Below, piece by piece: positions 1 to 64,000 of a stretch of 64,000 bases of DNA. Source of the DNA: Krasilnikoviella flava (lineage in GTDB: Bacteria > Actinomycetota > Actinomycetes > Actinomycetales > Cellulomonadaceae); assembly GCF_900167525.1 (NCBI RefSeq), contig NZ_FUZQ01000001.1:744001-808000 (forward strand). Direction: 5' to 3'. A program made the position numbers and the translations under genes. The notes below the pieces were generated by a model. The model was not told the origin of the DNA. It saw only the letters and a program-made list of their open reading frames with translations, and ran no database searches. Numbering within the stretch: the first letter of the stretch is position 1; each line of letters opens with the position of its first letter.

Positions 1-957
1 GCCGACGCCGAGGATCGCGGGCAGCGCGGAGAACAGGATGCTCACCTCACGGGTCACGGCGACCGCCACGCCCACGCCGACCAGCACCAGGACCCCGAGC
101 CACACGCCCGGCATCCGCAGCAGCGACAGGAGCAGGCGCGTCGGCGGCACCTCGTACACCTGCCGCTCCGGTGCCTCCGGGGCGACGTCGTCGAGCCCGT
201 CGAGGACGTCGTCCGAGCCCGGCGACGCCGCCGACGGGCCGGGCACTCCAGGCGCGACCGAGGACCCCGGCCCGACCGACGATGCCGGGGTCCCGACAGG
301 CCCGACCGACGGACCGGACCCGACGGACGGGGCCGGCCGGTCGGTGCGGCGGGCGGCCTTGACGCCCGCCGCGCGCGCCAGCAGGTCCGCGCGCAGGTGC
401 TGCGCGTCCGCCTCCTTGAGGAAGCCGATGGCCACCCCCGAGTCGGAGCCGCCCGCCACCTCCAGGCGCAGCTCCGCCAGCCCGAACAGCCGCGCCAGCA
501 GCGGCTGGCGCACGTCGACGGCCTGCAGCCGGTCGAGGCGGGCGTGCCGTTGCTGCCGGAACAGGATGCCCTTGCGCAGGTGCACGACGTCGTCGTCCAC
601 CGCGTACGCCGTCATGCGCCAGGCCAGCGCCGCGTACCCGAAGATGATGCCGACGAGCACGACCACGCCGAGCAGCACCACCCACCACAGGCTGCGGATC
701 GAGTCGGCCGCCTTGATCGCGTTCGACACGTCGTCGAGCACCTGCTGGCTCGCGATGACGAGGATCGCGACGACAGCCGCCCAGCCCCGCACGAACGGGG
801 TGACGGGGTGCACGCGGCGCCAGTCCAGGTCGGGCCGCACGGCCGGCGTCGGTTCGGGCGTCGGTTCGGGCGTCGGTTCGGGCGTCGGTTCGGGCGTCGG
901 TTCGGGCGTCGGTTCGGGCGTCGGCAGCGGGGTCGGCTCCGGGGTCGAGGCGCTCAC
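1..957 (-). CDS. PH-domain membrane protein, YdbT-like (3' end outside window)
   Basis: Starts with GTG at 957, overlapping the stop of the upstream YdbS-like gene by 4 bases (GTGA). 319 codons are visible and the frame is open at the window edge. A Pro-Thr-Glu N-terminal segment (PTPEPTPE repeats, from a 12-bp tandem repeat) is followed by two membrane helices (around residues 52-70 and 78-100) and a bacterial PH domain with the typical LRKGILFRQQRHARLDRLQAV stretch. A low-complexity linker and another hydrophobic segment follow. Paired YdbS/YdbT PH proteins are common membrane proteins of poorly known role; a Bacillus pair is linked to bacteriocin or stress resistance (family knowledge). 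The linker at 257-313 looks like a decayed R1 repeat that has become coding (inference). Confidence 0.8.
   Translation of the reverse strand, partial: MSASTPEPTPLPTPEPTPEPTPEPTPEPTPEPTPEPTPAVRPDLDWRRVHPVTPFVRGWAAVVAILVIASQQVLDDVSNAIKAADSIRSLWWVVLLGVVVLVGIIFGYAALAWRMTAYAVDDDVVHLRKGILFRQQRHARLDRLQAVDVRQPLLARLFGLAELRLEVAGGSDSGVAIGFLKEADAQHLRADLLARAAGVKAARRTDRPAPSVGSGPSVGPVGTPASSVGPGSSVAPGVPGPSAASPGSDDVLDGLDDVAPEAPERQVYEVPPTRLLLSLLRMPGVWLGVLVLVGVGVAVAVTREVSILFSALPAILGVG
257..313. repeat. possible decayed R1 repeat in coding sequence
   Basis: GGTCCCGACAGGCCCGACC with an inverted partner resembles the R1 hairpin core. The encoded linker (SVGPVGTPASSVGPG) resembles the VEPVET...VSTGST peptide that intact R1 copies encode. 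This is a similarity judgement only. Confidence 0.35.
851..922. repeat. 12-bp tandem repeat, 6 copies, inside a coding region
   Basis: Six perfect copies of ggttcgggcgtc in a row. On the minus strand they encode a Pro-Thr-Pro-Glu repeat in the N-terminal cytoplasmic segment of the YdbT-like protein. The unit is a multiple of three, so copy-number change would keep the frame. Confidence 0.95.
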
Positions 958-1478
958 AGGCCGGCCAGCCTCGCCTCACCGCGCGCGGTGAGACGGTCGC
1001 GCAGCCGCTCGGCCTCGTCGGGCACGAGGCCGGGGATGTCGGCGTCGGTGCCCGCCGACGCGGTGTGCAGCTGCACCTTCGCGATGCCGAGCTTGCGGTC
1101 CAACGGACCCGCCTCCACGTCCACGTACTGCATGCGGCCGTACGGGACGACGACGAGCGTGCGGAACATGATGCCCTTGCGGATCAGCAGGTCGTCGTCG
1201 CGCTCCGCGTACCCGATCGCGCGCACCTGGCGCGGCACGAGCAGCAGCGCCCACACCAGCAGCGCAGCCGGGATGCCGGCCAGGAGCCAGAACCACGGGG
1301 AGACGAGGACGGCGAGCACCACGCCTGTGACGATCGGCACGGCCAGGGTGGCGGACGTCGAGATCAGGCGCGCCGGCACGAGCCGTGGCGACACGCGCTG
1401 CCAAGCGACGTCCGGCGGGTCGAAGGGACCGGTCTGCCGCGTGGTCGACGGGTCGGCGCCCGCGGGGATGCTGGTCAT
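954..1478 (-). CDS. PH-domain membrane protein, YdbS-like
   Basis: 174 residues starting MTSIPAGAD. Two adjacent membrane helices (around residues 37-70) are followed by a PH domain of the bPH_2/YdbS type (LLIRKGIMFRTLVVVPYGRMQYVDVEAGPL region). The start at 1478 was chosen because GGAAGG lies about 9 bases upstream; the in-frame ATG at 1487 sits directly against that purine run. The downstream YdbT-like gene starts inside the stop codon, so the two are translationally coupled, as usual for YdbS/YdbT pairs. Function is unknown beyond membrane location. Confidence 0.85.
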   Translation of the reverse strand: MTSIPAGADPSTTRQTGPFDPPDVAWQRVSPRLVPARLISTSATLAVPIVTGVVLAVLVSPWFWLLAGIPAALLVWALLLVPRQVRAIGYAERDDDLLIRKGIMFRTLVVVPYGRMQYVDVEAGPLDRKLGIAKVQLHTASAGTDADIPGLVPDEAERLRDRLTARGEARLAGL

Positions 1479-1510
1479 GGGACCCATCCTTCCATCCGGG
1501 GCGACCGCGC

Positions 1511-1999
1511 TCACGACGGCAGCGGGTCCGCGTGCTCCTCGGTGTCGCCGCCGTCGGCGTCGTCGGAGGGCGGGAGCTGGCAGAACCGCTCCACGACGAG
1601 GCCCACCACGCACAGCACCACCGCGCACGCCGCCGCGATGCCGGCCGCGACCGCCTGGTCGCGGCGCGCCTCGATCTGCAGCTGTCCCAGCACCACCAGC
1701 ACGCTCGCGACGTACCGGCCCGCGAGCAGCGCCCCGGTCAGCGCCCCCGCCTTGGCCAGCACGAACGTGCGGGCCGCGCGCAGAGGGTCGAGGCCGGGGC
1801 GGTCGCCCTTCTGGTAGGCGCGCACCGCCCAGCCCATCCAGAAGATGACGCCGGCGAGCGCGAGGATCGCGACGTCCTCCACCCATGCGACCGAGGGCAG
1901 GTAGATGCCGCGCGACTCGAGCAGCCGGAGCAGCCCGGCACCGCCGACCGCCACCACGGCGGCGACGAGGGCGAGCAGGCGGACCGAGGTGCGGCGCAT
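1511..1999 (-). CDS. DUF3180 family membrane protein
   Basis: 162 residues with four predicted membrane helices, starting MRRTSVRLLALV and ending in a short acidic tail (DDADGGDTEEHAD). The length and the position directly after the folate genes match the actinobacterial DUF3180 family, which is conserved in this context but has no assigned function. The ATG lies one base after the stop of folB-folK (TGAGATG), so it probably depends on translational coupling. Probably part of the ftsH-fol operon. Confidence 0.85.
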   Translation of the reverse strand: MRRTSVRLLALVAAVVAVGGAGLLRLLESRGIYLPSVAWVEDVAILALAGVIFWMGWAVRAYQKGDRPGLDPLRAARTFVLAKAGALTGALLAGRYVASVLVVLGQLQIEARRDQAVAAGIAAACAVVLCVVGLVVERFCQLPPSDDADGGDTEEHADPLPS

Positions 2000-2000
2000 C

Positions 2001-4004
2001 TCAGCGCTCGTCCTCCCCGTACCGCTCCTGCGGGCGGGCCTGACCGGGGTGCACCTCCGGCAGCGGGGCGAACGGGTCGGGGAAGGCCGGCGCGTCGGCG
2101 GTGGGGAGATCGGCCGCCGGGGCCGGCGCGGGGGCCGGCGGCACCGGTTCGTGCCGCACGGGCCCCGCGACCAGCGGCTGCGGGGAGAACTGCTCGGGCG
2201 TGTAGGCCCCGGGGGCCGACGTCGCCGGGGCGAACGACGACGGCGCAGCGGGAGGCATCGCCGGGCTCGACGGCACGGGGGCGGACGGCACCGGGCTCGA
2301 CGGTGCCGGGGGCACCGGCGCGTGGGAGTGCTCCGGCGCACCGCTCAGGGGATCCGCGGGCGCCGGCGCGGGCGGCCCGACGGGCGCGAACGGCCGCGGC
2401 ATGACGGGCTGGTCCGGGTCCGGGCCGAACGGGTCGGGCGCGACGGCGCGCGGCTCCGCGGCGGGCGGGTCCTCGCGGCGCGGCTCGGCGACCGGCGGCT
2501 CGGCGACGGGCTGCTCGGCGACCGGCGGCACCGGCGCGTACGGGTCCGCGACCGGGCCGTCGTCGGACGACGGTTCGACGGCACGAGGCTCGGCGGCACG
2601 AGGCTCGACCGTGGGCGGCTCGGCTGCGGCGACCTCCGGGGCGTAGGCCTCGGGCGCGAAGGCTTCGGGCGAGTAGGTCTCGGGCGAGTAGGTCTCGGGC
2701 GCGTACGCCTCGGGTGCGTACGCCTCAGGTGCGTAAGCCTCGCCCGGAGAGGCCGGCTCCGGGTCGTCGGCGGCGGGCTCGGCCGCGACGGCGGACTGCG
2801 GCACCGGCGTGGACGGCGCCGGGTCGGACGCGCCGACGGACACCTGCCCGGTGCTCTGCGTGGGCCCGGTCAGCCAGTCGAGCGCGAGCCAGCGGATGCC
2901 GCCCCGGTCGGGGGCCGTCACCGCGAGCTGCCCGACGGGGCCGCCGCCGGGACCGCCGAGCAGCGCGTCCGGCGCCACCTCCGCCCACGGCACGAGCACG
3001 AAGGCCCGCTCCTGCGCGCGCGGGTGCGGCAGCTCCAGGTCGGGCGCCGTCGCGACGAGCGACCCGTACTGCACGATGTCGACGTCGAGGGTGCGCGGCC
3101 CCCACCGCTCCTCGCGGACCCGGCCGTGCTGCGCCTCCACCTGCTGTGTGCTGCGCAGCAGGTCGCGCGGCGACAGCGTGGTCCGCACGACGAGCACCGC
3201 GTTGAGGTAGTCCGGCTGCTCGGGCCCGCCGACCGCGGCCGTGCGCGCGAGCGGCGAGACCTCCATGACCTGCACGCCCGGCTGCCGGTCGACGTCGGTC
3301 ACGGCCTGGCGCAGCGTGACCTGCGCGTCGCCGAGATTCGCGCCGAGCGCCAGCACGGCCTCGACCGGCTCCGCGGGCGTCGCGTCGAGCGGGTCGCCGG
3401 CCGGCGCAGGCTCGGGCTCGGCGTCCACGTCGGGCGTCGGCGGGACGGGCACCGCGACGGGTGCCGGCGGGACGGGCACGGCGGCCACGGCCGGGGCCGC
3501 GTCGATCAGGGCCGCGGCGGCAGCCTGCGCCGCGGCGTGGGGCTCGGCGTAGGACTCGGCCACCGGCTCCTCGACGACGCCCGGCACCGGCACGACCGGC
3601 GGGTGCGCGCGGTCGCGGCGCACCACGATCTCGACGTCGTCGAAAGGCACCGGGATGGGCGCCTGCGGCTTGTGCACGCGCACGTCGACGGCCTGCACCG
3701 CGGGGTGGTCCAGCACCACGGCGGCGATCCGCTCGGCGACGGTCTCCACGAGGTCGGCCGGGGAGCCGGCCAGGACGTCGTGCACGTCCTGCGCGACATC
3801 GGCGTAGCTCACCGTCTGCCCGAGGTCGTCGGACGACGCCGCGGCCCGGGTGTCCAGGTGCAGCACCACGTCGGCGCTGAAGACCTGCCCGTCGGCGCGC
3901 TCGTGCGCGAGCACCCCGTGGTGGCCCGTCGCCGAGACGCCGGCGAGGCGGATCTGGTCGAGCGGCTGTCCGTCCGGTCCCGGTACGGCTGCAGCGAACG
4001 TCAC
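2001..4004 (-). CDS. folB-folK: dihydroneopterin aldolase / HPPK fusion with long low-complexity tail
   Basis: 667 residues from a GTG that overlaps the folP stop (GTGA). Residues about 18-132 are dihydroneopterin aldolase (FolB; GHHGVLAHERADGQ near residue 28, HKP near 111). Residues about 214-378 are 6-hydroxymethyl-dihydropterin pyrophosphokinase (FolK; LGANLGD and the signature RWGPRTLDVDI at 300-310). A Pro/Ala/Val linker of about 80 residues joins them. The last 285 or so residues are Pro/Ala/Glu-rich with no recognised fold, including seven pentapeptide repeats of the EAYAP type (coded by 2641-2747). FolB-FolK carries out two consecutive folate steps and feeds FolP, encoded just upstream. 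FolB-FolK fusions are common in actinobacteria; the long disordered tail is unusual. Confidence 0.93.
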   Translation of the reverse strand: MTFAAAVPGPDGQPLDQIRLAGVSATGHHGVLAHERADGQVFSADVVLHLDTRAAASSDDLGQTVSYADVAQDVHDVLAGSPADLVETVAERIAAVVLDHPAVQAVDVRVHKPQAPIPVPFDDVEIVVRRDRAHPPVVPVPGVVEEPVAESYAEPHAAAQAAAAALIDAAPAVAAVPVPPAPVAVPVPPTPDVDAEPEPAPAGDPLDATPAEPVEAVLALGANLGDAQVTLRQAVTDVDRQPGVQVMEVSPLARTAAVGGPEQPDYLNAVLVVRTTLSPRDLLRSTQQVEAQHGRVREERWGPRTLDVDIVQYGSLVATAPDLELPHPRAQERAFVLVPWAEVAPDALLGGPGGGPVGQLAVTAPDRGGIRWLALDWLTGPTQSTGQVSVGASDPAPSTPVPQSAVAAEPAADDPEPASPGEAYAPEAYAPEAYAPETYSPETYSPEAFAPEAYAPEVAAAEPPTVEPRAAEPRAVEPSSDDGPVADPYAPVPPVAEQPVAEPPVAEPRREDPPAAEPRAVAPDPFGPDPDQPVMPRPFAPVGPPAPAPADPLSGAPEHSHAPVPPAPSSPVPSAPVPSSPAMPPAAPSSFAPATSAPGAYTPEQFSPQPLVAGPVRHEPVPPAPAPAPAADLPTADAPAFPDPFAPLPEVHPGQARPQERYGEDER
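2641..2747. repeat. 15-bp coding repeats (EAYAP pentapeptides) in folB-folK tail
   Basis: About seven imperfect 15-bp units. On the minus strand they encode EAYAP, ETYSP or EAFAP pentapeptides. They belong to the low-complexity C-terminal tail of the FolB-FolK protein. Confidence 0.85.
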
Positions 4005-4975
4005 GAGAGGCCCTCCTTGCTGGCGGCGGTTCCTGCCCTGCCCACGGCTTCGGTGCGGTGCGCCGGTGCGGTCATCCCGGCATCCTCCACGTCGCGGGAC
4101 GCCGCCGTCCAGGCGTCCGCGACGCGGACGGCGTCGGCGCTGGCACGCACGGCGTGCACCCGCACCGCCCACGCCCCGGCGGCGGCGGACAGCGCGGAGA
4201 CCGCGGCAGTGGCGTCGTCGCGCTCCAGCGGCGGCGCGGGCTCGTCGGCGGACAGCCCGCGCGTGCCCTCGAGCAGGTGGCCCAGGAATCGCTTGCGGGA
4301 GGCGCCCACGAGGACCGGACGGCCGAGCGAGTGCAGGGCGTCCAGGTGCGCGAGGATCGGCCAGTTCAGCGCACCGGCCTTCGAGAACCCGAGGCCCGGG
4401 TCGAGCACGATCTGGTCCGGGCTCACGCCGACCGCGACGAGCGCGTCCATGCGGGCCGCGAGCTCGTCGCGCACCTCCGTCACGACGTCGTCGTACACCT
4501 CGAGGCTGTCCATGACGTCGGCGTGCCCGCGCCAGTGCATCGCGACGTACGCCACGCCGGTCTCCGCCACGACGTGCCCCATGCGCGGGTCGGCGTAGCT
4601 GCCCGAGACGTCGTTGACGATCCGCGCGCCCGCCGCGACCGCCGCCTCGGCGACCGAGGCCCGGGTCGTGTCGACCGACACCACCGCGCCGTGCGCCGCG
4701 AGCCGCTCGATGACGGGCACCACCCGGCGCAGCTCCTCCGCCTCGTCGACGCGCGCCGAGCCCGGGCGGGTCGACTCGCCGCCGACGTCGAGGATCTCCG
4801 CGCCCTCGCCCATCAGGTCGAGGCCGTGCTGCACGCCCGCGTCGGCGTCGAACCACCGGCCGCCGTCCGAGAACGAGTCGGGCGTGATGTTCACGACGCC
4901 CATGACGAGGCAGCGGCCGACGCCGGACAGCTCCGGCAGCCCGGCGACCACCGCGTCGCGCGGGTGCGCGGTCAT
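4001..4975 (-). CDS. folP: dihydropteroate synthase
   Basis: 324 residues. Joins p-aminobenzoate to hydroxymethyl-dihydropterin pyrophosphate to give dihydropteroate, in the cytosol. Signatures seen: MGVVNITPDSFSDGG near residue 25, DVGGESTRPGS near 63, VSVDTTR near 98, and GASRKRFLG near 225 (pterin/phosphate site). Starts at ATG 4975, 7 bases after the folE stop; the 3' end overlaps folB-folK by 4 bases. Lies in the order folE-folP-folBK, so the operon covers most of the pterin branch of folate synthesis. Confidence 0.96.
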   Translation of the reverse strand: MTAHPRDAVVAGLPELSGVGRCLVMGVVNITPDSFSDGGRWFDADAGVQHGLDLMGEGAEILDVGGESTRPGSARVDEAEELRRVVPVIERLAAHGAVVSVDTTRASVAEAAVAAGARIVNDVSGSYADPRMGHVVAETGVAYVAMHWRGHADVMDSLEVYDDVVTEVRDELAARMDALVAVGVSPDQIVLDPGLGFSKAGALNWPILAHLDALHSLGRPVLVGASRKRFLGHLLEGTRGLSADEPAPPLERDDATAAVSALSAAAGAWAVRVHAVRASADAVRVADAWTAASRDVEDAGMTAPAHRTEAVGRAGTAASKEGLS

Positions 4976-4982
4976 GCCCAGG

Positions 4983-5593
4983 TCACCGCCCCATGACGAG
5001 ACTCATGGCCTCGGCGCGGGTCGTCGCGCTCTGCATAATGCCGCGCACGGCCGACGTCACGGTGCGCGACCCCGGCTTGCGGACCCCGCGCATCGACATG
5101 CACAGGTGTTCGCACTCCACGACGACGAGGACGCCGCGCGGCTCGAGGATGCGCACCATCGCGTCGGCGATCTGCGTGGTCAGCCGCTCCTGCACCTGCG
5201 GGCGCCGCGCGTACACCTCGACGAGCCGCGCGATCTTGGACAGGCCCGTGATGCGCCCGTCCGTGCTCGGGATGTAGCCGACGTGCGCCACGCCGTGGAA
5301 GGGCACCAGGTGGTGCTCGCACGTCGAGTACACCTCGATGTCGCGCACCAGCACCATCTCCTCGTGGCCGAGGTCGAAGGTGGTGGTGAGCACGTCCTCG
5401 GGCTCCTGGCGGAGCCCCGCGAAGATCTCCTGGTAGGCGCGCGCCACGCGGGCAGGCGTCTCCTTGAGACCCTCGCGCTCGGGGTCCTCCCCGACCGCGA
5501 GCAGCAGCTCGCGGACGGCCGCCTCGGCGCGGGCCGAGTCGTACGGCGGCACGTCCGCGGCAGCGCGCATGCCCAGGTCCGTCACCGGATCGG

Positions 5594-5597
<4 letters not shown>
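4983..5597 (-). CDS. folE: GTP cyclohydrolase I
   Basis: 204 residues. Converts GTP to 7,8-dihydroneopterin triphosphate, the first step of folate synthesis. Visible motifs: [14 protein letters not shown] (zinc Cys/His), [27 protein letters not shown] and [13 protein letters not shown] (second zinc cysteine). The GTG at 5597 overlaps the ftsH stop (GTGA) and a second in-frame GTG lies at 5585. The C-terminal end ([17 protein letters not shown]) is normal for FolE, so the gene looks complete. Confidence 0.95.
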
Positions 5598-7666
<2,069 letters not shown>

Positions 7667-7779
7667 CGGCGACGGGGACGGCTCCCCGCTTCCCTTCCGT
7701 CGGGCAACGTGTGGTTCACGACGCTACACGCCGAGTGTGGACGAACCGTGGGTGTTCGCCCAGGGCGCGACGGCGCTGG

Positions 7780-8331
7780 TCAGGAGTAGACGTGGGGCGC
7801 GAGCGTGCCGACGAACGGCAGGTTGCGGTACTTCTCGGCGTAGTCGAGGCCGTAGCCGACCACGAACTCGTTGGGGATGTCGAAGCCGACGTAGCGCACG
7901 TCCACGTCCACCTTCGCGGCGTCGGGCTTGCGCAGCATCGTCGCGATCTCCACCGACTCGGGGCCGCGGGACCGCAGGTTCGCGACGAGCCACGAGAGCG
8001 TGAGACCGGAGTCGATGACGTCCTCGACGATCAGGACGTTGCGTCCGGTGAGGTCGGCGTCCAGGTCCTTGAGGATGCGCACGACGCCGGACGACTTGGT
8101 GCCCGAGCCGTACGAGGACACGGCCATCCAGTCCATCTGCACCGGGTGGTGCAGCCGGCGCGCGAGGTCCGCCATGACCATGACGGCGCCCTTGAGCACC
8201 CCGACCAGGAGCAGGTCCTTGCCCGCGTAGTCGGCGTCGATCTGCGTGGCGATCTCGTCGAGCTTGGTGCCGATCTGCTCCTCGGTGAGCAGGATGTTGG
8301 CGAGGTCGCCTGAGACGTCCGACTGGTCCAC
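7780..8331 (-). CDS. hpt: hypoxanthine phosphoribosyltransferase
   Basis: 183 residues. Salvages hypoxanthine and guanine with PRPP to IMP and GMP. The PRPP-binding motif [17 protein letters not shown] is clear, as are [16 protein letters not shown] and the C-terminal [18 protein letters not shown]. Two GTG starts compete: 8337 overlaps the tilS stop (GTGA) but has GAGGAG directly against it; 8331 has the same GAGGAG 5 bases upstream and is preferred here. Either way hpt is coupled to tilS, the usual tilS-hpt-ftsH order. Confidence 0.93.
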
Positions 8332-8333
8332 GG

Positions 8334-9602
8334 TCACTCCTCGAGGGAACGGGGTTGGGGCTGGAGGTTCGCGGGCCGGGCCGGGCGGGGCACGGGGGGT
8401 CGCAGGTAGAGCCTGCCACACGCGCGGAGCGCGCGAGCGTCGCCCGGCAGGTGGACGCTTCCCTGCCCATGCCACGAGACGACGAGCGCGTCGAGGGCAT
8501 CGACGTGGCGGGTCGTCGTCGCCCCGGGCGAGCAGCCGACCGCGAGCGCCGCCGCCCGCAGGGCACGACGTCGCAGCGCGGCGGGGGCTGCCGCGAGCGG
8601 CTCGGCGTCCAGCACGACCTCGCCGGTCGAGCCTGTCGGGACCCCTTCCCCGCCGGTCGAGCCTGTCGAGACCGAGGGACAGGTTTCGACAGGCTCAACC
8701 CCGGGACCGGGCTCGGCCGGCGGGATTTTGGCGGCCGCGAGCAGGTCGGCGGCCAGGGCGTCCAGTGCGTCGGCGTCGTCGCGCAGCTGATCGGCGGTGC
8801 GCGCGAGCGCCTCGACGACGCCCGGCCCGAGCGCGTCCTCCAGCACGGGCACGACGGCCCCCCGCACACGGGTCCGGGCCGGCACCGGCGCGTCGCGAGC
8901 GTCGTACATCGTCGCCTTCCCTTCGTCGGACGGCGACGAAGTACGACGCTCGTCTGGCAGGAGGTTCGTCGGGTCGGTCCAGAAGTCGACGCCGACGGCG
9001 GCGCACGCAGCCTCGGTCTGCGCGCGACGCAGGCCGAGGAACGGCCGCCGGTAGAGCCCGCGACGACGCGGCATGCCCGCCAGGGAGCGGGCCCCGCTCC
9101 CCCGCGCCAGTCCGAGCAGCACGGACTCCGCCTGGTCGTCGAGGGTGTGCCCGAGCAGCACGGCCGCGGCGCCCGCCTGCGCGGCGGCCCCCTCGAGCGC
9201 GGTGTACCGGGCGTCGCGGGCCGCGCCCTCCGGACCGCCCGCGCCGGGGGCGTCGTCCACCCGCACCCGCAGCACCAGCACCGGATCGAGACCGAGGTCG
9301 CGGCACCGCGCGGCCGCCGTCGCCGCCACGTCCGCCGATCCCGCCTGCATGCCGTGGTCCACGACGACCGCCCCGGCCCGCACCGCGAACCCCGGCGAGC
9401 GCACCGACCGGCCCACGCGCGGCGCCTCGAGGGCGGTCGCCGCCGCCAGCGCGAGGCTGTCCGCGCCGCCCGAGCAGGCGACCAGCACGAGCCCGCCCGC
9501 CGTCAGCCCCTCGAGCCTCGAGGGCGCTCCGCGGGCGAGGTCCGCGAGCTCGGCCCGGACGGCCGCGCGGGCCGCCGCGAGCGCCGGGTCCACGCGGGCC
9601 AC
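8334..9602 (-). CDS. tilS: tRNA(Ile)-lysidine synthase
   Basis: 422 residues from a GTG. Modifies C34 of tRNA-Ile(CAU) to lysidine using ATP and lysine. The PP-loop SGGADS is at 44-49, followed by VVDHGMQ and the typical [22 protein letters not shown] region. The C-terminal TilS_C part is present, but residues about 301-327 ([15 protein letters not shown] and neighbours) are encoded by R1 repeat sequence that has inserted in frame. The insertion lies in a variable linker and the frame is kept, so the protein is probably functional (inference). The 3' end overlaps hpt. Confidence 0.93.
8621..8700. repeat. R1 repeat cluster inside tilS
   Basis: Three R1 half-units: GGTCGAGCCTGTCGGGACC from about 8624, GGTCGAGCCTGTCGAGACC from about 8654, and the inverted GGTTTCGACAGGCTCAACC at 8682-8700. 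The last two form a hairpin. All three are read through in frame by tilS. Confidence 0.9.
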
Positions 9603-9612
9603 GGTGCCGACC

Positions 9613-10713
9613 TCAGCCGTGCACGCGGCGCACCCAGGCGCGCGGGTCGGCGATCTCGCGGGCGGACGGCAGGTGCCCGGGCGCGGACCAGACGGCGTTC
9701 AGCCCGTCGCGGCCCACCCGCTCCTCCACGGCGCGCACGAACGCCGCCCCGTCGCGGTACTGCGCAAGCTTGGCGTCCATGCCGAGCACCCGGCGCAGCA
9801 CGACGTCCAGCGCGGGCGCGCCCTCGCCGTCGCGCCGCTTCTCGAAGCGCGCGCGGATCGTGCGCACGGAGCGCACGACGCGCGGCCCGACGGCGTCCAT
9901 CATCACGTCGGCGTGCCCCTCGAGCAGGGCCATGACGGCGGTGACCTCCTCGAGCTCACGGCGCTGCTCGGGCCCGAGGACGCCGTCGAGCGGCGTGACG
10001 AGCTCGCCGCGAGCGGCGCGCAGCACGGTGCGGCCGACCACCGCGACCTTCTGCCGCAGCGGTGCCCGCGTCATCGCCGTCGCGCTCGCCGTCACGCCGT
10101 GCAGGAGGTCGCCGATGCGCCCCACCAGGTGGTCGGCGAGCCACGGCGCGGTGGCGAACTGCAGGGCGTGCGTCTGCTCGTGCAGGCAGACCCACAGCCG
10201 GAAGTCGCGGGGTCGCAGCCCGAGGGCCCGCTCCACCTGCAGCACGTTGGGCGCCACGAGCAGCAGCCGGCCGTAGCCGGGCGCGTGGTCGGCACCGTAC
10301 GGGTCGAACTGGCCGAGCACCCGTCCCGAGAGCAGCGCCAGCAGCCCCCCGACCTCCGCCGCGCCGGCCAGCCGCGCGGCCGCCGAGGTGGCGGGCACGT
10401 CCGTCGCGATCGCCGTCATCACCGGGTCGGTCATCGCCCGCATCGACTGGGCGTTGGCGCGGGTCCAGCCGGCCCGGTCCACCACGTGCACGTCCCCGAA
10501 CCCGCCGCCCGCCGCGCGCGCGGCGGCGGGCTCCATGCCCGTGACCTCCAGCACGTGCCCGACGGCGTCCCCGGCCGCGGCGCGCAGCCCGGCGACGAGC
10601 GCGTCGAGCTCGTCGCGGGGGGCCGTGGCTCCGGGACGCGCGAGCCGTGCGGCGATCTGCGCCGCCGCCGTCCAGTCCAGCAAGGGCTCGGCGGCGGGAG
10701 CTGGCGTGGTCAC
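9613..10713 (-). CDS. DUF2342 zinc-metalloprotease-like protein (F420-associated family)
   Basis: 366 residues from a GTG. The HEQTH motif at 178-182 followed by ALQFA, and [21 protein letters not shown] near 270, match the actinobacterial DUF2342 family, annotated as zinc-dependent metalloprotease or coenzyme-F420-biosynthesis-associated protein. The biochemical role is unproven. It lies between dacB and tilS, 10 bases upstream of tilS, the usual setting of this family. cofD and cofC occur about 19 kb away, in keeping with an F420-making organism. Confidence 0.88.
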
Positions 10714-10768
10714 GGGACCACGGTAACCACGACCGCCGTCGGCCGAGCTCGTCGTGGCCACGGACCCG

Positions 10769-10793
10769 GGCTCGGGCAGGCTCAACCAGCGGG
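10769..10793. repeat. partial R1 repeat between dacB and DUF2342 gene
   Basis: A single degenerate R1 half (GGGCAGGCTCAACCAGCGG) lying across the dacB stop codon. The other half is not recognisable. Confidence 0.6.
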
Positions 10794-12200
10794 CCGGCAG
10801 CCGCAGTCGGCGAGGCGGCCCGCGAAGTTGTCGAAGATGACCCGCGCGCCGTAACCGCCGCCGTCGGGCACCTTGTCCGCGATCGTGACGAAGACGAGGA
10901 GCCGGTCGTCGGCCGTGACCACGGTGCCGGCCAGACCGGTGACCTTCGGGAGGCTGCCGGTCTTGCCGTTGACGTACCCCCGTCCGGGGTTCGGCTTCGG
11001 GTAGCGGTCGTGCAAGGTGCCGTTCAGCCCCGCGACCGCGAGGCCGTCGGCGACGTCGCGCAGCTCCGGGTGGTCGGGGTCGACGGCGAGGGTCAGCAGG
11101 TCGCCCAGCTGTCGCGGCGTGGCCTTCGAGCCGCGGCCGAGCCCCGACAGGTCCACGAGCGTCGCGCCGTCCATGTCCACGCCGAGGTCCTCGACCTGCG
11201 CCGTCACGGCCCGGATCGCGTCCTCCCCGGTGCCGGGCAGGCCGGCGTCGATCGCCACGATGCGGCCCACGACCTCCGTGATCGTGTTGTCGGACCGGCG
11301 CAGCAGGTCGCCGACGACGTCGCGCAGCGGCGCGGACTCGACGCGGGCGACCTCGCGCGCCGACGACGGCGCCGTGGCACGGGAGACCTCGCCCCGCACG
11401 GTGACGCCGCGCTCCTCGAGGGCCTTCGCGAACGTGCGGGCGGCGGCCATCGCCGGGTCCTTCTCCCGGGGCGCGTACTCCTCGTCCGTGGTGCGGGCGA
11501 CGTCGACGGCGAGCGCGGCCACCGGGGCCGTGTAGCCGTCCTTGACGTCGGCGGCGGGCACATCGGCAGGCACCGCCGGCCCCGCGAACAGCGTGTCGTC
11601 CACGCTGAGCGTCACCGTGGCCCCCGTGAGCCCGACCTGCCCGGCCACCTGGTCCGCGAGGTCGCCGAGGCCCGCGCGCCCGTTCACGGCGTCGGGGTCG
11701 CCGCCGCCGGCCGCGAGCATCATGTCGCCGCCGCCCACGAGCACGACGTGCGCGTCGCCGTCGAGCACCGCCGTCGTGGGGAGCGTCGTGTCGCCGCCCG
11801 GTCCGGCCAGCGCGGCCACGGCCGTGAACAGCTTCTGGGTGGAGGCCGGCACCATCGGCCGGTCGGGAGCGGCCGAGCCGAGCGTCTCCCCCGTCGCGCC
11901 GTCGACCACAAGTGCGCCGACGCGCTTGCCCAGCCGGTCGTCCTTGGCCAGCCCGGTCACGAGCTTGCCGACGGCGGAGGCCGCCGGCTCGGGCGCGTCG
12001 GACGGCAGGTCGGGCAGCGACCGCTCGGGCGTGGGTCCCGCGGTGGCGCCGGGCGCCGTCGGGAAGGGGGCCGCCGGGGCGGGCGGCGGTGCGGTGGTGA
12101 GCATGCCCGGGACCACGTCGTAGGCGTCCGCCACGAGGTAGCCGCCGAAGAGCACGACCACGGTCGTGACGGTGGCGCCGACGCTGGCCCGCCACCCCAT
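10782..12200 (-). CDS. dacB: D-alanyl-D-alanine carboxypeptidase/endopeptidase (PBP4 type)
   Basis: 472 residues. N-terminal membrane anchor or uncleaved signal ([14 protein letters not shown], about 9-25), a Pro/Ala linker, then a class C PBP domain with all three active-site motifs: STQK at 120-123, SDN at 303-305, KTG at 413-415. The protein acts outside the membrane on peptidoglycan peptides. It begins the dacB-DUF2342-tilS-hpt run and is divergent from ppa. No clear Shine-Dalgarno site was seen close to ATG 12200. Confidence 0.93.
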
Positions 12201-12417
12201 CTCGTCCTCCCCGGTCCGTGAGCATCGTCACAGCCCGGATCCCGTGGCGCGCTCCGTGCGTATCTTCCCACGTCCGCCGGCGGGTCCGTGCCGCCGCACC
12301 GCACCAGGAGGGCGCGGGAGCACATGGCACACTTTGACAGGGCGTCCGCACCGAGCATGCCCGCACCGAGCATGTCCGAAGCATCTCTCGAAGCAGGTCC
12401 TGAAGCATGGAGGAACA
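12201..12417. other. divergent dacB/ppa intergenic region
   Basis: 217 bases. A perfect TTGACA hexamer lies at 12334-12339, oriented toward ppa, but no good -10 follows at 17-18 bases. GCACCGAGCATG occurs twice (from about 12348 and 12363) before the ppa start. No hairpin or riboswitch was recognised. Confidence 0.4.
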
Positions 12418-12918
12418 GTGGAGTTCGACGTCACGATCGAGATCCCGAAGGGCCAGCGCAACAAGTACGAGGTCGACCACGAGACCGGTCGCATCCGCCT
12501 CGACCGCATGCTCTTCACCTCGACGCGCTACCCGGACGACTACGGGTTCATCGAGGGCACCCTCGGCGAGGACGGCGACCCGCTGGACGCGCTCGTGCTG
12601 CTCGAGGAGCCGACGTTCCCCGGCTGCCTGATCCGCTGCCGCGCCCTCGGCATGTTCCGCATGCGCGACGAGGCGGGCGGCGACGACAAGGTGCTGTGCG
12701 TCCCCCTGGGCGACCAGCGCGCCGCGTGGCGCCAGGACATCGACGACGTCTCCGACTTCCACCGCCTGGAGATCCAGCACTTCTTCGAGGTCTACAAGGA
12801 CCTCGAGCCCGGCAAGTCCGTCGAGGGCGCTCACTGGGTGGGCCGCTCCGACGCCGAGGCCGAGATCGAGCGCTCGTTCCAGCGGGCGAAGGACACCGGC
12901 TACTACGACGGCCACTGA
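12418..12918 (+). CDS. ppa: inorganic pyrophosphatase (family I)
   Basis: 166 residues from GTG 12418, with GGAGG 4 bases upstream deciding the start. Hydrolyses pyrophosphate to drive biosynthesis. The family signature DGDPLDA is at 52-58; [13 protein letters not shown] and [12 protein letters not shown] are typical, as is the C-terminal [15 protein letters not shown]. Length is standard. Ends in a strong hairpin. Confidence 0.97.
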
Positions 12919-12930
12919 GCCGCCCGCACC

Positions 12931-12974
12931 ACGACGACGGCGCCGCACCCCACCGGGTGCGGCGCCGTCGTCGT
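12931..12974. terminator. perfect 20-bp stem, bidirectional terminator-like
   Basis: ACGACGACGGCGCCGCACCC (12931-12950) and its exact reverse complement (12955-12974) around a 4-base loop. It lies between the convergent ppa and FG-GAP genes. There is no T-run, as is common for actinobacterial hairpins. Confidence 0.85.
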
Positions 12975-13005
12975 CCTCGGACGAGGTGGCGCCGGGCCGG
13001 GGACG

Positions 13006-14505
13006 TCAGGGCGCGATCGCGCGCCCGTAGCGCGCGCCGGGCGCCGCGCCGAGGTCGAGCCGCACCACCGATCCCTCGGCCAGGAGCCCGGTCAGCACCG
13101 CCCCGGTGCCGCCGTTCTCGCCCGGGACGCCGACGTCCGGGGCGCGGCCGGGCACGATCTCCGGGTCCGCGCCGAGCGTCGCGCCCATGAGGTCGCCGGT
13201 CTCGGCACCGCCGGGCACCGCGGGCGAGTCCTGCGACCAGCCCTGCCAGGTGCCGAGCGCCTGGACCATCCCCGCGTCGCGCACAGTCCCGACGTCCTCC
13301 CCGGGCGTGCCCACGACCACCCGCCACGCCCCGCGCAGGAACGCCCCCGAGACGGCGCTGCCGAACCGGTCGCCGTCCTCCGCCGTACCCGCCGCGCCGG
13401 ACGAGTCCTGGTGCCGACTGCGGAAGTCGAGCAGCGGCTGCGTCAGCCCCGGGTGCACCCGGCCGATCGACACCATGCCGGCGTCGACGTCGCCCCCCAG
13501 GTCCTCGCCGGGCGACCCCACGGCGAGGTCCACCACCTGCGGGTCGCCGACCACGGGGAACAGGTGCACGGCGGCGCCGAAACGGTCGCCCGCCTCCGCC
13601 TCTCCCTGCACGCGCGTGAGGCCCTGGTGCACAAGCACGGGCGGGTGCTGCGTGCCAGGCTCCGGGGGCAGACCGCCCGGGTCGCCGGGCGGCGCGAACC
13701 AGAGCGCCGTACCGCCGGCCCCGGCCAGGCCACCGACCCGCAGGCCGGGCGCACCGGCTGCCATGACCTGTCCGCGCACGCTCAGCGACGACCCCAGCGC
13801 CGCGCCGGCGGCGGCGGTACCGCGCACGCCGAGGTCCGCGAGGTCGAACACCTCGCCCCCGCGCGTCGTCGTGTCGGTCGCGCCGACGACGAACGACGTC
13901 ACGCGGCCGGAGTCGGGCGCGCTCGTGGCGTCGTGCCCGGGCGACCCCACCCACAGCAGCTGCGGCTTCGGGTCGATGGTCTCCTCCGGCGCCGAGGCGG
14001 AGGCGAGCGCCGCCCCGAACCGGGCACCCGCCTGGGGCGTGCCGAGCACGCTCTCCGAGTCGGCCGTGATCCGCTCGCGCCGCACGAACGTCGCCGCCAC
14101 GGGGTCGTACTCGTAGAGGTAGACGGCCCCCGCGCGCGGCATGCCGAACACCGTCTCCTCCGGGCTGCCCACGACGAGCTGGCTGCAGAACCGGTCGTCG
14201 CCCTCCTGCTCGTACGAGCGCAGCTGGGCCACGGCCGTGCCGAACCCGACCGGTCCGCGGAGCACCACCGTGCGCGGCTCGCCGTCGCCGGTGAGGCGCA
14301 CCTCGACCGTGCCCGCACGCCCCGAGCCCCCCGGGGCGCCGACCACGGCGTCCGGCACACGGTCGCCGTCGAAGTCGTAGCTCGGGCCCAGGCACTCCGG
14401 CTCGGCGACCGCCGCCGGTGCCGCGACGATGCCCCCGCCGACCACCGCGGCCACGGCCAGCAGGAGGCTGCCCGTCCGCCGTCGGGCACGCGCGGTCGTG
14501 TCCAT
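13006..14505 (-). CDS. secreted FG-GAP repeat (integrin-alpha-like) protein
   Basis: 499 residues from ATG 14505 with GAGGGGG upstream. Signal peptide about 1-37 (RRRTGSLLLAVAAVVGGGIVAAPAAVAEPE). The mature part holds repeated FG-GAP units: DFDGDRVPDAVVGAPG, then several GDRFGAAVH / VDLAVGSPGED / RVVVGTPGEDVG blocks, expected to form a beta-propeller. Such proteins are extracellular in actinobacteria; the ligand is unknown. Convergent with ppa. Confidence 0.85.
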   Translation of the reverse strand: MDTTARARRRTGSLLLAVAAVVGGGIVAAPAAVAEPECLGPSYDFDGDRVPDAVVGAPGGSGRAGTVEVRLTGDGEPRTVVLRGPVGFGTAVAQLRSYEQEGDDRFCSQLVVGSPEETVFGMPRAGAVYLYEYDPVAATFVRRERITADSESVLGTPQAGARFGAALASASAPEETIDPKPQLLWVGSPGHDATSAPDSGRVTSFVVGATDTTTRGGEVFDLADLGVRGTAAAGAALGSSLSVRGQVMAAGAPGLRVGGLAGAGGTALWFAPPGDPGGLPPEPGTQHPPVLVHQGLTRVQGEAEAGDRFGAAVHLFPVVGDPQVVDLAVGSPGEDLGGDVDAGMVSIGRVHPGLTQPLLDFRSRHQDSSGAAGTAEDGDRFGSAVSGAFLRGAWRVVVGTPGEDVGTVRDAGMVQALGTWQGWSQDSPAVPGGAETGDLMGATLGADPEIVPGRAPDVGVPGENGGTGAVLTGLLAEGSVVRLDLGAAPGARYGRAIAP

Positions 14506-14636
14506 GCCGCCCCCTCGAGGCCATGGCGGAGCGCGCCGGCATCGGCGCCGCGCAGGTCGGTCCTGTCCCACCGAACTGCCGACGCTACGCCGCCCGCGCA
14601 CCGCACGACACCGGGACGGACCGTTTCACCCCGACG

Positions 14637-16268
14637 TCAGTAGCGGGTGATCGTCACCGCCGGGGACAGGGCCGTGGACACGTGCGCCGGGTCCGACGGC
14701 ACGTACCGGAACCGCAGGTAGACCTTGCCCGGCCGCCCGTCTGCCGTCCTCAGGTACTTCGCGGGCACCCGCACCCGCTGCACCCCCTTGTCACCGCTGG
14801 TCAGCGCCCAGTCCGTGCTCCACCGGGTGCGCCAGCCGGAGATCGACGCCCGCGGGCTGCGGGTCTCCAGCACCAGCCGCCCCCGCTCCGGCATCCCCGC
14901 CGTCGAGACCCGCACCGTCCCCGCCTCGTACGACCCCAGGTCCGCCTTCACCCGGTACCACGTGTGGTCCATCGACAGCCGAACGCTCGGCTTCGCCTTG
15001 TCCACGCGGACGCTCGTGCCGTACCAACTCGTGTCGTACTTGGTGGACGTGGGCGTGAAGTCGGCGTCCAGGCTGTGCCGGCCCGGAGGAAGCACGGTGC
15101 TTCCCACCAGGACCGAGCCCTTGCCGTCCACGACCTGCGCCGTGCCGAGCAGCCGGGCGCCCTTGGCGAGCGTGACCTTCCCGTCGAGCCGCGCGCCGGT
15201 CTCCGAGGCCACCGAGAAGTACACCCGCCGGGCCGTCCCATACCGCCACGGGACGATGTATTCCCGGGTGTCGACGTCGATCCACGTCTGGTAGCGCGGC
15301 TTCACCGACACGTCACGCCGCACCGTCGGTGCCGTCCACCCCGCGCTGTCGAGGACGACGAAGACCGGCCGGTCGGTGCCGATGCCCAGGCGGTCGGGGT
15401 CGACCTTCACCGTCGCCGTACCGTCGTCCCGCAGCGTCACCGCTCCGAGGGAGCCCGTGCTGCCGCCCGCCATCCACCGTCGGACGTCGACCCTCCCGGT
15501 GGCCGGCCCGAGGTCTGTGGTCGCCTTCACCGTCACGGTCGCGGTCTGACCGACCCGCCACGTCGACGACGTCTGGACGGTGAGCGTCGCAGGCCGCTTC
15601 GTGACGTTCGCGTCGACGACCCAGGTCCCGACCACCGTCCCGCCCGGTGCGTCACGGTGGGTCATCCGGTACGTGCGCCCCGGCGCGAGCCCCGTGCCGG
15701 GGACGCGGACGTCCGCGACGCCGTCGACCAGAGCCGCCGCCCCGAGGACCAGCCCTGTCTCGGAGGCCAGCGTGATCTCGCCCGACCGGGGCCGGTCCGT
15801 CCCGGTCAGGTCTACCCGGACGTCCGCCGGGTCTCCGTAGACGCGCGACCCCGGGATCACCGGACGCGCGGGCGGGTCCACGCGAAAGGCGACGGAGCCC
15901 ACGGACAGTGGCTCCGGGTTGCCGAGCTGGCGGTGCGTGACCTCCAGCAGGTGCTCGCCGACCTCGATGCCCCGCACCGGGAGGGTCACGGTCCCGTGTC
16001 CCCCTGCGAGGGCCACCGCGTCGCCCGCCAGGTGGCCGTCGACCCTCGCGACGAGGTAGCCCTCGGCGTCCGCCCCGTCGTGGAGGACGACGACGTCGGC
16101 CGTGACCTCCTCGCCCAGCCACCACCGCGCGTGCGGCACCGAGACCGTCGTGGACGACTCCCCCTCCGCGACGGCCGCCGCGGGTGCCAGCGCACCCGTC
16201 ACGACCAGTCCCAGGGCGACGAGCCACGTCGTGACCGTCGCGACCGCCCGACGTCGTGCACCGTGCAT
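14637..16268 (-). CDS. secreted bacterial Ig-like repeat protein
   Basis: 543 residues. Signal peptide about 1-35 (RRRAVATVTTWLVALGLVV..APAAAVA). The rest is beta-rich with repeated Ig-like domains of roughly 90 residues, recognisable by recurring VGSVAFRV / GTATVKVD / PPGRHSLDADFTPT patterns, the last typical of Ig-like_3 domains (GxHxLxAxFxPT). No sortase motif or catalytic domain was seen. It lies upstream of the FG-GAP gene in the same direction (131-bp gap). Likely an envelope or secreted adhesive protein (inference). Confidence 0.8.
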   Translation of the reverse strand: MHGARRRAVATVTTWLVALGLVVTGALAPAAAVAEGESSTTVSVPHARWWLGEEVTADVVVLHDGADAEGYLVARVDGHLAGDAVALAGGHGTVTLPVRGIEVGEHLLEVTHRQLGNPEPLSVGSVAFRVDPPARPVIPGSRVYGDPADVRVDLTGTDRPRSGEITLASETGLVLGAAALVDGVADVRVPGTGLAPGRTYRMTHRDAPGGTVVGTWVVDANVTKRPATLTVQTSSTWRVGQTATVTVKATTDLGPATGRVDVRRWMAGGSTGSLGAVTLRDDGTATVKVDPDRLGIGTDRPVFVVLDSAGWTAPTVRRDVSVKPRYQTWIDVDTREYIVPWRYGTARRVYFSVASETGARLDGKVTLAKGARLLGTAQVVDGKGSVLVGSTVLPPGRHSLDADFTPTSTKYDTSWYGTSVRVDKAKPSVRLSMDHTWYRVKADLGSYEAGTVRVSTAGMPERGRLVLETRSPRASISGWRTRWSTDWALTSGDKGVQRVRVPAKYLRTADGRPGKVYLRFRYVPSDPAHVSTALSPAVTITRY

Positions 16269-16376
16269 GAGCAGCCCGTTCTCTCGTTGTTGGCTGAAAG
16301 GTAGCGGCACGCGGGCTCGGGGACCAGCGACCTGTGGATGAACGTCGCCGGGCAGCCGAGGGACGTCAGAGCCGTC

Positions 16377-16382
16377 TACCGT
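16377..16382 (+). promoter_or_regulatory. -10 box for leaderless dehydrogenase gene
   Basis: TACCGT, then 6 bases, then ATG at 16389. No Shine-Dalgarno site is present, so transcription probably starts at the ATG. Confidence 0.6.
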
Positions 16383-16388
16383 GGGCGC

Positions 16389-17447
16389 ATGCGAGCTGCC
16401 GTCATCCACGGACCCCGCGACGTGCGCGTCGAGGACCGTCCGGACCCCAAGATCCTCACCCCGGGCGACGCGGTGGTCCGCGTCGTCGCCGCCTGCGTCT
16501 GCGGCTCCGACCTGTGGCCCTACCGCGGCGTGTCCGCCGTGAAGAAGCCGCGCCCCATCGGGCACGAGCTGGTGGGCGTGGTCGAGGCGCTGGGCGCCGA
16601 CGTGACGTCGACGCGGGTGGGCGACTTCGTGATCCTCCCGTTCACCATGAGCTGCGGCGAGTGCCAGGCGTGCCGGGCCGGCTACCCCGCGGCGTGCGAC
16701 CTCGTCACGGGCTTCGGCTCCACGGACCGCTGGGGGAACCCCGTCGACGGCGCGCAGGGCGAGCGCGTCCGCATCCCGCTCGCGCAGCACTCCTTGTTCC
16801 CGGTGGGGCGCTCGGAGGCCGAGCTCGAGGCCGCGGGCCTGGTGCCGCACCTGCTATCCCTCGCCGACGTCATGTCGACCGGGTACCACGCGGCGTTCTC
16901 GGCCGGGGTGTCCGCCGGCGACACCGTGGTCGTGGTCGGGGACGGCGCCGTCGGGCTGTCCGGCGTCCTCGGCGCCCGCCTGCTCGGCGCCGATCGCGTG
17001 ATCGCGATGAGCCGCCACGACGACCGCGCGGCGCTGGCCCGCGAGTTCGGCGCCACGGACGTCGTCGCCGAGCGCGGCGAGGAGGGCCTCGCCGCCGTGC
17101 GCGACCTGCTCGACGGCGACCTCGCCGACGCCGCGCTGGAGTGCGTCGGCACCGAGCAGTCGATGGACACCGCCCTGAGCGTGGTGCGCGGCGGCGGGCG
17201 CGTCGGGTTCGTCGGGGTGCCGCACGGCCCCGACCTGAGCGTGCGGCGCCTGTTCGACCGCAACATCACCATCGGTGGCGGCATGGCGTCCGCCCGGCGC
17301 TACATGGAGACGCTGCTGCCCGACGTCCTGTCCGGCGCGATCGTGCCCGGCAAGGTCTTCGACCTGGAGCTGCCGCTCGCCGACGTCGCCGAGGCGTACG
17401 CCGCGATGGACGAGCGCCGCGCCACCAAGGTGCTGGTCCGGCCGTGA
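16389..17447 (+). CDS. zinc-dependent alcohol dehydrogenase family protein
   Basis: 352 residues, MDR superfamily. Zinc ligand pattern: CGSDLWPYRG near residue 39, GHELVG near 61 and a structural-zinc-like CGECQACRAGYPAAC near 85-100. NAD(P) site VVVVGDGAVG near 175 (GxGxxG type). Oxidises or reduces an alcohol/aldehyde pair; substrate unknown. The start at 16389 is supported by the -10 box 6 bases upstream. An in-frame ATG at 16338 lies upstream of that box and was rejected. Overlaps the next gene by 4 bases. Confidence 0.88.
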   Translation: MRAAVIHGPRDVRVEDRPDPKILTPGDAVVRVVAACVCGSDLWPYRGVSAVKKPRPIGHELVGVVEALGADVTSTRVGDFVILPFTMSCGECQACRAGYPAACDLVTGFGSTDRWGNPVDGAQGERVRIPLAQHSLFPVGRSEAELEAAGLVPHLLSLADVMSTGYHAAFSAGVSAGDTVVVVGDGAVGLSGVLGARLLGADRVIAMSRHDDRAALAREFGATDVVAERGEEGLAAVRDLLDGDLADAALECVGTEQSMDTALSVVRGGGRVGFVGVPHGPDLSVRRLFDRNITIGGGMASARRYMETLLPDVLSGAIVPGKVFDLELPLADVAEAYAAMDERRATKVLVRP

Positions 17448-18109
17448 CGTCCGGGGGCGCCGTCCGCCGGTACACGCCCGCCGACCGCGACGAGCTGCTG
17501 ACGCTGTTCGCCCGCGCCGGCGACGGCTCCCCCACCGGCACGCTGTGGCGGCACACGCCGTCCGAGGCCGCGATCTACCTCACGCCGTACCTCGACCACG
17601 AGCCGGGGTCGGTCTTCGTCGCCATTGCCGACGGCGCGCTGGTCGGCTACCTCGCGGGGTCGCTCGGGAGCGGGGCGGTGCCGAGCGAGGAGGACCGCAT
17701 GGTGCGGGCGATCTCGCGGTACCTGGTGGTGCTGCGCCCCCGCTCGATGCCGTTCTTCGCCCGCAGCATCGTGGACGGCGTCCGCGACAAGCGGGCCGGC
17801 GAGCCCGCGGCGGGCGAGATCGAGGACGCGCGGTGGCCCGCCCACCTGCACGTCAACGTGGCGCCCGAGGCGCGCGGCACCGGGCTCGCCCAGGGTCTGA
17901 TGGCCGCCTTCCAGGAGCACGTGCGCGACTCCGGCGTGCCGGGCGCCTACCTCCAGACGCTGGTCGAGAACGAGCGGGCCGCGACGTTCTTCGCCCGGTC
18001 CGGCTTCGTGCCGTACGGGGAGGCTCCCGCCGTGCCGGGGCTGCGGCTCGCGGACGGCGGGCGGGCGCACCAGCTGACGATGGTCTGGCCGGCCCCGGAC
18101 CAGGACTGA
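17444..18109 (+). CDS. GNAT family N-acetyltransferase
   Basis: 221 residues from a GTG inside the stop of the dehydrogenase (GTGA). The GNAT acetyl-CoA motif LHVNVAPEARGTGLAQGLMAAF (about 140-161) and the C-terminal NERAATFFARSGFVPYG are clear. Substrate unknown; similar proteins act on small amines or protein N-termini. Translationally coupled to the dehydrogenase. Convergent with the response regulator, 4 bases apart. Confidence 0.85.
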   Translation: MTSGGAVRRYTPADRDELLTLFARAGDGSPTGTLWRHTPSEAAIYLTPYLDHEPGSVFVAIADGALVGYLAGSLGSGAVPSEEDRMVRAISRYLVVLRPRSMPFFARSIVDGVRDKRAGEPAAGEIEDARWPAHLHVNVAPEARGTGLAQGLMAAFQEHVRDSGVPGAYLQTLVENERAATFFARSGFVPYGEAPAVPGLRLADGGRAHQLTMVWPAPDQD

Positions 18110-18113
18110 CCGG

Positions 18114-18779
18114 TCACGCCTCTGCGAGGCCGATGCGGAACGCCCAGACCACCACCTGGACGCGGTCACGCAGGTCCAGCTTGGCGAGGATCCGGCCGAC
18201 GTACGTCTTGACCGTCGCCTCGGAGACGAAGATCCGCGCGCCGATCTCTGCGTTCGACAGCCCCTCGGCCAGCAGCCGCACGACGGCGCGCTCCCGCTCC
18301 GACAGCGCGGCGGCCGCGGCCTCGCGAGCGGCGACGTCGGGCAGGCGCGGCACGACCTGCGCCAGCAAGCGCCGGGTGGCGGACGGCGCGACGACGGCGT
18401 CACCCCGGTGCGCGGTGCGGACGGCGGCGAGCAGGTCGTGCGTGGGCGCGTCCTTGAGCAGGAACCCGCTGGCCCCGGCCCGCAGGGCGCCGTAGACGTA
18501 CTCGTCCAGGTCGAACGTCGTGAGGACGACGACGCGGCACGGCGGCAGGGACCCGTCCGCGGCGCCCACGACGAGCCGCCGGGTCGCCTCGATGCCGTCG
18601 AGCACGGGCATGCGCACGTCCATGAGCACGACGTCGGCGTGGTGCCGGCGCTGGGCCTCGACCGCGGCGGCGCCGTCGGCGGCCTCCGCCACGACCTCCA
18701 GGTCCGGGGCGGCATCCACCACCGCCACGGCCCCCGCGCGCACGAGGTCCTGGTCGTCGGCCACCAGCACGCGGATCAC
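18114..18779 (-). CDS. NarL/LuxR-family response regulator
   Basis: 221 residues from a GTG overlapping the kinase stop. Receiver domain 1-120 with acidic DDQD at 8-11, phospho-acceptor D54 (VVLMDVRMP) and K109. LuxR-type helix-turn-helix about 155-215 (LSERERAVVRLLAEGLSNAEIGARIFVSEATVKTYV). Pairs with the adjacent histidine kinase as a two-component system. Targets are unknown; the membrane protein encoded first in the operon may sense or be regulated with it. Confidence 0.94.
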   Translation of the reverse strand: MIRVLVADDQDLVRAGAVAVVDAAPDLEVVAEAADGAAAVEAQRRHHADVVLMDVRMPVLDGIEATRRLVVGAADGSLPPCRVVVLTTFDLDEYVYGALRAGASGFLLKDAPTHDLLAAVRTAHRGDAVVAPSATRRLLAQVVPRLPDVAAREAAAAALSERERAVVRLLAEGLSNAEIGARIFVSEATVKTYVGRILAKLDLRDRVQVVVWAFRIGLAEA

Positions 18780-19963
18780 GACGCCTCCCCGCTGACGGGC
18801 TCCGGGCCGGCCGGCAGGGTCGCCACGACCGCCCATCCGCCGTCGCGCCGCACGTCGAGCCGCCCACCCACCGACTCCACGCGCTCGCGCATGCCGTGCA
18901 GCCCCGTCCCCGCTCCCTCGTGGGCCGTGCTCGGCGCGGGCGTGCCGCCGTCGTCCGCCACCACGACCTCCAGCCCGTCGTCTCCCCAGGTCAGTGCCAC
19001 CCGCGACGCCGCGCCCGCGCCGGCGTGCCGCGCGGTGTTGGTGAGCGATTCCTGCACCACGCGGTACACGGCGAGCTGCGCGGCGGGCCCCAGGGGCCGG
19101 GACTCCCCCGCGACGTCGAGGTCGACCGCCCGGCCGGCCGCGCGCACCCGCGCCACGAGGGCGGGCAGGTCGTCCAGGCCGGGCGCCGGGCGGTCGCCCC
19201 CGGCGTCGGCGTCGGGCCCGGTGCGCAGCACGTGCAGCAGGCTACGCAGCTCCCTGGACGCCGACCTCCCCGCCTCCTCGACCGCCGCCAGCGCCTCCTG
19301 CGCGCGTGCCGGCGCCGCCTGCCCGAGCCGCGCCTGCGCGACCACGACCGCCAGGGAGTGCGCGACGACGTCGTGCATCTCGCGGGCGATGCGCGCCCGC
19401 TCGGCGAGGGCGGCGCGCTCGGCCCGGACGTCCTGCTCGGCGACCGCCGCGGCGTGCCGCTCCTCCGTCGCCCGCCGCGCGGCGTCCTGCGCACGACGCA
19501 GCAGGCCCGCCGTCCAGGACGCCGCGAGCAGCGCGAGCAGCAGCAGGCCGAGGAGCCACGGGGCCGGGCCGAAGCCGGAGTCGCGGACCGCGGGGTCGCC
19601 CGCGTACCGCAGCACGGCCGCGGCCACCCCGACGACGCCCGTCGCCGCGGGCAGCCACGGCCGTGCCGACCACGCCGCGCACGCGGCCACCGACAGCCAG
19701 ACGAGCAGCGCCGACGGCAGCAGCAGGAACAGCCCGGTCAGCGCGAGCTGGCCCGCGAGCGCCGCGAGCACCAGCAGGTGCGAGGTGACCGGGGCCGCGC
19801 GGCGCCAGGCGGTCGCGAGGTGCGCCACCGCGGCCAGCGCCACCAGCGCCGTCGCCGTCCCCGCGGGCAGGGACCGGTACACGATCACGGCTGTGGCCGG
19901 CAGGAGCGCCACGGCGGCGACCGCGGCGAGGACGACGTCGCCGCGGGCGGGCACGGGCGTCAT
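18776..19963 (-). CDS. sensor histidine kinase (HisKA_3 type)
   Basis: 395 residues. Six or so membrane helices in residues 8-155 with almost no extracytoplasmic domain, then a coiled linker, H-box ARIAREMHDVVAHSLAVVV with H197, and a C-terminal ATPase domain (NTARHAG, then GTGLHGMRERVESVGG). Intramembrane-sensing type, as in many actinobacterial NarL-partner kinases. Starts inside the stop of the upstream membrane-protein gene (ATGA) and overlaps the response regulator by 4 bases. Confidence 0.93.
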   Translation of the reverse strand: MTPVPARGDVVLAAVAAVALLPATAVIVYRSLPAGTATALVALAAVAHLATAWRRAAPVTSHLLVLAALAGQLALTGLFLLLPSALLVWLSVAACAAWSARPWLPAATGVVGVAAAVLRYAGDPAVRDSGFGPAPWLLGLLLLALLAASWTAGLLRRAQDAARRATEERHAAAVAEQDVRAERAALAERARIAREMHDVVAHSLAVVVAQARLGQAAPARAQEALAAVEEAGRSASRELRSLLHVLRTGPDADAGGDRPAPGLDDLPALVARVRAAGRAVDLDVAGESRPLGPAAQLAVYRVVQESLTNTARHAGAGAASRVALTWGDDGLEVVVADDGGTPAPSTAHEGAGTGLHGMRERVESVGGRLDVRRDGGWAVVATLPAGPEPVSGEAS

Positions 19964-20841
19964 CCGGCTCCTACCACCGCGAGCCGGGCCGGGCCGACCG
20001 GTCGGCGCGCGTCCTGCGCCTGCAGGGTCGCCGCGAGCAGCGCCACGCCGACGAGGAGCCAGCTGCCGTACGTCAGGGCCACGAGCCCGGTGATGGCGCC
20101 GGCGTCCAGGTCCACCGGCCCCGCGGTCAGCCCGAGGAGCTGGCCGAGGGTGCCGAACAGCATGAGCGCACCCATCGTCAGCGCAGCCGTCGAGCCCAGC
20201 CAGCCCGCCGCGAGCAGCAGGGGACGCAGTCGGCCGGTGGCCCACGGGCCCGTCAGGCCGAGCACGACCAGCGCCCCGGTGGCGAACAGCGCGACCTCCA
20301 TCCAGGGCACTCCCTCCGCGTGGCCACCGGGGCGCCCGAACGTGCCGCCGAGCCACCAGTAGAGCTTGAGCGACGGGTACGGGACGCACATCGCCAGGGC
20401 AACGTACCGCGGCCACCGCCGCCCCGGCGCGGCGACCGGGCGGGCCGCCCGCGCGGCGTCCCAGGTGGTCAGGACGGTCGTCACGGCGGCGAGCGCGGCC
20501 AGCGCCCGGGTGACCATGCCGGGCACGTCGACCTCCGCGAACTCGCCCGCGGGGATGCCCGTGACGGCGAAGAACGCCCGGAAGCCCTCGAGCGCCAGAC
20601 CGCCCGACCCCCAGAACAGGAGCACGACCGCCGGCCACCCGAGCGCCACGCCGGCCCGCGACCGCCGGGCGCACAGCCCGAGCGCGACCAGGGCCAGCGC
20701 CGCGGCGACGGGCACCACCCCGCGCGGGGCGAAGATCGCCGAATAGCCGGTGGGCGGCGCCCCGCGCAGGTGCAGCAGGCCGGCGAGCAGCGCCGCGGTG
20801 CAGGAAGCGAGGGCCAGGACGAGACGGGTGCGTGAGGTCAT
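19960..20841 (-). CDS. polytopic membrane protein of a two-component operon
   Basis: 293 residues, about eight hydrophobic segments, no recognised catalytic motif. A conserved-looking central stretch is CVPYPSLKLYWWLGGTFGRPGG. It is the first gene of a three-gene operon with a histidine kinase and response regulator, overlapping the kinase by 4 bases, so it may be a sensor accessory or regulated partner (inference). I do not recognise the family. Confidence 0.75.
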   Translation of the reverse strand: MTSRTRLVLALASCTAALLAGLLHLRGAPPTGYSAIFAPRGVVPVAAALALVALGLCARRSRAGVALGWPAVVLLFWGSGGLALEGFRAFFAVTGIPAGEFAEVDVPGMVTRALAALAAVTTVLTTWDAARAARPVAAPGRRWPRYVALAMCVPYPSLKLYWWLGGTFGRPGGHAEGVPWMEVALFATGALVVLGLTGPWATGRLRPLLLAAGWLGSTAALTMGALMLFGTLGQLLGLTAGPVDLDAGAITGLVALTYGSWLLVGVALLAATLQAQDARRPVGPARLAVVGAG

Positions 20842-20938
20842 GCCCGTCAGCGTCGTGGGCAGCGCGGGCCGGCCGCGTCGCCCGCAGGTCGTCGGTCCTC
20901 ACGACCCAGGTCGTCCATCGACGAGCTGTGAGCGCGAT

Positions 20939-22372
20939 TCAGGGGCGGCCGGCGTACGGCATGACCTCGTCCCAGCGGACCGGGGCCTCGCGGACGTCGA
21001 TCCCCGGGCGCGGGGCCTCGACCATCATCCCGCCGCCGGCGTAGATCGCGACGTGCCGGATGGTCGACGGGTCGGACGTGTCGTTGGCGTAGAAGATGAG
21101 GTCGCCCGGACGCATCGCGCCGTAGGAGACCTTGCCGACGGTGAGGTACTGCGACCGCGACGTGCGGGTGATCCACACGCCCGCCGCGTTCCACGCCCCC
21201 GCGGTCAGGCCCGAGCAGTCGTAGCCCGGGTCGCCGTCGCCGCCCCACTGGTAGGCGACGCCGATCTTGGACCGCGCCCACGCCAGCGCCTCGCGGCCCT
21301 GGGCGGCGGTGCCCTGGCCGACGCCGCTCACCGGCGGCGGGTCCGGCTTCGGGTCGGGCTTCGGGTCGGGCCGCGGCGCCGGGTCCGGCGCGGGCTCTCG
21401 CGTCCGCGTCGGCTGCGGGTCCGGCGCGGCCGCCTGTTCCTCGCTGCCCGACGCGGTGTCGTCGGCCCGGTCCCCGTCGGCCGTCGCGCCGTCAGGTCGG
21501 TCGGCCTGCGGCTCGGCGGACGAGCCCGGCGCGCCACGGGGCTCCGTGGCACCCGACGACGTGGCGCTCGACGCCGCGGCGTCCTCGGCGCGTTCCCGCG
21601 CGTCGGCCTCGCGCGCGGCGGCGACCCTCTCCTGGCGGTCGGCCTCGCGCTGGCGCTCGAGCGCCACGCTGGTGCTGCGCAGGTCGGCGAGGCGCGCGAA
21701 CAGGCGGTCGCGCTCGTGCTCGGCCGCGGCGGTGCGGGCGGCGAGGTCGTCGGCGGTGCGCCGCGCGGTGGCGAACGCGGACTCGGCCGCCTCGCTGGCC
21801 TCCTGCTGCGCGGTGCGGGCCGCCTGCCAGCGGGCGTCGGCGTTGCGCGCCGACGAGCGCAGGTCGGCCTGCCGTGCGAGCGCCCCCGCGATCTTCCGGT
21901 CGACGGCGCGCTGCGCGGCCTCGGTCGACACGACGTCACCGACGTCGCGCGCCCCGGTGACGACGTCGAGCGGCCCGAGGCCGTTCTCGTTCGCGCGCGC
22001 CGTGGTGCGGTACGCCTCCGCGAGCGAGGAGCGCGCCCGCGCCTCGGCGTCCTGGGCGCGGTCGGCGCGGTCGCGCGCCTTCTGCGTCTCCTCCTGCGCC
22101 GCGGCGAGCGCCTCGCGCGCCTCCGCGTAGTCCTCGGCGGCGGTCTGGACGGCGGCCTCGGCGCGGGCGAGCTCGGCGCGGATCGCGTCCAGCCGCGACT
22201 GGGCGCCGTCGACGTCGAGGGCGGCGGCGTCCGCCGCGGCGTGCGCGGCGGCGACGTCGTCGTCGGACGGCGGCTCCGCCCACGCGACGCCCCCGGTGAC
22301 GACGGGCGCGCCGCCGAGCAGCGCGACGGCGAGCCACGACATGACCCTGCTGGTGCGGTGGGTGCGAGGCAT
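20939..22372 (-). CDS. secreted NlpC/P60 peptidoglycan hydrolase with coiled coil
   Basis: 477 residues from ATG 22372 with GGAGGAGCAGAAC upstream. Signal peptide about 1-32. Residues 38-250 form a long Ala/Glu/Arg-rich coiled coil like the regulatory coil of RipA/PcsB-type hydrolases. A Pro/Asp/Lys linker follows, then an NlpC/P60 domain with catalytic C386 (YDCSGL) and H440 (RHVAIY). Predicted to cleave peptide stems of peptidoglycan outside the cell. The gene stands alone. Confidence 0.92.
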   Translation of the reverse strand: MPRTHRTSRVMSWLAVALLGGAPVVTGGVAWAEPPSDDDVAAAHAAADAAALDVDGAQSRLDAIRAELARAEAAVQTAAEDYAEAREALAAAQEETQKARDRADRAQDAEARARSSLAEAYRTTARANENGLGPLDVVTGARDVGDVVSTEAAQRAVDRKIAGALARQADLRSSARNADARWQAARTAQQEASEAAESAFATARRTADDLAARTAAAEHERDRLFARLADLRSTSVALERQREADRQERVAAAREADARERAEDAAASSATSSGATEPRGAPGSSAEPQADRPDGATADGDRADDTASGSEEQAAAPDPQPTRTREPAPDPAPRPDPKPDPKPDPPPVSGVGQGTAAQGREALAWARSKIGVAYQWGGDGDPGYDCSGLTAGAWNAAGVWITRTSRSQYLTVGKVSYGAMRPGDLIFYANDTSDPSTIRHVAIYAGGGMMVEAPRPGIDVREAPVRWDEVMPYAGRP

Positions 22373-22546
22373 GTTCTGCTCCTCCCCTTGGGCAGACGCG
22401 CTCCGGGCAACCTCGCCCAGACTCACCCCGGGCGAACAGGACCGCCACCCGAGAGTGCGATCTCGACGCGCGGAGCAAGGCGACACGCCGTCCATATTCT
22501 GGTCCCGAATGACGAGACACGGGTGTCGCCCGCTACGCCGCCGGGC

Positions 22547-22552
22547 TACCGT
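22547..22552 (+). promoter_or_regulatory. -10 box of the metY-metX leader transcript
   Basis: TACCGT, 7 bases before the ATG of the short uORF at 22560. This fits a transcript that begins at the uORF start and carries an untranslated leader of about 160 bases to metY. Confidence 0.6.
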
Positions 22553-22559
22553 CGTCCGC

Positions 22560-22583
22560 ATGACCCGTCGAATGTGCCGCTGA
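22560..22583 (+). CDS. 7-residue leaderless leader peptide MTRRMCR upstream of metY
   Basis: ATG ACC CGT CGA ATG TGC CGC TGA, beginning 7 bases after a TACCGT -10 box. The peptide contains Met and Cys and lies 163 bases ahead of metY. Cys-containing leaderless uORFs acting as cysteine-responsive attenuators are established in mycobacteria. By analogy this one could sense Cys-tRNA or Met-tRNA charging (inference). Confidence 0.6.
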   Translation: MTRRMCR

Positions 22584-22746
22584 CCACCGCGCACGTTCGC
22601 CTGCCTGCGGCCGCTCGTCGACCCAGCCATCCGCTCCGCGTGCGCAGCCGACCGCCGCGGCCCGCCCCAGACGCGCAGGCCTCCTGGCTCCCGCCGCGGC
22701 CCGATCACCGCCGACCGAGCCCTCTCCGAGCCCCCAGGAGCACGTC
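22584..22746 (+). promoter_or_regulatory. metY leader region, possible attenuator
   Basis: 163 bases between the uORF stop and metY. The 13-mer CCGCCGCGGCCCG occurs twice (22652-22664 and 22691-22703). No SAM-I, SAM-II or SAM-IV riboswitch core could be recognised by eye. The metY Shine-Dalgarno site AGGAG closes the region. The rest of the 374-bp gap (22373-22546) showed nothing clear. Confidence 0.4.
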
Positions 22747-24126
22747 ATGACCTCCAGCTGGACCTTCGAGACCCGCCAGATCCACGCCGGCCAGAGCCCC
22801 GACCCCGTGACCGGGGCCCGCGCGCTGCCGATCTACCAGACCACCTCGTTCGAGTTCCCCAGCGCCGACGTCGCCGCCGACCGCTTCGCGCTCGCCGACC
22901 TCGGCCCCATCTACACGCGCATCGGCAACCCCACGCAGGAGGCCGTCGAAGCGCGGATCGCCGACCTCGAGGGCGGCGTCGGCGCGCTCCTCGTCGCGTC
23001 CGGCCAGGCAGCGGAGACGCTCGCCATCCTCAACGTCGCGCAGGCCGGCGACCACATCGTGGCCAGCCCGAGCCTCTACGGCGGCACGTACAACCTGCTG
23101 CACCACACGCTGCCCCGGCTCGGCATCACCACGACGTTCGTCGACGACCCGCACGACCTCGACTCCTGGCGCGCTGCCGCCCGGCCGAACACCAAGGCGT
23201 TCTTCGGCGAGACCATCCCCAACCCCCGCGCCGACGTGCTCGACATCGCCGGCGTCGCGTCGGTCGCGCACGAGGTCGGGGTGCCGCTCATCGTGGACAA
23301 CACCGTGGCGACGCCGTACCTGGTGCGGCCGATCGAGCACGGCGCGGACGTCGTCGTGCACTCGGCCACCAAGTACCTCGGCGGCCACGGCGCGGCGATC
23401 GGCGGCGTCATCGTGGACGGCGGCAGGTTCGACTACGCCGCGGACCCGGAGCGCTTCCCCGGCTTCAACGAGCCGGACGCCAGCTACCACGGCCTCGTCT
23501 ACGCCCGCGACCTCGGCGTCGGATCCGCGCTCGGCGCCAACCTCGCCTTCGTGCTCAAGGCGCGCGTCCAGCTGCTGCGCGACCTGGGCCCCGCCATCGC
23601 GCCGTTCAACGCCTTCCTGCTCGCGCAGGGCCTCGAGACGCTGTCGCTGCGGGTGGAGCGGCACGTCGCGAACGCGCAGCAGGTGGCCGAGCGGCTCGAG
23701 GAGCGCGACGACGTCCGCCTGGTGCACTACGCCGGGCTCCCGTCGTCGCCGTGGCACGAGAACGCCCGGACGTACGCGCCGAAGGGCGCCGGCGCCGTCG
23801 TCGCGTTCGAGCTCGCCGTCGACGACCCGGAGCTGGCGTCCGCCGCGGGCCGCGCCTTCGTCTCGGCGCTGGAGCTGCACTCGCACGTGGCCAACATCGG
23901 CGACGTGCGCTCGCTCGTCATCCACCCGGCGTCGACCACGCACTCGCAGCTCACCGCGGCCGAGCAGGCCCGGTCCGGCGTGACGCCGGCGCTGGTGCGG
24001 CTCGCGGTCGGGCTCGAGGGGATCGAGGACATCCTGGCCGACCTCGACCTCGGCTTCGCGGAGGCCGCCCGCGTCGTCGCGGCCTCGACGACGGGCTCCA
24101 CGGACGACGGCGAGGCGGCGGCGTGA
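22747..24126 (+). CDS. metY: O-acetylhomoserine sulfhydrylase
   Basis: 459 residues. PLP enzyme making homocysteine directly from O-acetylhomoserine and sulfide. Cys/Met-metabolism family: YTRIGNPTQ near 56, SGQAAETLA near 85, and PLP lysine K209 in VVVHSATKYLGGHG. The full-length C-terminal domain is present (SLVIHPASTTHSQL). Start at ATG 22747 with AGGAG 7 bases upstream. Forms an operon with metX (GTGA overlap), giving two consecutive steps of methionine synthesis. Confidence 0.96.
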   Translation: MTSSWTFETRQIHAGQSPDPVTGARALPIYQTTSFEFPSADVAADRFALADLGPIYTRIGNPTQEAVEARIADLEGGVGALLVASGQAAETLAILNVAQAGDHIVASPSLYGGTYNLLHHTLPRLGITTTFVDDPHDLDSWRAAARPNTKAFFGETIPNPRADVLDIAGVASVAHEVGVPLIVDNTVATPYLVRPIEHGADVVVHSATKYLGGHGAAIGGVIVDGGRFDYAADPERFPGFNEPDASYHGLVYARDLGVGSALGANLAFVLKARVQLLRDLGPAIAPFNAFLLAQGLETLSLRVERHVANAQQVAERLEERDDVRLVHYAGLPSSPWHENARTYAPKGAGAVVAFELAVDDPELASAAGRAFVSALELHSHVANIGDVRSLVIHPASTTHSQLTAAEQARSGVTPALVRLAVGLEGIEDILADLDLGFAEAARVVAASTTGSTDDGEAAA

Positions 24127-25412
24127 CCGTGCCCGGCCACCACACGACGCGGCACGGCGGGGGCGTCGCCCCTACCGTGCGGTCGGTGGGCGGGCGCAAC
24201 GCCGGCACCGCCCCGTCGGTCCGTCCGACGCCCGTCTCCCGGGCGCAGGTCAAGCCGGCCGTGCCCGCCACCGGCGCCTGGCGGGAGGGCGACCCCGCGG
24301 GCGCCCGCCGGTTCGCCGACGTCGGGGCCGTCGAGCTGGAGGCGGGCGGCGTGCTGCCCGACGTGCGGGTCGCCTACGAGACATGGGGCGAGCTGGACGC
24401 GGACGGCTCCAACGCCGTCCTCGTGCTGCACGCCCTCACCGGCGACGCCCACGTGACCGGCGACGCCGGGCCGGGCCAGCCGACCGCGGGCTGGTGGACC
24501 GACATGATCGGCCCCGGCGCGCCGATCGACACCGACCGGTACTTCGTCGTCGCGCCCAACGTGCTGGGCGGCTGTCAGGGCACCACCGGGCCGGCGTCCA
24601 CCGCCCCCGACGGTCACCCGTGGGGCGGCCGGTTCCCCCGCATCACCACGCGCGACCAGGTGGCCGCGGAGATCGAGCTCGCCCGGCAGCTCGGCGTCGA
24701 GCGCTGGTCGCTCGTCGTCGGGGCGTCGATGGGCGGGCTGCGGGTGCTGGAGTGGGCGCTGCTCGGCCCCGACGCGGGGATCGCGGTGGACGGCATCGCC
24801 GCGATCGCGACGACGGCGCAGACGTCGGGCGACCAGATCGCCTGGGCGCACCCGCAGCTCGGCGCGATCCGCGCCGACCCCCGCTGGCGGGGAGGCGACT
24901 ACTACGACGCGGCCGACGGCGACGGGCCGGACGCCGGCCTCGCCATCGCGCGGCAGATCGCGCACACCACCTACCGGACGGCCGCCGAGCTCGACGTGCG
25001 GTTCGGGCGCCTGCCGCAGGGCGGCGAGGACCCGCTGGGGGACGGCCGGTACGCCGTCCAGTCGTACCTCGACCATCACGGGGACAAGCTGGCCCGCCGG
25101 TTCGACGCCAACTCCTACCTGGTGCTCACGGAGTCGATGCTGAGCCACGACCTGGGCCGCGACCGCGGCGGCGTCGAGTCGGCGCTGTCGCAGGTCACCG
25201 CCCGCGCGCTGGTGGTGGCGGTGGACTCCGACCGGCTGTTCCCGCCCGAGCAGGCGAGCCGCATCGCGGCATGGCTGCCCGGTGCGGAGCCGCTGCGGAT
25301 CGTCACGTCCGACTTCGGCCACGACGGCTTCCTCATCGAGTTCGACCAGCTCGGGCCGATCGTCGCCGACTTCCTCGCGGGCGCGAGCGTCGAGGAGGAC
25401 GAGCTCGGCTGA
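24123..25412 (+). CDS. metX: homoserine O-acetyltransferase
   Basis: 429 residues. Alpha/beta-hydrolase fold enzyme acetylating homoserine for MetY. Catalytic Ser202 in GASMGG, Asp near 370 (VAVDSDRLFP) and His400 (DFGHDGF). LVLHALTGDAH and APNVLGGCQGTTGP are family hallmarks. The GTG start overlaps the metY stop and gives an N-terminal extension of about 50 residues with no homology visible; a start nearer residue 39 is possible. Order metY-metX is common in actinobacteria. Confidence 0.94.
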   Translation: MTVPGHHTTRHGGGVAPTVRSVGGRNAGTAPSVRPTPVSRAQVKPAVPATGAWREGDPAGARRFADVGAVELEAGGVLPDVRVAYETWGELDADGSNAVLVLHALTGDAHVTGDAGPGQPTAGWWTDMIGPGAPIDTDRYFVVAPNVLGGCQGTTGPASTAPDGHPWGGRFPRITTRDQVAAEIELARQLGVERWSLVVGASMGGLRVLEWALLGPDAGIAVDGIAAIATTAQTSGDQIAWAHPQLGAIRADPRWRGGDYYDAADGDGPDAGLAIARQIAHTTYRTAAELDVRFGRLPQGGEDPLGDGRYAVQSYLDHHGDKLARRFDANSYLVLTESMLSHDLGRDRGGVESALSQVTARALVVAVDSDRLFPPEQASRIAAWLPGAEPLRIVTSDFGHDGFLIEFDQLGPIVADFLAGASVEEDELG

Positions 25413-25545
25413 CGGGCTCGGGTGACGGGTGAACCTCGGCCTGGCCGGGGCCATCGCGGTGCGGGTGTCGGAGGCCGTGCCTAGCGTGGTGCGCGGCCGC
25501 CGACCCGTGCGGCCAGCCACCCCGCAGCGTCGCAGGAGGCGCCCC

Positions 25546-25974
25546 ATGGTCCGGCTCACCCCGTATCTCAGCTTCAAGAACCAGGCCGCCGAGGCCCTGG
25601 AGTTCTACCGGTCGGTGCTCGGCGGCGAGCTCGACCTCAGCCGGTTCGGCGACATGCCGGCGGACTCGGGCATGCCGATCGAGGACGCCGACAAGGACCT
25701 CCTGATGCACGGCCAGCTCGACACGCCGTCCGGCCTCACCCTCATGGCCGCCGACACCGGCTCGATGATGCCGTACGTCGCTCCCACCAGCGGCGTCACC
25801 GTCGCGCTGACCGGCGGCCACGAGGACTACGACTACGTCGCGAGCGCGTACGCGAAGCTCGCCGAGGGCGGCACCGACGCGATGCCGTTCGACAAGGCGC
25901 CCTGGGGCGACTTCTACGGCCAGGTGACCGACCGGTACGGCATCACCTGGATGTTCGACGTCGGCGCGCCCTGA
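25546..25974 (+). CDS. VOC family (PhnB-like glyoxalase/bleomycin-resistance fold) protein
   Basis: 142 residues. Start PYLSFKNQAAEALEFYRSVLGGELDLSRFGDMP and end WGDFYGQVTDRYGITWMFDV are typical of PhnB-like VOC proteins, which are small dimers of mostly unknown substrate. AGGAGG 7 bases before ATG 25546 fixes the start. Stands alone, 133 bases after metX. Confidence 0.88.
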   Translation: MVRLTPYLSFKNQAAEALEFYRSVLGGELDLSRFGDMPADSGMPIEDADKDLLMHGQLDTPSGLTLMAADTGSMMPYVAPTSGVTVALTGGHEDYDYVASAYAKLAEGGTDAMPFDKAPWGDFYGQVTDRYGITWMFDVGAP

Positions 25975-25994
25975 CCGTCGGCTGACCCGCACGG

Positions 25995-26195
25995 TCAGCC
26001 GACGAGCAGGGTCTCCCGCCGGGCGGACATCGCCGCGAGCGCGGCGTGCCACCGCGCCGGCACGTCGCCGAGCGCGGCCAGCCCGGCGTCGTGCCGCGGC
26101 GCGCGGTCGCCCCGCAGGCCCGCCCGCACCCGCGCGAGGCTCAACGACTCCAGGCGCGCGGCCGTCAGCTCCTCCCCGACCCCGCCGGCAGGCAT
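25995..26195 (-). CDS. small hypothetical protein, possible leaderless gene
   Basis: 66 residues from ATG 26195. Almost every third codon position is G or C, as in the neighbouring real genes. A CAGGTT box lies 7 bases upstream, a leaderless arrangement. No recognised domain; the protein is Ala/Arg/Leu-rich and probably helical (GEELTAARLESLSLARVRAG). Divergent from the quinone-reductase gene, filling an otherwise empty gap. It could still be a spurious ORF. Confidence 0.5.
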   Translation of the reverse strand: MPAGGVGEELTAARLESLSLARVRAGLRGDRAPRHDAGLAALGDVPARWHAALAAMSARRETLLVG

Positions 26196-26202
26196 GGCGG
26201 AC

Positions 26203-26208
26203 AACCTG
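26203..26208 (-). promoter_or_regulatory. -10-like box before small hypothetical gene
   Basis: CAGGTT on the minus strand, 7 bases before ATG 26195. It is a weaker match than the TANNNT boxes nearby. Confidence 0.4.
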
Positions 26209-26233
26209 GCCGGACCCGGCAGGTCCCGGACAG

Positions 26234-26239
26234 TAGGTT
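26234..26239 (+). promoter_or_regulatory. -10 box for leaderless oxidoreductase gene
   Basis: TAGGTT, then 6 bases, then ATG at 26246; no Shine-Dalgarno site. Confidence 0.6.
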
Positions 26240-26245
26240 GGACGC

Positions 26246-27205
26246 ATGCTCGCCGCCACCGTCGCCCGGTTCTCGCCCGACTCCCCGCTCGACGGCCTGG
26301 AGGTGGGCGAACGGCCCGAACCGGAGCCCCGGGAGAACTGGACCACCGTCCGGGTGCGGGCCGCGAGCCTCAACCACCACGACCTCTGGTCGCTCCGTGG
26401 GGTCGGCCTGCGGGCCGAGCAGCTCCCGATGATCCTCGGCACCGACGCCGCCGGGGTCGCCGCCGACGGGGCGCCCGTGCTGGTGCACGGCGTGATCGGC
26501 GCCGACGGGCACGGCGTCGGTCCGGACGAGCGCCGCACGCTGCTGTCGGAGAAGTACCCGGGCACGCTCGCGGAGCTCGTGGCGGTGCCGATCCACAACC
26601 TGGTGCCGCTCCCCGACGACCTGCCGTTCGAGGAGGCCGCCTGCCTGCCCACGGCCTGGCTCACCGCCTACCGGATGCTGTTCGGCGCCGCCGGCCTGGC
26701 CCCGGGCGACCGCGTGCTGGTGCAGGGCGCGGGCGGCGGCGTCGCGACCGCCGCGATCGTGCTGGGCGCCGCGGCCGGCCTCGAGGTGACGGTGACGTCC
26801 CGCTCGGCGGAGCGCCGGGAACGCGCCCTGGCGCTGGGCGCCGCGCACGCGGTGGAGACGGGCGCCCGCGTGCCCGACCGCGTGGACGCGGTGATCGAGT
26901 CCGTCGGCCAGGCCACGTGGGCGCACTCGGTGCGGTCCGTGCGGCCCGGCGGCACCGTCGTGGTGTGCGGGGCGACGTCGGGCGACGCGCCGCCGGCGGA
27001 GCTGTCCCGCGTCTTCTTCAACGAGATCCGCGTGCAGGGCGTCACGATGGGGTCGCGGGACGACCTGGCCGCGCTCGTGCGGTTCGTCGCCCGTACCGGC
27101 GTGCGGCCCGTCATCGACTCCGCAGTGCCGCTCGCGCGCGTGCGCGACGGCGTGGCCCGTCTGGCCGCCGGCGAGCAGACGGGCAAGATCGTCGTCCTGC
27201 CCTGA
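26246..27205 (+). CDS. quinone-oxidoreductase-like zinc-binding dehydrogenase (MDR family)
   Basis: 319 residues. ASLNHHDLWSLRGVG near residue 40, GTDAAGV near 65, and the nucleotide site VLVQGAGGGVATAAIVLG near 165-182 place it in the MDR/quinone reductase group. Zinc ligands of classic ADHs are absent. Likely reduces quinones or enones with NADPH (family inference); substrate unknown. Leaderless start supported by the TAGGTT box. Ends before an R1 repeat shared with the convergent neighbour. Confidence 0.87.
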   Translation: MLAATVARFSPDSPLDGLEVGERPEPEPRENWTTVRVRAASLNHHDLWSLRGVGLRAEQLPMILGTDAAGVAADGAPVLVHGVIGADGHGVGPDERRTLLSEKYPGTLAELVAVPIHNLVPLPDDLPFEEAACLPTAWLTAYRMLFGAAGLAPGDRVLVQGAGGGVATAAIVLGAAAGLEVTVTSRSAERRERALALGAAHAVETGARVPDRVDAVIESVGQATWAHSVRSVRPGGTVVVCGATSGDAPPAELSRVFFNEIRVQGVTMGSRDDLAALVRFVARTGVRPVIDSAVPLARVRDGVARLAAGEQTGKIVVLP

Positions 27206-27230
27206 CCCTCGCGCCGGTCGCGACCTCCGT

Positions 27231-27313
27231 CGCTGGGCGAGCCTGTCGAAACCCGATTCGTGGTCTCGACAGGCTCGACCGACGGTTGGGTCTCGACAAA
27301 CTCGACCGACCGG
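27231..27313. repeat. R1 repeat (hairpin plus extra half) between convergent genes
   Basis: Left arm with GAGCCTGTCGAAACC (27239-27253), right arm GGTCTCGACAGGCTCGACC (27262-27280), then a further degenerate half to 27313. Lies between convergent stops at 27205 and 27319, where a bidirectional terminator would be expected. Confidence 0.85.
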
Positions 27314-27318
27314 CCGGG

Positions 27319-28989
27319 TCAGGCGAAGCGGTGCCGGTACGCGTCCAGGAGCGTGGGCCCCTCGGCGCCGAGGCGCCACACGCTCCACCCGTCGGCGGTG
27401 GGCGACCCCGAGGCGGCGGACGCCGCGTGGTCCGGGTGCCAGTACCGGGAGCCGTCGGCGAGCTGGATCGCGCCGTCCTGGTGCAGCACGGCCTCGAAGT
27501 ACTGGCGGCGGCGCGGGCGCGACCACACGATCGTCGTCGGGTGCACCAACGTGCGCGCCAGGGCGACGAGGTCGGAGTCCACCTCGTCGTCGCCCGCTGC
27601 GGGCGGCGGCGCCCACGGCGCGGGCTCCGGCTCCGGCGGCACAGGCGACGTCAGCGGGTCGTAGCCGTGGTGGTGCGGCGCCGGCGACCAGCCGGGCTCG
27701 AGGGGGTCCGCCGGCGGGGTGCGCAGGCGCGGCGGCTCGAGCGGCGGCACCTGCAGGCGGGGCAGGTCGTCCTCGACGCCGGACCAGCGCGGCTCCGGCA
27801 CCGGCAGCTCGAACGCCGGGGCGGCGACCTCGGCGAAGGCCTGGCCGAGGTCGGCGCGGTCGGTCGACGAGCCGGCCTCGTCGAGCTCCGGCCGCGACGA
27901 GAAGCGGTCCGAGCGGGAGCGGCGACGCGGGGCCGCCGGCCCTCCGGCGCGAGGGCCGGCCGCGGGACGCGGCAGCCGCTCGAGCGTCGCGTCGAGGTCG
28001 TCGTCGAGGCCCGTGCCGGGCCGCGGAGCCGGCACGGGCGCCGGGGGCACGGGGACCGGCATCGGCGCCACGGGCGCCGGAGGCACGGGGGCCGGCGTCG
28101 CCGGGACGGGCAGCGGCCCACCCGGGAGTGCGTCGGCGGACGGGCCGGCCTCTGCCGAGCGCGGCCGTGCCGCGCGGCGCCGGGTCCGGGTGGGCGGCAC
28201 GGCCCCGTCGGCCCGGTCGCGCGGCGGCTGGACCGTGGCGGGCACCTTGCCGCCCAGCGCGAGGCCGACGGCGACGCCCTCCGCGAAGGTCTCGGGGTCG
28301 ACCCCCGCGGGCGGCTCGGCGGCGCGCGGCACGGGCGCGACGTCGTCGGTCGCCGGGACGCCGAGCGCGGGCACGGCGCCGCTCGCGGGGGCGGACAGGC
28401 TCGGGGCCGACGGTGCGGACGCAGGGTGGATCACCAGGGGCGAGACGTCCACGAAGCGGCGCCCGTCCGCGCTGTGCACCACGCCCATCTTGAGCACCTC
28501 GACGGGCATGGTGGGCTGGCGCAGGAAGTCGACGGCGTTGAGGATCTCCTCGCTCGCCTCCTGGCAGATGACGATGAGCCGCGCGCTGCTGCGCCCCGGC
28601 TGCGAGCGGGTGATCGGCACGCTGTCGTAGAACGCCGCCACGTCGCGGTGGAAGGCCGACGGCCCCCCGTGGTACCGCTCGGCCAGGGCGCCGCGGGTCA
28701 GCCGGCCGGCGGCACCGGCATGGTCGAGGGCGCGGGTCAGGGCGGCGCGGTCGAGGTCGGCGACGAGCTCGACGACGACGGGCGACCCGGTGGCGTCGAG
28801 GGCGAGAAGGTGCGGCTCGTCGGGGCCGACGCCCGGGCTGACCGGGAAGATCTGCTCACCGAGCAGGCCGTCGATGTGACTGTCCACCACCCGGTGGGCG
28901 GTGGTCCCGACGCCCTGGGCGCTTGCTGCGGGCGATCGGTCGGGCTGGACGAGGAGGGGCCTCTGGGCATCGACCTCGAACAGGGGCAT
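27319..28989 (-). CDS. hypothetical protein with nuclease-like N-terminus and RAMA-like C-terminus
   Basis: 556 residues; ATG 28989 with AGGAG upstream. Residues 1-115 (MPLFEVDAQRPLLVQP ... HIDGLLGEQIFPV ... HLLALDATGSPVVVELVADL) resemble the N-terminal part of NucS/DUF91-type PD-(D/E)XK proteins, but the usual lysine after VVVEL is not seen. Residues 115-190 continue a folded domain; 200-460 are Pro/Ala/Arg-rich and probably disordered. The C-terminal 85 residues (VWSRPRRRQYFEAVLHQDGAIQLADG..YWHPDHAA..DGWSVWRL) resemble RAMA domains, found in DNA-modification-linked proteins. A DNA-related role is inference from weak likenesses. Confidence 0.75.
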   Translation of the reverse strand: MPLFEVDAQRPLLVQPDRSPAASAQGVGTTAHRVVDSHIDGLLGEQIFPVSPGVGPDEPHLLALDATGSPVVVELVADLDRAALTRALDHAGAAGRLTRGALAERYHGGPSAFHRDVAAFYDSVPITRSQPGRSSARLIVICQEASEEILNAVDFLRQPTMPVEVLKMGVVHSADGRRFVDVSPLVIHPASAPSAPSLSAPASGAVPALGVPATDDVAPVPRAAEPPAGVDPETFAEGVAVGLALGGKVPATVQPPRDRADGAVPPTRTRRRAARPRSAEAGPSADALPGGPLPVPATPAPVPPAPVAPMPVPVPPAPVPAPRPGTGLDDDLDATLERLPRPAAGPRAGGPAAPRRRSRSDRFSSRPELDEAGSSTDRADLGQAFAEVAAPAFELPVPEPRWSGVEDDLPRLQVPPLEPPRLRTPPADPLEPGWSPAPHHHGYDPLTSPVPPEPEPAPWAPPPAAGDDEVDSDLVALARTLVHPTTIVWSRPRRRQYFEAVLHQDGAIQLADGSRYWHPDHAASAASGSPTADGWSVWRLGAEGPTLLDAYRHRFA

Positions 28990-29138
28990 TGCACACCACT
29001 CCTGGCTCGGACCCGACCCCGGCGGCCGGATCCCGGGCCAAGCCTAAGGCCCCCGTGGGGTGGCGTGTACCACAGCAACCTTCCAGGCGCGCGTCGGCGC
29101 GCGCGAGCCCTGCCGGCGGTCCGACTCCGCCCGACGGG

Positions 29139-29456
29139 CTACGCGTGCCCGGCGCCGCCGTCGTCCGCGAGCCGCTCCTCGACGCGCGCGACCTTCGCGT
29201 CGAGCTGCCCCGTGTACCCGGGCCGGATGTCCGCCTTGATCACCAGCGACACGCGGTGCCCGCCTGCGCCGACGGCCTCCGTGGCGCGCTGGATCACCGG
29301 CATCACCTCGTCCCAGTCCCCCTCGATCTCGGTGAACATCGCGGTCGTACGGGTCGGGAGCCCCGACTCGCGGACGATGCGGACGGCGGCGGCGACGGAG
29401 TCCGCCACGGACTCGCCCGCGCCGAGCGGGGCGACGGAGAAAGCGAAGACGGCCAT
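29139..29456 (-). CDS. MTH1187 family thiamine-binding-like protein
   Basis: 105 residues, starting [17 protein letters not shown]. Contains [26 protein letters not shown] and [12 protein letters not shown], the pattern of MTH1187/YkoF-related thiamine-binding proteins (ferredoxin-like fold). Two ATGs (29465, 29456) are possible; the CAGAAT box overlaps the first and lies 7 bases before the second, so 29456 is preferred. Divergent from cofD across an R1 hairpin. Confidence 0.85.
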
Positions 29457-29463
29457 GCGGCTC

Positions 29464-29469
29464 ATTCTG
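29464..29469 (-). promoter_or_regulatory. -10 box before thiamine-binding-like gene
   Basis: CAGAAT on the minus strand, 7 bases before ATG 29456. It decides between two candidate start codons. Confidence 0.5.
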
Positions 29470-29483
29470 CCCGCATCCTCTCT

Positions 29484-29537
29484 CGCTGGTGGAGCCTGTC
29501 GAAACCCGGTCCGTGGTTTCGACAGGCTCAACCAGCG
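29484..29537. repeat. near-perfect full-length R1 hairpin
   Basis: Two 23-base arms (29484-29506 and 29515-29537) with one mismatch around an 8-base loop; core GAGCCTGTCGAAACC. This is the best copy in the window and serves as the reference. It sits between two divergent leaderless genes and covers the place where the cofD -35 element should be. Confidence 0.95.
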
Positions 29538-29549
29538 GAGGAGAAACCG

Positions 29550-29555
29550 TAGGCT
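29550..29555 (+). promoter_or_regulatory. -10 box for leaderless cofD
   Basis: TAGGCT, then 6 bases, then GTG at 29562. GGAGGAG lies at 29536-29543, too far upstream to act as a ribosome site. Confidence 0.6.
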
Positions 29556-29561
29556 CGTCGG

Positions 29562-30512
29562 GTGAGCACACGCGTCACCCTTCTCGCCGGCGGGGTCGGC
29601 GGCGCCCGCCTGGCGCACGGCCTGACCCTCGCCCTGCCCGACGGCGGCGCCCCGACGCCGGACGGCGGCCTGACCGTCGTCGTCAACGTCGGCGACGACA
29701 CCGAGCGGCACGGGCTGCTGGTCTCCCCCGACCTCGACACCGTCATGTACACGCTCGCCGGGCTGAACGACGAGACCCGGGGCTGGGGGCTGACCGACGA
29801 GACGTACACGACCCTCGACCAGCTGGCCCGCCTCGGCGAGGACACGTGGTTCACGCTGGGCGACCGGGACCTCGCGACGCACGTCGTGCGGACCGCGGCC
29901 CTGCGCGAGGGGCGCCCGCTCCACGCGGTGACGGCGCGGCTCACGGAGGCGCTGGGCGTGCGGGCACGGCTGCTGCCGGTCACGGACGACCGGCTGCGCA
30001 CGCTCGTCGACACGCCGTCCGGCCGGGTCGCGTTCCAGGAGTACTTCGTGCACCGGCAGCACGCCGACGCGGTGCTCGGCATCGAGCTCGACGGTGCCGA
30101 CGCCGCCCGACCGGCTCCCGGCGTGCTCGACGCCGTCTCGGGCGCGGACCTGCTCGTCGTCGCGCCGTCCAACCCGTTCCTGTCGGTGGAGCCCGTGCTG
30201 GCGGTGCCCGGTGTGCGCGACGCCGTGCTCGCGTCGCCGGCGCGGCGCGTGGCGGTGAGCCCGATCGTGGGCGGGCAGGCGATCAAGGGCCCCGCGGCGC
30301 AGATCCTGGAGACGCTGGGGCACGAGGTGTCGGCGCTGGGCGTGGCCCGGCTGTACGCGGACCTCGTGGACGTCATGGTCGTGGACGACGCCGACGCCGC
30401 CCTCGCCGGACCCATCCGGGACCTCGGGTTCGACGTCGTCGTCACGGACACGATCATGGGCGGCCCCGCCGGCCGCGAGCGCCTGGCCCGCGACCTGCTC
30501 GCCCTGGGATGA
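29562..30512 (+). CDS. cofD: 2-phospho-L-lactate transferase (F420 synthesis)
   Basis: 316 residues from a GTG. Known in actinobacteria also as FbiA. Transfers the phospho(enol)pyruvyl or phospholactyl moiety to the deazaflavin Fo to form the F420 core. N-terminal [16 protein letters not shown] nucleotide-binding loop, [28 protein letters not shown], and [16 protein letters not shown] plus [14 protein letters not shown] are hallmark stretches. Overlaps cofC by 4 bases (ATGA). Confidence 0.95.
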
Positions 30513-31216
30513 GCGCACCGCCCCCCGGCGACGGGCCAGGCACCGTCGCGGTGGTGCCCCTGCGCGGCGGCGTCTCGGGCAAGTCGAGGCTCGCGGCCGC
30601 GCTCGACCCGGCCGCCCGGCGGCGGCTCGTCGCGGCGCTGGCGCGGCACGTCGTCGCCGTCCTGCTGGCCTCGGACGGCGTCGACGGCGTGCTCGTCGTC
30701 ACGGCCGACGTGCCCTTCGCCGTCGACACCCTCGGTCTGCGCGCTCGAGGCGGCAGTGCGCGCGTCGAGGTGGTCCAGCAGCCGCCGGACCGGCCGGGCC
30801 TGAACGCGGCGCTCGACGTCGGACGGGAGGCCGCGCTCGAGCGCGGGGCCGCGCGCCTGCTCGTCGCCCACGCCGACCTGCCGCTGCTCGCGCCCGACGA
30901 CGTCGTGGCACTGCTCGCCGCGGGGGCGGCGGGCGACGCTCCGGCGCCGGTCGTCGTCGCCACCGACCGGCACCTCGCGGGCACGAACCTGCTCGTGCTG
31001 CCGACCCGCCCGCCCGGGGACGCACCTTTCGCCTTCCGCTTCGGCGAGGGGTCGCGGGCGGCGCACGTCGCCGAGGCCGAGCGCGCCGGGCTCCGGCCCG
31101 TCGTCGTGCGCCGCCCGGGCACCGCCGTCGACCTCGACACCGTGGACGACTGGGGCGAGCTGCCCCGCGCCGTCCGCGACCGGCTGCGGCACGGGCTCGA
31201 CCTCCCCCTCCCGTGA
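30509..31216 (+). CDS. cofC: 2-phospho-L-lactate / phosphoenolpyruvate guanylyltransferase
   Basis: 235 residues, also called FbiD. Activates phosphoenolpyruvate or phospholactate with GTP for Cof[19 protein letters not shown] at the N-terminus, [18 protein letters not shown] in the middle, [12 protein letters not shown] and [15 protein letters not shown] later, and the terminal [14 protein letters not shown] are typical. Starts inside the cofD stop. No cofE/fbiB glutamyl ligase lies beside it. Confidence 0.93.
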
Positions 31217-31363
31217 GGGTTCGGGCTCCCGGCGATCACGGTGGAAGCGGCGTCGCGCCCGGGACGTCGTCGGACCTGACGTCGGTGTCAGGGTCGAGGG
31301 CGGCGGTCTCGGCGGCGCCGCCCGCACCGCTCAGTTCCGCGCCCGGCCTCGGTCCATCCCGGC

Positions 31364-31705
31364 ATGAGCACCGAGTCGAGCATCGAGCTGATCGAGCAGG
31401 ACACGCTGCCGGGCGCGGACTTCGAGGGTTACCTGCACGGGTCCACCGTGTCGGTGATGTTCGAGCGGTTCGACCGCGACGGCGTCGGACCCCGCCTGCA
31501 CCGCCACCCCTACACGGAGACGTTCGTCCTCCGCTCGGGGCGGGCGCTGTTCCGGGTGGGGGACGACGAGGTGGTCGCCGTGGGAGGCCAGATCCTCGTC
31601 GCCCCCGCCGGGACGCCGCACAAGTTCACCGTGATCGGCCCCGAGGTCTACGAGGCGCTGCACGTGCACGCCAACGACCGGTTCGTCACGGAGTGGCTGG
31701 AGTAG
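31364..31705 (+). CDS. cupin domain protein
   Basis: 113 residues. Cupin motif 1 (GPRLHRHPYTETFVLRSGRALFRVG) and motif 2 (GGQILVAPAGTPHKFTVIG) are intact, with His-His-Glu-His metal ligands. A small single-domain cupin of unknown substrate. No good ribosome site or -10 box was seen close to ATG 31364. Convergent with the aldo/keto reductase. Confidence 0.85.
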   Translation: MSTESSIELIEQDTLPGADFEGYLHGSTVSVMFERFDRDGVGPRLHRHPYTETFVLRSGRALFRVGDDEVVAVGGQILVAPAGTPHKFTVIGPEVYEALHVHANDRFVTEWLE

Positions 31706-31721
31706 GCCGGCTCACACCTGC

Positions 31722-32702
31722 TCAGACCGTGTCGAGGCGCGCCCGCAGCCCGGGGTCGAGGTCGAGCTCGGCGGCACCGAGCAGCTCGTCGAGCTGCGCG
31801 ACGCTGCTCGCCCCGATGACCGGCACGACCGGCACGTCGCCGCCCAGGAGCCAGGCGAGCACCACCTGGTTCGGCGTGGCTCCGATCTCGGCGGCCACCT
31901 CGCGCAGCACGCGCAGCCGCTCGTGCGTCGTCGGGTGGTCGAAGCTGTCCCACAGCGGCTTGTCGTCGCGCACCAGTGCACCCTGCATGAGCGGGGAGTA
32001 CGCGACGACGGCGAGCGGGCTGCCCGCCTCGGACGACGCGCGGGCGTAGTCGAGCAGCTCGTACGACGCCCAGTTGTGGCGGCCGACGTCGGGCCGCGGG
32101 TAGGGGTAGGTGAGCTGCTGCTGCACCAGGCCGTAGGGCGCGACGCCCTGGCGGCGGGCCTCCTCCCGTGCCTCGACCACGCGGTGCAGCGCGACGTTGG
32201 AGATGCCGCCGATCCCGACGAGCCCCTCGGCCTGGAGCTTGCCGAACGCGCCGATGGTCTCGGCGAGCGGGGTGTCGTAGTCGTCGACGTGCCCGTAGTA
32301 CGCGTCGATGTGGTCGATGCCGAGGTGCCGCAGGCTCTCGCGCGCCTCCCAGGCGACGGTCTCGGCGCCGAGGCCCTGGTAGTTCGTGGGCGGCACCTGC
32401 TGCAACGGCAGGTTCGGGTCCTTCTTGGCGGCGCCCACCTTGGTGGCGATGCGCAGCTGGTCGCGCAGGCCCCGGTCGGCCAGCCAGCGGCCGAGGACGT
32501 CCTCGCTGTCGCGGCCGTGCCCGCCACCCCACCCGTTGTAGTTGTTCGCGGTGTCGAGGAACGTGCCGCCCGCCTCGACGAAGCGGTCGAGGATCGCGAA
32601 GGACGTCTCCTCGTCGGTCCGGGTGCCGAACCACATGGTGCCGAGGCACAGGGTGCTGACGTCGAAGGAGGTGGTGCCGTCGCCGATCGTGCGGTAGCGC
32701 AT
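31722..32702 (-). CDS. aldo/keto reductase
   Basis: 326 residues. NADPH-dependent carbonyl reductase fold. FLDTANNYNG near residue 48 (Asp-Tyr of the tetrad), RIATKVG near 85 (Lys), and YYGHVDDYDTP near 140, where a His follows; VIGASSVAQLDELLGA near the end binds NADP. AGGAG lies 7 bases before ATG 32702. Divergent from a MocR/PdxR-like regulator 91 bases away, which probably controls it (inference). Confidence 0.9.
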   Translation of the reverse strand: MRYRTIGDGTTSFDVSTLCLGTMWFGTRTDEETSFAILDRFVEAGGTFLDTANNYNGWGGGHGRDSEDVLGRWLADRGLRDQLRIATKVGAAKKDPNLPLQQVPPTNYQGLGAETVAWEARESLRHLGIDHIDAYYGHVDDYDTPLAETIGAFGKLQAEGLVGIGGISNVALHRVVEAREEARRQGVAPYGLVQQQLTYPYPRPDVGRHNWASYELLDYARASSEAGSPLAVVAYSPLMQGALVRDDKPLWDSFDHPTTHERLRVLREVAAEIGATPNQVVLAWLLGGDVPVVPVIGASSVAQLDELLGAAELDLDPGLRARLDTV

Positions 32703-32779
32703 GGGTGCTCCTGTCCGTGGGGCCGGCGGACAGCCCGCCGGCCGATACCCCCGACGCTAGGAGCAGATCGGCCCGGGTG

Positions 32780-32785
32780 TACCGT
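32780..32785 (+). promoter_or_regulatory. -10 box before MocR-like gene
   Basis: TACCGT, 8 bases before ATG 32794. On the other strand TAGCGT (revcomp of 32754-32759) may serve the aldo/keto reductase. Confidence 0.5.
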
Positions 32786-32793
32786 CCAATCCC

Positions 32794-34254
32794 ATGGCCC
32801 TCAGCCAGACCAATTCCGTCCGCCCGGCCGATCCGCGGCTCGCGTGGGACACGGTGCTCGACCTCGGGACCGACGACGCGCCCCTGGTCGCGCGCCTCGA
32901 GCGCGCCGTGCGCGACGCCGTGCACGCCGGCCGCGTTCCCGCCGGGGCGGCGCTGCCGCCGTCACGCGCGCTCGCGGAGACGCTGGGCGTGTCGCGGTGG
33001 GTCGTGACGGAGGTCTACGGACAGCTCGTCGCGGAGGGGTTCTGCGAGGCGCGCATCGGCTCGGGCACGCGGATCGCGGCGGGCGCCGCCGCGCACGCCG
33101 CGCCGAAGCGCGCGACGTCGACGTCCCCCGGCCCCGCGGGCCGTGCGCGGCTCGACCTGGCCCCCGGCGTGCCGGACCTGCGGCACGTGCCGCGGGCGGC
33201 GTGGCTGCGGGCGCTGCGCGACGCCCTGGCCGATGCCCCCGACGCCGACCTGGGCGCCCCCGACCCGGCCGGGCACCTGGCGGCGCGCGCCGCCGTCGTC
33301 GAGTACCTGGCGCGCGCCCGCTCGACCTGCGCGAGCCCCGACGACCTGCTGGTGACGCACGGCGCCACCGACGGGATGGCGCGGCTCTCCCGCGCGCTGC
33401 GGTCGGCCGGGCACCGGGCCCTCCTGGTCGAGGACCCGAGCTGGGCGCGGCTGCGCGACGTCGCACGGGACGCCGGCCTGGTCCCCGTGCCCGTGCCCGT
33501 CGACGCCCGCGGGGTCGACGTGGACGCCCTCGTCGCGGCCGCCGCGCGCACCGGGGCCCGGGCCGCGCTGGTCGCGCCCGCGCACCAGTTCCCCACCGGC
33601 GTGGCCCTCGCGCCCGAGCGCCGGGACGCGCTCGTGTCGTGGGCGCGCGCCTCCGACGGCCTGGTGATCGAGGACGACTACGACGCCGAGTTCCGCTACG
33701 ACCGACGACCGGTCGCGGCGCTGCAGGGGCACGACCCCGGCCGCGTGGCGCTGCTCGGGTCGCTCAGCAAGACGGTCTCCCCCGCCTTCGGGCTCGGCTG
33801 GCTCGTGCTGCCCCCGCGCTGGCGGGAGCGCCTCGGACCACAGGCGGGCGGGCCGGCGCCGTCGACGCTCGACCAGCTCGCGCTCGCCCGGTTCCTCACC
33901 GACGGGGGCTACGAGCGGCACCTGCGGGCCGCGCGCGGCCGGTTCCGCCGGCGCCGCGCCGGGCTGCTCGACGCTCTCGCGGCCACCCTGCCCGGCCTGC
34001 CGGTGACCGGTCTGGCGGCGGGCCTGCACGTCGTGCTCGGCCTGCCCGACGGCGTCGCGGCCGCCGCCGTCGTCCGCGCGGCCGCCGCGCGCGACGTCGC
34101 CGTCGCCGACCTGCGGCGCTACCGCGTCGCCGCGGCGCCCCTCCCCGGTACACCCGACGAGGCGCTCGTCGTCGGGTACGGCAACCTCGCCGACGCGCGC
34201 GTGGGCGAGGCCGTGGCAGGGCTCGCCGCGACCCTGCGGTCCGTCGGGATCTGA
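32794..34254 (+). CDS. MocR/PdxR-type GntR transcriptional regulator with aminotransferase domain
   Basis: 486 residues. N-terminal GntR winged helix (about 28-100; PPSRALAETLGVSRWVVTEVYGQL...EGFCEARIGSGTRI) and a C-terminal fold-type I PLP domain (VTHGATDGMARL, VIEDDYDAEFRYDRRP, PLP lysine in LLGSLSKTVSPAFGLGW). Such regulators bind PLP and often control vitamin B6 or amino-compound genes; the target here may be the divergent aldo/keto reductase. Ends one base before the convergent nitroreductase stop. Confidence 0.93.
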   Translation: MALSQTNSVRPADPRLAWDTVLDLGTDDAPLVARLERAVRDAVHAGRVPAGAALPPSRALAETLGVSRWVVTEVYGQLVAEGFCEARIGSGTRIAAGAAAHAAPKRATSTSPGPAGRARLDLAPGVPDLRHVPRAAWLRALRDALADAPDADLGAPDPAGHLAARAAVVEYLARARSTCASPDDLLVTHGATDGMARLSRALRSAGHRALLVEDPSWARLRDVARDAGLVPVPVPVDARGVDVDALVAAAARTGARAALVAPAHQFPTGVALAPERRDALVSWARASDGLVIEDDYDAEFRYDRRPVAALQGHDPGRVALLGSLSKTVSPAFGLGWLVLPPRWRERLGPQAGGPAPSTLDQLALARFLTDGGYERHLRAARGRFRRRRAGLLDALAATLPGLPVTGLAAGLHVVLGLPDGVAAAAVVRAAAARDVAVADLRRYRVAAAPLPGTPDEALVVGYGNLADARVGEAVAGLAATLRSVGI

Positions 34255-34255
34255 G

Positions 34256-34861
34256 TCACCACCGCCCGCGGTGCACGACATCCTCCAGCGGTTTGCGCCG
34301 GCGCCGCGCGGGCGAGCCCTTCGCACCGCCGTCGGCGGGGTGGCCGACCGCGACGACGCCGGTCTGGACCCACGCGTCGGGGACGCCGAACGCCTCCCGG
34401 AACGCCGGCATCTCGCCCGCGCCGATGCCGAAGAAGCACGCCCCGAGGCCCTCGTCGACCGCCGTCTGCAGCATGAGCAGCGACGCCATCCCGGCGTCCA
34501 CGTGCCAGTACGGCACCGGCCAGCGCGCCTCGTCGCGGTCGGTCCAGCCCTTGTCGGCCTCGGCGTACCGGCCGAGGTACGCGTCCTTCGAGCACAGCGC
34601 GACGACGAGCACCGGGGCGGTGCGCATGCCCGCCAGCCACGCGGACATGTCGCGCTGCGACGAGCCGGGCGTCGCCGCCGTCCAGAACCGCTCGCGGTCC
34701 TCCGGCTCGGTGAGCACGAGGAACGACCAGCCCTGCGAGAACCCCGCGCTGGGCGCGCGTACCGCGTTGTGCACCAGCCGGTCCACCGTCTCGGGCGTCA
34801 CGGGCTCGTCCGTGAACCGCCGCACCATCCGCCGTCTGCGCACCACGTCCTGGAACTCCAC
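34256..34861 (-). CDS. nitroreductase family protein
   Basis: 201 residues. FMN-binding nitroreductase fold: VVRRRRMVRRFTDEPV at the N-terminus, VRAPSAGFSQGWSFLVL near 35, and ACFFGIGAGEMPAFREAFGVP near 145. Some members of this group act on F420 or resemble the C-terminal domain of FbiB, but no ligase domain is present here. Substrate unknown. Confidence 0.85.
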   Translation of the reverse strand: MEFQDVVRRRRMVRRFTDEPVTPETVDRLVHNAVRAPSAGFSQGWSFLVLTEPEDRERFWTAATPGSSQRDMSAWLAGMRTAPVLVVALCSKDAYLGRYAEADKGWTDRDEARWPVPYWHVDAGMASLLMLQTAVDEGLGACFFGIGAGEMPAFREAFGVPDAWVQTGVVAVGHPADGGAKGSPARRRRKPLEDVVHRGRW

Positions 34862-34903
34862 GCGCCCATCCTGCCGCCCGCCGCCGCCGTGCTCGGCATC
34901 GTG

Positions 34904-34952
34904 CGTGCTGGATTGATCCTCAAAGTGGCCGTTTGAGGATCAATTCAGCACG
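34904..34952. terminator. 21-bp AT-rich hairpin, terminator or short mobile-type repeat
   Basis: CGTGCTGGATTGATCCTCAAA and a matching right arm (34932-34952), one G-T pair, 7-base loop GTGGCCG. Lies just downstream of the yhgE-like gene (minus strand) and upstream of the nitroreductase. Its base composition is far lower in GC than its surroundings. Confidence 0.7.
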
Positions 34953-34981
34953 CTCGATGTGGGAACCGGGCTCCGGGGCGG

Positions 34982-37162
34982 TCAGAGCACGAGCTCGGGC
35001 TGCAGCTTGGTCACCGTCCACACGCGCTGGCGGCGGGCGGCGAGCGTCGTCAGCCCCAGCGCGACGACGAGCACGCCGAGCAGCACGACGACGTCGCGCG
35101 TGACGGTCGCGAGGTTGCCGCCGTACAGCAGCTGGCGCAGGCCCTCGACGGCGTACGTCATGGGCATGAACTGGTGCATCGCCTTGAGCGGCTGCGGGAT
35201 GGTCTGCCACGGGAACGTGCCGCCCGCGGTGACGAGCTGCACCAGCATGAGCACCAGCCCCAGGAACTGCCCGGCCGCGCCGAGCCACACGTTGAGCGCC
35301 TGCAGCACCGCGACGAACGTGCCCGAGACGAGCACCAGGAACAGCGCCGTGAGCAGCCCGTAGGACGGCTGGATGTCGAGCGCGAACTTCGTCACCGCGA
35401 ACATCGCCGCCACCTGCACGACGCCGATCGCGGCCGGGGTGGCCCAGCCGCCCAGCGCGGTGGCGAGCGCCGACCGGCCCGCCGCGAGCGCCCGCGTCGA
35501 CAGCGGCCGCACCAGCAGGAACAACACGTACGCGCCGATCCACGTGGCGAGCGACAGGAAGAACGGGGCGAGGCCGGCGCCGTACGTGCCCGCCGACGAC
35601 AGGGAGTCGTTGCGCACCTCCAGCGGGTTGCCGATGGTCGACGCCGTGTCCTCACGCGTCTGGTCGTCGAGGTCGGGGATCTGGCCCAGCCCCTCGGCCA
35701 GCCCGTCGCGCAGGTCCTGGGTGCCGCTCTTCAGCTCCCCGGACCCGTCCGCGAGCTTCGTGGTGCCGGCGGCGAGCTCGGCGGCCCCGTCGGACACCTG
35801 GCCGGTGCCGTCGGCCAGCCGGTGCACGCCGTCGACGAGCGCGGGCGTGGCATCGGCGAGCTGCCCGGTGCCGTCGGCCAGCCGGTCCGCGCCGTCCGCC
35901 GCGGACGCGATGCCGGCGGTGAGCTGCGGCGTCGCGCCGGCCAGCGTGGACGCGCCGTCGGCCACCTGGCGGGACCCGTCGGCGAGCTGGTCGAGCTTCG
36001 TCGACGCACCCTCGACGGTCGTCACGGCCTGCTGCACGTCGGTGCGCTGGGCGTCGAGGGCACCGTCGACGTCGGCGCGCGTCGTGTCGAGCCGGTCGAG
36101 CGCCTGGGCCCGCAGGTCTTCGCACTGCGCCGCGAGGTCGGTGGCGTCGTCCGGCACCTGCGCGCAGAGGTCGGAGAGCTGTTGGTCGAGGTCCGACCGG
36201 CCCTGGTCGAGGGCGTCCGCTGCGTCGGAGCGCGCGCCGTCGAGCGTCGGCAGCACCTGCCCCGCCGCGTCCGCGGCCTCCCGGCCGTACTGCGCCACCT
36301 GCGCGTTGCCGTCGGCCACCTGGGCCGCGCCGTCGGCGAGCTGCTTCGTCTGGGCGGGCAGGTCCGCCGTCTTCGACCGCAGCTCCCCGAGCCCGGACGC
36401 GAGCTGCCCCGCACCGTCGTCGAGCTGACCGACCGCCGACGCGAGCGTGCCGACCTTGCCGTCCAGGGTCGCGGCGCCGTCAGCCGCCTGCGCCGCGCCG
36501 TCGGCGAGCGTGTGCGCACCCTCGTCCGCGTCGGCGAGACCGTCGTCCAGGCTCGTCGCCCCCTTCAACAGCTGGTTCGCGCCGTCCACCGCGTCCGCCA
36601 GGTTCGTGTGGATCGACGCGAACCCGCGCAGGAACGTGTCGGCCGCCTCCGTGCCGACCTCCTCCGCGATGGAGTCGCGCACCTTCCCGACGATCGTGTC
36701 GGAGATCGTGCCCGCGAGGTAGTTGTTCGCGTCGTTCGTGATCAGCGTCAGGCTGGCCTGCTGCGGCTCGAACTCGCCCGCCGACGCGAGGTCGGCGGAG
36801 AACGTCGGGCCGATGATCAGCGCGGCGTCGTAGCGGCCGGAGCGCACGCCCGCCTCCGCGTCCGCCTGGGACGTCTCGACCCAGCCGAACCCGCCGTCGT
36901 CGAGCAGCTGGTCGGCGACGTCGCGACCGAAGTCGCGCTCGGTCTCCTCCCCCGTCTCCGCGTCCGTGGTCGTCGTGCCTTCGTCCTGCACGACGACGGC
37001 CGCCGGCACCTGCTCGAGCTGCCCGTACGGGTCGTGGTTGGCGAACAGGTACAGCCCCGCGTACAGCGTGGGGATCAGCGCCATCGCGACGATGGCCAGC
37101 TTCGGGAGGCGCCCGGCGGCGAGCCGGCGCAGCTCGGACAGGGCGAGCCGGACCGCGGTCAT
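34982..37162 (-). CDS. YhgE/Pip family membrane protein
   Basis: 726 residues. One N-terminal helix (about 19-42, AIVAMALIPTLYAGLYLF), a large extracytoplasmic part, then five or six C-terminal helices from about 550 on of ABC-2 permease type. The middle holds many 7-residue repeats of the LADGxxQLADG type (about 215-530), the mark of YhgE/Pip proteins, which include phage-infection proteins and envelope export components. Starts inside the stop of the ABC-like gene (ATGA). The pair probably forms one membrane complex. Confidence 0.92.
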   Translation of the reverse strand: MTAVRLALSELRRLAAGRLPKLAIVAMALIPTLYAGLYLFANHDPYGQLEQVPAAVVVQDEGTTTTDAETGEETERDFGRDVADQLLDDGGFGWVETSQADAEAGVRSGRYDAALIIGPTFSADLASAGEFEPQQASLTLITNDANNYLAGTISDTIVGKVRDSIAEEVGTEAADTFLRGFASIHTNLADAVDGANQLLKGATSLDDGLADADEGAHTLADGAAQAADGAATLDGKVGTLASAVGQLDDGAGQLASGLGELRSKTADLPAQTKQLADGAAQVADGNAQVAQYGREAADAAGQVLPTLDGARSDAADALDQGRSDLDQQLSDLCAQVPDDATDLAAQCEDLRAQALDRLDTTRADVDGALDAQRTDVQQAVTTVEGASTKLDQLADGSRQVADGASTLAGATPQLTAGIASAADGADRLADGTGQLADATPALVDGVHRLADGTGQVSDGAAELAAGTTKLADGSGELKSGTQDLRDGLAEGLGQIPDLDDQTREDTASTIGNPLEVRNDSLSSAGTYGAGLAPFFLSLATWIGAYVLFLLVRPLSTRALAAGRSALATALGGWATPAAIGVVQVAAMFAVTKFALDIQPSYGLLTALFLVLVSGTFVAVLQALNVWLGAAGQFLGLVLMLVQLVTAGGTFPWQTIPQPLKAMHQFMPMTYAVEGLRQLLYGGNLATVTRDVVVLLGVLVVALGLTTLAARRQRVWTVTKLQPELVL

Positions 37163-38052
37163 CGGACCTCCTCCTGCGTGTCGTCGGCCGGCGCTGCGAC
37201 CAAGGTGTCGTGGATCGGGGTGTCGAGCGGGTCGTCGATCTCCTCCTCCGCGCGCGGGTCCGGATCGGCGGACGGCTCCAGCTCGTCGGACGGTTCCTCG
37301 GGCTCCGGAGGCTCGACGTCGCCGGTTGAGCCTGTCGAAACCTCGTCCGTCGCCTGGGCAGGCTCGACCGACGGGACAGGCTCGACCGGGAGGACCGGCG
37401 TCTCGCGCAGCACGACCTGCGGCGGCTCGTGCAGCGTCGCGCCGCGCGCGGGCGGCAGGTCGACGCCCAGGTCGCGGGCGGACGACCTCGTGCACTGCAC
37501 GAGCACGCCGAGGCCGGACGCGGCGAGCGTGCGCGCCGTCTCCCACCAGCCGGACGGCTCACCGCCGTGCCGGTCGGGCAGCGTCAGCACGACGAACCGC
37601 ACGTCCGGGTTCTCGGCGGCCAGCGCCGCGAGCACGGCGGTCCGCACGACGCCGGGCAGCTGGTCCACCCGGCGCCCCCGCTCCTCGGTGAGCGCGCGCT
37701 CGTCGAGCCACCGCGACACGTCCCGCGGCAGGGACCGGCGCCCCGCGAGGGCGAGGCCCTCGGCGACGACGTCGGCCAGGGACAGCGCGTCGTCGGGCTC
37801 GCTGATGCCCGGCACGTCGACCACGGCGGTGCGGGCGCGCAGCGCGGACGGGGAGACGGCGGCGCCGTCGAGGCGCACGGTGCCGGACGACGGGACGAAC
37901 CGCCCGGTCGCGACGAGGGCGAGGGCGGTGTGCCCGTGCCCCGGCTCGCCGGCGACGAGCAGGCACTCCCCCGTCGACCAGTCGAGGTCCGTGGCCTCCA
38001 GCATCGGCTCGCGACGCCCTTCGACCCGCACCCCGCTCAGCGTGATCTGCAC
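37159..38052 (-). CDS. ABC-ATPase-like protein with defective Walker A, partner of YhgE/Pip
   Basis: 297 residues. GTG 38052 with GGGGAG upstream is preferred; a GTG at 38076 is in frame. Residues 28-180 follow an ABC ATPase layout, but the P-loop reads GEPGHGHT (35-42) with His where the invariant Lys should be. The signature region reads VDQLPGVVRTAVL instead of LSGGQ, and the Walker B region VRFVVLTLPD lacks the usual DE. It therefore probably does not hydrolyse ATP. The C-terminal 90 residues are acidic and partly encoded by R1 repeat DNA. Controlled by divergent TetR operators (inference). Confidence 0.8.
   Translation of the reverse strand: MQITLSGVRVEGRREPMLEATDLDWSTGECLLVAGEPGHGHTALALVATGRFVPSSGTVRLDGAAVSPSALRARTAVVDVPGISEPDDALSLADVVAEGLALAGRRSLPRDVSRWLDERALTEERGRRVDQLPGVVRTAVLAALAAENPDVRFVVLTLPDRHGGEPSGWWETARTLAASGLGVLVQCTRSSARDLGVDLPPARGATLHEPPQVVLRETPVLPVEPVPSVEPAQATDEVSTGSTGDVEPPEPEEPSDELEPSADPDPRAEEEIDDPLDTPIHDTLVAAPADDTQEEVR
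37323..37390. repeat. R1 repeat inside coding sequence
   Basis: Left arm CGGTTGAGCCTGTCGAAACC, degenerate right arm around 37352-37374, plus an extra half to 37390. Translated in frame on the minus strand as VEPVPSVEPAQATDEVSTG in the acidic tail of the ABC-like protein. Confidence 0.9.
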
Positions 38053-38077
38053 CCTGCTCCCCGTCCCCCGACCCACT

Positions 38078-38094
38078 GTTGACTTGCGATCAAC
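38078..38094. promoter_or_regulatory. TetR-type operator, copy 1
   Basis: GTTGACTTGCGATCAAC, an inverted repeat (GTTGA/TCAAC, 7-base centre). It covers the expected transcription start of the minus-strand ABC-like/yhgE operon. Confidence 0.75.
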
Positions 38095-38095
38095 A

Positions 38096-38125
38096 ACTGT
38101 ACGGCCGGTGTTGACTGGAGGTCAA
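38096..38125 (-). promoter_or_regulatory. promoter of ABC-like/yhgE operon
   Basis: On the minus strand: -35 TTGACC (38125-38120), 18-base spacer, -10 TACAGT (38101-38096). The predicted start falls inside operator copy 1. Confidence 0.7.
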
Positions 38126-38126
38126 T
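38110..38126. promoter_or_regulatory. TetR-type operator, copy 2
   Basis: GTTGACTGGAGGTCAAT, nearly the same as copy 1 and exactly 32 bp away (about three helix turns). It overlaps the -35 boxes of both divergent promoters. Confidence 0.75.
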
Positions 38127-38139
38127 AACGTCGTACAAC
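38111..38139 (+). promoter_or_regulatory. promoter of tetR-like gene
   Basis: -35 TTGACT, 17-base spacer, -10 TACAAC. ATG 38147 follows 7 bases later, so the mRNA is probably leaderless. Its -35 lies within operator copy 2. Confidence 0.75.
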
Positions 38140-38146
38140 TGTGGCC

Positions 38147-38797
38147 ATGACCCCCGCCGCCCCGCGCGCCCGGACGCGCCACGAGCCCTCGGACCGCCGT
38201 CGTCAGCTGCTCGCCGCGGCCACCGCGACGGCCGCGGACGACGGCCTGGACGCCCTGACCCCGGCGACGGTCGGCTCCCGCGCGGGGGCGTCGAAGGCGC
38301 TGGTGTTCCACTACTTCGGGTCGACGGCGGGGTTGCGGCGCGCGGTCGCGCTCGAGGCGGTGTCCGACCTGGAGCAGACGCTGCTGGCACCCGACGATCG
38401 TCCCCTCGCCGACCGCCCGGCGCACGCGATGACGCTGTTCCTCGGCTCCGTCACGGCGCACCGGCGCGTCTGGGAGGACATCTGGCGCGGCGCGCTGTCC
38501 GGCGACGACGTCACCGAGGACGCGCTGCAGCGCGTGCGGACGGCGCTCGTCGCACGCATGACGACGACGGCGGGCGTCATCGGCTTCACGCCCAGCGGGC
38601 GGCTGCAGCTCCTCGCGCAGGGGTGGGTCGCGCTGGTCGAGAACGTCACCGCCGCCTGGCTGGGCGGCAGCGGCATCACGCGCGACGAGCTCGAGCGCCT
38701 GCTGCTCCAGTCCCTCGTCGTCCTCGTCCCGGAGCTTCCCGAGCCCGCGCGCTCCGGCGTCCTCGCCATCGTGCGCAGCACCCCCACCGCTGGTTGA
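38147..38797 (+). CDS. TetR family transcriptional regulator (divergent from yhgE operon)
   Basis: 216 residues. N-terminal TetR helix-turn-helix about 18-62 (LLAAATATAADDGLDALTPATVGSRAGASKALVFHYFG). The C-terminal ligand domain (65-210) is of the general TetR type. It lies divergent to the ABC-like/YhgE operon with two matching operators between overlapping promoters, so autoregulation and control of the exporter pair are likely (inference). Its stop codon lies inside an R1 repeat. A GTG at 38141 is an alternative start. Confidence 0.9.
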   Translation: MTPAAPRARTRHEPSDRRRQLLAAATATAADDGLDALTPATVGSRAGASKALVFHYFGSTAGLRRAVALEAVSDLEQTLLAPDDRPLADRPAHAMTLFLGSVTAHRRVWEDIWRGALSGDDVTEDALQRVRTALVARMTTTAGVIGFTPSGRLQLLAQGWVALVENVTAAWLGGSGITRDELERLLLQSLVVLVPELPEPARSGVLAIVRSTPTAG

Positions 38798-38842
38798 CCC
38801 TGTCGAAACCCGGTCCCGGTCGTCAACAGGCTCAACCAGCGG
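38787..38842. repeat. R1 hairpin supplying a stop codon, between convergent genes
   Basis: Arms 38787-38806 and 38823-38842, 20 bases each with two mismatches, 16-base loop. The tetR-like stop TGA (38795-38797) is within the left arm. The convergent FAD gene ends 7 bases beyond, so the repeat is placed as a bidirectional terminator. Confidence 0.85.
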
Positions 38843-38848
38843 ACGGCG

Positions 38849-41800
38849 TCAGAGCCGCTCGGCGATGACTTCCACCAGGGCCTTGCCCTGCGTGCCCTCG
38901 AGCTGGACGGCCTGGGTGCGGCAGGAGAACCCGTCGGCCACGTACTCGGTCCCCGGCGCGGCGTCGCGCAGGGCCGGCAGCAGCGCGTTCTCGGCGACCG
39001 CGACGGACACGTCGTAGTGGCCCTTCTGCATGCCGAAGTTGCCGGCCAGGCCGCAGCAGCCGGCCAGCACGGTGATCTCGGCGCCCGCGGCGCGCAGCAG
39101 CGCCTCGTCGGCGTCGAAGCCCATCACCGAGTGCTGGTGGCAGTGCGGCTGCACGACCGCGGTGAGGTCGGACAGGTCAGGCATCTCCCAGCCCGACCCG
39201 GCGGGCGGAGCGGTCTCCGGCGAGGTGAGCAGCTCCGCGAGGGTGCGGGTGGCGTCCGCGACGGCCTGGGCGCGCGGGTCGTCCGGGAACAGGTCCAGCA
39301 GGTCGGAGCGCAGCACCGCGGTGCACGACGGCTCCAGCCCGAGGATGGGGATGCCGTTGACGGCGTACGGGCCGAGCACGGACAGCAGCTGCGAGAGCCG
39401 GCGCCGGGCGCCGTCCAGCTGGCCCGTCGAGATCCACGTGAGGCCGCAGCACGCCTGCTGGTCGGGCACGACGACGTCGTACCCCGCCTCGGTGAGCACC
39501 TTCACCGCGGCCTGCGGCACGGACGGCGCGAGGGCGTCGCTGAACGAGTCCGCCCAGAGCACCACCTTGGGCCGCGCCCCGGCGGGCCGGTCGTGCGGCG
39601 TCTGGCCGGCGCCCAGGCCCGGCACGCCGTGCGACGCCCAGCCCCGCTTCCACCAGGTGCGGAACGGGATCTCGGCGAACTGCGGCACCTGGCGCCGCGT
39701 GTCCATACCGCCCGCCCAGAGCACGGCCTTGGCGATCCACGGGACGCCGAGCACCGCGTTGACGAACCGCGGCATCCCGCCGGCGAGCCGCGCCCAGCGC
39801 GGCAGCCAGCCGAGCGCGTAGTGGTCCACGGGGCGCAGCTTCCCCTTGTACGTCCGGTGCAGCACCTCGGACTTGTACTGCGCCATGTCGACGCCCGCGG
39901 GGCAGTCCGACGAGCAGGCCTTGCAGCTCAGGCACAGGTCGAGCGACTCGCGCACCTCCGGCGCGGTCAGCCCGCCCACGAGCGTGCCGTTGACCGCCTC
40001 CTGCAGCACCCGCGCCCGCCCGCGGGTGACGTCCTTCTCGTCCTTGGTCGCCTGGTAGCTGGGGCACATGAACCCGCCGGAGGCGTGGTTGTCGGCCCGG
40101 CACTTGCCCACGCCGACGCAGCGGTGCACCGCCGTCGTGAGGTCGTGGTGGTCGTGCGCGAAGGAGAAGCCGATGTGCCCGGTCTTCTTCGCGATGCCGT
40201 GCAGCGGTCCCGAGCCGGCGAGGCCCCGCTCCCCCACGGGCACCGTCGAGAGCACCGGCTTCGCCGCCGGGCGGCGCAGGTCGGCGTCGACCGCGGCGGG
40301 ACGCACGACGACGCCCGGGTTGAGCAGGTCGTCCGGGTCGAACAACGCCTTGAACCGCTCCATGAGCCGGATCGCGTCGGTCGAGTACATCAGCGGCAGC
40401 AGCTCGGAACGAGCGCGGCCGTCGCCGTGCTCACCGGACAGCGAGCCCCCGTGGTAGGCGACGAGCCGCGCGGCGTCGGTCATGAACGTGCGCAGCACCG
40501 AGCCGGACTTCTCCATCGGGATGTCGATGCGCAGGTGCACGCAGCCGTCGCCGAAGTGCCCGTACGGCAGCCCGTCGACGCCGTACCGCTCCATGAGCGC
40601 CTCGAGGTCGCGCAGGTAGGCCCCCAGGCGCTCGGGCGGGACGGCGGAGTCCTCCCAGCCCGGCCACGCCTGCTCGCCCGCGGGCGTGCGGCCCGCGAGG
40701 CCGGCGCCGTCGGCGCGGATCTGCCACATCTTGGTGGCGTCGGGGCCGGCGGGCAGCACCAGGGACGACAGGGCGGACGACGACGTCACGACGGCCGCGG
40801 CCCGGGCGCTGGCGTCCTCCTGGCTCGCGCCGCCGACCTCGATCATCAGCCAGCCCGCGCCCTCGGGCAGGGCCGGCACGGACGCCTCGCCCTTGGCCCG
40901 TCGCACGACGTCGACCAGCCGCGCGTCGAGCCCTTCGATCGCCAGCGGCTTGTGGCCCAGCAGGTGCGGCACGTCGTCCGCGGCCGACGGCATGTCGGGA
41001 TAGCCGAGCACGACGAGCGTAGGCGCGGTCGGCACGGGCACCATCCGCAGCGTGGCGCCGAGCACCGTGACCAGCGTGCCCTCGGTGCCCACCAGCGCCT
41101 TGGCGAGGTCGGAGCCGTTCTCCGGCAGCAGGTGCTCCAGGGAGTACCCCGAGACCTGCCTGCCGAACCGGCCGAACTGCGTGCGGATGAGCGCGAGGTT
41201 CTCGCGCACCAGCTCCGCCAGCCCCGGCACCTGGGCGAACGTCGCGTCGCCCCGCCCCGCGGTGAAGCGCCGCCCGCGCCCGTCGACGACGTCGAGCTCC
41301 ACCACGTTGTCGGCCGTGCGGCCGTAGGCCACGGCGTGCGGGCCGCACGCGTTGTTGCCGATCATCCCGCCGAGGGTCGCGCGGTTCTGCGTGGACGGGT
41401 CCGGGCCGAACCGCAGGCCGTGGGCGGCGCCGGCACGCTGCAGGGTCGACATCACCGTGCCCGGCTCGACGACGGCCGTGCCCGCCTCCGGGTCCACGGA
41501 GACCACCTGGTCCAGGTGCCGGGAGAAGTCGAGCACCGCGCCCGTGCCGACGGCGTTGCCGGCCACCGAGGTGCCCGCGCCGCGCGCCGTCACCGGGATG
41601 GAGAGCTCCCGCAGCACCTCGAGGCCGCGCACCACGTCGCGCGAGCTGCGCGGGAAGGCGACGACGTCGGGAACCACGCGGTAGTTCGACGCGTCCGTGG
41701 AGTACTCGGCCCGCCGCCGGGAGCCGGCGTCGACGTCGCCGGCGATGACGGTCCGCAGCGCGGAGACGACGGCCTCGCGGGCATCGTCGGCCGCCCGTCG

Positions 41801-41884
41801 GGCCGCGCTCTCCACCTCGTCACGGGTGGGCGCGACCTCCGCGCCGCCGTCCGGGGTCGGGGTCGTCGGGGTCTCGGCTGGCAC
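38849..41884 (-). CDS. FAD-binding oxidoreductase fused to Fe-S domain (GlcD/D-lactate dehydrogenase type)
   Basis: 1011 residues. N-terminal FAD_binding_4 domain (TARGAGTSVAGNAVG near 103; GPDPSTQNRATLGGMIGNNACGPHAV near 165), FAD-oxidase C-terminal domain to about 495 (YGHFGDGCVHLRIDIP), then two Fe-S cysteine clusters (CVGVGKC, and CLSCKACSSDCPAG near 675) and a C-terminal CCG domain (CCGLTW; HCHQHS; GCCGLAGNFG). Likely oxidises D-lactate, glycolate or a related 2-hydroxy acid to the quinone pool. GTG 41884 is chosen because CAGAAT lies 6 bases upstream; an in-frame start at 41929 precedes that box. Confidence 0.93.
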   Translation of the reverse strand: MPAETPTTPTPDGGAEVAPTRDEVESAARRAADDAREAVVSALRTVIAGDVDAGSRRRAEYSTDASNYRVVPDVVAFPRSSRDVVRGLEVLRELSIPVTARGAGTSVAGNAVGTGAVLDFSRHLDQVVSVDPEAGTAVVEPGTVMSTLQRAGAAHGLRFGPDPSTQNRATLGGMIGNNACGPHAVAYGRTADNVVELDVVDGRGRRFTAGRGDATFAQVPGLAELVRENLALIRTQFGRFGRQVSGYSLEHLLPENGSDLAKALVGTEGTLVTVLGATLRMVPVPTAPTLVVLGYPDMPSAADDVPHLLGHKPLAIEGLDARLVDVVRRAKGEASVPALPEGAGWLMIEVGGASQEDASARAAAVVTSSSALSSLVLPAGPDATKMWQIRADGAGLAGRTPAGEQAWPGWEDSAVPPERLGAYLRDLEALMERYGVDGLPYGHFGDGCVHLRIDIPMEKSGSVLRTFMTDAARLVAYHGGSLSGEHGDGRARSELLPLMYSTDAIRLMERFKALFDPDDLLNPGVVVRPAAVDADLRRPAAKPVLSTVPVGERGLAGSGPLHGIAKKTGHIGFSFAHDHHDLTTAVHRCVGVGKCRADNHASGGFMCPSYQATKDEKDVTRGRARVLQEAVNGTLVGGLTAPEVRESLDLCLSCKACSSDCPAGVDMAQYKSEVLHRTYKGKLRPVDHYALGWLPRWARLAGGMPRFVNAVLGVPWIAKAVLWAGGMDTRRQVPQFAEIPFRTWWKRGWASHGVPGLGAGQTPHDRPAGARPKVVLWADSFSDALAPSVPQAAVKVLTEAGYDVVVPDQQACCGLTWISTGQLDGARRRLSQLLSVLGPYAVNGIPILGLEPSCTAVLRSDLLDLFPDDPRAQAVADATRTLAELLTSPETAPPAGSGWEMPDLSDLTAVVQPHCHQHSVMGFDADEALLRAAGAEITVLAGCCGLAGNFGMQKGHYDVSVAVAENALLPALRDAAPGTEYVADGFSCRTQAVQLEGTQGKALVEVIAERL

Positions 41885-41890
41885 GCGCCG

Positions 41891-41896
41891 ATTCTG
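41891..41896 (-). promoter_or_regulatory. -10 box for leaderless FAD/Fe-S oxidoreductase gene
   Basis: CAGAAT on the minus strand followed by 6 bases and GTG 41884. It decides the start codon. Confidence 0.55.
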
Positions 41897-41947
41897 CCAT
41901 CGGTGCCCGCGGGACGCCGACGCGTCCACGCCACCGGGGCGAAAACC

Positions 41948-41976
41948 CCCGGTGGTTGACAGGGTCGACCACCGGG
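41948..41976. repeat. short R1-derived hairpin after tetR-like gene
   Basis: CCCGGTGGTTGAC and GTCGACCACCGGG with a 3-base loop, the outer parts of an R1 element with its centre deleted. Lies directly 3' of the TetR stop at 41977, so it may terminate that transcript. Confidence 0.7.
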
Positions 41977-43032
41977 TCAGCTGCGCTCGGCCTTCTCCTG
42001 CGCCGCCCGCACGGCCTCTGCCTCGGCCTTGCGTGCCTCACGCAGCGCCTTCCCGCGCTCACGGACCTTCTTCTGCTCCTCGCGCAGCCGCCGCTCGACG
42101 TCCTTGCGCCTGGCGGCGGCCTTCTTGACCTTCGGGTCGGAGGTGTAGCGCTGCGCGAGGGCGAGCGCCTCGGCCACGCCCGCGTCCTCCGGCACGCTCC
42201 CGGGCTGCTCCTCGGGCTCGGCGTCGCGCGCCTGCTCGCGCGCGGCGACGTAGACGGCCACGCCGTCGAGCGTGCGCTCGAGCCCCCACCCGACGTCCTC
42301 CTCGTCGTCGAAGGTGCTCGTCCCGTACGCGGCATACGTGCCGCGCTCCACGATGGGCCGCAGGTACGGGAAACGGACCTCGTCGACGAGGACGCGGAGC
42401 GTGTCCGCGAGCCCGGGGCCGACCGACGCGGCCGTGTCGGTGCCGGCGGTGTTGGCCCGCTCCAGGTCGCGGTCGAGGATCGCGGCGTTCCGCGTATAGC
42501 CGTTGAGCAGCAGGATCGTCGCGATCTTCTCGCCGTCGTCGAGCGCGGTGGAGCGCAGGGCGCGCAGCCCGGCGTCGAGGGCGCGCAGGCTCGCAGGGGT
42601 GACCGGGGCGCCCGTGACGGGGACGTCGAGCACCCACGAGTGGCGGCGGAACAGCTCGAAGGTGAACAGCGCCCACTCGCGCAGCTCGGCGCGCCAGTCC
42701 GCCGGGTCGTGCAGGGGCGGGAACTCCAGGTCGAGCACGACCTCCTGCATGAGCAGCAGCAGGTCGTCCTTGCTGGTGACGTACCGGTACAGCGACATCG
42801 TCGTGAAGCCGAGGCTCTTGGCCACGCGCGCCATGGAGACGCCCGCGAGCCCCTCCGCATCGGCGATCTCGACGGCGGCCTCGACGATGCGCTCGATGCT
42901 GAGCTCGCGGCGCGGCACCCGTTCCGGCCGCTCGGCCACGCCCCACGCGAGCGCCAGGCGCGGCGGGAGGTCGGGCACGTCCGTCCCGGGCAGGTCGGTC
43001 TCCGGCAGGTCCGTCTCCGGCGTGTCCGTCAT
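41977..43032 (-). CDS. TetR family regulator with charged coiled-coil tail
   Basis: 351 residues. Helix-turn-helix about 40-90 (IVEAAVEIADAEGLAGVSMARVAKSLGFTTMSLYRYVTSKDDLL), then a TetR C-terminal domain of the tetracycline-resistance group to about 255. The last 55 residues or so (KVKKAAARRKDVERRLREEQ and on) are almost purely charged and helical, a feature not normal for TetR. It is last in line with the exporter permease and ATPase genes and probably controls them through the operator array near 45000 (inference). Confidence 0.88.
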   Translation of the reverse strand: MTDTPETDLPETDLPGTDVPDLPPRLALAWGVAERPERVPRRELSIERIVEAAVEIADAEGLAGVSMARVAKSLGFTTMSLYRYVTSKDDLLLLMQEVVLDLEFPPLHDPADWRAELREWALFTFELFRRHSWVLDVPVTGAPVTPASLRALDAGLRALRSTALDDGEKIATILLLNGYTRNAAILDRDLERANTAGTDTAASVGPGLADTLRVLVDEVRFPYLRPIVERGTYAAYGTSTFDDEEDVGWGLERTLDGVAVYVAAREQARDAEPEEQPGSVPEDAGVAEALALAQRYTSDPKVKKAAARRKDVERRLREEQKKVRERGKALREARKAEAEAVRAAQEKAERS

Positions 43033-43057
43033 GGGTTCATCATCCCCGAACCTCCCG

Positions 43058-43134
43058 CGGGTCGAGCCTGTCGAGACCATGCCGGGGTCTCGACAGGCTC
43101 GACCACCGGGGGTCTCGACGGGCTCGACCGACGG
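43058..43134. repeat. R1 hairpin plus extra half
   Basis: CGGGTCGAGCCTGTCGAGACC (43058-43078), inverted arm GGTCTCGACAGGCTCGACC from 43086, and a second inverted half 43111-43134. Lies between the exporter permease stop and the TetR start. Confidence 0.9.
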
Positions 43135-43142
43135 TGCGCCGC

Positions 43143-43964
43143 TCAGCGTGCCGTCCGACGGCGGTACAGGACGCTCCCGACGACGACGCTCGCCGCAAGG
43201 AAGCCCACCAGCCAGACGCACGCCGTGACGATCGTGCCGGCGTCGGGCGTGCCGGCCAGCAGGCCGCGCACCGTCTCGATGATCGGGGTGAACGGCTGGT
43301 TCTCGGCGAAGCCGTGCAGCCAGTCCGGCATGGTGTCGACCGGCACGAAGCCGGAGCTGAGGTACGGGACGAAGAGGAAGATCATGCTCACGGACATCGA
43401 CGCCTCGACGCTCATCACCAGCCCGAACACGACGCAGAGCCAGGTGAACGTCACGACGGCGAGCACCGCGAACCCCACGAAGCCCAGCCACTGGCCGAGG
43501 TCCGCGTCGGGCCGGAACCCGTACGCGACCGACACGAGCATCACCACGACCACCGACGCCAGGTTGCGGACGACGCTCGCGATGACGTGGCCCCACAGCG
43601 CCGACGAGGAGAAGATCGGCAGCGTCTTGAACCGGTCGATCGTGCCCGTGGTCATGTCCTGGGCGACGCCCGTGGCGGCCGTGGCCGAGTTCATGCCCAG
43701 GCACATGACGAGCACGCCGGGCACGACGTAGTCGATGTAGTCGCCCCCGGTGCCACCGGAGATGGCCCCGCCGAAGACGATCACGAACGCCGACATGATG
43801 AGGACGGGCAGCGCGAACGCGGTGATGAGCCCGTCGATCGAGCGCATGGAGCGGCGGGCCTCGCGCCGGGTCATGGTGGCGATGTCGCGCAGCGGCGCGC
43901 GCACGGCCGCCGAGCGGACCGGTCCGGACGCGGTGCGCGCGGCCGGGGCCAGGGTGGTGGTCAT
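43143..43964 (-). CDS. ABC-2 type exporter permease (DrrB-like)
   Basis: 273 residues, six membrane helices. Typical ABC-2/DrrB stretches: DYIDYVVPGVLVMCLGMNS, TGTIDRFKTLPIFSSSALWGHV, and the end FTPIIETVRGLLAG. Forms a drug or lipid exporter with the ATPase encoded just upstream, which it overlaps by 4 bases (ATGA). Substrate unknown. Confidence 0.92.
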   Translation of the reverse strand: MTTTLAPAARTASGPVRSAAVRAPLRDIATMTRREARRSMRSIDGLITAFALPVLIMSAFVIVFGGAISGGTGGDYIDYVVPGVLVMCLGMNSATAATGVAQDMTTGTIDRFKTLPIFSSSALWGHVIASVVRNLASVVVVMLVSVAYGFRPDADLGQWLGFVGFAVLAVVTFTWLCVVFGLVMSVEASMSVSMIFLFVPYLSSGFVPVDTMPDWLHGFAENQPFTPIIETVRGLLAGTPDAGTIVTACVWLVGFLAASVVVGSVLYRRRTAR

Positions 43965-44953
43965 CGCAGGGCCTCCTCGGGGGCGGGGCTGTCGGTGATG
44001 GAGGTCGCGCGGTCGGCGGCCGGGCTGCCGGTGAGCGCCAGGAAGACGTCGCCGAGGGTCGGCTTGACCACGCTGACGCCCGCGACGGCGAGACCGCTCG
44101 ACTCCGCCCGGTCCAGCACGTCGCGGATCGCGCGCACGGGCTCCGCGCTCGGGAAGGTCAGGGCGAGGGCCTTCAGGTCCTCCTCCGCGGCGTCGAGGCC
44201 GGCGACGCCGAGCTCGCGCGCGGTGGCGAGGCTCGCGGCGTCGTCGAAGGTGACACGCACGTGGTCGCCCGAGACGAGGGCCTTGAGCTCCTCGGCGGTG
44301 CCGCGGGCGGCGATGGCGCCCTCGGCGAGGACGGCGATCGTGTCAGCGAGCCGGTCCGCCTCCTCGAGGTACTGCGTCGTGAGCAGGATCGTGGTGCCGT
44401 CGGCCGCGAGCCCGCGCACGACCTCCCACAGCTGGGAGCGCGACGCCGGGTCGAGGCCGGTGGTGGGCTCGTCGAGCACCAGCACGGCCGGGTCGGCGAC
44501 GAGGCTGATGGCGAGGTCGAGGCGGCGGCGCATGCCGCCCGAGTAGGTGGCCACCTTGCGGCCCGCGGCCTCGGTGAGACCGAAGCGCTCGAGGAGCTCG
44601 TGCGCGCGGCGGCGCACGGCCCGCTTCGGCAGGTGCGCGAGGTCGGCCATCATGACGAGGTTCTCCTCGCCGGTCTGGAACTCGTCGACGCTCGCGTACT
44701 GGCCGGTCAGCGCGATGCTGCGGCGCACGGCCGCGGACTGCCTGACGACGTCCGCGCCGGCGATGGTCGCCGTCCCGCCGTCCGGCCGGACGAGCGTGGT
44801 GAGGATGTTGACGGTGGTGGTCTTGCCCGCACCGTTCGGCCCGAGCAGCGCGAAGATCTCGCCGCGTCGGACGGTGAGGTCGACGCCGCGCAGCACGGCG
44901 GTGCGTCCGTAGGACTTGCGCAGCCCCCGTACCGCGATCATCGGGTCGTTCAT
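43961..44953 (-). CDS. ABC exporter ATP-binding protein (DrrA-like)
   Basis: 330 residues from ATG 44953 with GAGGGG 8 bases upstream. Walker A GPNGAGKTT near 38, signature YSGGMRRRLDL near 140, Walker B VLVLDEPTTGLDP near 160, switch TTQYLEEADRLAD near 195. The C-terminal 100 residues are the DrrA-type extension. Intact catalytic motifs. Starts the exporter operon, divergent from an epimerase. Confidence 0.95.
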   Translation of the reverse strand: MNDPMIAVRGLRKSYGRTAVLRGVDLTVRRGEIFALLGPNGAGKTTTVNILTTLVRPDGGTATIAGADVVRQSAAVRRSIALTGQYASVDEFQTGEENLVMMADLAHLPKRAVRRRAHELLERFGLTEAAGRKVATYSGGMRRRLDLAISLVADPAVLVLDEPTTGLDPASRSQLWEVVRGLAADGTTILLTTQYLEEADRLADTIAVLAEGAIAARGTAEELKALVSGDHVRVTFDDAASLATARELGVAGLDAAEEDLKALALTFPSAEPVRAIRDVLDRAESSGLAVAGVSVVKPTLGDVFLALTGSPAADRATSITDSPAPEEALR

Positions 44954-44976
44954 GGCCGTTCCCCTCTGGTCGGTCT

Positions 44977-45044
44977 GTGTATGGCATACACGAGCGTACG
45001 GCATACACGTCGTGTTGGCTATACACACCGTGTCTCGGATACAC
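44977..45044. promoter_or_regulatory. phased operator array (ATACAC half-sites) between exporter and epimerase
   Basis: A palindrome GTGTATG-G-CATACAC at 44977-44991, then further ATACAC half-sites at 45003, 45021 and 45039. Spacing from 44986 on is 17, 18 and 18 bp. The array lies upstream of the epimerase -10 box and over the expected exporter promoter. Confidence 0.75.
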
Positions 45045-45080
45045 GCCCGCGCTGCACGCGCGCCACGGCGCAGCCCCGGA

Positions 45081-45086
45081 TACGGT
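45081..45086 (+). promoter_or_regulatory. -10 box for leaderless epimerase gene
   Basis: TACGGT, then 6 bases, then GTG at 45093. Confidence 0.6.
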
Positions 45087-45092
45087 CGGACC

Positions 45093-46154
45093 GTGCGCGT
45101 CGTCGTCGTGGGAGCCAGCGGGAACGTCGGGACGGCCGTGCTGCGAGCACTGGCCCGCGAGCCCGCGGTGACCTCGATCGTCGGGGTCGCCCGGAGGGTG
45201 CCGCGCGCCGACGGCAGCAGCACCGTGGCATTCCCCCACTCCGCCGCGGAGTGGGTCCGCGTCGACCTCACCGACACCGCGGACGCCGTGGTGCGCGGTC
45301 TCGACGAGGCCTTCCTCGGCGCCGACGCCGTCGTCCACCTCGCCTGGGCGGCGCCCTCGGCCCGCGACTCCGGGCGGGCACGCCGCCTCAACCTCGACGG
45401 CTCGCGCGCCGTCGCCGACGCCGTCGTGCGCAACGGCGTGCGCCACCTGGTGCTCGGCTCCACCTCGGGCGTGTACTCCCCCGGCCCTTTGGACGGCGGG
45501 CTCGTGCGGGAGGACTGGCCGCGCCGCGGCGTGCGCACCTCGTCCTACTCGGTACAGAAGGCCGCCGTCGAGCGGATGCTCGACGAGGTGGCCGAGACCC
45601 ACCCGCGGCTCGTCGTGACGCGGGTGCGCCCCGCGCTCATGCTGCAGCGGGAGGCGGGCGCCGAGCTCGGACGCTACTTCCTCGGGCCGCTCGGCACCCG
45701 CGCGCTGCGGCTCGCCGCCAGACGCGCCCCGGAGGGCGCGCTGCTGCCCGCCGTGCCCGCGCTCGACGGGCTCCGCCTGCAGGTGATGCACACCGACGAC
45801 GCCGCCGACGCCTACCGCGCCGTCGTCGTCGGCCGCCACCCCGGGGCGTTCAACCTCGCCCCCGAGGGCTGGCTGACCTCGGCCGACCTCGCCGACGTGC
45901 TCTCCGGGGGCCGCGCCGTCGCCGCCTCCCCCGGCCTCGCGCGGACCGGCCTGTCGGTCGCCTCCCGGCTGCGGCTCGCCCCGATCGACGTGGGCTGGTT
46001 CGACATGGCGCGCGCCGACGTCGTCCTCGACGCCTCGCGCGCCCGCGAGCTGCTGCACTGGGCGCCCACCCACGACCCGCGCGACGTGCTGCGCGAGACC
46101 GTGGAGGGCGTCATCGCCGGCACCGGCGCCGGCTCACCGCCCCTGCTGGGCTGA
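45093..46154 (+). CDS. NAD-dependent epimerase/dehydratase family protein
   Basis: 353 residues from GTG 45093. Extended SDR: nucleotide loop VVVGASGNVGTAV (5-17), AVVHLAW near 85, STSGVYSP near 130 and the catalytic YSVQK (YxxxK) near 155. Predicted to act on an NDP-sugar or a related carbonyl compound; substrate unknown. Leaderless by the TACGGT box. Divergent from the exporter across the operator array. Its last 21 bases overlap the convergent marR-like gene. Confidence 0.87.
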   Translation: MRVVVVGASGNVGTAVLRALAREPAVTSIVGVARRVPRADGSSTVAFPHSAAEWVRVDLTDTADAVVRGLDEAFLGADAVVHLAWAAPSARDSGRARRLNLDGSRAVADAVVRNGVRHLVLGSTSGVYSPGPLDGGLVREDWPRRGVRTSSYSVQKAAVERMLDEVAETHPRLVVTRVRPALMLQREAGAELGRYFLGPLGTRALRLAARRAPEGALLPAVPALDGLRLQVMHTDDAADAYRAVVVGRHPGAFNLAPEGWLTSADLADVLSGGRAVAASPGLARTGLSVASRLRLAPIDVGWFDMARADVVLDASRARELLHWAPTHDPRDVLRETVEGVIAGTGAGSPPLLG

Positions 46155-46694
46155 CTCCACCGCGCCCGACGCCCCCGACGCGGCCAGCGGTCCGCAGCCG
46201 CTGACGCGCTCACCGCACGCGAGCGCCGGGTCGATCGCCCGGACCACGACGTCGGCCGCGACGCCGAGCGCCTCGAGCTGGCGGTCGTCGAGCGCGTCCA
46301 CCACCAGCCGCCGCACCTCCCGGACGTGCCCCGGGGCGGTCGCGACGAGCTTGTCCCAGCCCGCGCCGGTGAGCCGGGCCTCCATGCGCCGCCGGCCGCT
46401 CGAGCACGCGCTGCGCTCGACCAGCCCCGCGCGCTCGAGCCGCCCGACGGCGTGCGACAGGCGCGACAGGGACCCGCGGGACAGCGCGGCCAGGTCGGAC
46501 ATGCCGAGGGTGCGGTCGGGGGCCTCGCCGAGGGCGACCAGCACGTGGTACTCGAACAGGTTGAGCCCGGCGTCGGTGCGCAGCTGCGCGTCGAGCGTGG
46601 CGGGCAGGGTCATGAGGAGCGTGGCCACCGACGACCAGCTCCGCTGCTGGTCCTCGCTGAGCCGCGCCGGGGCGTCGGTCGATGCGGACGGCAT
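46134..46694 (-). CDS. MarR family transcriptional regulator
   Basis: 186 residues. Winged helix about 45-115: FEYHVLVALGEAPDRTLGMSDLAALSRGSLSRLSHAVGRLERAGLVERSA, then GRRRMEARLTGAGW (wing). Divergent from an azoreductase with two inverted-repeat operators between them, the usual MarR arrangement. TAGGAT lies 5 bases before ATG 46694, so the mRNA may be leaderless. Tail-to-tail overlap with the epimerase. Confidence 0.93.
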   Translation of the reverse strand: MPSASTDAPARLSEDQQRSWSSVATLLMTLPATLDAQLRTDAGLNLFEYHVLVALGEAPDRTLGMSDLAALSRGSLSRLSHAVGRLERAGLVERSACSSGRRRMEARLTGAGWDKLVATAPGHVREVRRLVVDALDDRQLEALGVAADVVVRAIDPALACGERVSGCGPLAASGASGAVESAQQGR

Positions 46695-46699
46695 ACCTC

Positions 46700-46705
46700 A
46701 TCCTA
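46700..46705 (-). promoter_or_regulatory. -10 box for marR-like gene
   Basis: TAGGAT on the minus strand, 5 bases before ATG 46694. Confidence 0.5.
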
Positions 46706-46712
46706 AAGCGAC

Positions 46713-46724
46713 TTGAACGATCAA
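46713..46724. promoter_or_regulatory. MarR-type operator, copy 1
   Basis: TTGAACGATCAA, an imperfect inverted repeat that contains the azoR -35 box. Confidence 0.65.
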
Positions 46725-46742
46725 CACGGCTGTGGGTACGGT
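46713..46742 (+). promoter_or_regulatory. azoR promoter
   Basis: -35 TTGAAC, 18-base spacer, -10 TACGGT; flanked and overlapped by both operators. Confidence 0.65.
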
Positions 46743-46745
46743 CCG

Positions 46746-46761
46746 TCTTGAACATTCAAGA
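46746..46761. promoter_or_regulatory. MarR-type operator, copy 2
   Basis: TCTTGAACATTCAAGA, a perfect palindrome with a 2-base centre. It covers the expected azoR transcription start. Confidence 0.8.
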
Positions 46762-46809
46762 TCGCGCGTCCGCACCAGGACCTCGACTCCCCGCACCGGA
46801 GGACCACCC

Positions 46810-47442
46810 ATGACGCTTCTTCGTCTCGACGCCAGCATCCAGGGCGACCTGTCCGCGAGCTCCGCCCTCGCGGACACCGTCGTCGCCGAGGCCACGGCCG
46901 CCCGCCCGGGCACGACCGTCGTCATCCGGCACCTGGGCCGGGACCCGCTGCCCGCCGACGCCTGGGCGCAGGCGACCATGGCCGGGTTCGTCGCGGAGGA
47001 GGAGCGCACCCCCGAGCAGCGTGCCGCCCTCGACCTCGCCGCCGTCCTGACCGACGAGGTCCGGGCCGCGGACGCCCTCGTCCTCGCCCTGCCGCTGTAC
47101 AACTACGGCGTCTCGCAGCACGCCAAGGCCTGGATCGACCTCGTCACCACCGGGGCGGGCACCGGAGTCCCCGTGCTGGAGGGCAAGCCCACCGTGCTCG
47201 TCACCACGCGCGGCGGCTCGTACGGCGAGGGCAGCCCGCGCGCCGGCTGGGACCACAACACCGACTACCTGCGGCGCATCCTCGAGGACCTGTGGCGGGC
47301 CGACCTCACCGTCGTCGAGCGCGAGTTCACCCTGGTGGGCGTGAACCCCGCCCTGGACCAGTTCGCCGACGCCGCCGCCGTCATGGCCAAGCAGGCCGAG
47401 GAGGACGCCGTCGCCGCCGGCAGGGCCCTCGCGGCCCGCTGA
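46810..47442 (+). CDS. azoR: FMN-dependent NADH:quinone/azo reductase
   Basis: 210 residues; GGAGG 7 bases before ATG 46810. Flavodoxin-like fold: LLRLDASIQGDLSASSALAD (FMN phosphate loop), LALPLYNYGVSQHAKAWIDLV near 94 and TTRGGSYGEGSP near 138 match AzoR. Reduces quinones and azo compounds. Under the MarR-type regulator (inference). Its stop is 4 bases before an R2 array. Confidence 0.92.
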   Translation: MTLLRLDASIQGDLSASSALADTVVAEATAARPGTTVVIRHLGRDPLPADAWAQATMAGFVAEEERTPEQRAALDLAAVLTDEVRAADALVLALPLYNYGVSQHAKAWIDLVTTGAGTGVPVLEGKPTVLVTTRGGSYGEGSPRAGWDHNTDYLRRILEDLWRADLTVVEREFTLVGVNPALDQFADAAAVMAKQAEEDAVAAGRALAAR

Positions 47443-47446
47443 CCTC

Positions 47447-47580
47447 GCCGAGGTAGTTCAGACGGACGGCGAGGTAGTCCGCACACGGACTACCTCGCCG
47501 TCGTACGGACTACCTCGCCGCTGCGCGAACTACCTCGCGGGGCTCTGAACTACCTCGGCGAGTTGCGAACTACCTCGCGC
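47447..47580. repeat. R2 array: 2 inverted and 5 direct units in 20-bp phase
   Basis: GAGGTAGT units at 47450 and 47471, then (G/A)ACTACCTCG units whose ACTACCTCG cores start at 47489, 47509, 47529, 47549 and 47569, exactly 20 bp apart. Fills the gap between the convergent azoR and osmC-like stop codons, ending at the osmC-like stop. Confidence 0.95.
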
Positions 47581-48024
47581 TCAGCCGTTGAAGGTGACGT
47601 CGAGCGTGATCTCGCCGACGCCCGCGAGCGCCTTCGAGACCGGGCAGCCGGCCTTCGCGGCCTCGGCGGCGGTGCGGTAGGCGTCCGCGTCGATGCCGGA
47701 CGCCGAGCCCACCACGGTGAGGTGGATCTTCGAGATCTCGAGGCCACCGCCGGCCGCCGGGGTCAGCGTGACGTCGGCGGTCACGTCCGTCGCGCCGGGC
47801 GTGCCGCCCGCGTTCGCGACCTCGAGCGAGAACGCCATCGCGTAGCACGACGAGTGCGCGGCCGCGATGAGCTCCTCCGGGCTGGTGACGCCCTCCGCGG
47901 CGTCCGCCGTGCGGCGGGGGAACGAGACGTCGAACGCCCCGACGCCGGAGCTGGCGAGCTCGACCTTGCCGGCGCCGCTCTGGATGTCGCCGTTCCAGGC
48001 GGTGCGTGCGGTACGGGTGGACAT
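47581..48024 (-). CDS. OsmC/Ohr family peroxiredoxin
   Basis: 147 residues. Redox pair C60 (AAHSSCYAM) and C127 (AGCPVSKAL), with E52 nearby, as in OsmC proteins that reduce organic hydroperoxides. AGGAG lies 8 bases before ATG 48024. Its 3' end abuts the R2 array. Confidence 0.93.
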   Translation of the reverse strand: MSTRTARTAWNGDIQSGAGKVELASSGVGAFDVSFPRRTADAAEGVTSPEELIAAAHSSCYAMAFSLEVANAGGTPGATDVTADVTLTPAAGGGLEISKIHLTVVGSASGIDADAYRTAAEAAKAGCPVSKALAGVGEITLDVTFNG

Positions 48025-48139
48025 AGGGAGTTCTCCTTCGTGCTCCGGGACAGGTCACGACGACCGTAACCCGCACCCGCACCGGGCGACAGCGACCTTC
48101 CAGGTGGTGGCGGTCACGTCCGGGCGGCGGGCGGCGGTG

Positions 48140-48838
48140 TCACCCGTACTCCTCGCGCTCCACCGGGTTCGTCCCCGTGAGCACGGCGACGAGGTCGGCC
48201 ACCGACCGGCCGGCCATGGCGTCCTCGAACGAGTACTGGGGGTCGTCCTCGGCCACGCGCAACGGTTCCGTGCGCACCGTGCCCTCGAGCTCGCCGACGC
48301 CGATCGCGTCGTCGTACGGCAGCAGGGCGTCCATGCCGAGCCAGGCCCAGTGCGCGGCGCTGGGCGCGGTCGGGTCCTCGACGGCGGGACGCCAGACCAG
48401 CGCCACCACATACGTGTGCCCCACCTCGATCCGCGGCGTGTCCTCGATCGCGACGCGCGTGCGGACCCCGGCCCGGACCGTCGTCCACGGCGCCCCCGTC
48501 ACGAAGCTCCCGGAGGGAGCCCGGTGCCGTGGCTCGGGGGCCGACCAGACCAGGTCGTCGACCTGCAGGGTCATGTCACGCCGGAACGAGCGCTCGCCCG
48601 GCGGGTTCCCGTCGTCGTCCTCCCGTGCCATCAGCACCTCGTCCTCGTCCACGGCCGTCACGACGACCACATGGTCGGCGTACGTCACCCAGTCCGCGGC
48701 CGTCGTGCTCGGAAAGCTCTCCTCCGCCATGGCGATCACCACGCCACCGGGCGACGCGACGTCGGTCGGCGACGCGCACGCGGCGAGCGTCGCCGCCAGC
48801 AGGACGGCAGCGACGGGCCCGCCCACCGCCCGGCTCAC
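48140..48838 (-). CDS. predicted lipoprotein, third gene of the sigma operon
   Basis: 232 residues from a GTG that overlaps the upstream stop (GTGA). Lipobox TLAACAS near residue 20. The mature part (DHVVVVTAVDEDEVL .. DDLVWSAPEPRHR .. TYVVALVWRP) is of unknown family, probably beta-rich. Its place in an operon with an ECF sigma factor and an anti-sigma-like protein suggests an envelope-stress or signalling output (inference). Confidence 0.75.
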   Translation of the reverse strand: MSRAVGGPVAAVLLAATLAACASPTDVASPGGVVIAMAEESFPSTTAADWVTYADHVVVVTAVDEDEVLMAREDDDGNPPGERSFRRDMTLQVDDLVWSAPEPRHRAPSGSFVTGAPWTTVRAGVRTRVAIEDTPRIEVGHTYVVALVWRPAVEDPTAPSAAHWAWLGMDALLPYDDAIGVGELEGTVRTEPLRVAEDDPQYSFEDAMAGRSVADLVAVLTGTNPVEREEYG

Positions 48839-50250
48839 CGGGGCGCCGAGAAGTCCATGCCGTCGTCGGCGACGGCGACGACGGACCAGGCGTTGCCGTC
48901 GGCGTCGGACAGCTCGTAGGCGGGAACGAGGACCACCGAGCCGTCGTCCTGCGTCTGCTGCGCCAGGCCGAGCCGGGCGTCGGTGATCTCGACGTCGGAG
49001 ACCGGCCAGTCGACCGGGTCGCCGGCCGCGGGCGGGGCGGGCGCGGGGGACGGCTCGTCCAGCCCGCCCTCGGTCTCGGCCTCCGCCCACATCCCCTCCT
49101 CGTCGGCGTACGCGACCGGCCAGGCGGAGCCGGAGAACCGCGGGTCGCCGAGCCGCTCGACGGCTTCGGCCGGGCTGATCACCGGGTACTCCCCGAGATC
49201 GACGGTCGCGGCGAGGAAGCCGTCCAGCCAGGCGACGCCCTTCTCCCCCACCGTCGCGCTCCACTGCGCACCGGTGCGGGTGCCGTCCACCACCTGGTAG
49301 GCGGTGACCCAGCGGCCTGGCTCGCCCTCGGCCTTCTCACCCACCTCGATCTCGAAGCCGTCGGGGTCGACGCCGAGGCTCCGCATGGCGTCGGCGAGCG
49401 CGTCGCGCGCCTCCCGGTCGCCGACCGTGGAGGTGGCCGGCTGCTCGCAGTCGGGCTCGGCCCCCTCCTCGGCGTCGCGGGCGACGGCGCCCTCGCACCG
49501 CCACGGGTCGGCGCCGGGGTCGCTGTAGCCGAACGTCGCGCTGCCGTCGGCGGACAGCCAGAGCGTCGGGCCGTCGCCGTCCCGCGGACCCACGGACCAG
49601 CCGTAGTCCCAGCGCGGCTCGCCGTCGACGTCGAGCGCCTTCGCGACCCGGGCTGCGCCCTCGCGGGTGGCGGCGTCGGTCGCGTCGAAGGCATAAGCCG
49701 CGGCCGTGCCGCCTTCCGTGGACAGTCCGTCCGCGTGGAACAGCGCGCGCCCCGACGAGTACCAGCTCGGCAGGGTCGCGTCGCCCGCCGCCGTCGACGC
49801 GGCGGCGTCGTCGCCCCCTGCGGCGCGGTCCTCCGCCGCCCCCGCGGCTGCGGAGCCCTCCGCCCCGGCGGCCGCGCGGTCGCCCTGCGGGCCACCGTTC
49901 AGCACGATCGGCGCGGCGGCACCCCCGGCGGCGTCGGCGCTCCCGGCTCCTTGCGCCGACGCCCCGCCCAGCAGGTACCCGCCCCCGCCGACGACGGCGA
50001 GCGCGGCGACCCCCGCGACCGCCAGCCACGGTGTCCGACGGCGTCGGCGAGCGGCCAGCTCGTCGCCGTCCGGAGCGGTCTCGACCTGCGCGACGAGCGG
50101 GTCGCCGTCCTCCGCCAGGCGCGCGTCGACCTTCGCCCGCAGCACGCCCGGCGACGACCCGACCCCGGCCGCCGGGTCCGCCGCACGCAGGCGCGCCAGC
50201 GGCTCGTCGTCCGGCGCCGCCCCGTCGCCTGCTCGCTCGTCGTCGTTCAT
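48835..50250 (-). CDS. anti-sigma-factor-like membrane protein
   Basis: 471 residues from ATG 50250 with GGGAGG upstream. Cytoplasmic 1-73 (DEPLARLRAADPA...), one helix about 74-95, then a large extracytoplasmic domain with Ala/Gly linker and a PSWYSSGRALF start. Single-pass topology and its place directly after an ECF sigma gene fit an anti-sigma regulator; no ZAS zinc motif is visible. The partner sigma factor is encoded 62 bases upstream. Confidence 0.75.
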   Translation of the reverse strand: MNDDERAGDGAAPDDEPLARLRAADPAAGVGSSPGVLRAKVDARLAEDGDPLVAQVETAPDGDELAARRRRRTPWLAVAGVAALAVVGGGGYLLGGASAQGAGSADAAGGAAAPIVLNGGPQGDRAAAGAEGSAAAGAAEDRAAGGDDAAASTAAGDATLPSWYSSGRALFHADGLSTEGGTAAAYAFDATDAATREGAARVAKALDVDGEPRWDYGWSVGPRDGDGPTLWLSADGSATFGYSDPGADPWRCEGAVARDAEEGAEPDCEQPATSTVGDREARDALADAMRSLGVDPDGFEIEVGEKAEGEPGRWVTAYQVVDGTRTGAQWSATVGEKGVAWLDGFLAATVDLGEYPVISPAEAVERLGDPRFSGSAWPVAYADEEGMWAEAETEGGLDEPSPAPAPPAAGDPVDWPVSDVEITDARLGLAQQTQDDGSVVLVPAYELSDADGNAWSVVAVADDGMDFSAPR

Positions 50251-50312
50251 CGCGCCTCCCCGGCCCTGCGGCCCCGCCGTCGCGGCGGGCGCCCTCGTCC
50301 TCGTCTGTGTGC

Positions 50313-50843
50313 TCAGCCCGCGTCGACTTGCGCGTCGTGGGCGTCCCACGCCGAGCGCAGCCGTGCCCTCGCGCGGGACAGCGCGGCGTCGGCTCCCCCG
50401 CGCGAGACGCCGAGCACCTGCGCCAGCTCGGCGCCACCCAGCCCCTCCCATGCGACGAGCAGGAGGATGCGCCGGTCCCGCGGCGTGAGCCGGGCGAGGA
50501 CGGCGCGCACCTGGTCGTCGTCGACGGCGAGCCCGGCCGGGTCGACGTCGTCGGGCACCTCGGGCACCACGGCGACGGGCGTCGGCCGGGCCTTGCGCCG
50601 GTGGTTGGCCAGGACGAAGCCCGCCGTCCGGTAGAGCCACGGCAGCTCGGCCCCACGCGGCACGTCCGCGCGCCGACGCCACGCGGTGGCCAGCACGTCG
50701 GCGGCGAGGTCCTCCGCGTCCGCGCCCCCCGCCGGGAGCCGGCGCACGAGGTAGCGGTGCACCGCCACGGCGTGCGCGGCGAAGAGCTCGTCGAACCACG
50801 TCGCGTCGTCGACGTCGTCGGGGACGGTCACGTCCGGGTCCAC
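50313..50843 (-). CDS. ECF RNA polymerase sigma factor
   Basis: 176 residues from GTG 50843; GGAGG 4 bases upstream decides the start. Sigma-70 region 2 about 16-85 (WFDELFAAHAVAVHRYLVRRL..DAEDLAADVLATAWRR), region 4 about 108-165 (LARLTPRDRRILLLVAWEGLGGAELAQVLGVSRGGADAALSRARARL). No anti-sigma binding C-terminal extension. Directs a regulon that probably includes its own operon. Confidence 0.93.
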   Translation of the reverse strand: MDPDVTVPDDVDDATWFDELFAAHAVAVHRYLVRRLPAGGADAEDLAADVLATAWRRRADVPRGAELPWLYRTAGFVLANHRRKARPTPVAVVPEVPDDVDPAGLAVDDDQVRAVLARLTPRDRRILLLVAWEGLGGAELAQVLGVSRGGADAALSRARARLRSAWDAHDAQVDAG

Positions 50844-50980
50844 CGGGCCTCCTGCGGTCCTGGGCGCGCGGGCACGCGCGCCACCCTTCGACGCGACTGT
50901 GTCGCCGTACCCCGGGGACTTGCACCCGCGCGCGCCGAGATCACCCGCAGATTCATCCCTCCGCCGTCGACGGGCGGACC

Positions 50981-50986
50981 TACGGT
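50981..50986 (+). promoter_or_regulatory. -10 box for leaderless DUF4012 gene
   Basis: TACGGT, then 6 bases, then ATG at 50993. Divergent from the sigma-factor gene. Confidence 0.6.
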
Positions 50987-50992
50987 GCGGGG

Positions 50993-52891
50993 ATGACCGT
51001 CGACACGGGCACGGCGCCCCCCGGGACGGACCCCACCACGCCGACGGTCCGCCGGCGGCGCGCCTCGCGGTGGGTGCTGCTCGGCGTGCTCGGGGTGGTG
51101 CTGGTCGCCGCCGTCTGCGGCGTGCTGCTCGTCCGCGACGCGCTCGCCGCGCGCACCGCGCTGACCCGGGCCGCTGCGCAGGTCCCCGCCGTGTCGGAGG
51201 AGCTGCGCGCCGGCGTCCGGCCCGAGGCCGACGGGTCGGCACCGGCGCGCCTGGCCGCGTCTCCCGCCCTGGCCGAGCTGCGCCTCCAGACCACGATCGC
51301 CCGCGAGTCGACCGACGGGCCGCTGTGGTGGCTCGCCGCGCGCACCCCTGTCATCGGTCCCTCGGCGGGCGCTGCGGCCGACGTCGCCGTCGTGCTCGAC
51401 GACGTGACCGACGACGTGCTGCCCGCCCTCGCCGACCTCGCCGACGCCGTGGCCGCCACGAGCCGCGCGCCGGACGGCGGCCTCGACCTCGCCCCCCTGC
51501 GCGCGGCCGCACCGGGCATGGCCGCGGCGCAGCAGTCGATCACCGCCTCGCGGGCCCGGCTCGACGCCGTCGACCCGGACGCCCTCGTGCCCCAGCTGGC
51601 ACAGCCCGTGGCGACGCTGCGCGACCGGGTCGACGAGCTCGCCGGCGCCGTCGCGACCGGCGACCGCGCGGCCGCCCTCGGGCCCGCGATGCTCGGCGCG
51701 GACGGGCCGCGCACCTACCTGATGCTGAGCATGAGCACGGCGGAGCTGCGCCAGGGCGGCGGCATCCCGGGCGCCATCATCCTGCTGCGCGTCGACGGCG
51801 GCCGCGTCGAGGTGGTGCGCCAGGTCGCGGCGTCCGAGGTCGGGCCGTTCCGCGCCCCCGTGCTCCCCCTGTCCGCCGACGACGAGGCCGCGTACACGGG
51901 CCGGCTCGGCATGTTCGTGCAGGACGTCACCGCCACCCCGGACTTCCCGACGTCGGCGGCGCTGGCCGCCGCGATGTGGGCGCGCGCCCAGGGCGAGGAG
52001 GTCGACGGCGTCCTGGCCACCGACCCCGTCGCGCTCGGCGGCCTCCTCGCCGCGACCGGCCCGGTGCAGGTGCCCGTGTCGCCGCAGGTCGCGCGCGCCC
52101 TCGGTCGCGACACGGTGGAGCTGACGGCCGAGAACGCCGTCGACGTGCTGCTGCGGCGCGTCTACGACGTCCTCGACCCCGACACCGCCGACGTGTTCTT
52201 CGCCGAGGCCGCCGCCGCCGTCCTCGCCCGGGCCACGGCCGACGACGTCTCGCCGGCCGTGCTGCTCGCCGGGTTGCAGCACGGGGCCGGGGAGCATCGG
52301 GTGCGCGTCTGGTCGGCCGACCCGGCGGAGCAGGCGCGGCTGACCGGCACGCTGATCGCCGGGTCGTTCGCCGCGCCGCGTGCCGCGGACGCGCTCGGCG
52401 TGTTCCTCACCGACCACGTGGCGGGAAAGATGTCGGCCTACCTGGACTCGTCGCTGCGCGTCGTCGGCACGGAGTGCACCGACGCCGGCCGGGTGGCCAC
52501 GCTGGAGCTGACCCTGGCCTCCACGGCGCCCGCCGACGCGGCGACCGCGCTCCCGTCGTACGTCGCGGGGGTGCCCGGGGGCGCGAGCCCGCCCGGCACG
52601 CTCCGGCTCGGCGTCACCGTGTCCGGTCCGCGCGACGGCGCGACACCGCGCGTCGAGCGGGACGGGACGGCGGTGGGCGGCGAGGCCCGCACCACGCACG
52701 GGCGCGCCACGCAGTCGGTCACGGTGGTGCTCCGCCCCGGCGAGGACACCACGCTGCGGCTCACCGTCCCGGCCGGCCCGGGCTCGGGGCCGGGGGCCGG
52801 CGGGACGCCGTCCGGCCGGCTCGAGGTCTGGTCGACGCCGACGACGACGGCCGGCGGGCTGCTCGACGTCGAGGCGCCCGTGTGCGGGTGA
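50993..52891 (+). CDS. DUF4012 family membrane-anchored protein
   Basis: 632 residues. One N-terminal helix (about 27-49), then an extracytoplasmic part with PRTYLMLSMSTAELRQGGGIPGAIILL near 235 (typical of DUF4012) and conserved KMSAYLDSSLRVVGTEC near 480. The family is common in actinobacteria and often lies near surface-polysaccharide or cell-wall genes; function unknown. Leaderless start by the TACGGT box. Followed by an LPxTG-like surface protein. Confidence 0.85.
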   Translation: MTVDTGTAPPGTDPTTPTVRRRRASRWVLLGVLGVVLVAAVCGVLLVRDALAARTALTRAAAQVPAVSEELRAGVRPEADGSAPARLAASPALAELRLQTTIARESTDGPLWWLAARTPVIGPSAGAAADVAVVLDDVTDDVLPALADLADAVAATSRAPDGGLDLAPLRAAAPGMAAAQQSITASRARLDAVDPDALVPQLAQPVATLRDRVDELAGAVATGDRAAALGPAMLGADGPRTYLMLSMSTAELRQGGGIPGAIILLRVDGGRVEVVRQVAASEVGPFRAPVLPLSADDEAAYTGRLGMFVQDVTATPDFPTSAALAAAMWARAQGEEVDGVLATDPVALGGLLAATGPVQVPVSPQVARALGRDTVELTAENAVDVLLRRVYDVLDPDTADVFFAEAAAAVLARATADDVSPAVLLAGLQHGAGEHRVRVWSADPAEQARLTGTLIAGSFAAPRAADALGVFLTDHVAGKMSAYLDSSLRVVGTECTDAGRVATLELTLASTAPADAATALPSYVAGVPGGASPPGTLRLGVTVSGPRDGATPRVERDGTAVGGEARTTHGRATQSVTVVLRPGEDTTLRLTVPAGPGSGPGAGGTPSGRLEVWSTPTTTAGGLLDVEAPVCG

Positions 52892-53002
52892 ATGCGCGCT
52901 CCGCCTGCGGTTTCACCCGGGTGAGACGGGGCCGCGGCGGCCTGCGCGCCGATAGCGTGAGCGCCCGAGGTCGCCCCGCGAGCACCGCCCCGAGGAGTCG
53001 AG

Positions 53003-53817
<815 letters not shown>

Positions 53818-53849
53818 GATCGAGCGCGATTGCGCAGGTCGGCGACGCG

Positions 53850-54275
53850 TCAGGTCTCCACCACGATGGTCACCGGGCCGTCGTTCACCAGCTCGACGGC
53901 CATGTCCGCCCCGAACCTCCCGGTCGCGACCTCGAGCCCGCGCCCGCGCAGGTCGGCCACGACCGCGTCCACCAACGGCTCCGCCACCGGGCCGGGCGCG
54001 GCCGCGTTCCAAGTGGGGCGGCGCCCCTTGCGCGCGTCGCCGTACAGCGTGAACTGGCTGACCACCAGCACCGGGGCGCCCTCGTCCGCCGCCGACCGCT
54101 CGTCGCGCAGGATGCGCAGCTCCGCGATCTTGCGCGCGACGGTCGCCACGTCGGCCGGGCCGTCGTCGTGCGTCACCCCGACGAGCGCGACCAGGCCGGG
54201 CCGGTCGATCGCACCGACCACCTCGCCGTCCACCGTGACGCTGGCGCGGGTGACCCGCTGCACGACCGCCCTCAC
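53850..54275 (-). CDS. dtd: D-aminoacyl-tRNA deacylase
   Basis: 141 residues from a GTG overlapping the asparaginase stop (GTGA). Removes D-amino acids (and Gly) mischarged on t[24 protein letters not shown] start, SQFTLYGD near 80, and the C-terminal [10 protein letters not shown] (Gly-cisPro motif region) are diagnostic. Length is standard. Confidence 0.95.
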
Positions 54276-55318
54276 GCGGCGGCCACCGGGAACGCCGGGC
54301 GCACCGCGCCCACCGGCACCCCGCCGCCCAGCACGGAGGTGACGCCGACGGCGTCGAGGGCCGCGAGGTCCGCCCCGGCGACCTCCGCCGCCCCCGCCGC
54401 GCGCAGGGCCGCCGCGAGGATGGCCGGCCGCGGCCGGTCGCCGCCGTCGAGGATCTTGAACGCCACCGCCGACCCGTCGGGCAGGCCCGCCGCGCACACG
54501 CCGTCAGCCCCGATCTTCGCGATCGCGCCCGGCACCGCGGTCATGACCAGCGTGTCCTCCCGCCCACGGCCGGCGACCATCTCGGGGTGGGCGGCCATCG
54601 CGCGCGCCACGCGTGCGGCGTCGGCGTCCGCACCCGGCGTCGAGCGCGAACCCGCGCCGGCGAGCCGGCCGAACGACCGTGCCAGGCCGAGCACCGACGT
54701 GGAGAACAGCGGCGCGCCGCAACCGTCCACGGTCATGTGCGGGTCGTCGTCGCCCGTCAGCGCGACGACGGCGGCCCGCACCGCCCCCTGCAGCGGGTGC
54801 GCGGGGTCGAGGTAGGTGGCCGTGTCCCACCCGGCCGCGACGCAGGTGGCGAGCATCGCGGCGTGCTTGCCGGAGCAGTTCTGCGCGATCCGTGCGGGCC
54901 CGTGCCCGGCCTCCTGCCAGGTGCGCGCCTCGGCCCGGCCGAGCGGCAGGTCGGGCGTGTTGCGCAGCGCGGACTCGTCGAGCCCGGCACCGGCGAGGAT
55001 CTCACGCACCCCGGCCAGGTGCTCGGGAGCACCGCTGTGGCTGGCGGCGGCGAGCGCGAGCAACGGGGCCGGCAGGTCGAGGCCCGAGCGCAGCATCGCG
55101 AGGGCCTGCAGCGGCTTCACCGAGGAGCGCGGCCAGATCGTCGTCGCCGGGTCGCCCAGGGCGAGCTGCACGTCGCCGTCGGGACCGAGCACCACCAGGT
55201 GCCCCAGGTGCACCGACTCGACGAGATCCCCGCGCACCACCTCGGCCAACGGCACCGCGCCCTGCGCCACGGGCGCGACGGGCACGCGTGCGCCCTGCGC
55301 CGTCACCTCGCCCGCCAC
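54272..55318 (-). CDS. asparaginase (type II/thermolabile family)
   Basis: 348 residues from a [21 protein letters not shown] near residue 60, [15 protein letters not shown] near 90, [19 protein letters not shown] near 145 and [23 protein letters not shown] near 200 mark the asparaginase_II (R. etli-type) family, which differs from the E. coli enzymes. Hydrolyses asparagine to aspartate. Operon with dtd (overlap) and DUF2516 (1-base gap). Confidence 0.92.
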
Positions 55319-55319
55319 G

Positions 55320-55664
55320 TCACCAGCCGCCCGTCGGGCCCTGCGGGCGGCGCCCTCCGCCCGTACCGTACGGCTGGATCCGGGGCCGCACGTCCACCCA
55401 GTAGATGATCGCTGGCGTCACGGCGATGACGTTGAAGAACGATCCCGCCGTCATGAGCATCGGCGGCAGCCCGAACAACCCGATCAGCGCGGCGATGCCG
55501 AGGATCAGCAGCCAGATGTTCTTCTTCAGCTTCCCCTCGGACACGTAGGCGCGGGCGGGGCGGCGCACGGCGTCGAGGAACGCGACGAGCTGCACCACGA
55601 ACACCACGACCGCGAGCGCGACGAGCAGGTAGTACTGGAGGGACCCGAAGGCGGCGGAGATCAC
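55320..55664 (-). CDS. DUF2516 family membrane protein
   Basis: 114 residues with about three membrane helices. Conserved DAVRRPARAYVSEGKLKKNIWLLILG and VRPRIQPYGTGGG at the end. The family is actinobacterial and of unknown function. First gene of an operon with asparaginase and dtd. Confidence 0.88.
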   Translation of the reverse strand: MISAAFGSLQYYLLVALAVVVFVVQLVAFLDAVRRPARAYVSEGKLKKNIWLLILGIAALIGLFGLPPMLMTAGSFFNVIAVTPAIIYWVDVRPRIQPYGTGGGRRPQGPTGGW

Positions 55665-55674
55665 TCGCCCGAGC

Positions 55675-56100
55675 CTACGGGAGCACGCGCATGCGGCGGG
55701 AGCGCGCGGCGCCGGCGACGTGCTCGTCCCAGGCGGCGACCACCGTGTCCTCGTGCGCGACGGCGAGCGCGCTCGCCACGTGCAGGGCGTCCGCGCCGCG
55801 CAGCGGCACGGGGCAGGACGCCAGCAGCTCGGCCGCGCGCTCGGAGACGTCGGGCGACACCTCGAGGGTGTGCAGCCCGGCGCTCAGCTCCTCCCACAGC
55901 GCCGTACCGCGGCGTCGCGCGAGCGGGTCGAGCACCCCGGCCCGCTCGCCGGCCGCGAGCGCCGCCCGCACCTCGGCGTCGGAGATGCGCGACGTGACCG
56001 CGACGTCGGCGCGGTTCCACAACGCGCTCGCGAGCCCGGACCCGGGCTCGTGCACGCACAGCTTCACCAGCGCGCTGGCGTCGAAGTAGACGAGGGCCAT
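55675..56100 (-). CDS. PIN-domain toxin (VapC-like)
   Basis: 141 residues. PIN nuclease acid residues: D7 (VYFDASALVK), E near 43 (SDAEVRAAL) and D near 104 (LRGADALHVASAL). Such toxins cleave RNA; the cognate antitoxin is encoded just upstream. The two genes are 45 bp apart with an R1 half-repeat between them, unlike the usual overlap in vapBC operons. Confidence 0.9.
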   Translation of the reverse strand: MALVYFDASALVKLCVHEPGSGLASALWNRADVAVTSRISDAEVRAALAAGERAGVLDPLARRRGTALWEELSAGLHTLEVSPDVSERAAELLASCPVPLRGADALHVASALAVAHEDTVVAAWDEHVAGAARSRRMRVLP

Positions 56101-56120
56101 CCTGCTCCGTTCTCGTTCCT

Positions 56121-56145
56121 GGCGGTCGACTCTGTCGAGACCACG
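56121..56145. repeat. partial R1 repeat inside the toxin-antitoxin operon
   Basis: GGCGGTCGACTCTGTCGAGACC, a degenerate R1 half directly against the antitoxin stop codon. Confidence 0.65.
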
Positions 56146-56442
56146 TCAGCGCCGGATGCGCCGCACGAGGTCGGACATGCGCGACGCGGGCCGCGACGCC
56201 GGGCGGGCGGCGGGACGCGCGACCGCGGCCGCGTCGTCGGGCAGCGCGTGCACGGGTCGCTCCGTCTCGGCGGGCGTGAGCAGGCCGTCGCGCACCAGCC
56301 CGGCGACGAGGTCCGCCGTCTGCACCCCCGACAGGCGGGCGACGGGTACCCCGCGGTCGGTGATGACGACCTCCTCGCCCGCCCGTGCCTTCTCGATCCA
56401 CGACTTCAGCTCGGCGCGCAGCGCGCTGACGGAGACCTCCAT
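56146..56442 (-). CDS. Phd/YefM-like antitoxin
   Basis: 98 residues, start MEVSVSALRAELKSWIEKARAGEEVVITDRGVPVARLSG, the classic Phd/YefM DNA-binding fold. The C-terminal half (Pro/Ala/Arg-rich, ending VRRIRR) should bind the toxin. Paired with the downstream PIN toxin. An operator would be expected around 56443-56480, but none was obvious. Confidence 0.9.
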   Translation of the reverse strand: MEVSVSALRAELKSWIEKARAGEEVVITDRGVPVARLSGVQTADLVAGLVRDGLLTPAETERPVHALPDDAAAVARPAARPASRPASRMSDLVRRIRR

Positions 56443-56489
56443 GACCGACGACCGTACCGTCCCGGCCCTGCGCCGAACAGACACCGCCC

Positions 56490-56597
56490 GCCGAGGTGGT
56501 CCGCGAATCGCCGAGGTAGTTCGTGACACCGCGTCACGAACTACCTCGGCAGGATTCGGACTACCTCGGCGATTCCCGAACTACCTCGGCACGGGCG
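56490..56597. repeat. R2 array: 2 inverted and 3 direct units in 20-bp phase
   Basis: GAGGTGGT/GAGGTAGT at 56493 and 56513, then ACTACCTCG cores at 56540, 56560 and 56580. The second and third units form a perfect 18-bp hairpin (56510-56527 with 56533-56550, loop ACCGC). The last unit abuts the stop of the exporter permease. Confidence 0.95.
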
Positions 56598-57431
56598 TCA
56601 GATGGCGCGGCGGTAGGCGCGGAACGCCAGCGACGCCAGCCCGCCCATGACGGCGACCGCGGCGGCGAGCAGGCCCAGGTGCAGCCACACGGCGCCCGGG
56701 TCGGCGAAGCCCTGCAGGGCGTCGCGCGCCACGACCACCGCCCAGTCGAACGGGTTGAACCGCGCTGCCGTGGCGATCCAGCCGGGCGCGAGTGCCGGGT
56801 CCATCACGGCCGACGACAGGAACATCAGCGGGATCGTCAGCAGCTGCGAGACGCCGATGAGCGCCTCCTGCTGCCGCGTGAGCAGCGCGACGGCGCCGGA
56901 GAGCGCGGCGAACAGGCAGCTCAGCAGCGCCACGGCGACCAGCATGACGAGCACGCCGGGGACGCCGCCGGGGAACCGCGCGCCGTCGAGCCACGCCACG
57001 CCCACGACCACCAGGGCCTGGGCGCACGCGAGCAGCGCGTACCAGGCCATCGAGGCGGACAGCAGCGCGCCGCGGCTCGTCGGCGAGGCGAGGAAGCGGT
57101 CCATGACGCCGCGGTCCATGTCCTGCACGAACGTGGTGCCGGCCCAGGCGGCGCCGCCCATCGCCGTCATCATGACGACGCCCGGGGTGAGGTACTCGAG
57201 GTAGCTGACCTCGGCGCCACCCGCGAACCCCGGGATCTCGATGACGGACCGGAAGAGCTGCCCGAACAGCAGGAGCCAGATCATCGGCTGCAGCAGGTTC
57301 ATCACCATGAACACGGGGACGCGCATGCCCTGGCGGGCCTGGCGCCCCGTCAGGAGGGCCGCCTGCGTCAGCGCGCCCGTACGGCGCGGCGCGCGGAGGG
57401 TGGTCGTCGGGTCGGTCGTCAGGGTGCTCAT
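56598..57431 (-). CDS. ABC-2 type exporter permease (second DrrB-like)
   Basis: 277 residues, six membrane helices. VSYLEYLTPGVVMMTAMGGAAWAGTTFVQDMDRGVMDRFLASPTSRGALL and RFNPFDWAVVVARDALQG are DrrB/ABC-2 hallmarks. Starts inside the ATPase stop (ATGA). Confidence 0.92.
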   Translation of the reverse strand: MSTLTTDPTTTLRAPRRTGALTQAALLTGRQARQGMRVPVFMVMNLLQPMIWLLLFGQLFRSVIEIPGFAGGAEVSYLEYLTPGVVMMTAMGGAAWAGTTFVQDMDRGVMDRFLASPTSRGALLSASMAWYALLACAQALVVVGVAWLDGARFPGGVPGVLVMLVAVALLSCLFAALSGAVALLTRQQEALIGVSQLLTIPLMFLSSAVMDPALAPGWIATAARFNPFDWAVVVARDALQGFADPGAVWLHLGLLAAAVAVMGGLASLAFRAYRRAI

Positions 57432-58486
57432 GCCGCCACCTCCGTGGCCTCGGTGCCGGCGGTCCCGGCGCTCGTGCCCGCGGCCCGGTGGGCCGCCTCC
57501 AGGCTGCGGCCCGTGTGCCGCAGGTAGACGTCGTCGAGCGTGGGCCGGGACAGCCCCGCCGCCCGCACGCCGATCCCCGCGGCGTCGAGCGCCGCGAGCA
57601 GCGCCGGGAGCGCGGTGGCCCCGGCGTCGGCGCGCGCCCGCAGCACGCTTCCGTCGGCCGCGACGTCGACGACGCCGGGCACGCGACCCGCCACCGGGAC
57701 GGCGGCCGCCGCGGTGGCGCCGTCGTCGAGATCGACGGTGACGCCGTCGCCGCGCAGCTCGTCCTTCAGCGCGTCGGGCGTGCCCGCGGTGACGACCCGG
57801 CCGGCGTCCACGATGGCGACCTGGTCGGCGAGGCGGTCGGCCTCCTCCAGGTAGTGCGTCGTGAGCAGGATCGTCATGCCGTCGCCGGCCGCCATGCGCT
57901 CGATCTCGGCCCACACCGCGGCGCGCGCCTCGGGGTCGAGGCCCGTGGTGGGCTCGTCGAGGAACAGCACCTGCGGCCGGTGCACGAGTCCGACGGCGAC
58001 GTCGAGCTTGCGCGCCATCCCGCCGGACCAGGTCTTCACCAGGCGGTCGGCGGCGTGCGCGACGCCGAAGCGCTCGAGCAGCTCGTCGGCGCGCCCCCGG
58101 GCCTCGCCGGCCCGCAGGCCCTGGAGCCGGCCGGCCAGCACGAGGTTCTCGCGCCCCGTGCCCATGGGGTCGGTCACGGGGCGCTGCGCCACGTAGCCGA
58201 TCGCCCGGCGGACGGCCGCCGGTTCCCGCACGACGTCGTGGCCCGCGACGCGCGCGGTCCCGCCGTCCGGCGCGGAGAGCGTCGCGAGGATCTTCACTGT
58301 GGTGGACTTCCCGGCGCCGTTGGGGCCGAGCAGGCCGAGCACGCTGCCTTGCGCGGCGGCCAGGTCGAGGCCGTCGAGCGCCCGCACGGAGCGGGCGGCG
58401 CGGCCGGGACCGCGGCCGGAGCCGTAGGTCTTGGTCAGGCCGGCGACGTCGATCGCGACGTCGGACGTGGTCGGGTGTGCGGACAT
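57428..58486 (-). CDS. ABC exporter ATP-binding protein (second DrrA-like)
   Basis: 352 residues from ATG 58486 with GGAGGAG upstream; an in-frame ATG at 58561 was rejected. Walker A GPNGAGKST near 52, signature WSGGMARKLDVAVGL near 153, Walker B VLFLDEPTTGLDP, switch TTHYLEEADRLAD. C-terminal DrrA extension ending in Ala/Thr. All catalytic residues are intact. Substrate unknown. Confidence 0.95.
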   Translation of the reverse strand: MSAHPTTSDVAIDVAGLTKTYGSGRGPGRAARSVRALDGLDLAAAQGSVLGLLGPNGAGKSTTVKILATLSAPDGGTARVAGHDVVREPAAVRRAIGYVAQRPVTDPMGTGRENLVLAGRLQGLRAGEARGRADELLERFGVAHAADRLVKTWSGGMARKLDVAVGLVHRPQVLFLDEPTTGLDPEARAAVWAEIERMAAGDGMTILLTTHYLEEADRLADQVAIVDAGRVVTAGTPDALKDELRGDGVTVDLDDGATAAAAVPVAGRVPGVVDVAADGSVLRARADAGATALPALLAALDAAGIGVRAAGLSRPTLDDVYLRHTGRSLEAAHRAAGTSAGTAGTEATEVAA

Positions 58487-58575
58487 GTCTCCTCCAGGGG
58501 AAATCGGAGGGTCCGGCGCACGCCCTAGGGTGGGAGTGCGTCTCGAGGTGCGGTCGTGCACCGGACCCGAGCCAC

Positions 58576-58607
58576 CGGTCCCGGGCGATGGCAGTCGCCC
58601 GGGACCG
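58576..58607. terminator. 13-bp hairpin terminator after padR operon
   Basis: CGGTCCCGGGCGA and TCGCCCGGGACCG with a 6-base loop, 9 bases past the stop of the minus-strand membrane-protein gene and ahead of the ABC ATPase. Confidence 0.75.
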
Positions 58608-58616
58608 TTCTCGTGC

Positions 58617-59576
58617 TCACTGCTGCGCTGAGGGCTTCTCCTCGTCCTTCCGCTCGCCGAAGAGCATCTTCGCCAGCAGGAGCATGAAGACGATCCAGCC
58701 GGCGACGAGGGCGAGCCACGACCACGACCACCCGACCGTGAAGCCCAGGACGGCGAAGACGACGAACGAGGTCATCCAGATCACGGACGTGAAGATGCCG
58801 AACCGGGCAGCCGCGTCGGGGTCCCGTTCGAACCGGTCGCCGACCGCACCATGCTCCCGGGCGACCTCACGGAACCACGCCTTCTTGCGGTTGGTCTGCG
58901 TGACGCCGAGCCCGACGAACAGGATCGCGCCCGGCACGACCGCGACCCCCGCGAAGGCGTATACCCACGAGGGGAACGTGCCGAGGACCGTGAAGAGTGC
59001 GAGCAGCAGCCCGAACACGGCGAGCCCGGTGGCCAGGTAGTAGCCGCCGGCTCGGCGGGACGGCAGCGGGTGGTTCGTCGTCGTCTCCTGCGAGAGCGAA
59101 AGCCCCACCACGAAGCCGGCCGCGCTGGCCGCCGTCAGCAGGATCCCGGCGACCGCGAGGTCGGGCAGGGCAAGGACGCCCGCCGCGTCGAGGGCCGCGA
59201 CGGCGAGCAGACCGGCGAGCACCAGCGCCGCGATCACGACGCCGAGCACGAAGCCCGGCTTCGGGCGCACCTTGTGGGCGAGCATCGCCTGCGCCGTCGT
59301 CGCGTAGCCGGCCGGCGACACCGACCGGGGCGCACGGCCCGACCGCGGGGCGTCCGGCTCGTGGGGCGCGCCGGCGGCGTCCGCGACCAGCCCGCTCAGG
59401 TCGCCCAGCTCGTCGAAAGCGCGCCGGGCGGCCTCGTCCGGGGCGGCACCGCCGGCCTGCAGCTCGGCGGCCCGGGCCTCGAGGTTCGCCCGGATCTCCT
59501 CCTTGAGGTCCTGGACCTCAAGGCTCGGCTCGACGCCGGCGAACGCCTCGTCGAGGAGGCGGTGGACGGTGGTCAT
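58617..59576 (-). CDS. membrane protein with HAAS-like (DUF1700) N-terminal domain, PadR partner
   Basis: 319 residues starting inside the padR stop (ATGA). Residues 1-60 (LLDEAFAGVEPSLEVQDLKEEIRANLEARAAELQAGG) resemble the HAAS/permease-prefix domain commonly paired with PadR regulators. About six membrane helices follow (110-310). Function unknown; the family is thought to be part of PadR-controlled membrane stress systems. Confidence 0.82.
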   Translation of the reverse strand: MTTVHRLLDEAFAGVEPSLEVQDLKEEIRANLEARAAELQAGGAAPDEAARRAFDELGDLSGLVADAAGAPHEPDAPRSGRAPRSVSPAGYATTAQAMLAHKVRPKPGFVLGVVIAALVLAGLLAVAALDAAGVLALPDLAVAGILLTAASAAGFVVGLSLSQETTTNHPLPSRRAGGYYLATGLAVFGLLLALFTVLGTFPSWVYAFAGVAVVPGAILFVGLGVTQTNRKKAWFREVAREHGAVGDRFERDPDAAARFGIFTSVIWMTSFVVFAVLGFTVGWSWSWLALVAGWIVFMLLLAKMLFGERKDEEKPSAQQ

Positions 59577-59965
59577 CGGGGGGTGTCCTTGTCTGTGCTG
59601 GAGCCGTCGGTACGGAGGAGGGAGTCGATGACGTCGCGGGTGGCGACCCACGCGTCGACGTTGCTCCGGTACACGGCACGCCCGGCGTCCGTGATCCGGT
59701 AGTACTTGCGGCGCCCGCCCTGGGACTCGTCGCCCCAATAGGCCTCGACCAGGCCGTCCTTGGTCAGACGGCGGTACGTCGCGTAGAGCGTGGCTTCCTT
59801 GATCTCGTGCGCACCGCCCGTGGCGTCGCGGATCGTCTTGTAGATCTCGAAGCCGTAGCGGTCCCCGCGACGGAGCGTCGCGAGCACGATCGTGTCGGTG
59901 TGGCCACGCAGCAGGTCGGCGGAGAACGCGTCGTCCGCCGTCGAAGTCTCAGCACGCTGCATCAC
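59573..59965 (-). CDS. PadR family transcriptional regulator
   Basis: 130 residues. PadR winged helix: LRGHTDTIVLATLRRGDRYGFEIYKTIRDAT, then KEATLYATYRRLTKDGLVEAYWGDESQGGRRKYYRITDAG. GTG 59965 is 7 bases after the -10 box; ATG 59962 is the alternative. Autoregulated operon with the HAAS-like membrane protein is likely. Confidence 0.93.
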   Translation of the reverse strand: MMQRAETSTADDAFSADLLRGHTDTIVLATLRRGDRYGFEIYKTIRDATGGAHEIKEATLYATYRRLTKDGLVEAYWGDESQGGRRKYYRITDAGRAVYRSNVDAWVATRDVIDSLLRTDGSSTDKDTPR

Positions 59966-59972
59966 GACAGGT

Positions 59973-60001
59973 ACTGTATCTCATCAACTACTCGACGACA
60001 A
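59973..60001 (-). promoter_or_regulatory. padR promoter
   Basis: On the minus strand: -35 TTGTCG (60001-59996), 17-base spacer, -10 TACAGT (59978-59973), then 7 bases to GTG 59965. Confidence 0.65.
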
Positions 60002-60037
60002 CGGGTTCTGGACGGGCACCGACAACCTGAGCCCGCC

Positions 60038-60072
60038 GAGGTAGTTCGGATCCCGCCGAGGTAGTTCGCCGC
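60038..60072. repeat. R2 half-array, 2 inverted units, upstream of MFS gene
   Basis: GAGGTAGTTCG at 60038 and 60058, 20 bp apart, facing inward to the MFS gene. The matching direct units lie after that gene at 62200. Confidence 0.9.
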
Positions 60073-60088
60073 GCCGTCTGCCGGAGAC

Positions 60089-60134
60089 CGTGCGAGCCTG
60101 CCAAGCGGGACGGGTTCCGACAGGCTCAACCACC
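60089..60134. repeat. degenerate R1 hairpin upstream of MFS gene
   Basis: GCGAGCCTGCCAAGCGG then GGTTCCGACAGGCTCAACC (60114-60132 region). The left arm has decayed. Confidence 0.65.
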
Positions 60135-60173
60135 GACGACGGCGCCGCCCGCCCGTGACAGGAAGGGCTGCCG

Positions 60174-62195
60174 ATGGCTTCCGCACCGAGCGCACCGCCC
60201 GCCGAGCCGGAGGCGCTGCCTCAGCGCCGCGTGCTGGCCATCTTCGGCGGGCTCATGCTCGCGATGCTGCTCGCCGCCCTCGACCAGACGATCGTCGCGA
60301 CGGCGCTGCCCACCATCGTCTCCGACCTCGGCGGCGCGGAGCACCTGTCGTGGGTCGTGACGGCGTACATGCTCGCCAGCACGGCCACCACGGTGCTGTG
60401 GGGCAAGCTCGGCGACCTCTACGGCCGCAAGGCCCTGTTCATCGCCTGCATCCTGATCTTCCTCGTCGGGTCGATCCTGGCCGGCACCTCCCAGACCATG
60501 GGCCAGCTCATCGCGTGGCGTGCCGTGCAGGGCGTGGGCGGCGGCGGGCTCATGGTGCTGTCGCAGGCGATCATCGGCGACGTCGTCCCGCCCCGGGAGC
60601 GCGGCAAGTACCAGGGTTTCTTCGGCGCCGTCTTCGGCGTCTCGTCCGTCGCCGGGCCGCTGCTCGGCGGCTTCTTCGTGGACAACCTGGACTGGCGCTG
60701 GGTCTTCTACATCAACATCCCCATCGGGATCGTCGCGCTGCTGGTCGTCGCGGCCGTGCTCCCCCACATCGAGGCCGGCAAGAAGCCCCGCATCGACTAC
60801 GCCGGCATCATCCTGCTCGGCCTCGTCTCGACGTCGATCGTGCTGGTCACCAGCCTCGGCGGCACCACCTGGGAGTGGCAGTCGTGGCCGGTCTACGGGA
60901 TGGTCGCGCTCGCCGTCGCGTCCCTGATCGGCTTCGTCGTCGTCGAGCAGCGCGCCCCCGAACCGGTGCTGCCCCTGCACCTGTTCCGCAGCAAGGTGTT
61001 CTCCGTCGCCGCCGCCGTCGGCTTCGTCGTCGGCTTCGCCATGTTCGGCGCGATCACCTACCTCCCGCTGTACCTGCAGACGGTCAAGGGGTCCACGCCC
61101 ACCGAGTCCGGGCTCGAGATGACGCCGATGATGCTCGGCATGCTGCTCACGTCCATCGGGTCCGGGCAGCTCATCTCCCGCACCGGGCGGTACAAGATCT
61201 ATCCGATCCTGGGGACGGCGATCACGTCGTGCGGGCTCTACCTGCTGTCGCTCATGGGTCGTGACACGACGACGCTGCAGGCGGGCCTGAGCATGTTCGT
61301 CCTCGGCGCCGGCCTGGGCATGGTCACCCAGGTGCTCGTCATCGCCGTGCAGAACGCCGTCAGCTACAAGGACCTCGGCACCGCGACGTCGGGCGCCACG
61401 TACTTCCGCACCATCGGCTCGTCCGTCGGCGTCGCCGTCTTCGGCACGATCTTCGCCAACCGGCTCGCGGGCGAGCTGGTCACCGCCGTCCCGTCGACCG
61501 CGCAGGGGCCGTGCGCACCCGACGCGCTGGCCGCCACCACGCAGACGCTCGCGCAGTGCCCGCCCGAGGTGCAGGACTGGTTCCTCGACGCGTACGCCGG
61601 CGCGCTGCACGTCGTCTTCCTCTGGGCCGTGCCCGTGGCCGTGCTCGCGTTCGCGCTCAGCTGGCTGTTGCCCGAGGTCGAGCTGCGCAGCGCCACCCGC
61701 GGGGACGGGCCGGGCAGCGCGGGGCAGGCGGCCGGCGAGTCGTTCGGGCTGGGGTCCGCCCGCACGTCGCTCGACGAGCTGCGGCTGATCCTGTGGCGCC
61801 GGGTGGGCAAGCTCGACCCGCTGCGGGTCTACGAGCTGATCGAGCGCGACAACGAACTCTCGGCCGAGGAGGCCTGGATGGTCACGCGGGTCTCGCTCAA
61901 GCGGAAGCGGTCCGTCCAGCTCATGGCCGAGCGCACGGAGGTGTCCCCCGAGACGGTGCGCCGGGTCGCGGAGGCGCTCGAGGCGCGGGGCCTCGTCGAG
62001 GTGGACGGCGACGCCGTGCTGGCCACGCCGGACGGCGACGTCGCGGCGGAGGCGATCAGGGAGTCGGAACGGCAGCGGCTGCGCCAGTACGTCGCCGAGT
62101 GGCCGGGCGGGGACGAGCCCGAGGTCGACGAGCTCGTGGAGCACCTGACGCACGCGCTGCTCGCCGACGACACGGACGTCGTCGAGACGCGCTGA
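60174..62195 (+). CDS. MFS (DHA2) exporter with C-terminal winged-helix-like domain
   Basis: 673 residues; GGAAGGG 7 bases before ATG 60174. The first 500 residues are a 14-helix DHA2 drug transporter: ALDQTIVATALPTIVSDLGG near 36, motif A GKLGDLYGRK near 77, motif C GVSSVAGPLLGG near 150. Residues about 560-673 are soluble: LRVYELIERDNELSAEEAWMVTRVSLKRKRSVQLMAERTEVSPETVRRVAEALEARGLVEVDG resembles a MarR-like helix-turn-helix. Fusion of an exporter to such a domain is unusual. Bracketed by R2 half-arrays facing each other. Confidence 0.9.
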   Translation: MASAPSAPPAEPEALPQRRVLAIFGGLMLAMLLAALDQTIVATALPTIVSDLGGAEHLSWVVTAYMLASTATTVLWGKLGDLYGRKALFIACILIFLVGSILAGTSQTMGQLIAWRAVQGVGGGGLMVLSQAIIGDVVPPRERGKYQGFFGAVFGVSSVAGPLLGGFFVDNLDWRWVFYINIPIGIVALLVVAAVLPHIEAGKKPRIDYAGIILLGLVSTSIVLVTSLGGTTWEWQSWPVYGMVALAVASLIGFVVVEQRAPEPVLPLHLFRSKVFSVAAAVGFVVGFAMFGAITYLPLYLQTVKGSTPTESGLEMTPMMLGMLLTSIGSGQLISRTGRYKIYPILGTAITSCGLYLLSLMGRDTTTLQAGLSMFVLGAGLGMVTQVLVIAVQNAVSYKDLGTATSGATYFRTIGSSVGVAVFGTIFANRLAGELVTAVPSTAQGPCAPDALAATTQTLAQCPPEVQDWFLDAYAGALHVVFLWAVPVAVLAFALSWLLPEVELRSATRGDGPGSAGQAAGESFGLGSARTSLDELRLILWRRVGKLDPLRVYELIERDNELSAEEAWMVTRVSLKRKRSVQLMAERTEVSPETVRRVAEALEARGLVEVDGDAVLATPDGDVAAEAIRESERQRLRQYVAEWPGGDEPEVDELVEHLTHALLADDTDVVETR

Positions 62196-62199
62196 GCCC

Positions 62200-62232
62200 G
62201 AACTACCTCGGCACGGTTCGGACTACCTCGGT
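62200..62232. repeat. R2 half-array, 2 direct units, between convergent genes
   Basis: GAACTACCTCGG at 62200 and GGACTACCTCGG at 62220, 20 bp apart, filling the gap between the MFS stop (62195) and the FUSC-like stop (62234). Confidence 0.92.
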
Positions 62233-62233
62233 G

Positions 62234-63475
62234 TCACATCTCGGGGAGGGCGTCGCGCGCCTCCTCGGGCGGCAGACCGGCAGCCTCGAGGAGGTCGACG
62301 ACGGGCGAGCGCAGCAGCAGCACCAGCGACTGCACCTGCCAGTGCCCCGCGCCGAGGGTGCGCGGGTCGGTGTCCCGGGCGACCTCGAGCAGCGCGTCGC
62401 GCGCCTGCGCCATCCCGGTCCCCGTGCCGAGGGCCGCGGCGAGGAGGCGCACGCCGTGCGCCAGCCGGACGACGAGGTCCGCCACCGGGTCGGCCACGGG
62501 ATCGACGGTGGGCGGGGGCGGGAGGTTGCCGGAGAGCGAGACGGCCGCCACCCGGTGGTCGCCGTCGTCCTCCAGCATGCCGAGCGACCGGAGCGTCGCG
62601 GGGGTGCGGCGCGCGAGGACCCGCACGGTGCGCATGGCCCGGTCGACGAGCACGGCCTGGGCGGCCAGCCGGGTGATCTCCGCGCGCAGCACCCGGTTGA
62701 CGCTCACCCGCGCGATCTCGTCCGACTTCGTCGCGACGTCGTGCCAGTCCTCGAGCACCTTCTCGGCGGCGCGGCCCCGCACCAGCGCGGCGGCCAGCTC
62801 GTCGGGGTCGCCGTCGCGCAGGCCGCGCGCCACGGACTCCAGGGTCAGCGCCAGCTCCCGCGTCGCCTCCTGCGCCAGCGCGCGGATGCGACGGCGCGGG
62901 TCCCCGGGGGTGAGCAGGGCGACCAGCAGCGCGACGCCGCCCCCGACCAGCGCGTCCGTCCAGCGCCCGAACGCCCCGTTGGCCGCCACCGACGCGGGCA
63001 GGCCGACGACGACGCCCGCCTGGACGCCCGCCTGGATCGTCAGGAGGGGCCCCCGGTCGACGAACCGGGCGATGAGCGCCGAGACGCCCATGACGACGGC
63101 GATCTGCCACCAGCCCGACCCGATGACGTGCACCATGAGGTCGCCCAGCGCGACGCCGAGCGCGACGCCGGTGGCGACCTCGGCCACCTTGCGCAGCTCG
63201 CGGTCGAAGCTGAACCCCAGGCACACCCACGCCGCGATGGCGGCGAAGAACGGCTGCGTGTGCCCGAGCACGACCGTGGCGAGCCCATAGGCGACGCCCG
63301 CGGCCAGCGCGGCCTGCACGACCGGCCAGAAGGAGACGCGGACCCGCGAGATGCCCTGCCGCACACGGATGCGGCGGGGCAGGGTGCGCAGCGCCGCCCG
63401 CGCGACGTCGCCCGCGCGACGGGACACGGGGATGCCGCCCGCAGGACGGGCCGCCGGCTCGTCGCTCACGGGCAC
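62234..63475 (-). CDS. FUSC family (aromatic-acid exporter-like) membrane protein
   Basis: 413 residues from GTG 63475 (GTG 63469 is also in frame). Six helices in 48-185 of the FUSC type (VVQAALAAGVAYGLATVVLGHTQPFFAAIAAWVCLGFSFDRELRKVAEVATGVALGVALGDLMV), then a long cytoplasmic helical domain. Family members export aromatic acids or similar compounds; the substrate here is unknown. Confidence 0.88.
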   Translation of the reverse strand: MPVSDEPAARPAGGIPVSRRAGDVARAALRTLPRRIRVRQGISRVRVSFWPVVQAALAAGVAYGLATVVLGHTQPFFAAIAAWVCLGFSFDRELRKVAEVATGVALGVALGDLMVHVIGSGWWQIAVVMGVSALIARFVDRGPLLTIQAGVQAGVVVGLPASVAANGAFGRWTDALVGGGVALLVALLTPGDPRRRIRALAQEATRELALTLESVARGLRDGDPDELAAALVRGRAAEKVLEDWHDVATKSDEIARVSVNRVLRAEITRLAAQAVLVDRAMRTVRVLARRTPATLRSLGMLEDDGDHRVAAVSLSGNLPPPPTVDPVADPVADLVVRLAHGVRLLAAALGTGTGMAQARDALLEVARDTDPRTLGAGHWQVQSLVLLLRSPVVDLLEAAGLPPEEARDALPEM

Positions 63476-63479
63476 CCGC

Positions 63480-64000
63480 TCACAGCAGGCTCTGGGGCGC
63501 GTCCGGTCCCCGCGGGGTGAGCCCGCGTGCGAGAGGCCCGTGCGCCTCGGGCCGGTCCGCGGAGACCCCGTCGCCGGGGACCACCACCTCCTGCGCCGCC
63601 GCGACGTGCAGCTCCTGGCCGCCGACCTCGCCCACCACGGTGAGCTCGGCGTCCTCGGGCACCGAGCGCTTGACGACAGCGAGCGCCACCGGCCCGAGCT
63701 CGTGGTGCCGCGCGACCGTGGTCACGGCCCCGACGGCGCGCCCCTCGGCACCGCCCAGCCGCACCTCGGCCCCCGCCTCGGGGACCACGTGCTGGGAGCC
63801 GTCGAGGTGCAGCAGCACGAGACGACGCGGCGGGCGGCCCAGGTTGTGCACCCGCGCGATCGTCTCCTGCCCGCGGTAGCAGCCCTTGTGCAGGTGGACG
63901 GCGGTGCGCAGCCAGTCGAGCTCGTGCGGCACGCTGCGGTGGTCGACCTCGTGGGCGAGCCGCGGCCGCCACGCCTCGACGCGCAGCGCCTCGGTGGCCC
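63480..64000 (-). CDS. ygfZ: YgfZ-like folate-binding protein (5' end outside window)
   Basis: 173 complete codons are visible; the start is outside the window. The signature KGCYRGQETIARVHNLGRPPRRLVLL identifies the YgfZ/GcvT-like family, which binds folate and helps maintain Fe-S enzymes (E. coli knowledge). The C-terminal barrel is present. The stop at 63480 is 4 bases before the FUSC-like start, so the two are probably cotranscribed. Confidence 0.92.
   Translation of the reverse strand, partial: ATEALRVEAWRPRLAHEVDHRSVPHELDWLRTAVHLHKGCYRGQETIARVHNLGRPPRRLVLLHLDGSQHVVPEAGAEVRLGGAEGRAVGAVTTVARHHELGPVALAVVKRSVPEDAELTVVGEVGGQELHVAAAQEVVVPGDGVSADRPEAHGPLARGLTPRGPDAPQSLL

Follow-up and report, generated by a model that had tools for sequence, protein, structure and literature searches.

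In this study, we found that short repeat units, phased at 20 bp, are scattered in small arrays through the genomes of soil bacteria (Isoptericola) and that arrays of the same kind bracket a gene encoding a protein with an AbiEi-type winged helix and a putative Vsr-like nuclease domain. It suggests that the repeats and the bracketing gene form an unreported protein–repeat partnership. A partial literature search found no description of the repeat or of its pairing with a gene, which agreed with the claim of an earlier note on this DNA that the family is undescribed; the text matches listed for the letters of the core look like chance sequence matches. In our view, the repeats are probably dispersed copies, lacking the gene, of a repeat-plus-enzyme system, comparable to REP/RAYT but with an unrelated enzyme. 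If this is true, repeat–enzyme partnerships arose more than once, and actinobacterial proteins now labelled AbiEi or DUF559 would gain a function. The system would also offer a natural series of joint changes in DNA-binding specificity, in site spacing and at many genomic sites, with the prediction, testable in environmental bacteria, that each protein binds its own core at its own period.

The window, which is the whole 64-kb stretch of DNA that was analysed, belongs to the genome called G000 here and contains arrays at the four loci that had been noted earlier, all of which were recovered. In the notation used below, '>' is the direct unit ACTACCTCG, '<' is the inverted unit CGAGGTAGT and '(' is a unit with one mismatch. 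The array '<<>>>>>' (47449..47577, 7 units, no single strand) lies between convergent genes encoding a flavodoxin-fold protein (+) and an OsmC-like protein (-). The array '(<>>>' (56492..56588, no single strand, 5 units, the first with one mismatch) is separated by 9 bp from the stop codon of a gene for an ABC-2 membrane protein (-), and its inner unit pair forms a perfect palindrome. Two inverted units, '<<' (60037..60065, minus strand), are flanked by divergent genes, and two direct units, '>>' (62202..62230, plus strand), lie between the convergent genes of an MFS transporter (+) and a FUSC-like protein (-), the stops of which are 6 and 3 bp away, respectively. A single exact core inside a gene (36715..36723, minus strand), with no phased partner, is probably due to chance. 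When one mismatch was allowed, the core matched the window 47 times vs 8.74 ± 3.08 times in shuffles. The strict 20-bp phase claimed for these loci holds in general, except that the first gap of the array 47449..47577 is 21. Many arrays abut stop codons as described, but the array 60037..60065 between divergent genes adjoins no stop.

The earlier note regarded few further copies, or random spacing, as evidence against such a family. The family withstood this check, as 135 exact ACTACCTCG-N11-ACTACCTCG pairs were counted in the G000 genome (4.85 Mb) vs none for the reversed-pattern control. The same-strand distances between exact units were 20 bp (135), 19 bp (3) and 21 bp (2), plus multiples, in 605,934 bases consisting of the window and the stretches around 20-bp pairs, a count that is biased towards 20 bp because these stretches were picked via such pairs. 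The polarity was uniform in this sample, where the inverted unit precedes the direct unit at 26 of 26 exact junctions; units with one mismatch occasionally break the order (e.g., L158). The order of inverted and then direct units, reported earlier for two loci, was correct, but mixed arrays occur at many more loci. Of 49 arrays in G000, 48 are intergenic and one is inside a called gene. By the calls of a retrained codon-usage gene caller, the intergenic arrays have convergent (21), tandem (22) or divergent (5) flanking genes, while these stretches have 51, 173 and 88 gaps longer than 40 bp of the respective kinds. Numerous arrays begin no more than 15 bp from a stop codon; at 14 gene ends elsewhere in the genome, the neighbouring gene has its TAG stop within a unit (offset -8).

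The 20-bp phase is conserved among related species, and the core is a species dialect. A core-free count of repeated 9-mers at distances of 12–33 bp covered G000 and two other Isoptericola genomes, G001 and G009, and the top distance was 20 bp in each, with 746 pairs in G000 (next 315), 633 in G001 (next 155; core GCGCTACCTCG) and, more weakly, 172 in G009 (next 128; core GCGCTGACTCG). An outward walk from exact pairs in five genomes, in which imperfect units were included and ties were counted as 20, gave a step of 20 bp for 390 of 402 units, 21 bp for 7 and 19 bp for 5. The phase is kept in species with differing cores, which supports the proposal that the phasing is under constraint. The literal core pair is patchy, being found in 6 of 58 related genomes with G000 counted in, and its named sources, among the matches listed, are mainly Isoptericola and Cellulosimicrobium with a few others. 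A skeleton of three units, CTNNCTCG three times at 20 bp, was found in 12 of 16 genus genomes, where the reversed control gave one match, in G000. It was also found in 12 of 134 other genomes of the family, 10 of which had 1–6 matches, and in 9 of 396 genomes across the order; six of these nine belong to the genus, and the remaining three include two with matches that are simple repeats of 10 bp. Two genomes of other genera of the family, G124 and G028, had 119 and 15 matches, with 22 and 0 in the reversed control.

In stretches of 400 kb each, G001 and G009 had 17 and 9 arrays, none within called genes, and the order of units at 8 of 8 '<>' junctions was the same as in G000; one G001 cluster reads '><<>>' when the pattern is loosened. 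Related species have array positions in common, several of them beside near-identical gene ends, and the arrays at these positions differ among species in unit number, spacers and flanking bases. Some species that lack ACTACCTCG have, at orthologous intergenic sites, arrays that are laid out alike and built on another core, and others have no array there. Among the G000 array loci that were syntenic with the G001 stretch, two of five had a G001 array; for the G009 stretch, one of three had an array by script and a second array was visible in addition. Units containing CTACCTCG at a 20-bp phase (GGGACTACCTCG, with other spacers) were also observed on three Chloroflexi/Anaerolineales MAG contigs (L076, L097 and L115), with no gene of the partner family found within a few kb of them. 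Likewise, no family member was found within 3–8 kb at ten loci of other organisms and eight Cellulosimicrobium loci that have the core at 20 bp.

The partner gene was recognised at the locus L123, where a gene with an MTES_1575/DUF559 match is bracketed by two arrays. A search of 18 genus genomes with PF18741 gave 63 matches. For 31 of these, mostly short-frame, the flanks were inspected, and 7 had two-sided 20-bp arrays while 24 had none at 20 bp; the arrangement of the seven was always '<<< gene >>>' with that species' own core. PF18741 alone was rejected as the criterion for the subfamily, as it mixes long-frame proteins and paralogs, and separation was obtained only with a profile of flanked copies (A1), built from six flanked proteins. 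The full-length subfamily matched A1 at E 1.4e-131 or better, and the next match was at 3.5e-97. The subfamily occurs in 13 of 18 genus genomes, full length in 11, among which the G005 copy is counted although it has no winged helix, and degenerate in G000 and G011. Arrays with the genome's own core, '<' on one side and '>' on the other, enclose every one of the 13 copies, including five full-length copies found by A1 that had not contributed to the profile (G002, G009, G012, G016 and G017). All 13 are also syntenic, with a transporter ATPase gene on one side and a substrate-binding-protein gene on the other, and therefore represent one inherited locus rather than 13 events.

The arrays co-occur with the subfamily. 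Among 16 genomes (G006 and G015 were outside this sample), the 11 with the subfamily had 23–171 three-unit matches vs 0–4 in the five without it, a comparison that ignores kinship. The counts with the subfamily were 74 (G000), 171 (G001), 27 (G002), 96 (G005), 158 (G007), 100 (G009), 23 (G011), 139 (G012), 37 (G014), 49 (G016) and 105 (G017). The five genomes in which the subfamily is absent and paralogs are present had 4 (G010) or none (G003, G004, G008 and G013). The G000 copy is frameshifted in the middle of the gene, and G005, in which the winged helix is lost, is a close relative of G000. The fraction of degenerate units was 0.24 in G000 and 0.37 in QY 916 (G005-like), no more decay than in G001 (0.30) and G009 (0.55), where the gene looks intact; it was 0.37 in I. 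halotolerans. Since the arrays persist where the gene is broken (G000 and G005-like), their persistence evidently does not require an intact gene. Either the loss was recent, or another protein acts on the sites, or the sites are retained for another reason.

The partner protein has about 340 amino acids and comprises a winged helix of the AbiEi type, a middle domain that is also AbiEi-like and a putative nuclease domain of the Vsr-like PD-(D/E)XK (MTES_1575/DUF559) kind. The PADLOC AbiEi models matched both proteins tried (E 7.5e-14 and 8.2e-16). Seven of ten proteins matched PF13338 and seven of ten matched PF18741 (E 2.4e-7 to 7.8e-3), all below the cut-off, and DUF559 was above the cut-off only in L286 and the L123 fragment. 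The G017 copy matched no Pfam family, and the single NCBIfam match (E 0.083) was far below the cut-off. Two weak beta-lactamase matches (E 1) in a PDB sequence search were put down to chance. The motifs SPGES, VDFGW and EFDGxxKY (in the form VDFGW...EFDGxxKY) are conserved in most copies of the nuclease domain. Among ten copies that have a winged helix, this segment diverges most, with a mean identity of 37%, compared with 39% for the linker, 55% for the N-tail, 61% for the nuclease domain and 70% for the middle domain. Its identity was 72% between copies of genomes that use the same core (n 5) vs 32% between those with different cores (n 40), relatedness not being removed from this comparison and the core labels being assigned by hand (G014 is mixed). 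The contrast was nearly equal in the linker (68% vs 36%), and G016 and G017 are an exception, having a core in common and a winged-helix identity of only 41%.

Paralogs of the gene are flanked by other cores at other periods. Of 297 genomes in the order, 60 had members of the family as defined by profile A1 (E 1e-30; at most seven candidates scored per genome). At 54 family loci (L294–L347), inverted phased pairs across the gene were sought at periods of 14–30 bp, and 31 were positive within 19–22 bp, a restriction made post hoc with the hits already seen: 16 at 20 bp, 11 at 19 bp and 4 at 21 or 22 bp. One locus, L330, was positive outside this range, at 17, and L294, on a truncated contig, was flanked at 20 bp in addition to the 31 automated positives. 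Among 967 control genes, many of them drawn from stretches that had been chosen for arrays, the positives were 0 at 19, 7 at 20, 5 at 21 and 1 at 22 bp, and one of the seven at 20 bp was a family gene itself. The 22 family loci without two-sided phased flanks include three with a one-sided palindrome (L305, L308 and L309). Complete '<<>>' palindromes with unrelated cores stand on both sides of the gene at L312, L313, L316 and L317, and the left and right palindromes are near-identical at the first three; no control gene (0/330) had such palindromes on both sides, and 20 had one on either side. A 20-bp period had been described, and it holds for the Isoptericola arrays, but relatives of the partner gene use 19 or 21–22 bp. 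The TCTATCTCG dialect, with a period of 21–22 bp, flanks paralogs in G010 and G004 and is found away from paralogs too; one such array was found in the G004 stretches (400 kb) and none in the G010 stretch C14:1-400000. Long C/G homopolymer runs in G004 (L368, L373 and L380), probably assembly artefacts, yield false phased matches. A solitary palindrome of another dialect, with TTCGGCA at 20 bp, occurs in G000 (contig C2, L124:11584) and resembles the palindromes, with TTCGGCA at 19 bp, on the flanks of G007 and G011 paralogs.

For the preferred repeat-plus-enzyme reading, we propose the following mechanism, in which the protein would bind the core of about 11 bp, one site per period, as AbiEi antitoxins do on tandem inverted repeats. 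If a DNA-binding module of the AbiEi kind occupied a single core in each ~20 bp, the phase, the dialects and the greater freedom of the spacers would all be accounted for, and the size and contacts of the protein would set the period. The nuclease domain suggests that copying or conversion may be started by a nick or break. Such a cut at or near the sites could let the palindromic element reach new places by copying or conversion, chiefly right after stop codons, presumably the least harmful place for insertion, and the arrays would then lengthen via tandem duplication. When the winged helix changes its specificity, the sites throughout the genome would follow, so that the dialects come to differ between species, in some cases at identical intergenic positions. 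We put forward only tentatively the full form of this proposal, that a Vsr-type nuclease with a fast-evolving winged helix spreads and constantly rewrites its own phased sites as a non-homologous counterpart of REP/RAYT, that a change in the winged helix causes many sites to change in place, and that each subfamily fixes its period (19, 20 or 21–22 bp).

By analogy, the system would in its working most resemble REP/REPIN with RAYT, described in parts of PMC3116915 and PMC3733652 as dispersed palindromes with an enzyme gene flanked by its own repeats. In both, short extragenic palindromic repeats form species-specific families that lie mainly at the 3' ends of genes, copies without a gene are dispersed, and the enzyme gene has its own repeats on both sides (13/13 here, at one syntenic locus and with a different enzyme). 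The placement is also alike, being intergenic here in 48/49 with few arrays (5) between divergent genes. On the other hand, the present repeats are phased arrays of ~11-bp sites, and the protein is a fusion of a winged helix and a putative PD-(D/E)XK domain. None of the 18 genus genomes had a match to the Y1/HUH tyrosine transposase (PF01797), compared with 5 of 14 control genomes; GTAG is present in the CGAGGTAG dialects and absent from the CGAGTCAG and CGAGATAG dialects. Membership in REP/REPIN-RAYT was rejected because the Y1 transposase is absent and the GTAG/CGTC tag at the palindrome foot is not general. For CGTC-tagged REPs, which are also extragenic palindromes, no dedicated transposase was found either; their named hosts are alpha-proteobacteria and relatives, but they are tagged, and phased arrays do not figure in the relevant part of that source (PMC3733652).

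The DNA uptake sequences of Neisseriaceae are likewise species dialects of a ~10-bp motif with inverted pairs near gene ends; to our knowledge, they form no phased arrays and have no adjacent nuclease gene, and both are present here. CRISPR arrays have repeats of ~23–47 bp, unique spacers of similar length and adjacent cas genes. A CRISPR array was rejected on the repeat layout, as the earlier note had done, since the units are 9–11 bp in both orientations and the arrays are small, many and scattered.

The AbiEi type IV antitoxins and their operators also share a winged helix, an AbiEi-like domain and tandem inverted sites with our system. AbiEi and Rv2827c are monomers binding tandem 23-bp inverted repeats, and antitoxins of this family do so at their own promoters, according to part of PMC7319586. 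It is conceivable, then, that an AbiEi-like repressor uses the gene-side arrays as operators and that the dispersed arrays regulate, insulate or roadblock transcription, with no mobility. The detected winged helix, the kept phase and the tracking of sites with species are consistent with it. However, we consider this regulon unlikely. The arrays are on both sides of the gene, 43 of 49 arrays are at convergent or tandem genes with 5 at divergent genes and 1 in a called gene, four paralogs have complete palindromes on both sides, and the nuclease domain would be superfluous for a regulator. Compared with the AbiEi antitoxins and their operators, our system has an additional putative nuclease domain, and its sites stand on either side of the gene and are also spread over the genome at the 3' ends of genes. 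AbiE systems have a DUF1814 AbiEii toxin gene next to the antitoxin gene; the gene neighbours of the subfamily are transporter genes in 13/13.

The nuclease domain may also point to a role in conflict, in which the arrays, as decoys or self tags, hold or license the nuclease, and DNA or transcripts without arrays or with misplaced arrays are attacked. Vsr-like domains are known in conflict systems, and MTES_1575 is a Vsr-type domain in giant HEPN proteins, in a part of PMC3710099 where repeats are not mentioned. The matches to the PADLOC AbiEi models agree with such a role, and a weak match to the RAP domain (E 0.011, one of ten proteins) keeps RNA possible as the substrate. We regard this role as improbable, however, as 5 of 18 genomes lack the subfamily, and in 2 others, in which the arrays persist, it is degenerate. 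No relative was encoded on 80 viral-contig stretches matched by two short peptide patterns. In a plasmid search, 4 of 72,556 records matched, none over 80% of the query.

The position of the arrays at gene 3' ends agrees with their being hairpins in the RNA, i.e., terminators or mRNA stabilisers kept for that role, with the association with the gene being secondary. Indeed, the '<>' arrays, two of the four loci in the window, fold far better than shuffles (z -10.5 and -9.6), and at the 3' end of the L144 gene (L188, L190 and L194) several species have '<' before and '>' after a terminator-like hairpin. But the single-orientation arrays of the window keep the phase and do not fold (z -1.9 and -0.1), and no terminator-like site with a T-tract was found at the four window arrays. 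Intrinsic terminators (GC hairpin with T-tract) were rejected, the sole candidate in 46000-63900 being away from the arrays. No Rfam match was found in positions 45000-64000 of the window. The match between spacers that face each other across the palindrome exceeded the baseline at the innermost level alone, in G000 (0.672 vs 0.516, 16 pairs) and in QY 916 (0.694 vs 0.493, 12 pairs), and was at baseline at the outer levels; four I. halotolerans pairs (0.562) and one G001 pair were too few. Moreover, hairpins do not require species-specific cores. An RNA role for the arrays is thus very improbable, and termination, suggested earlier, is unsupported as a primary function.

Passive tandem duplication, in which slippage multiplies the units and the phase is a memory of the first duplication, would fit the adjacent spacers, which are somewhat more alike than spacers of different arrays (0.587 vs 0.493, 7 of 66 identical), but it is largely refuted and extremely improbable, as the cores are fixed while the spacers diverge, other species have the same 20 bp with different cores, the polarity is 26/26 and the arrays pair with one gene family. 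The divergence of the spacers around a fixed core was observed with units selected by exact core, and mismatched units were included in the outward walk. For the preferred repeat-plus-enzyme system, tandem duplication accounts for part of the regularity of the arrays. From the facing spacers, the founding element looks like the inner palindrome of two plus two units, and the outer units look like later tandem additions. At the junction of the '<' and '>' arms, a similar decamer of the GGWCYRGWCC type was observed at four loci (L127, L133, L142 and L148).
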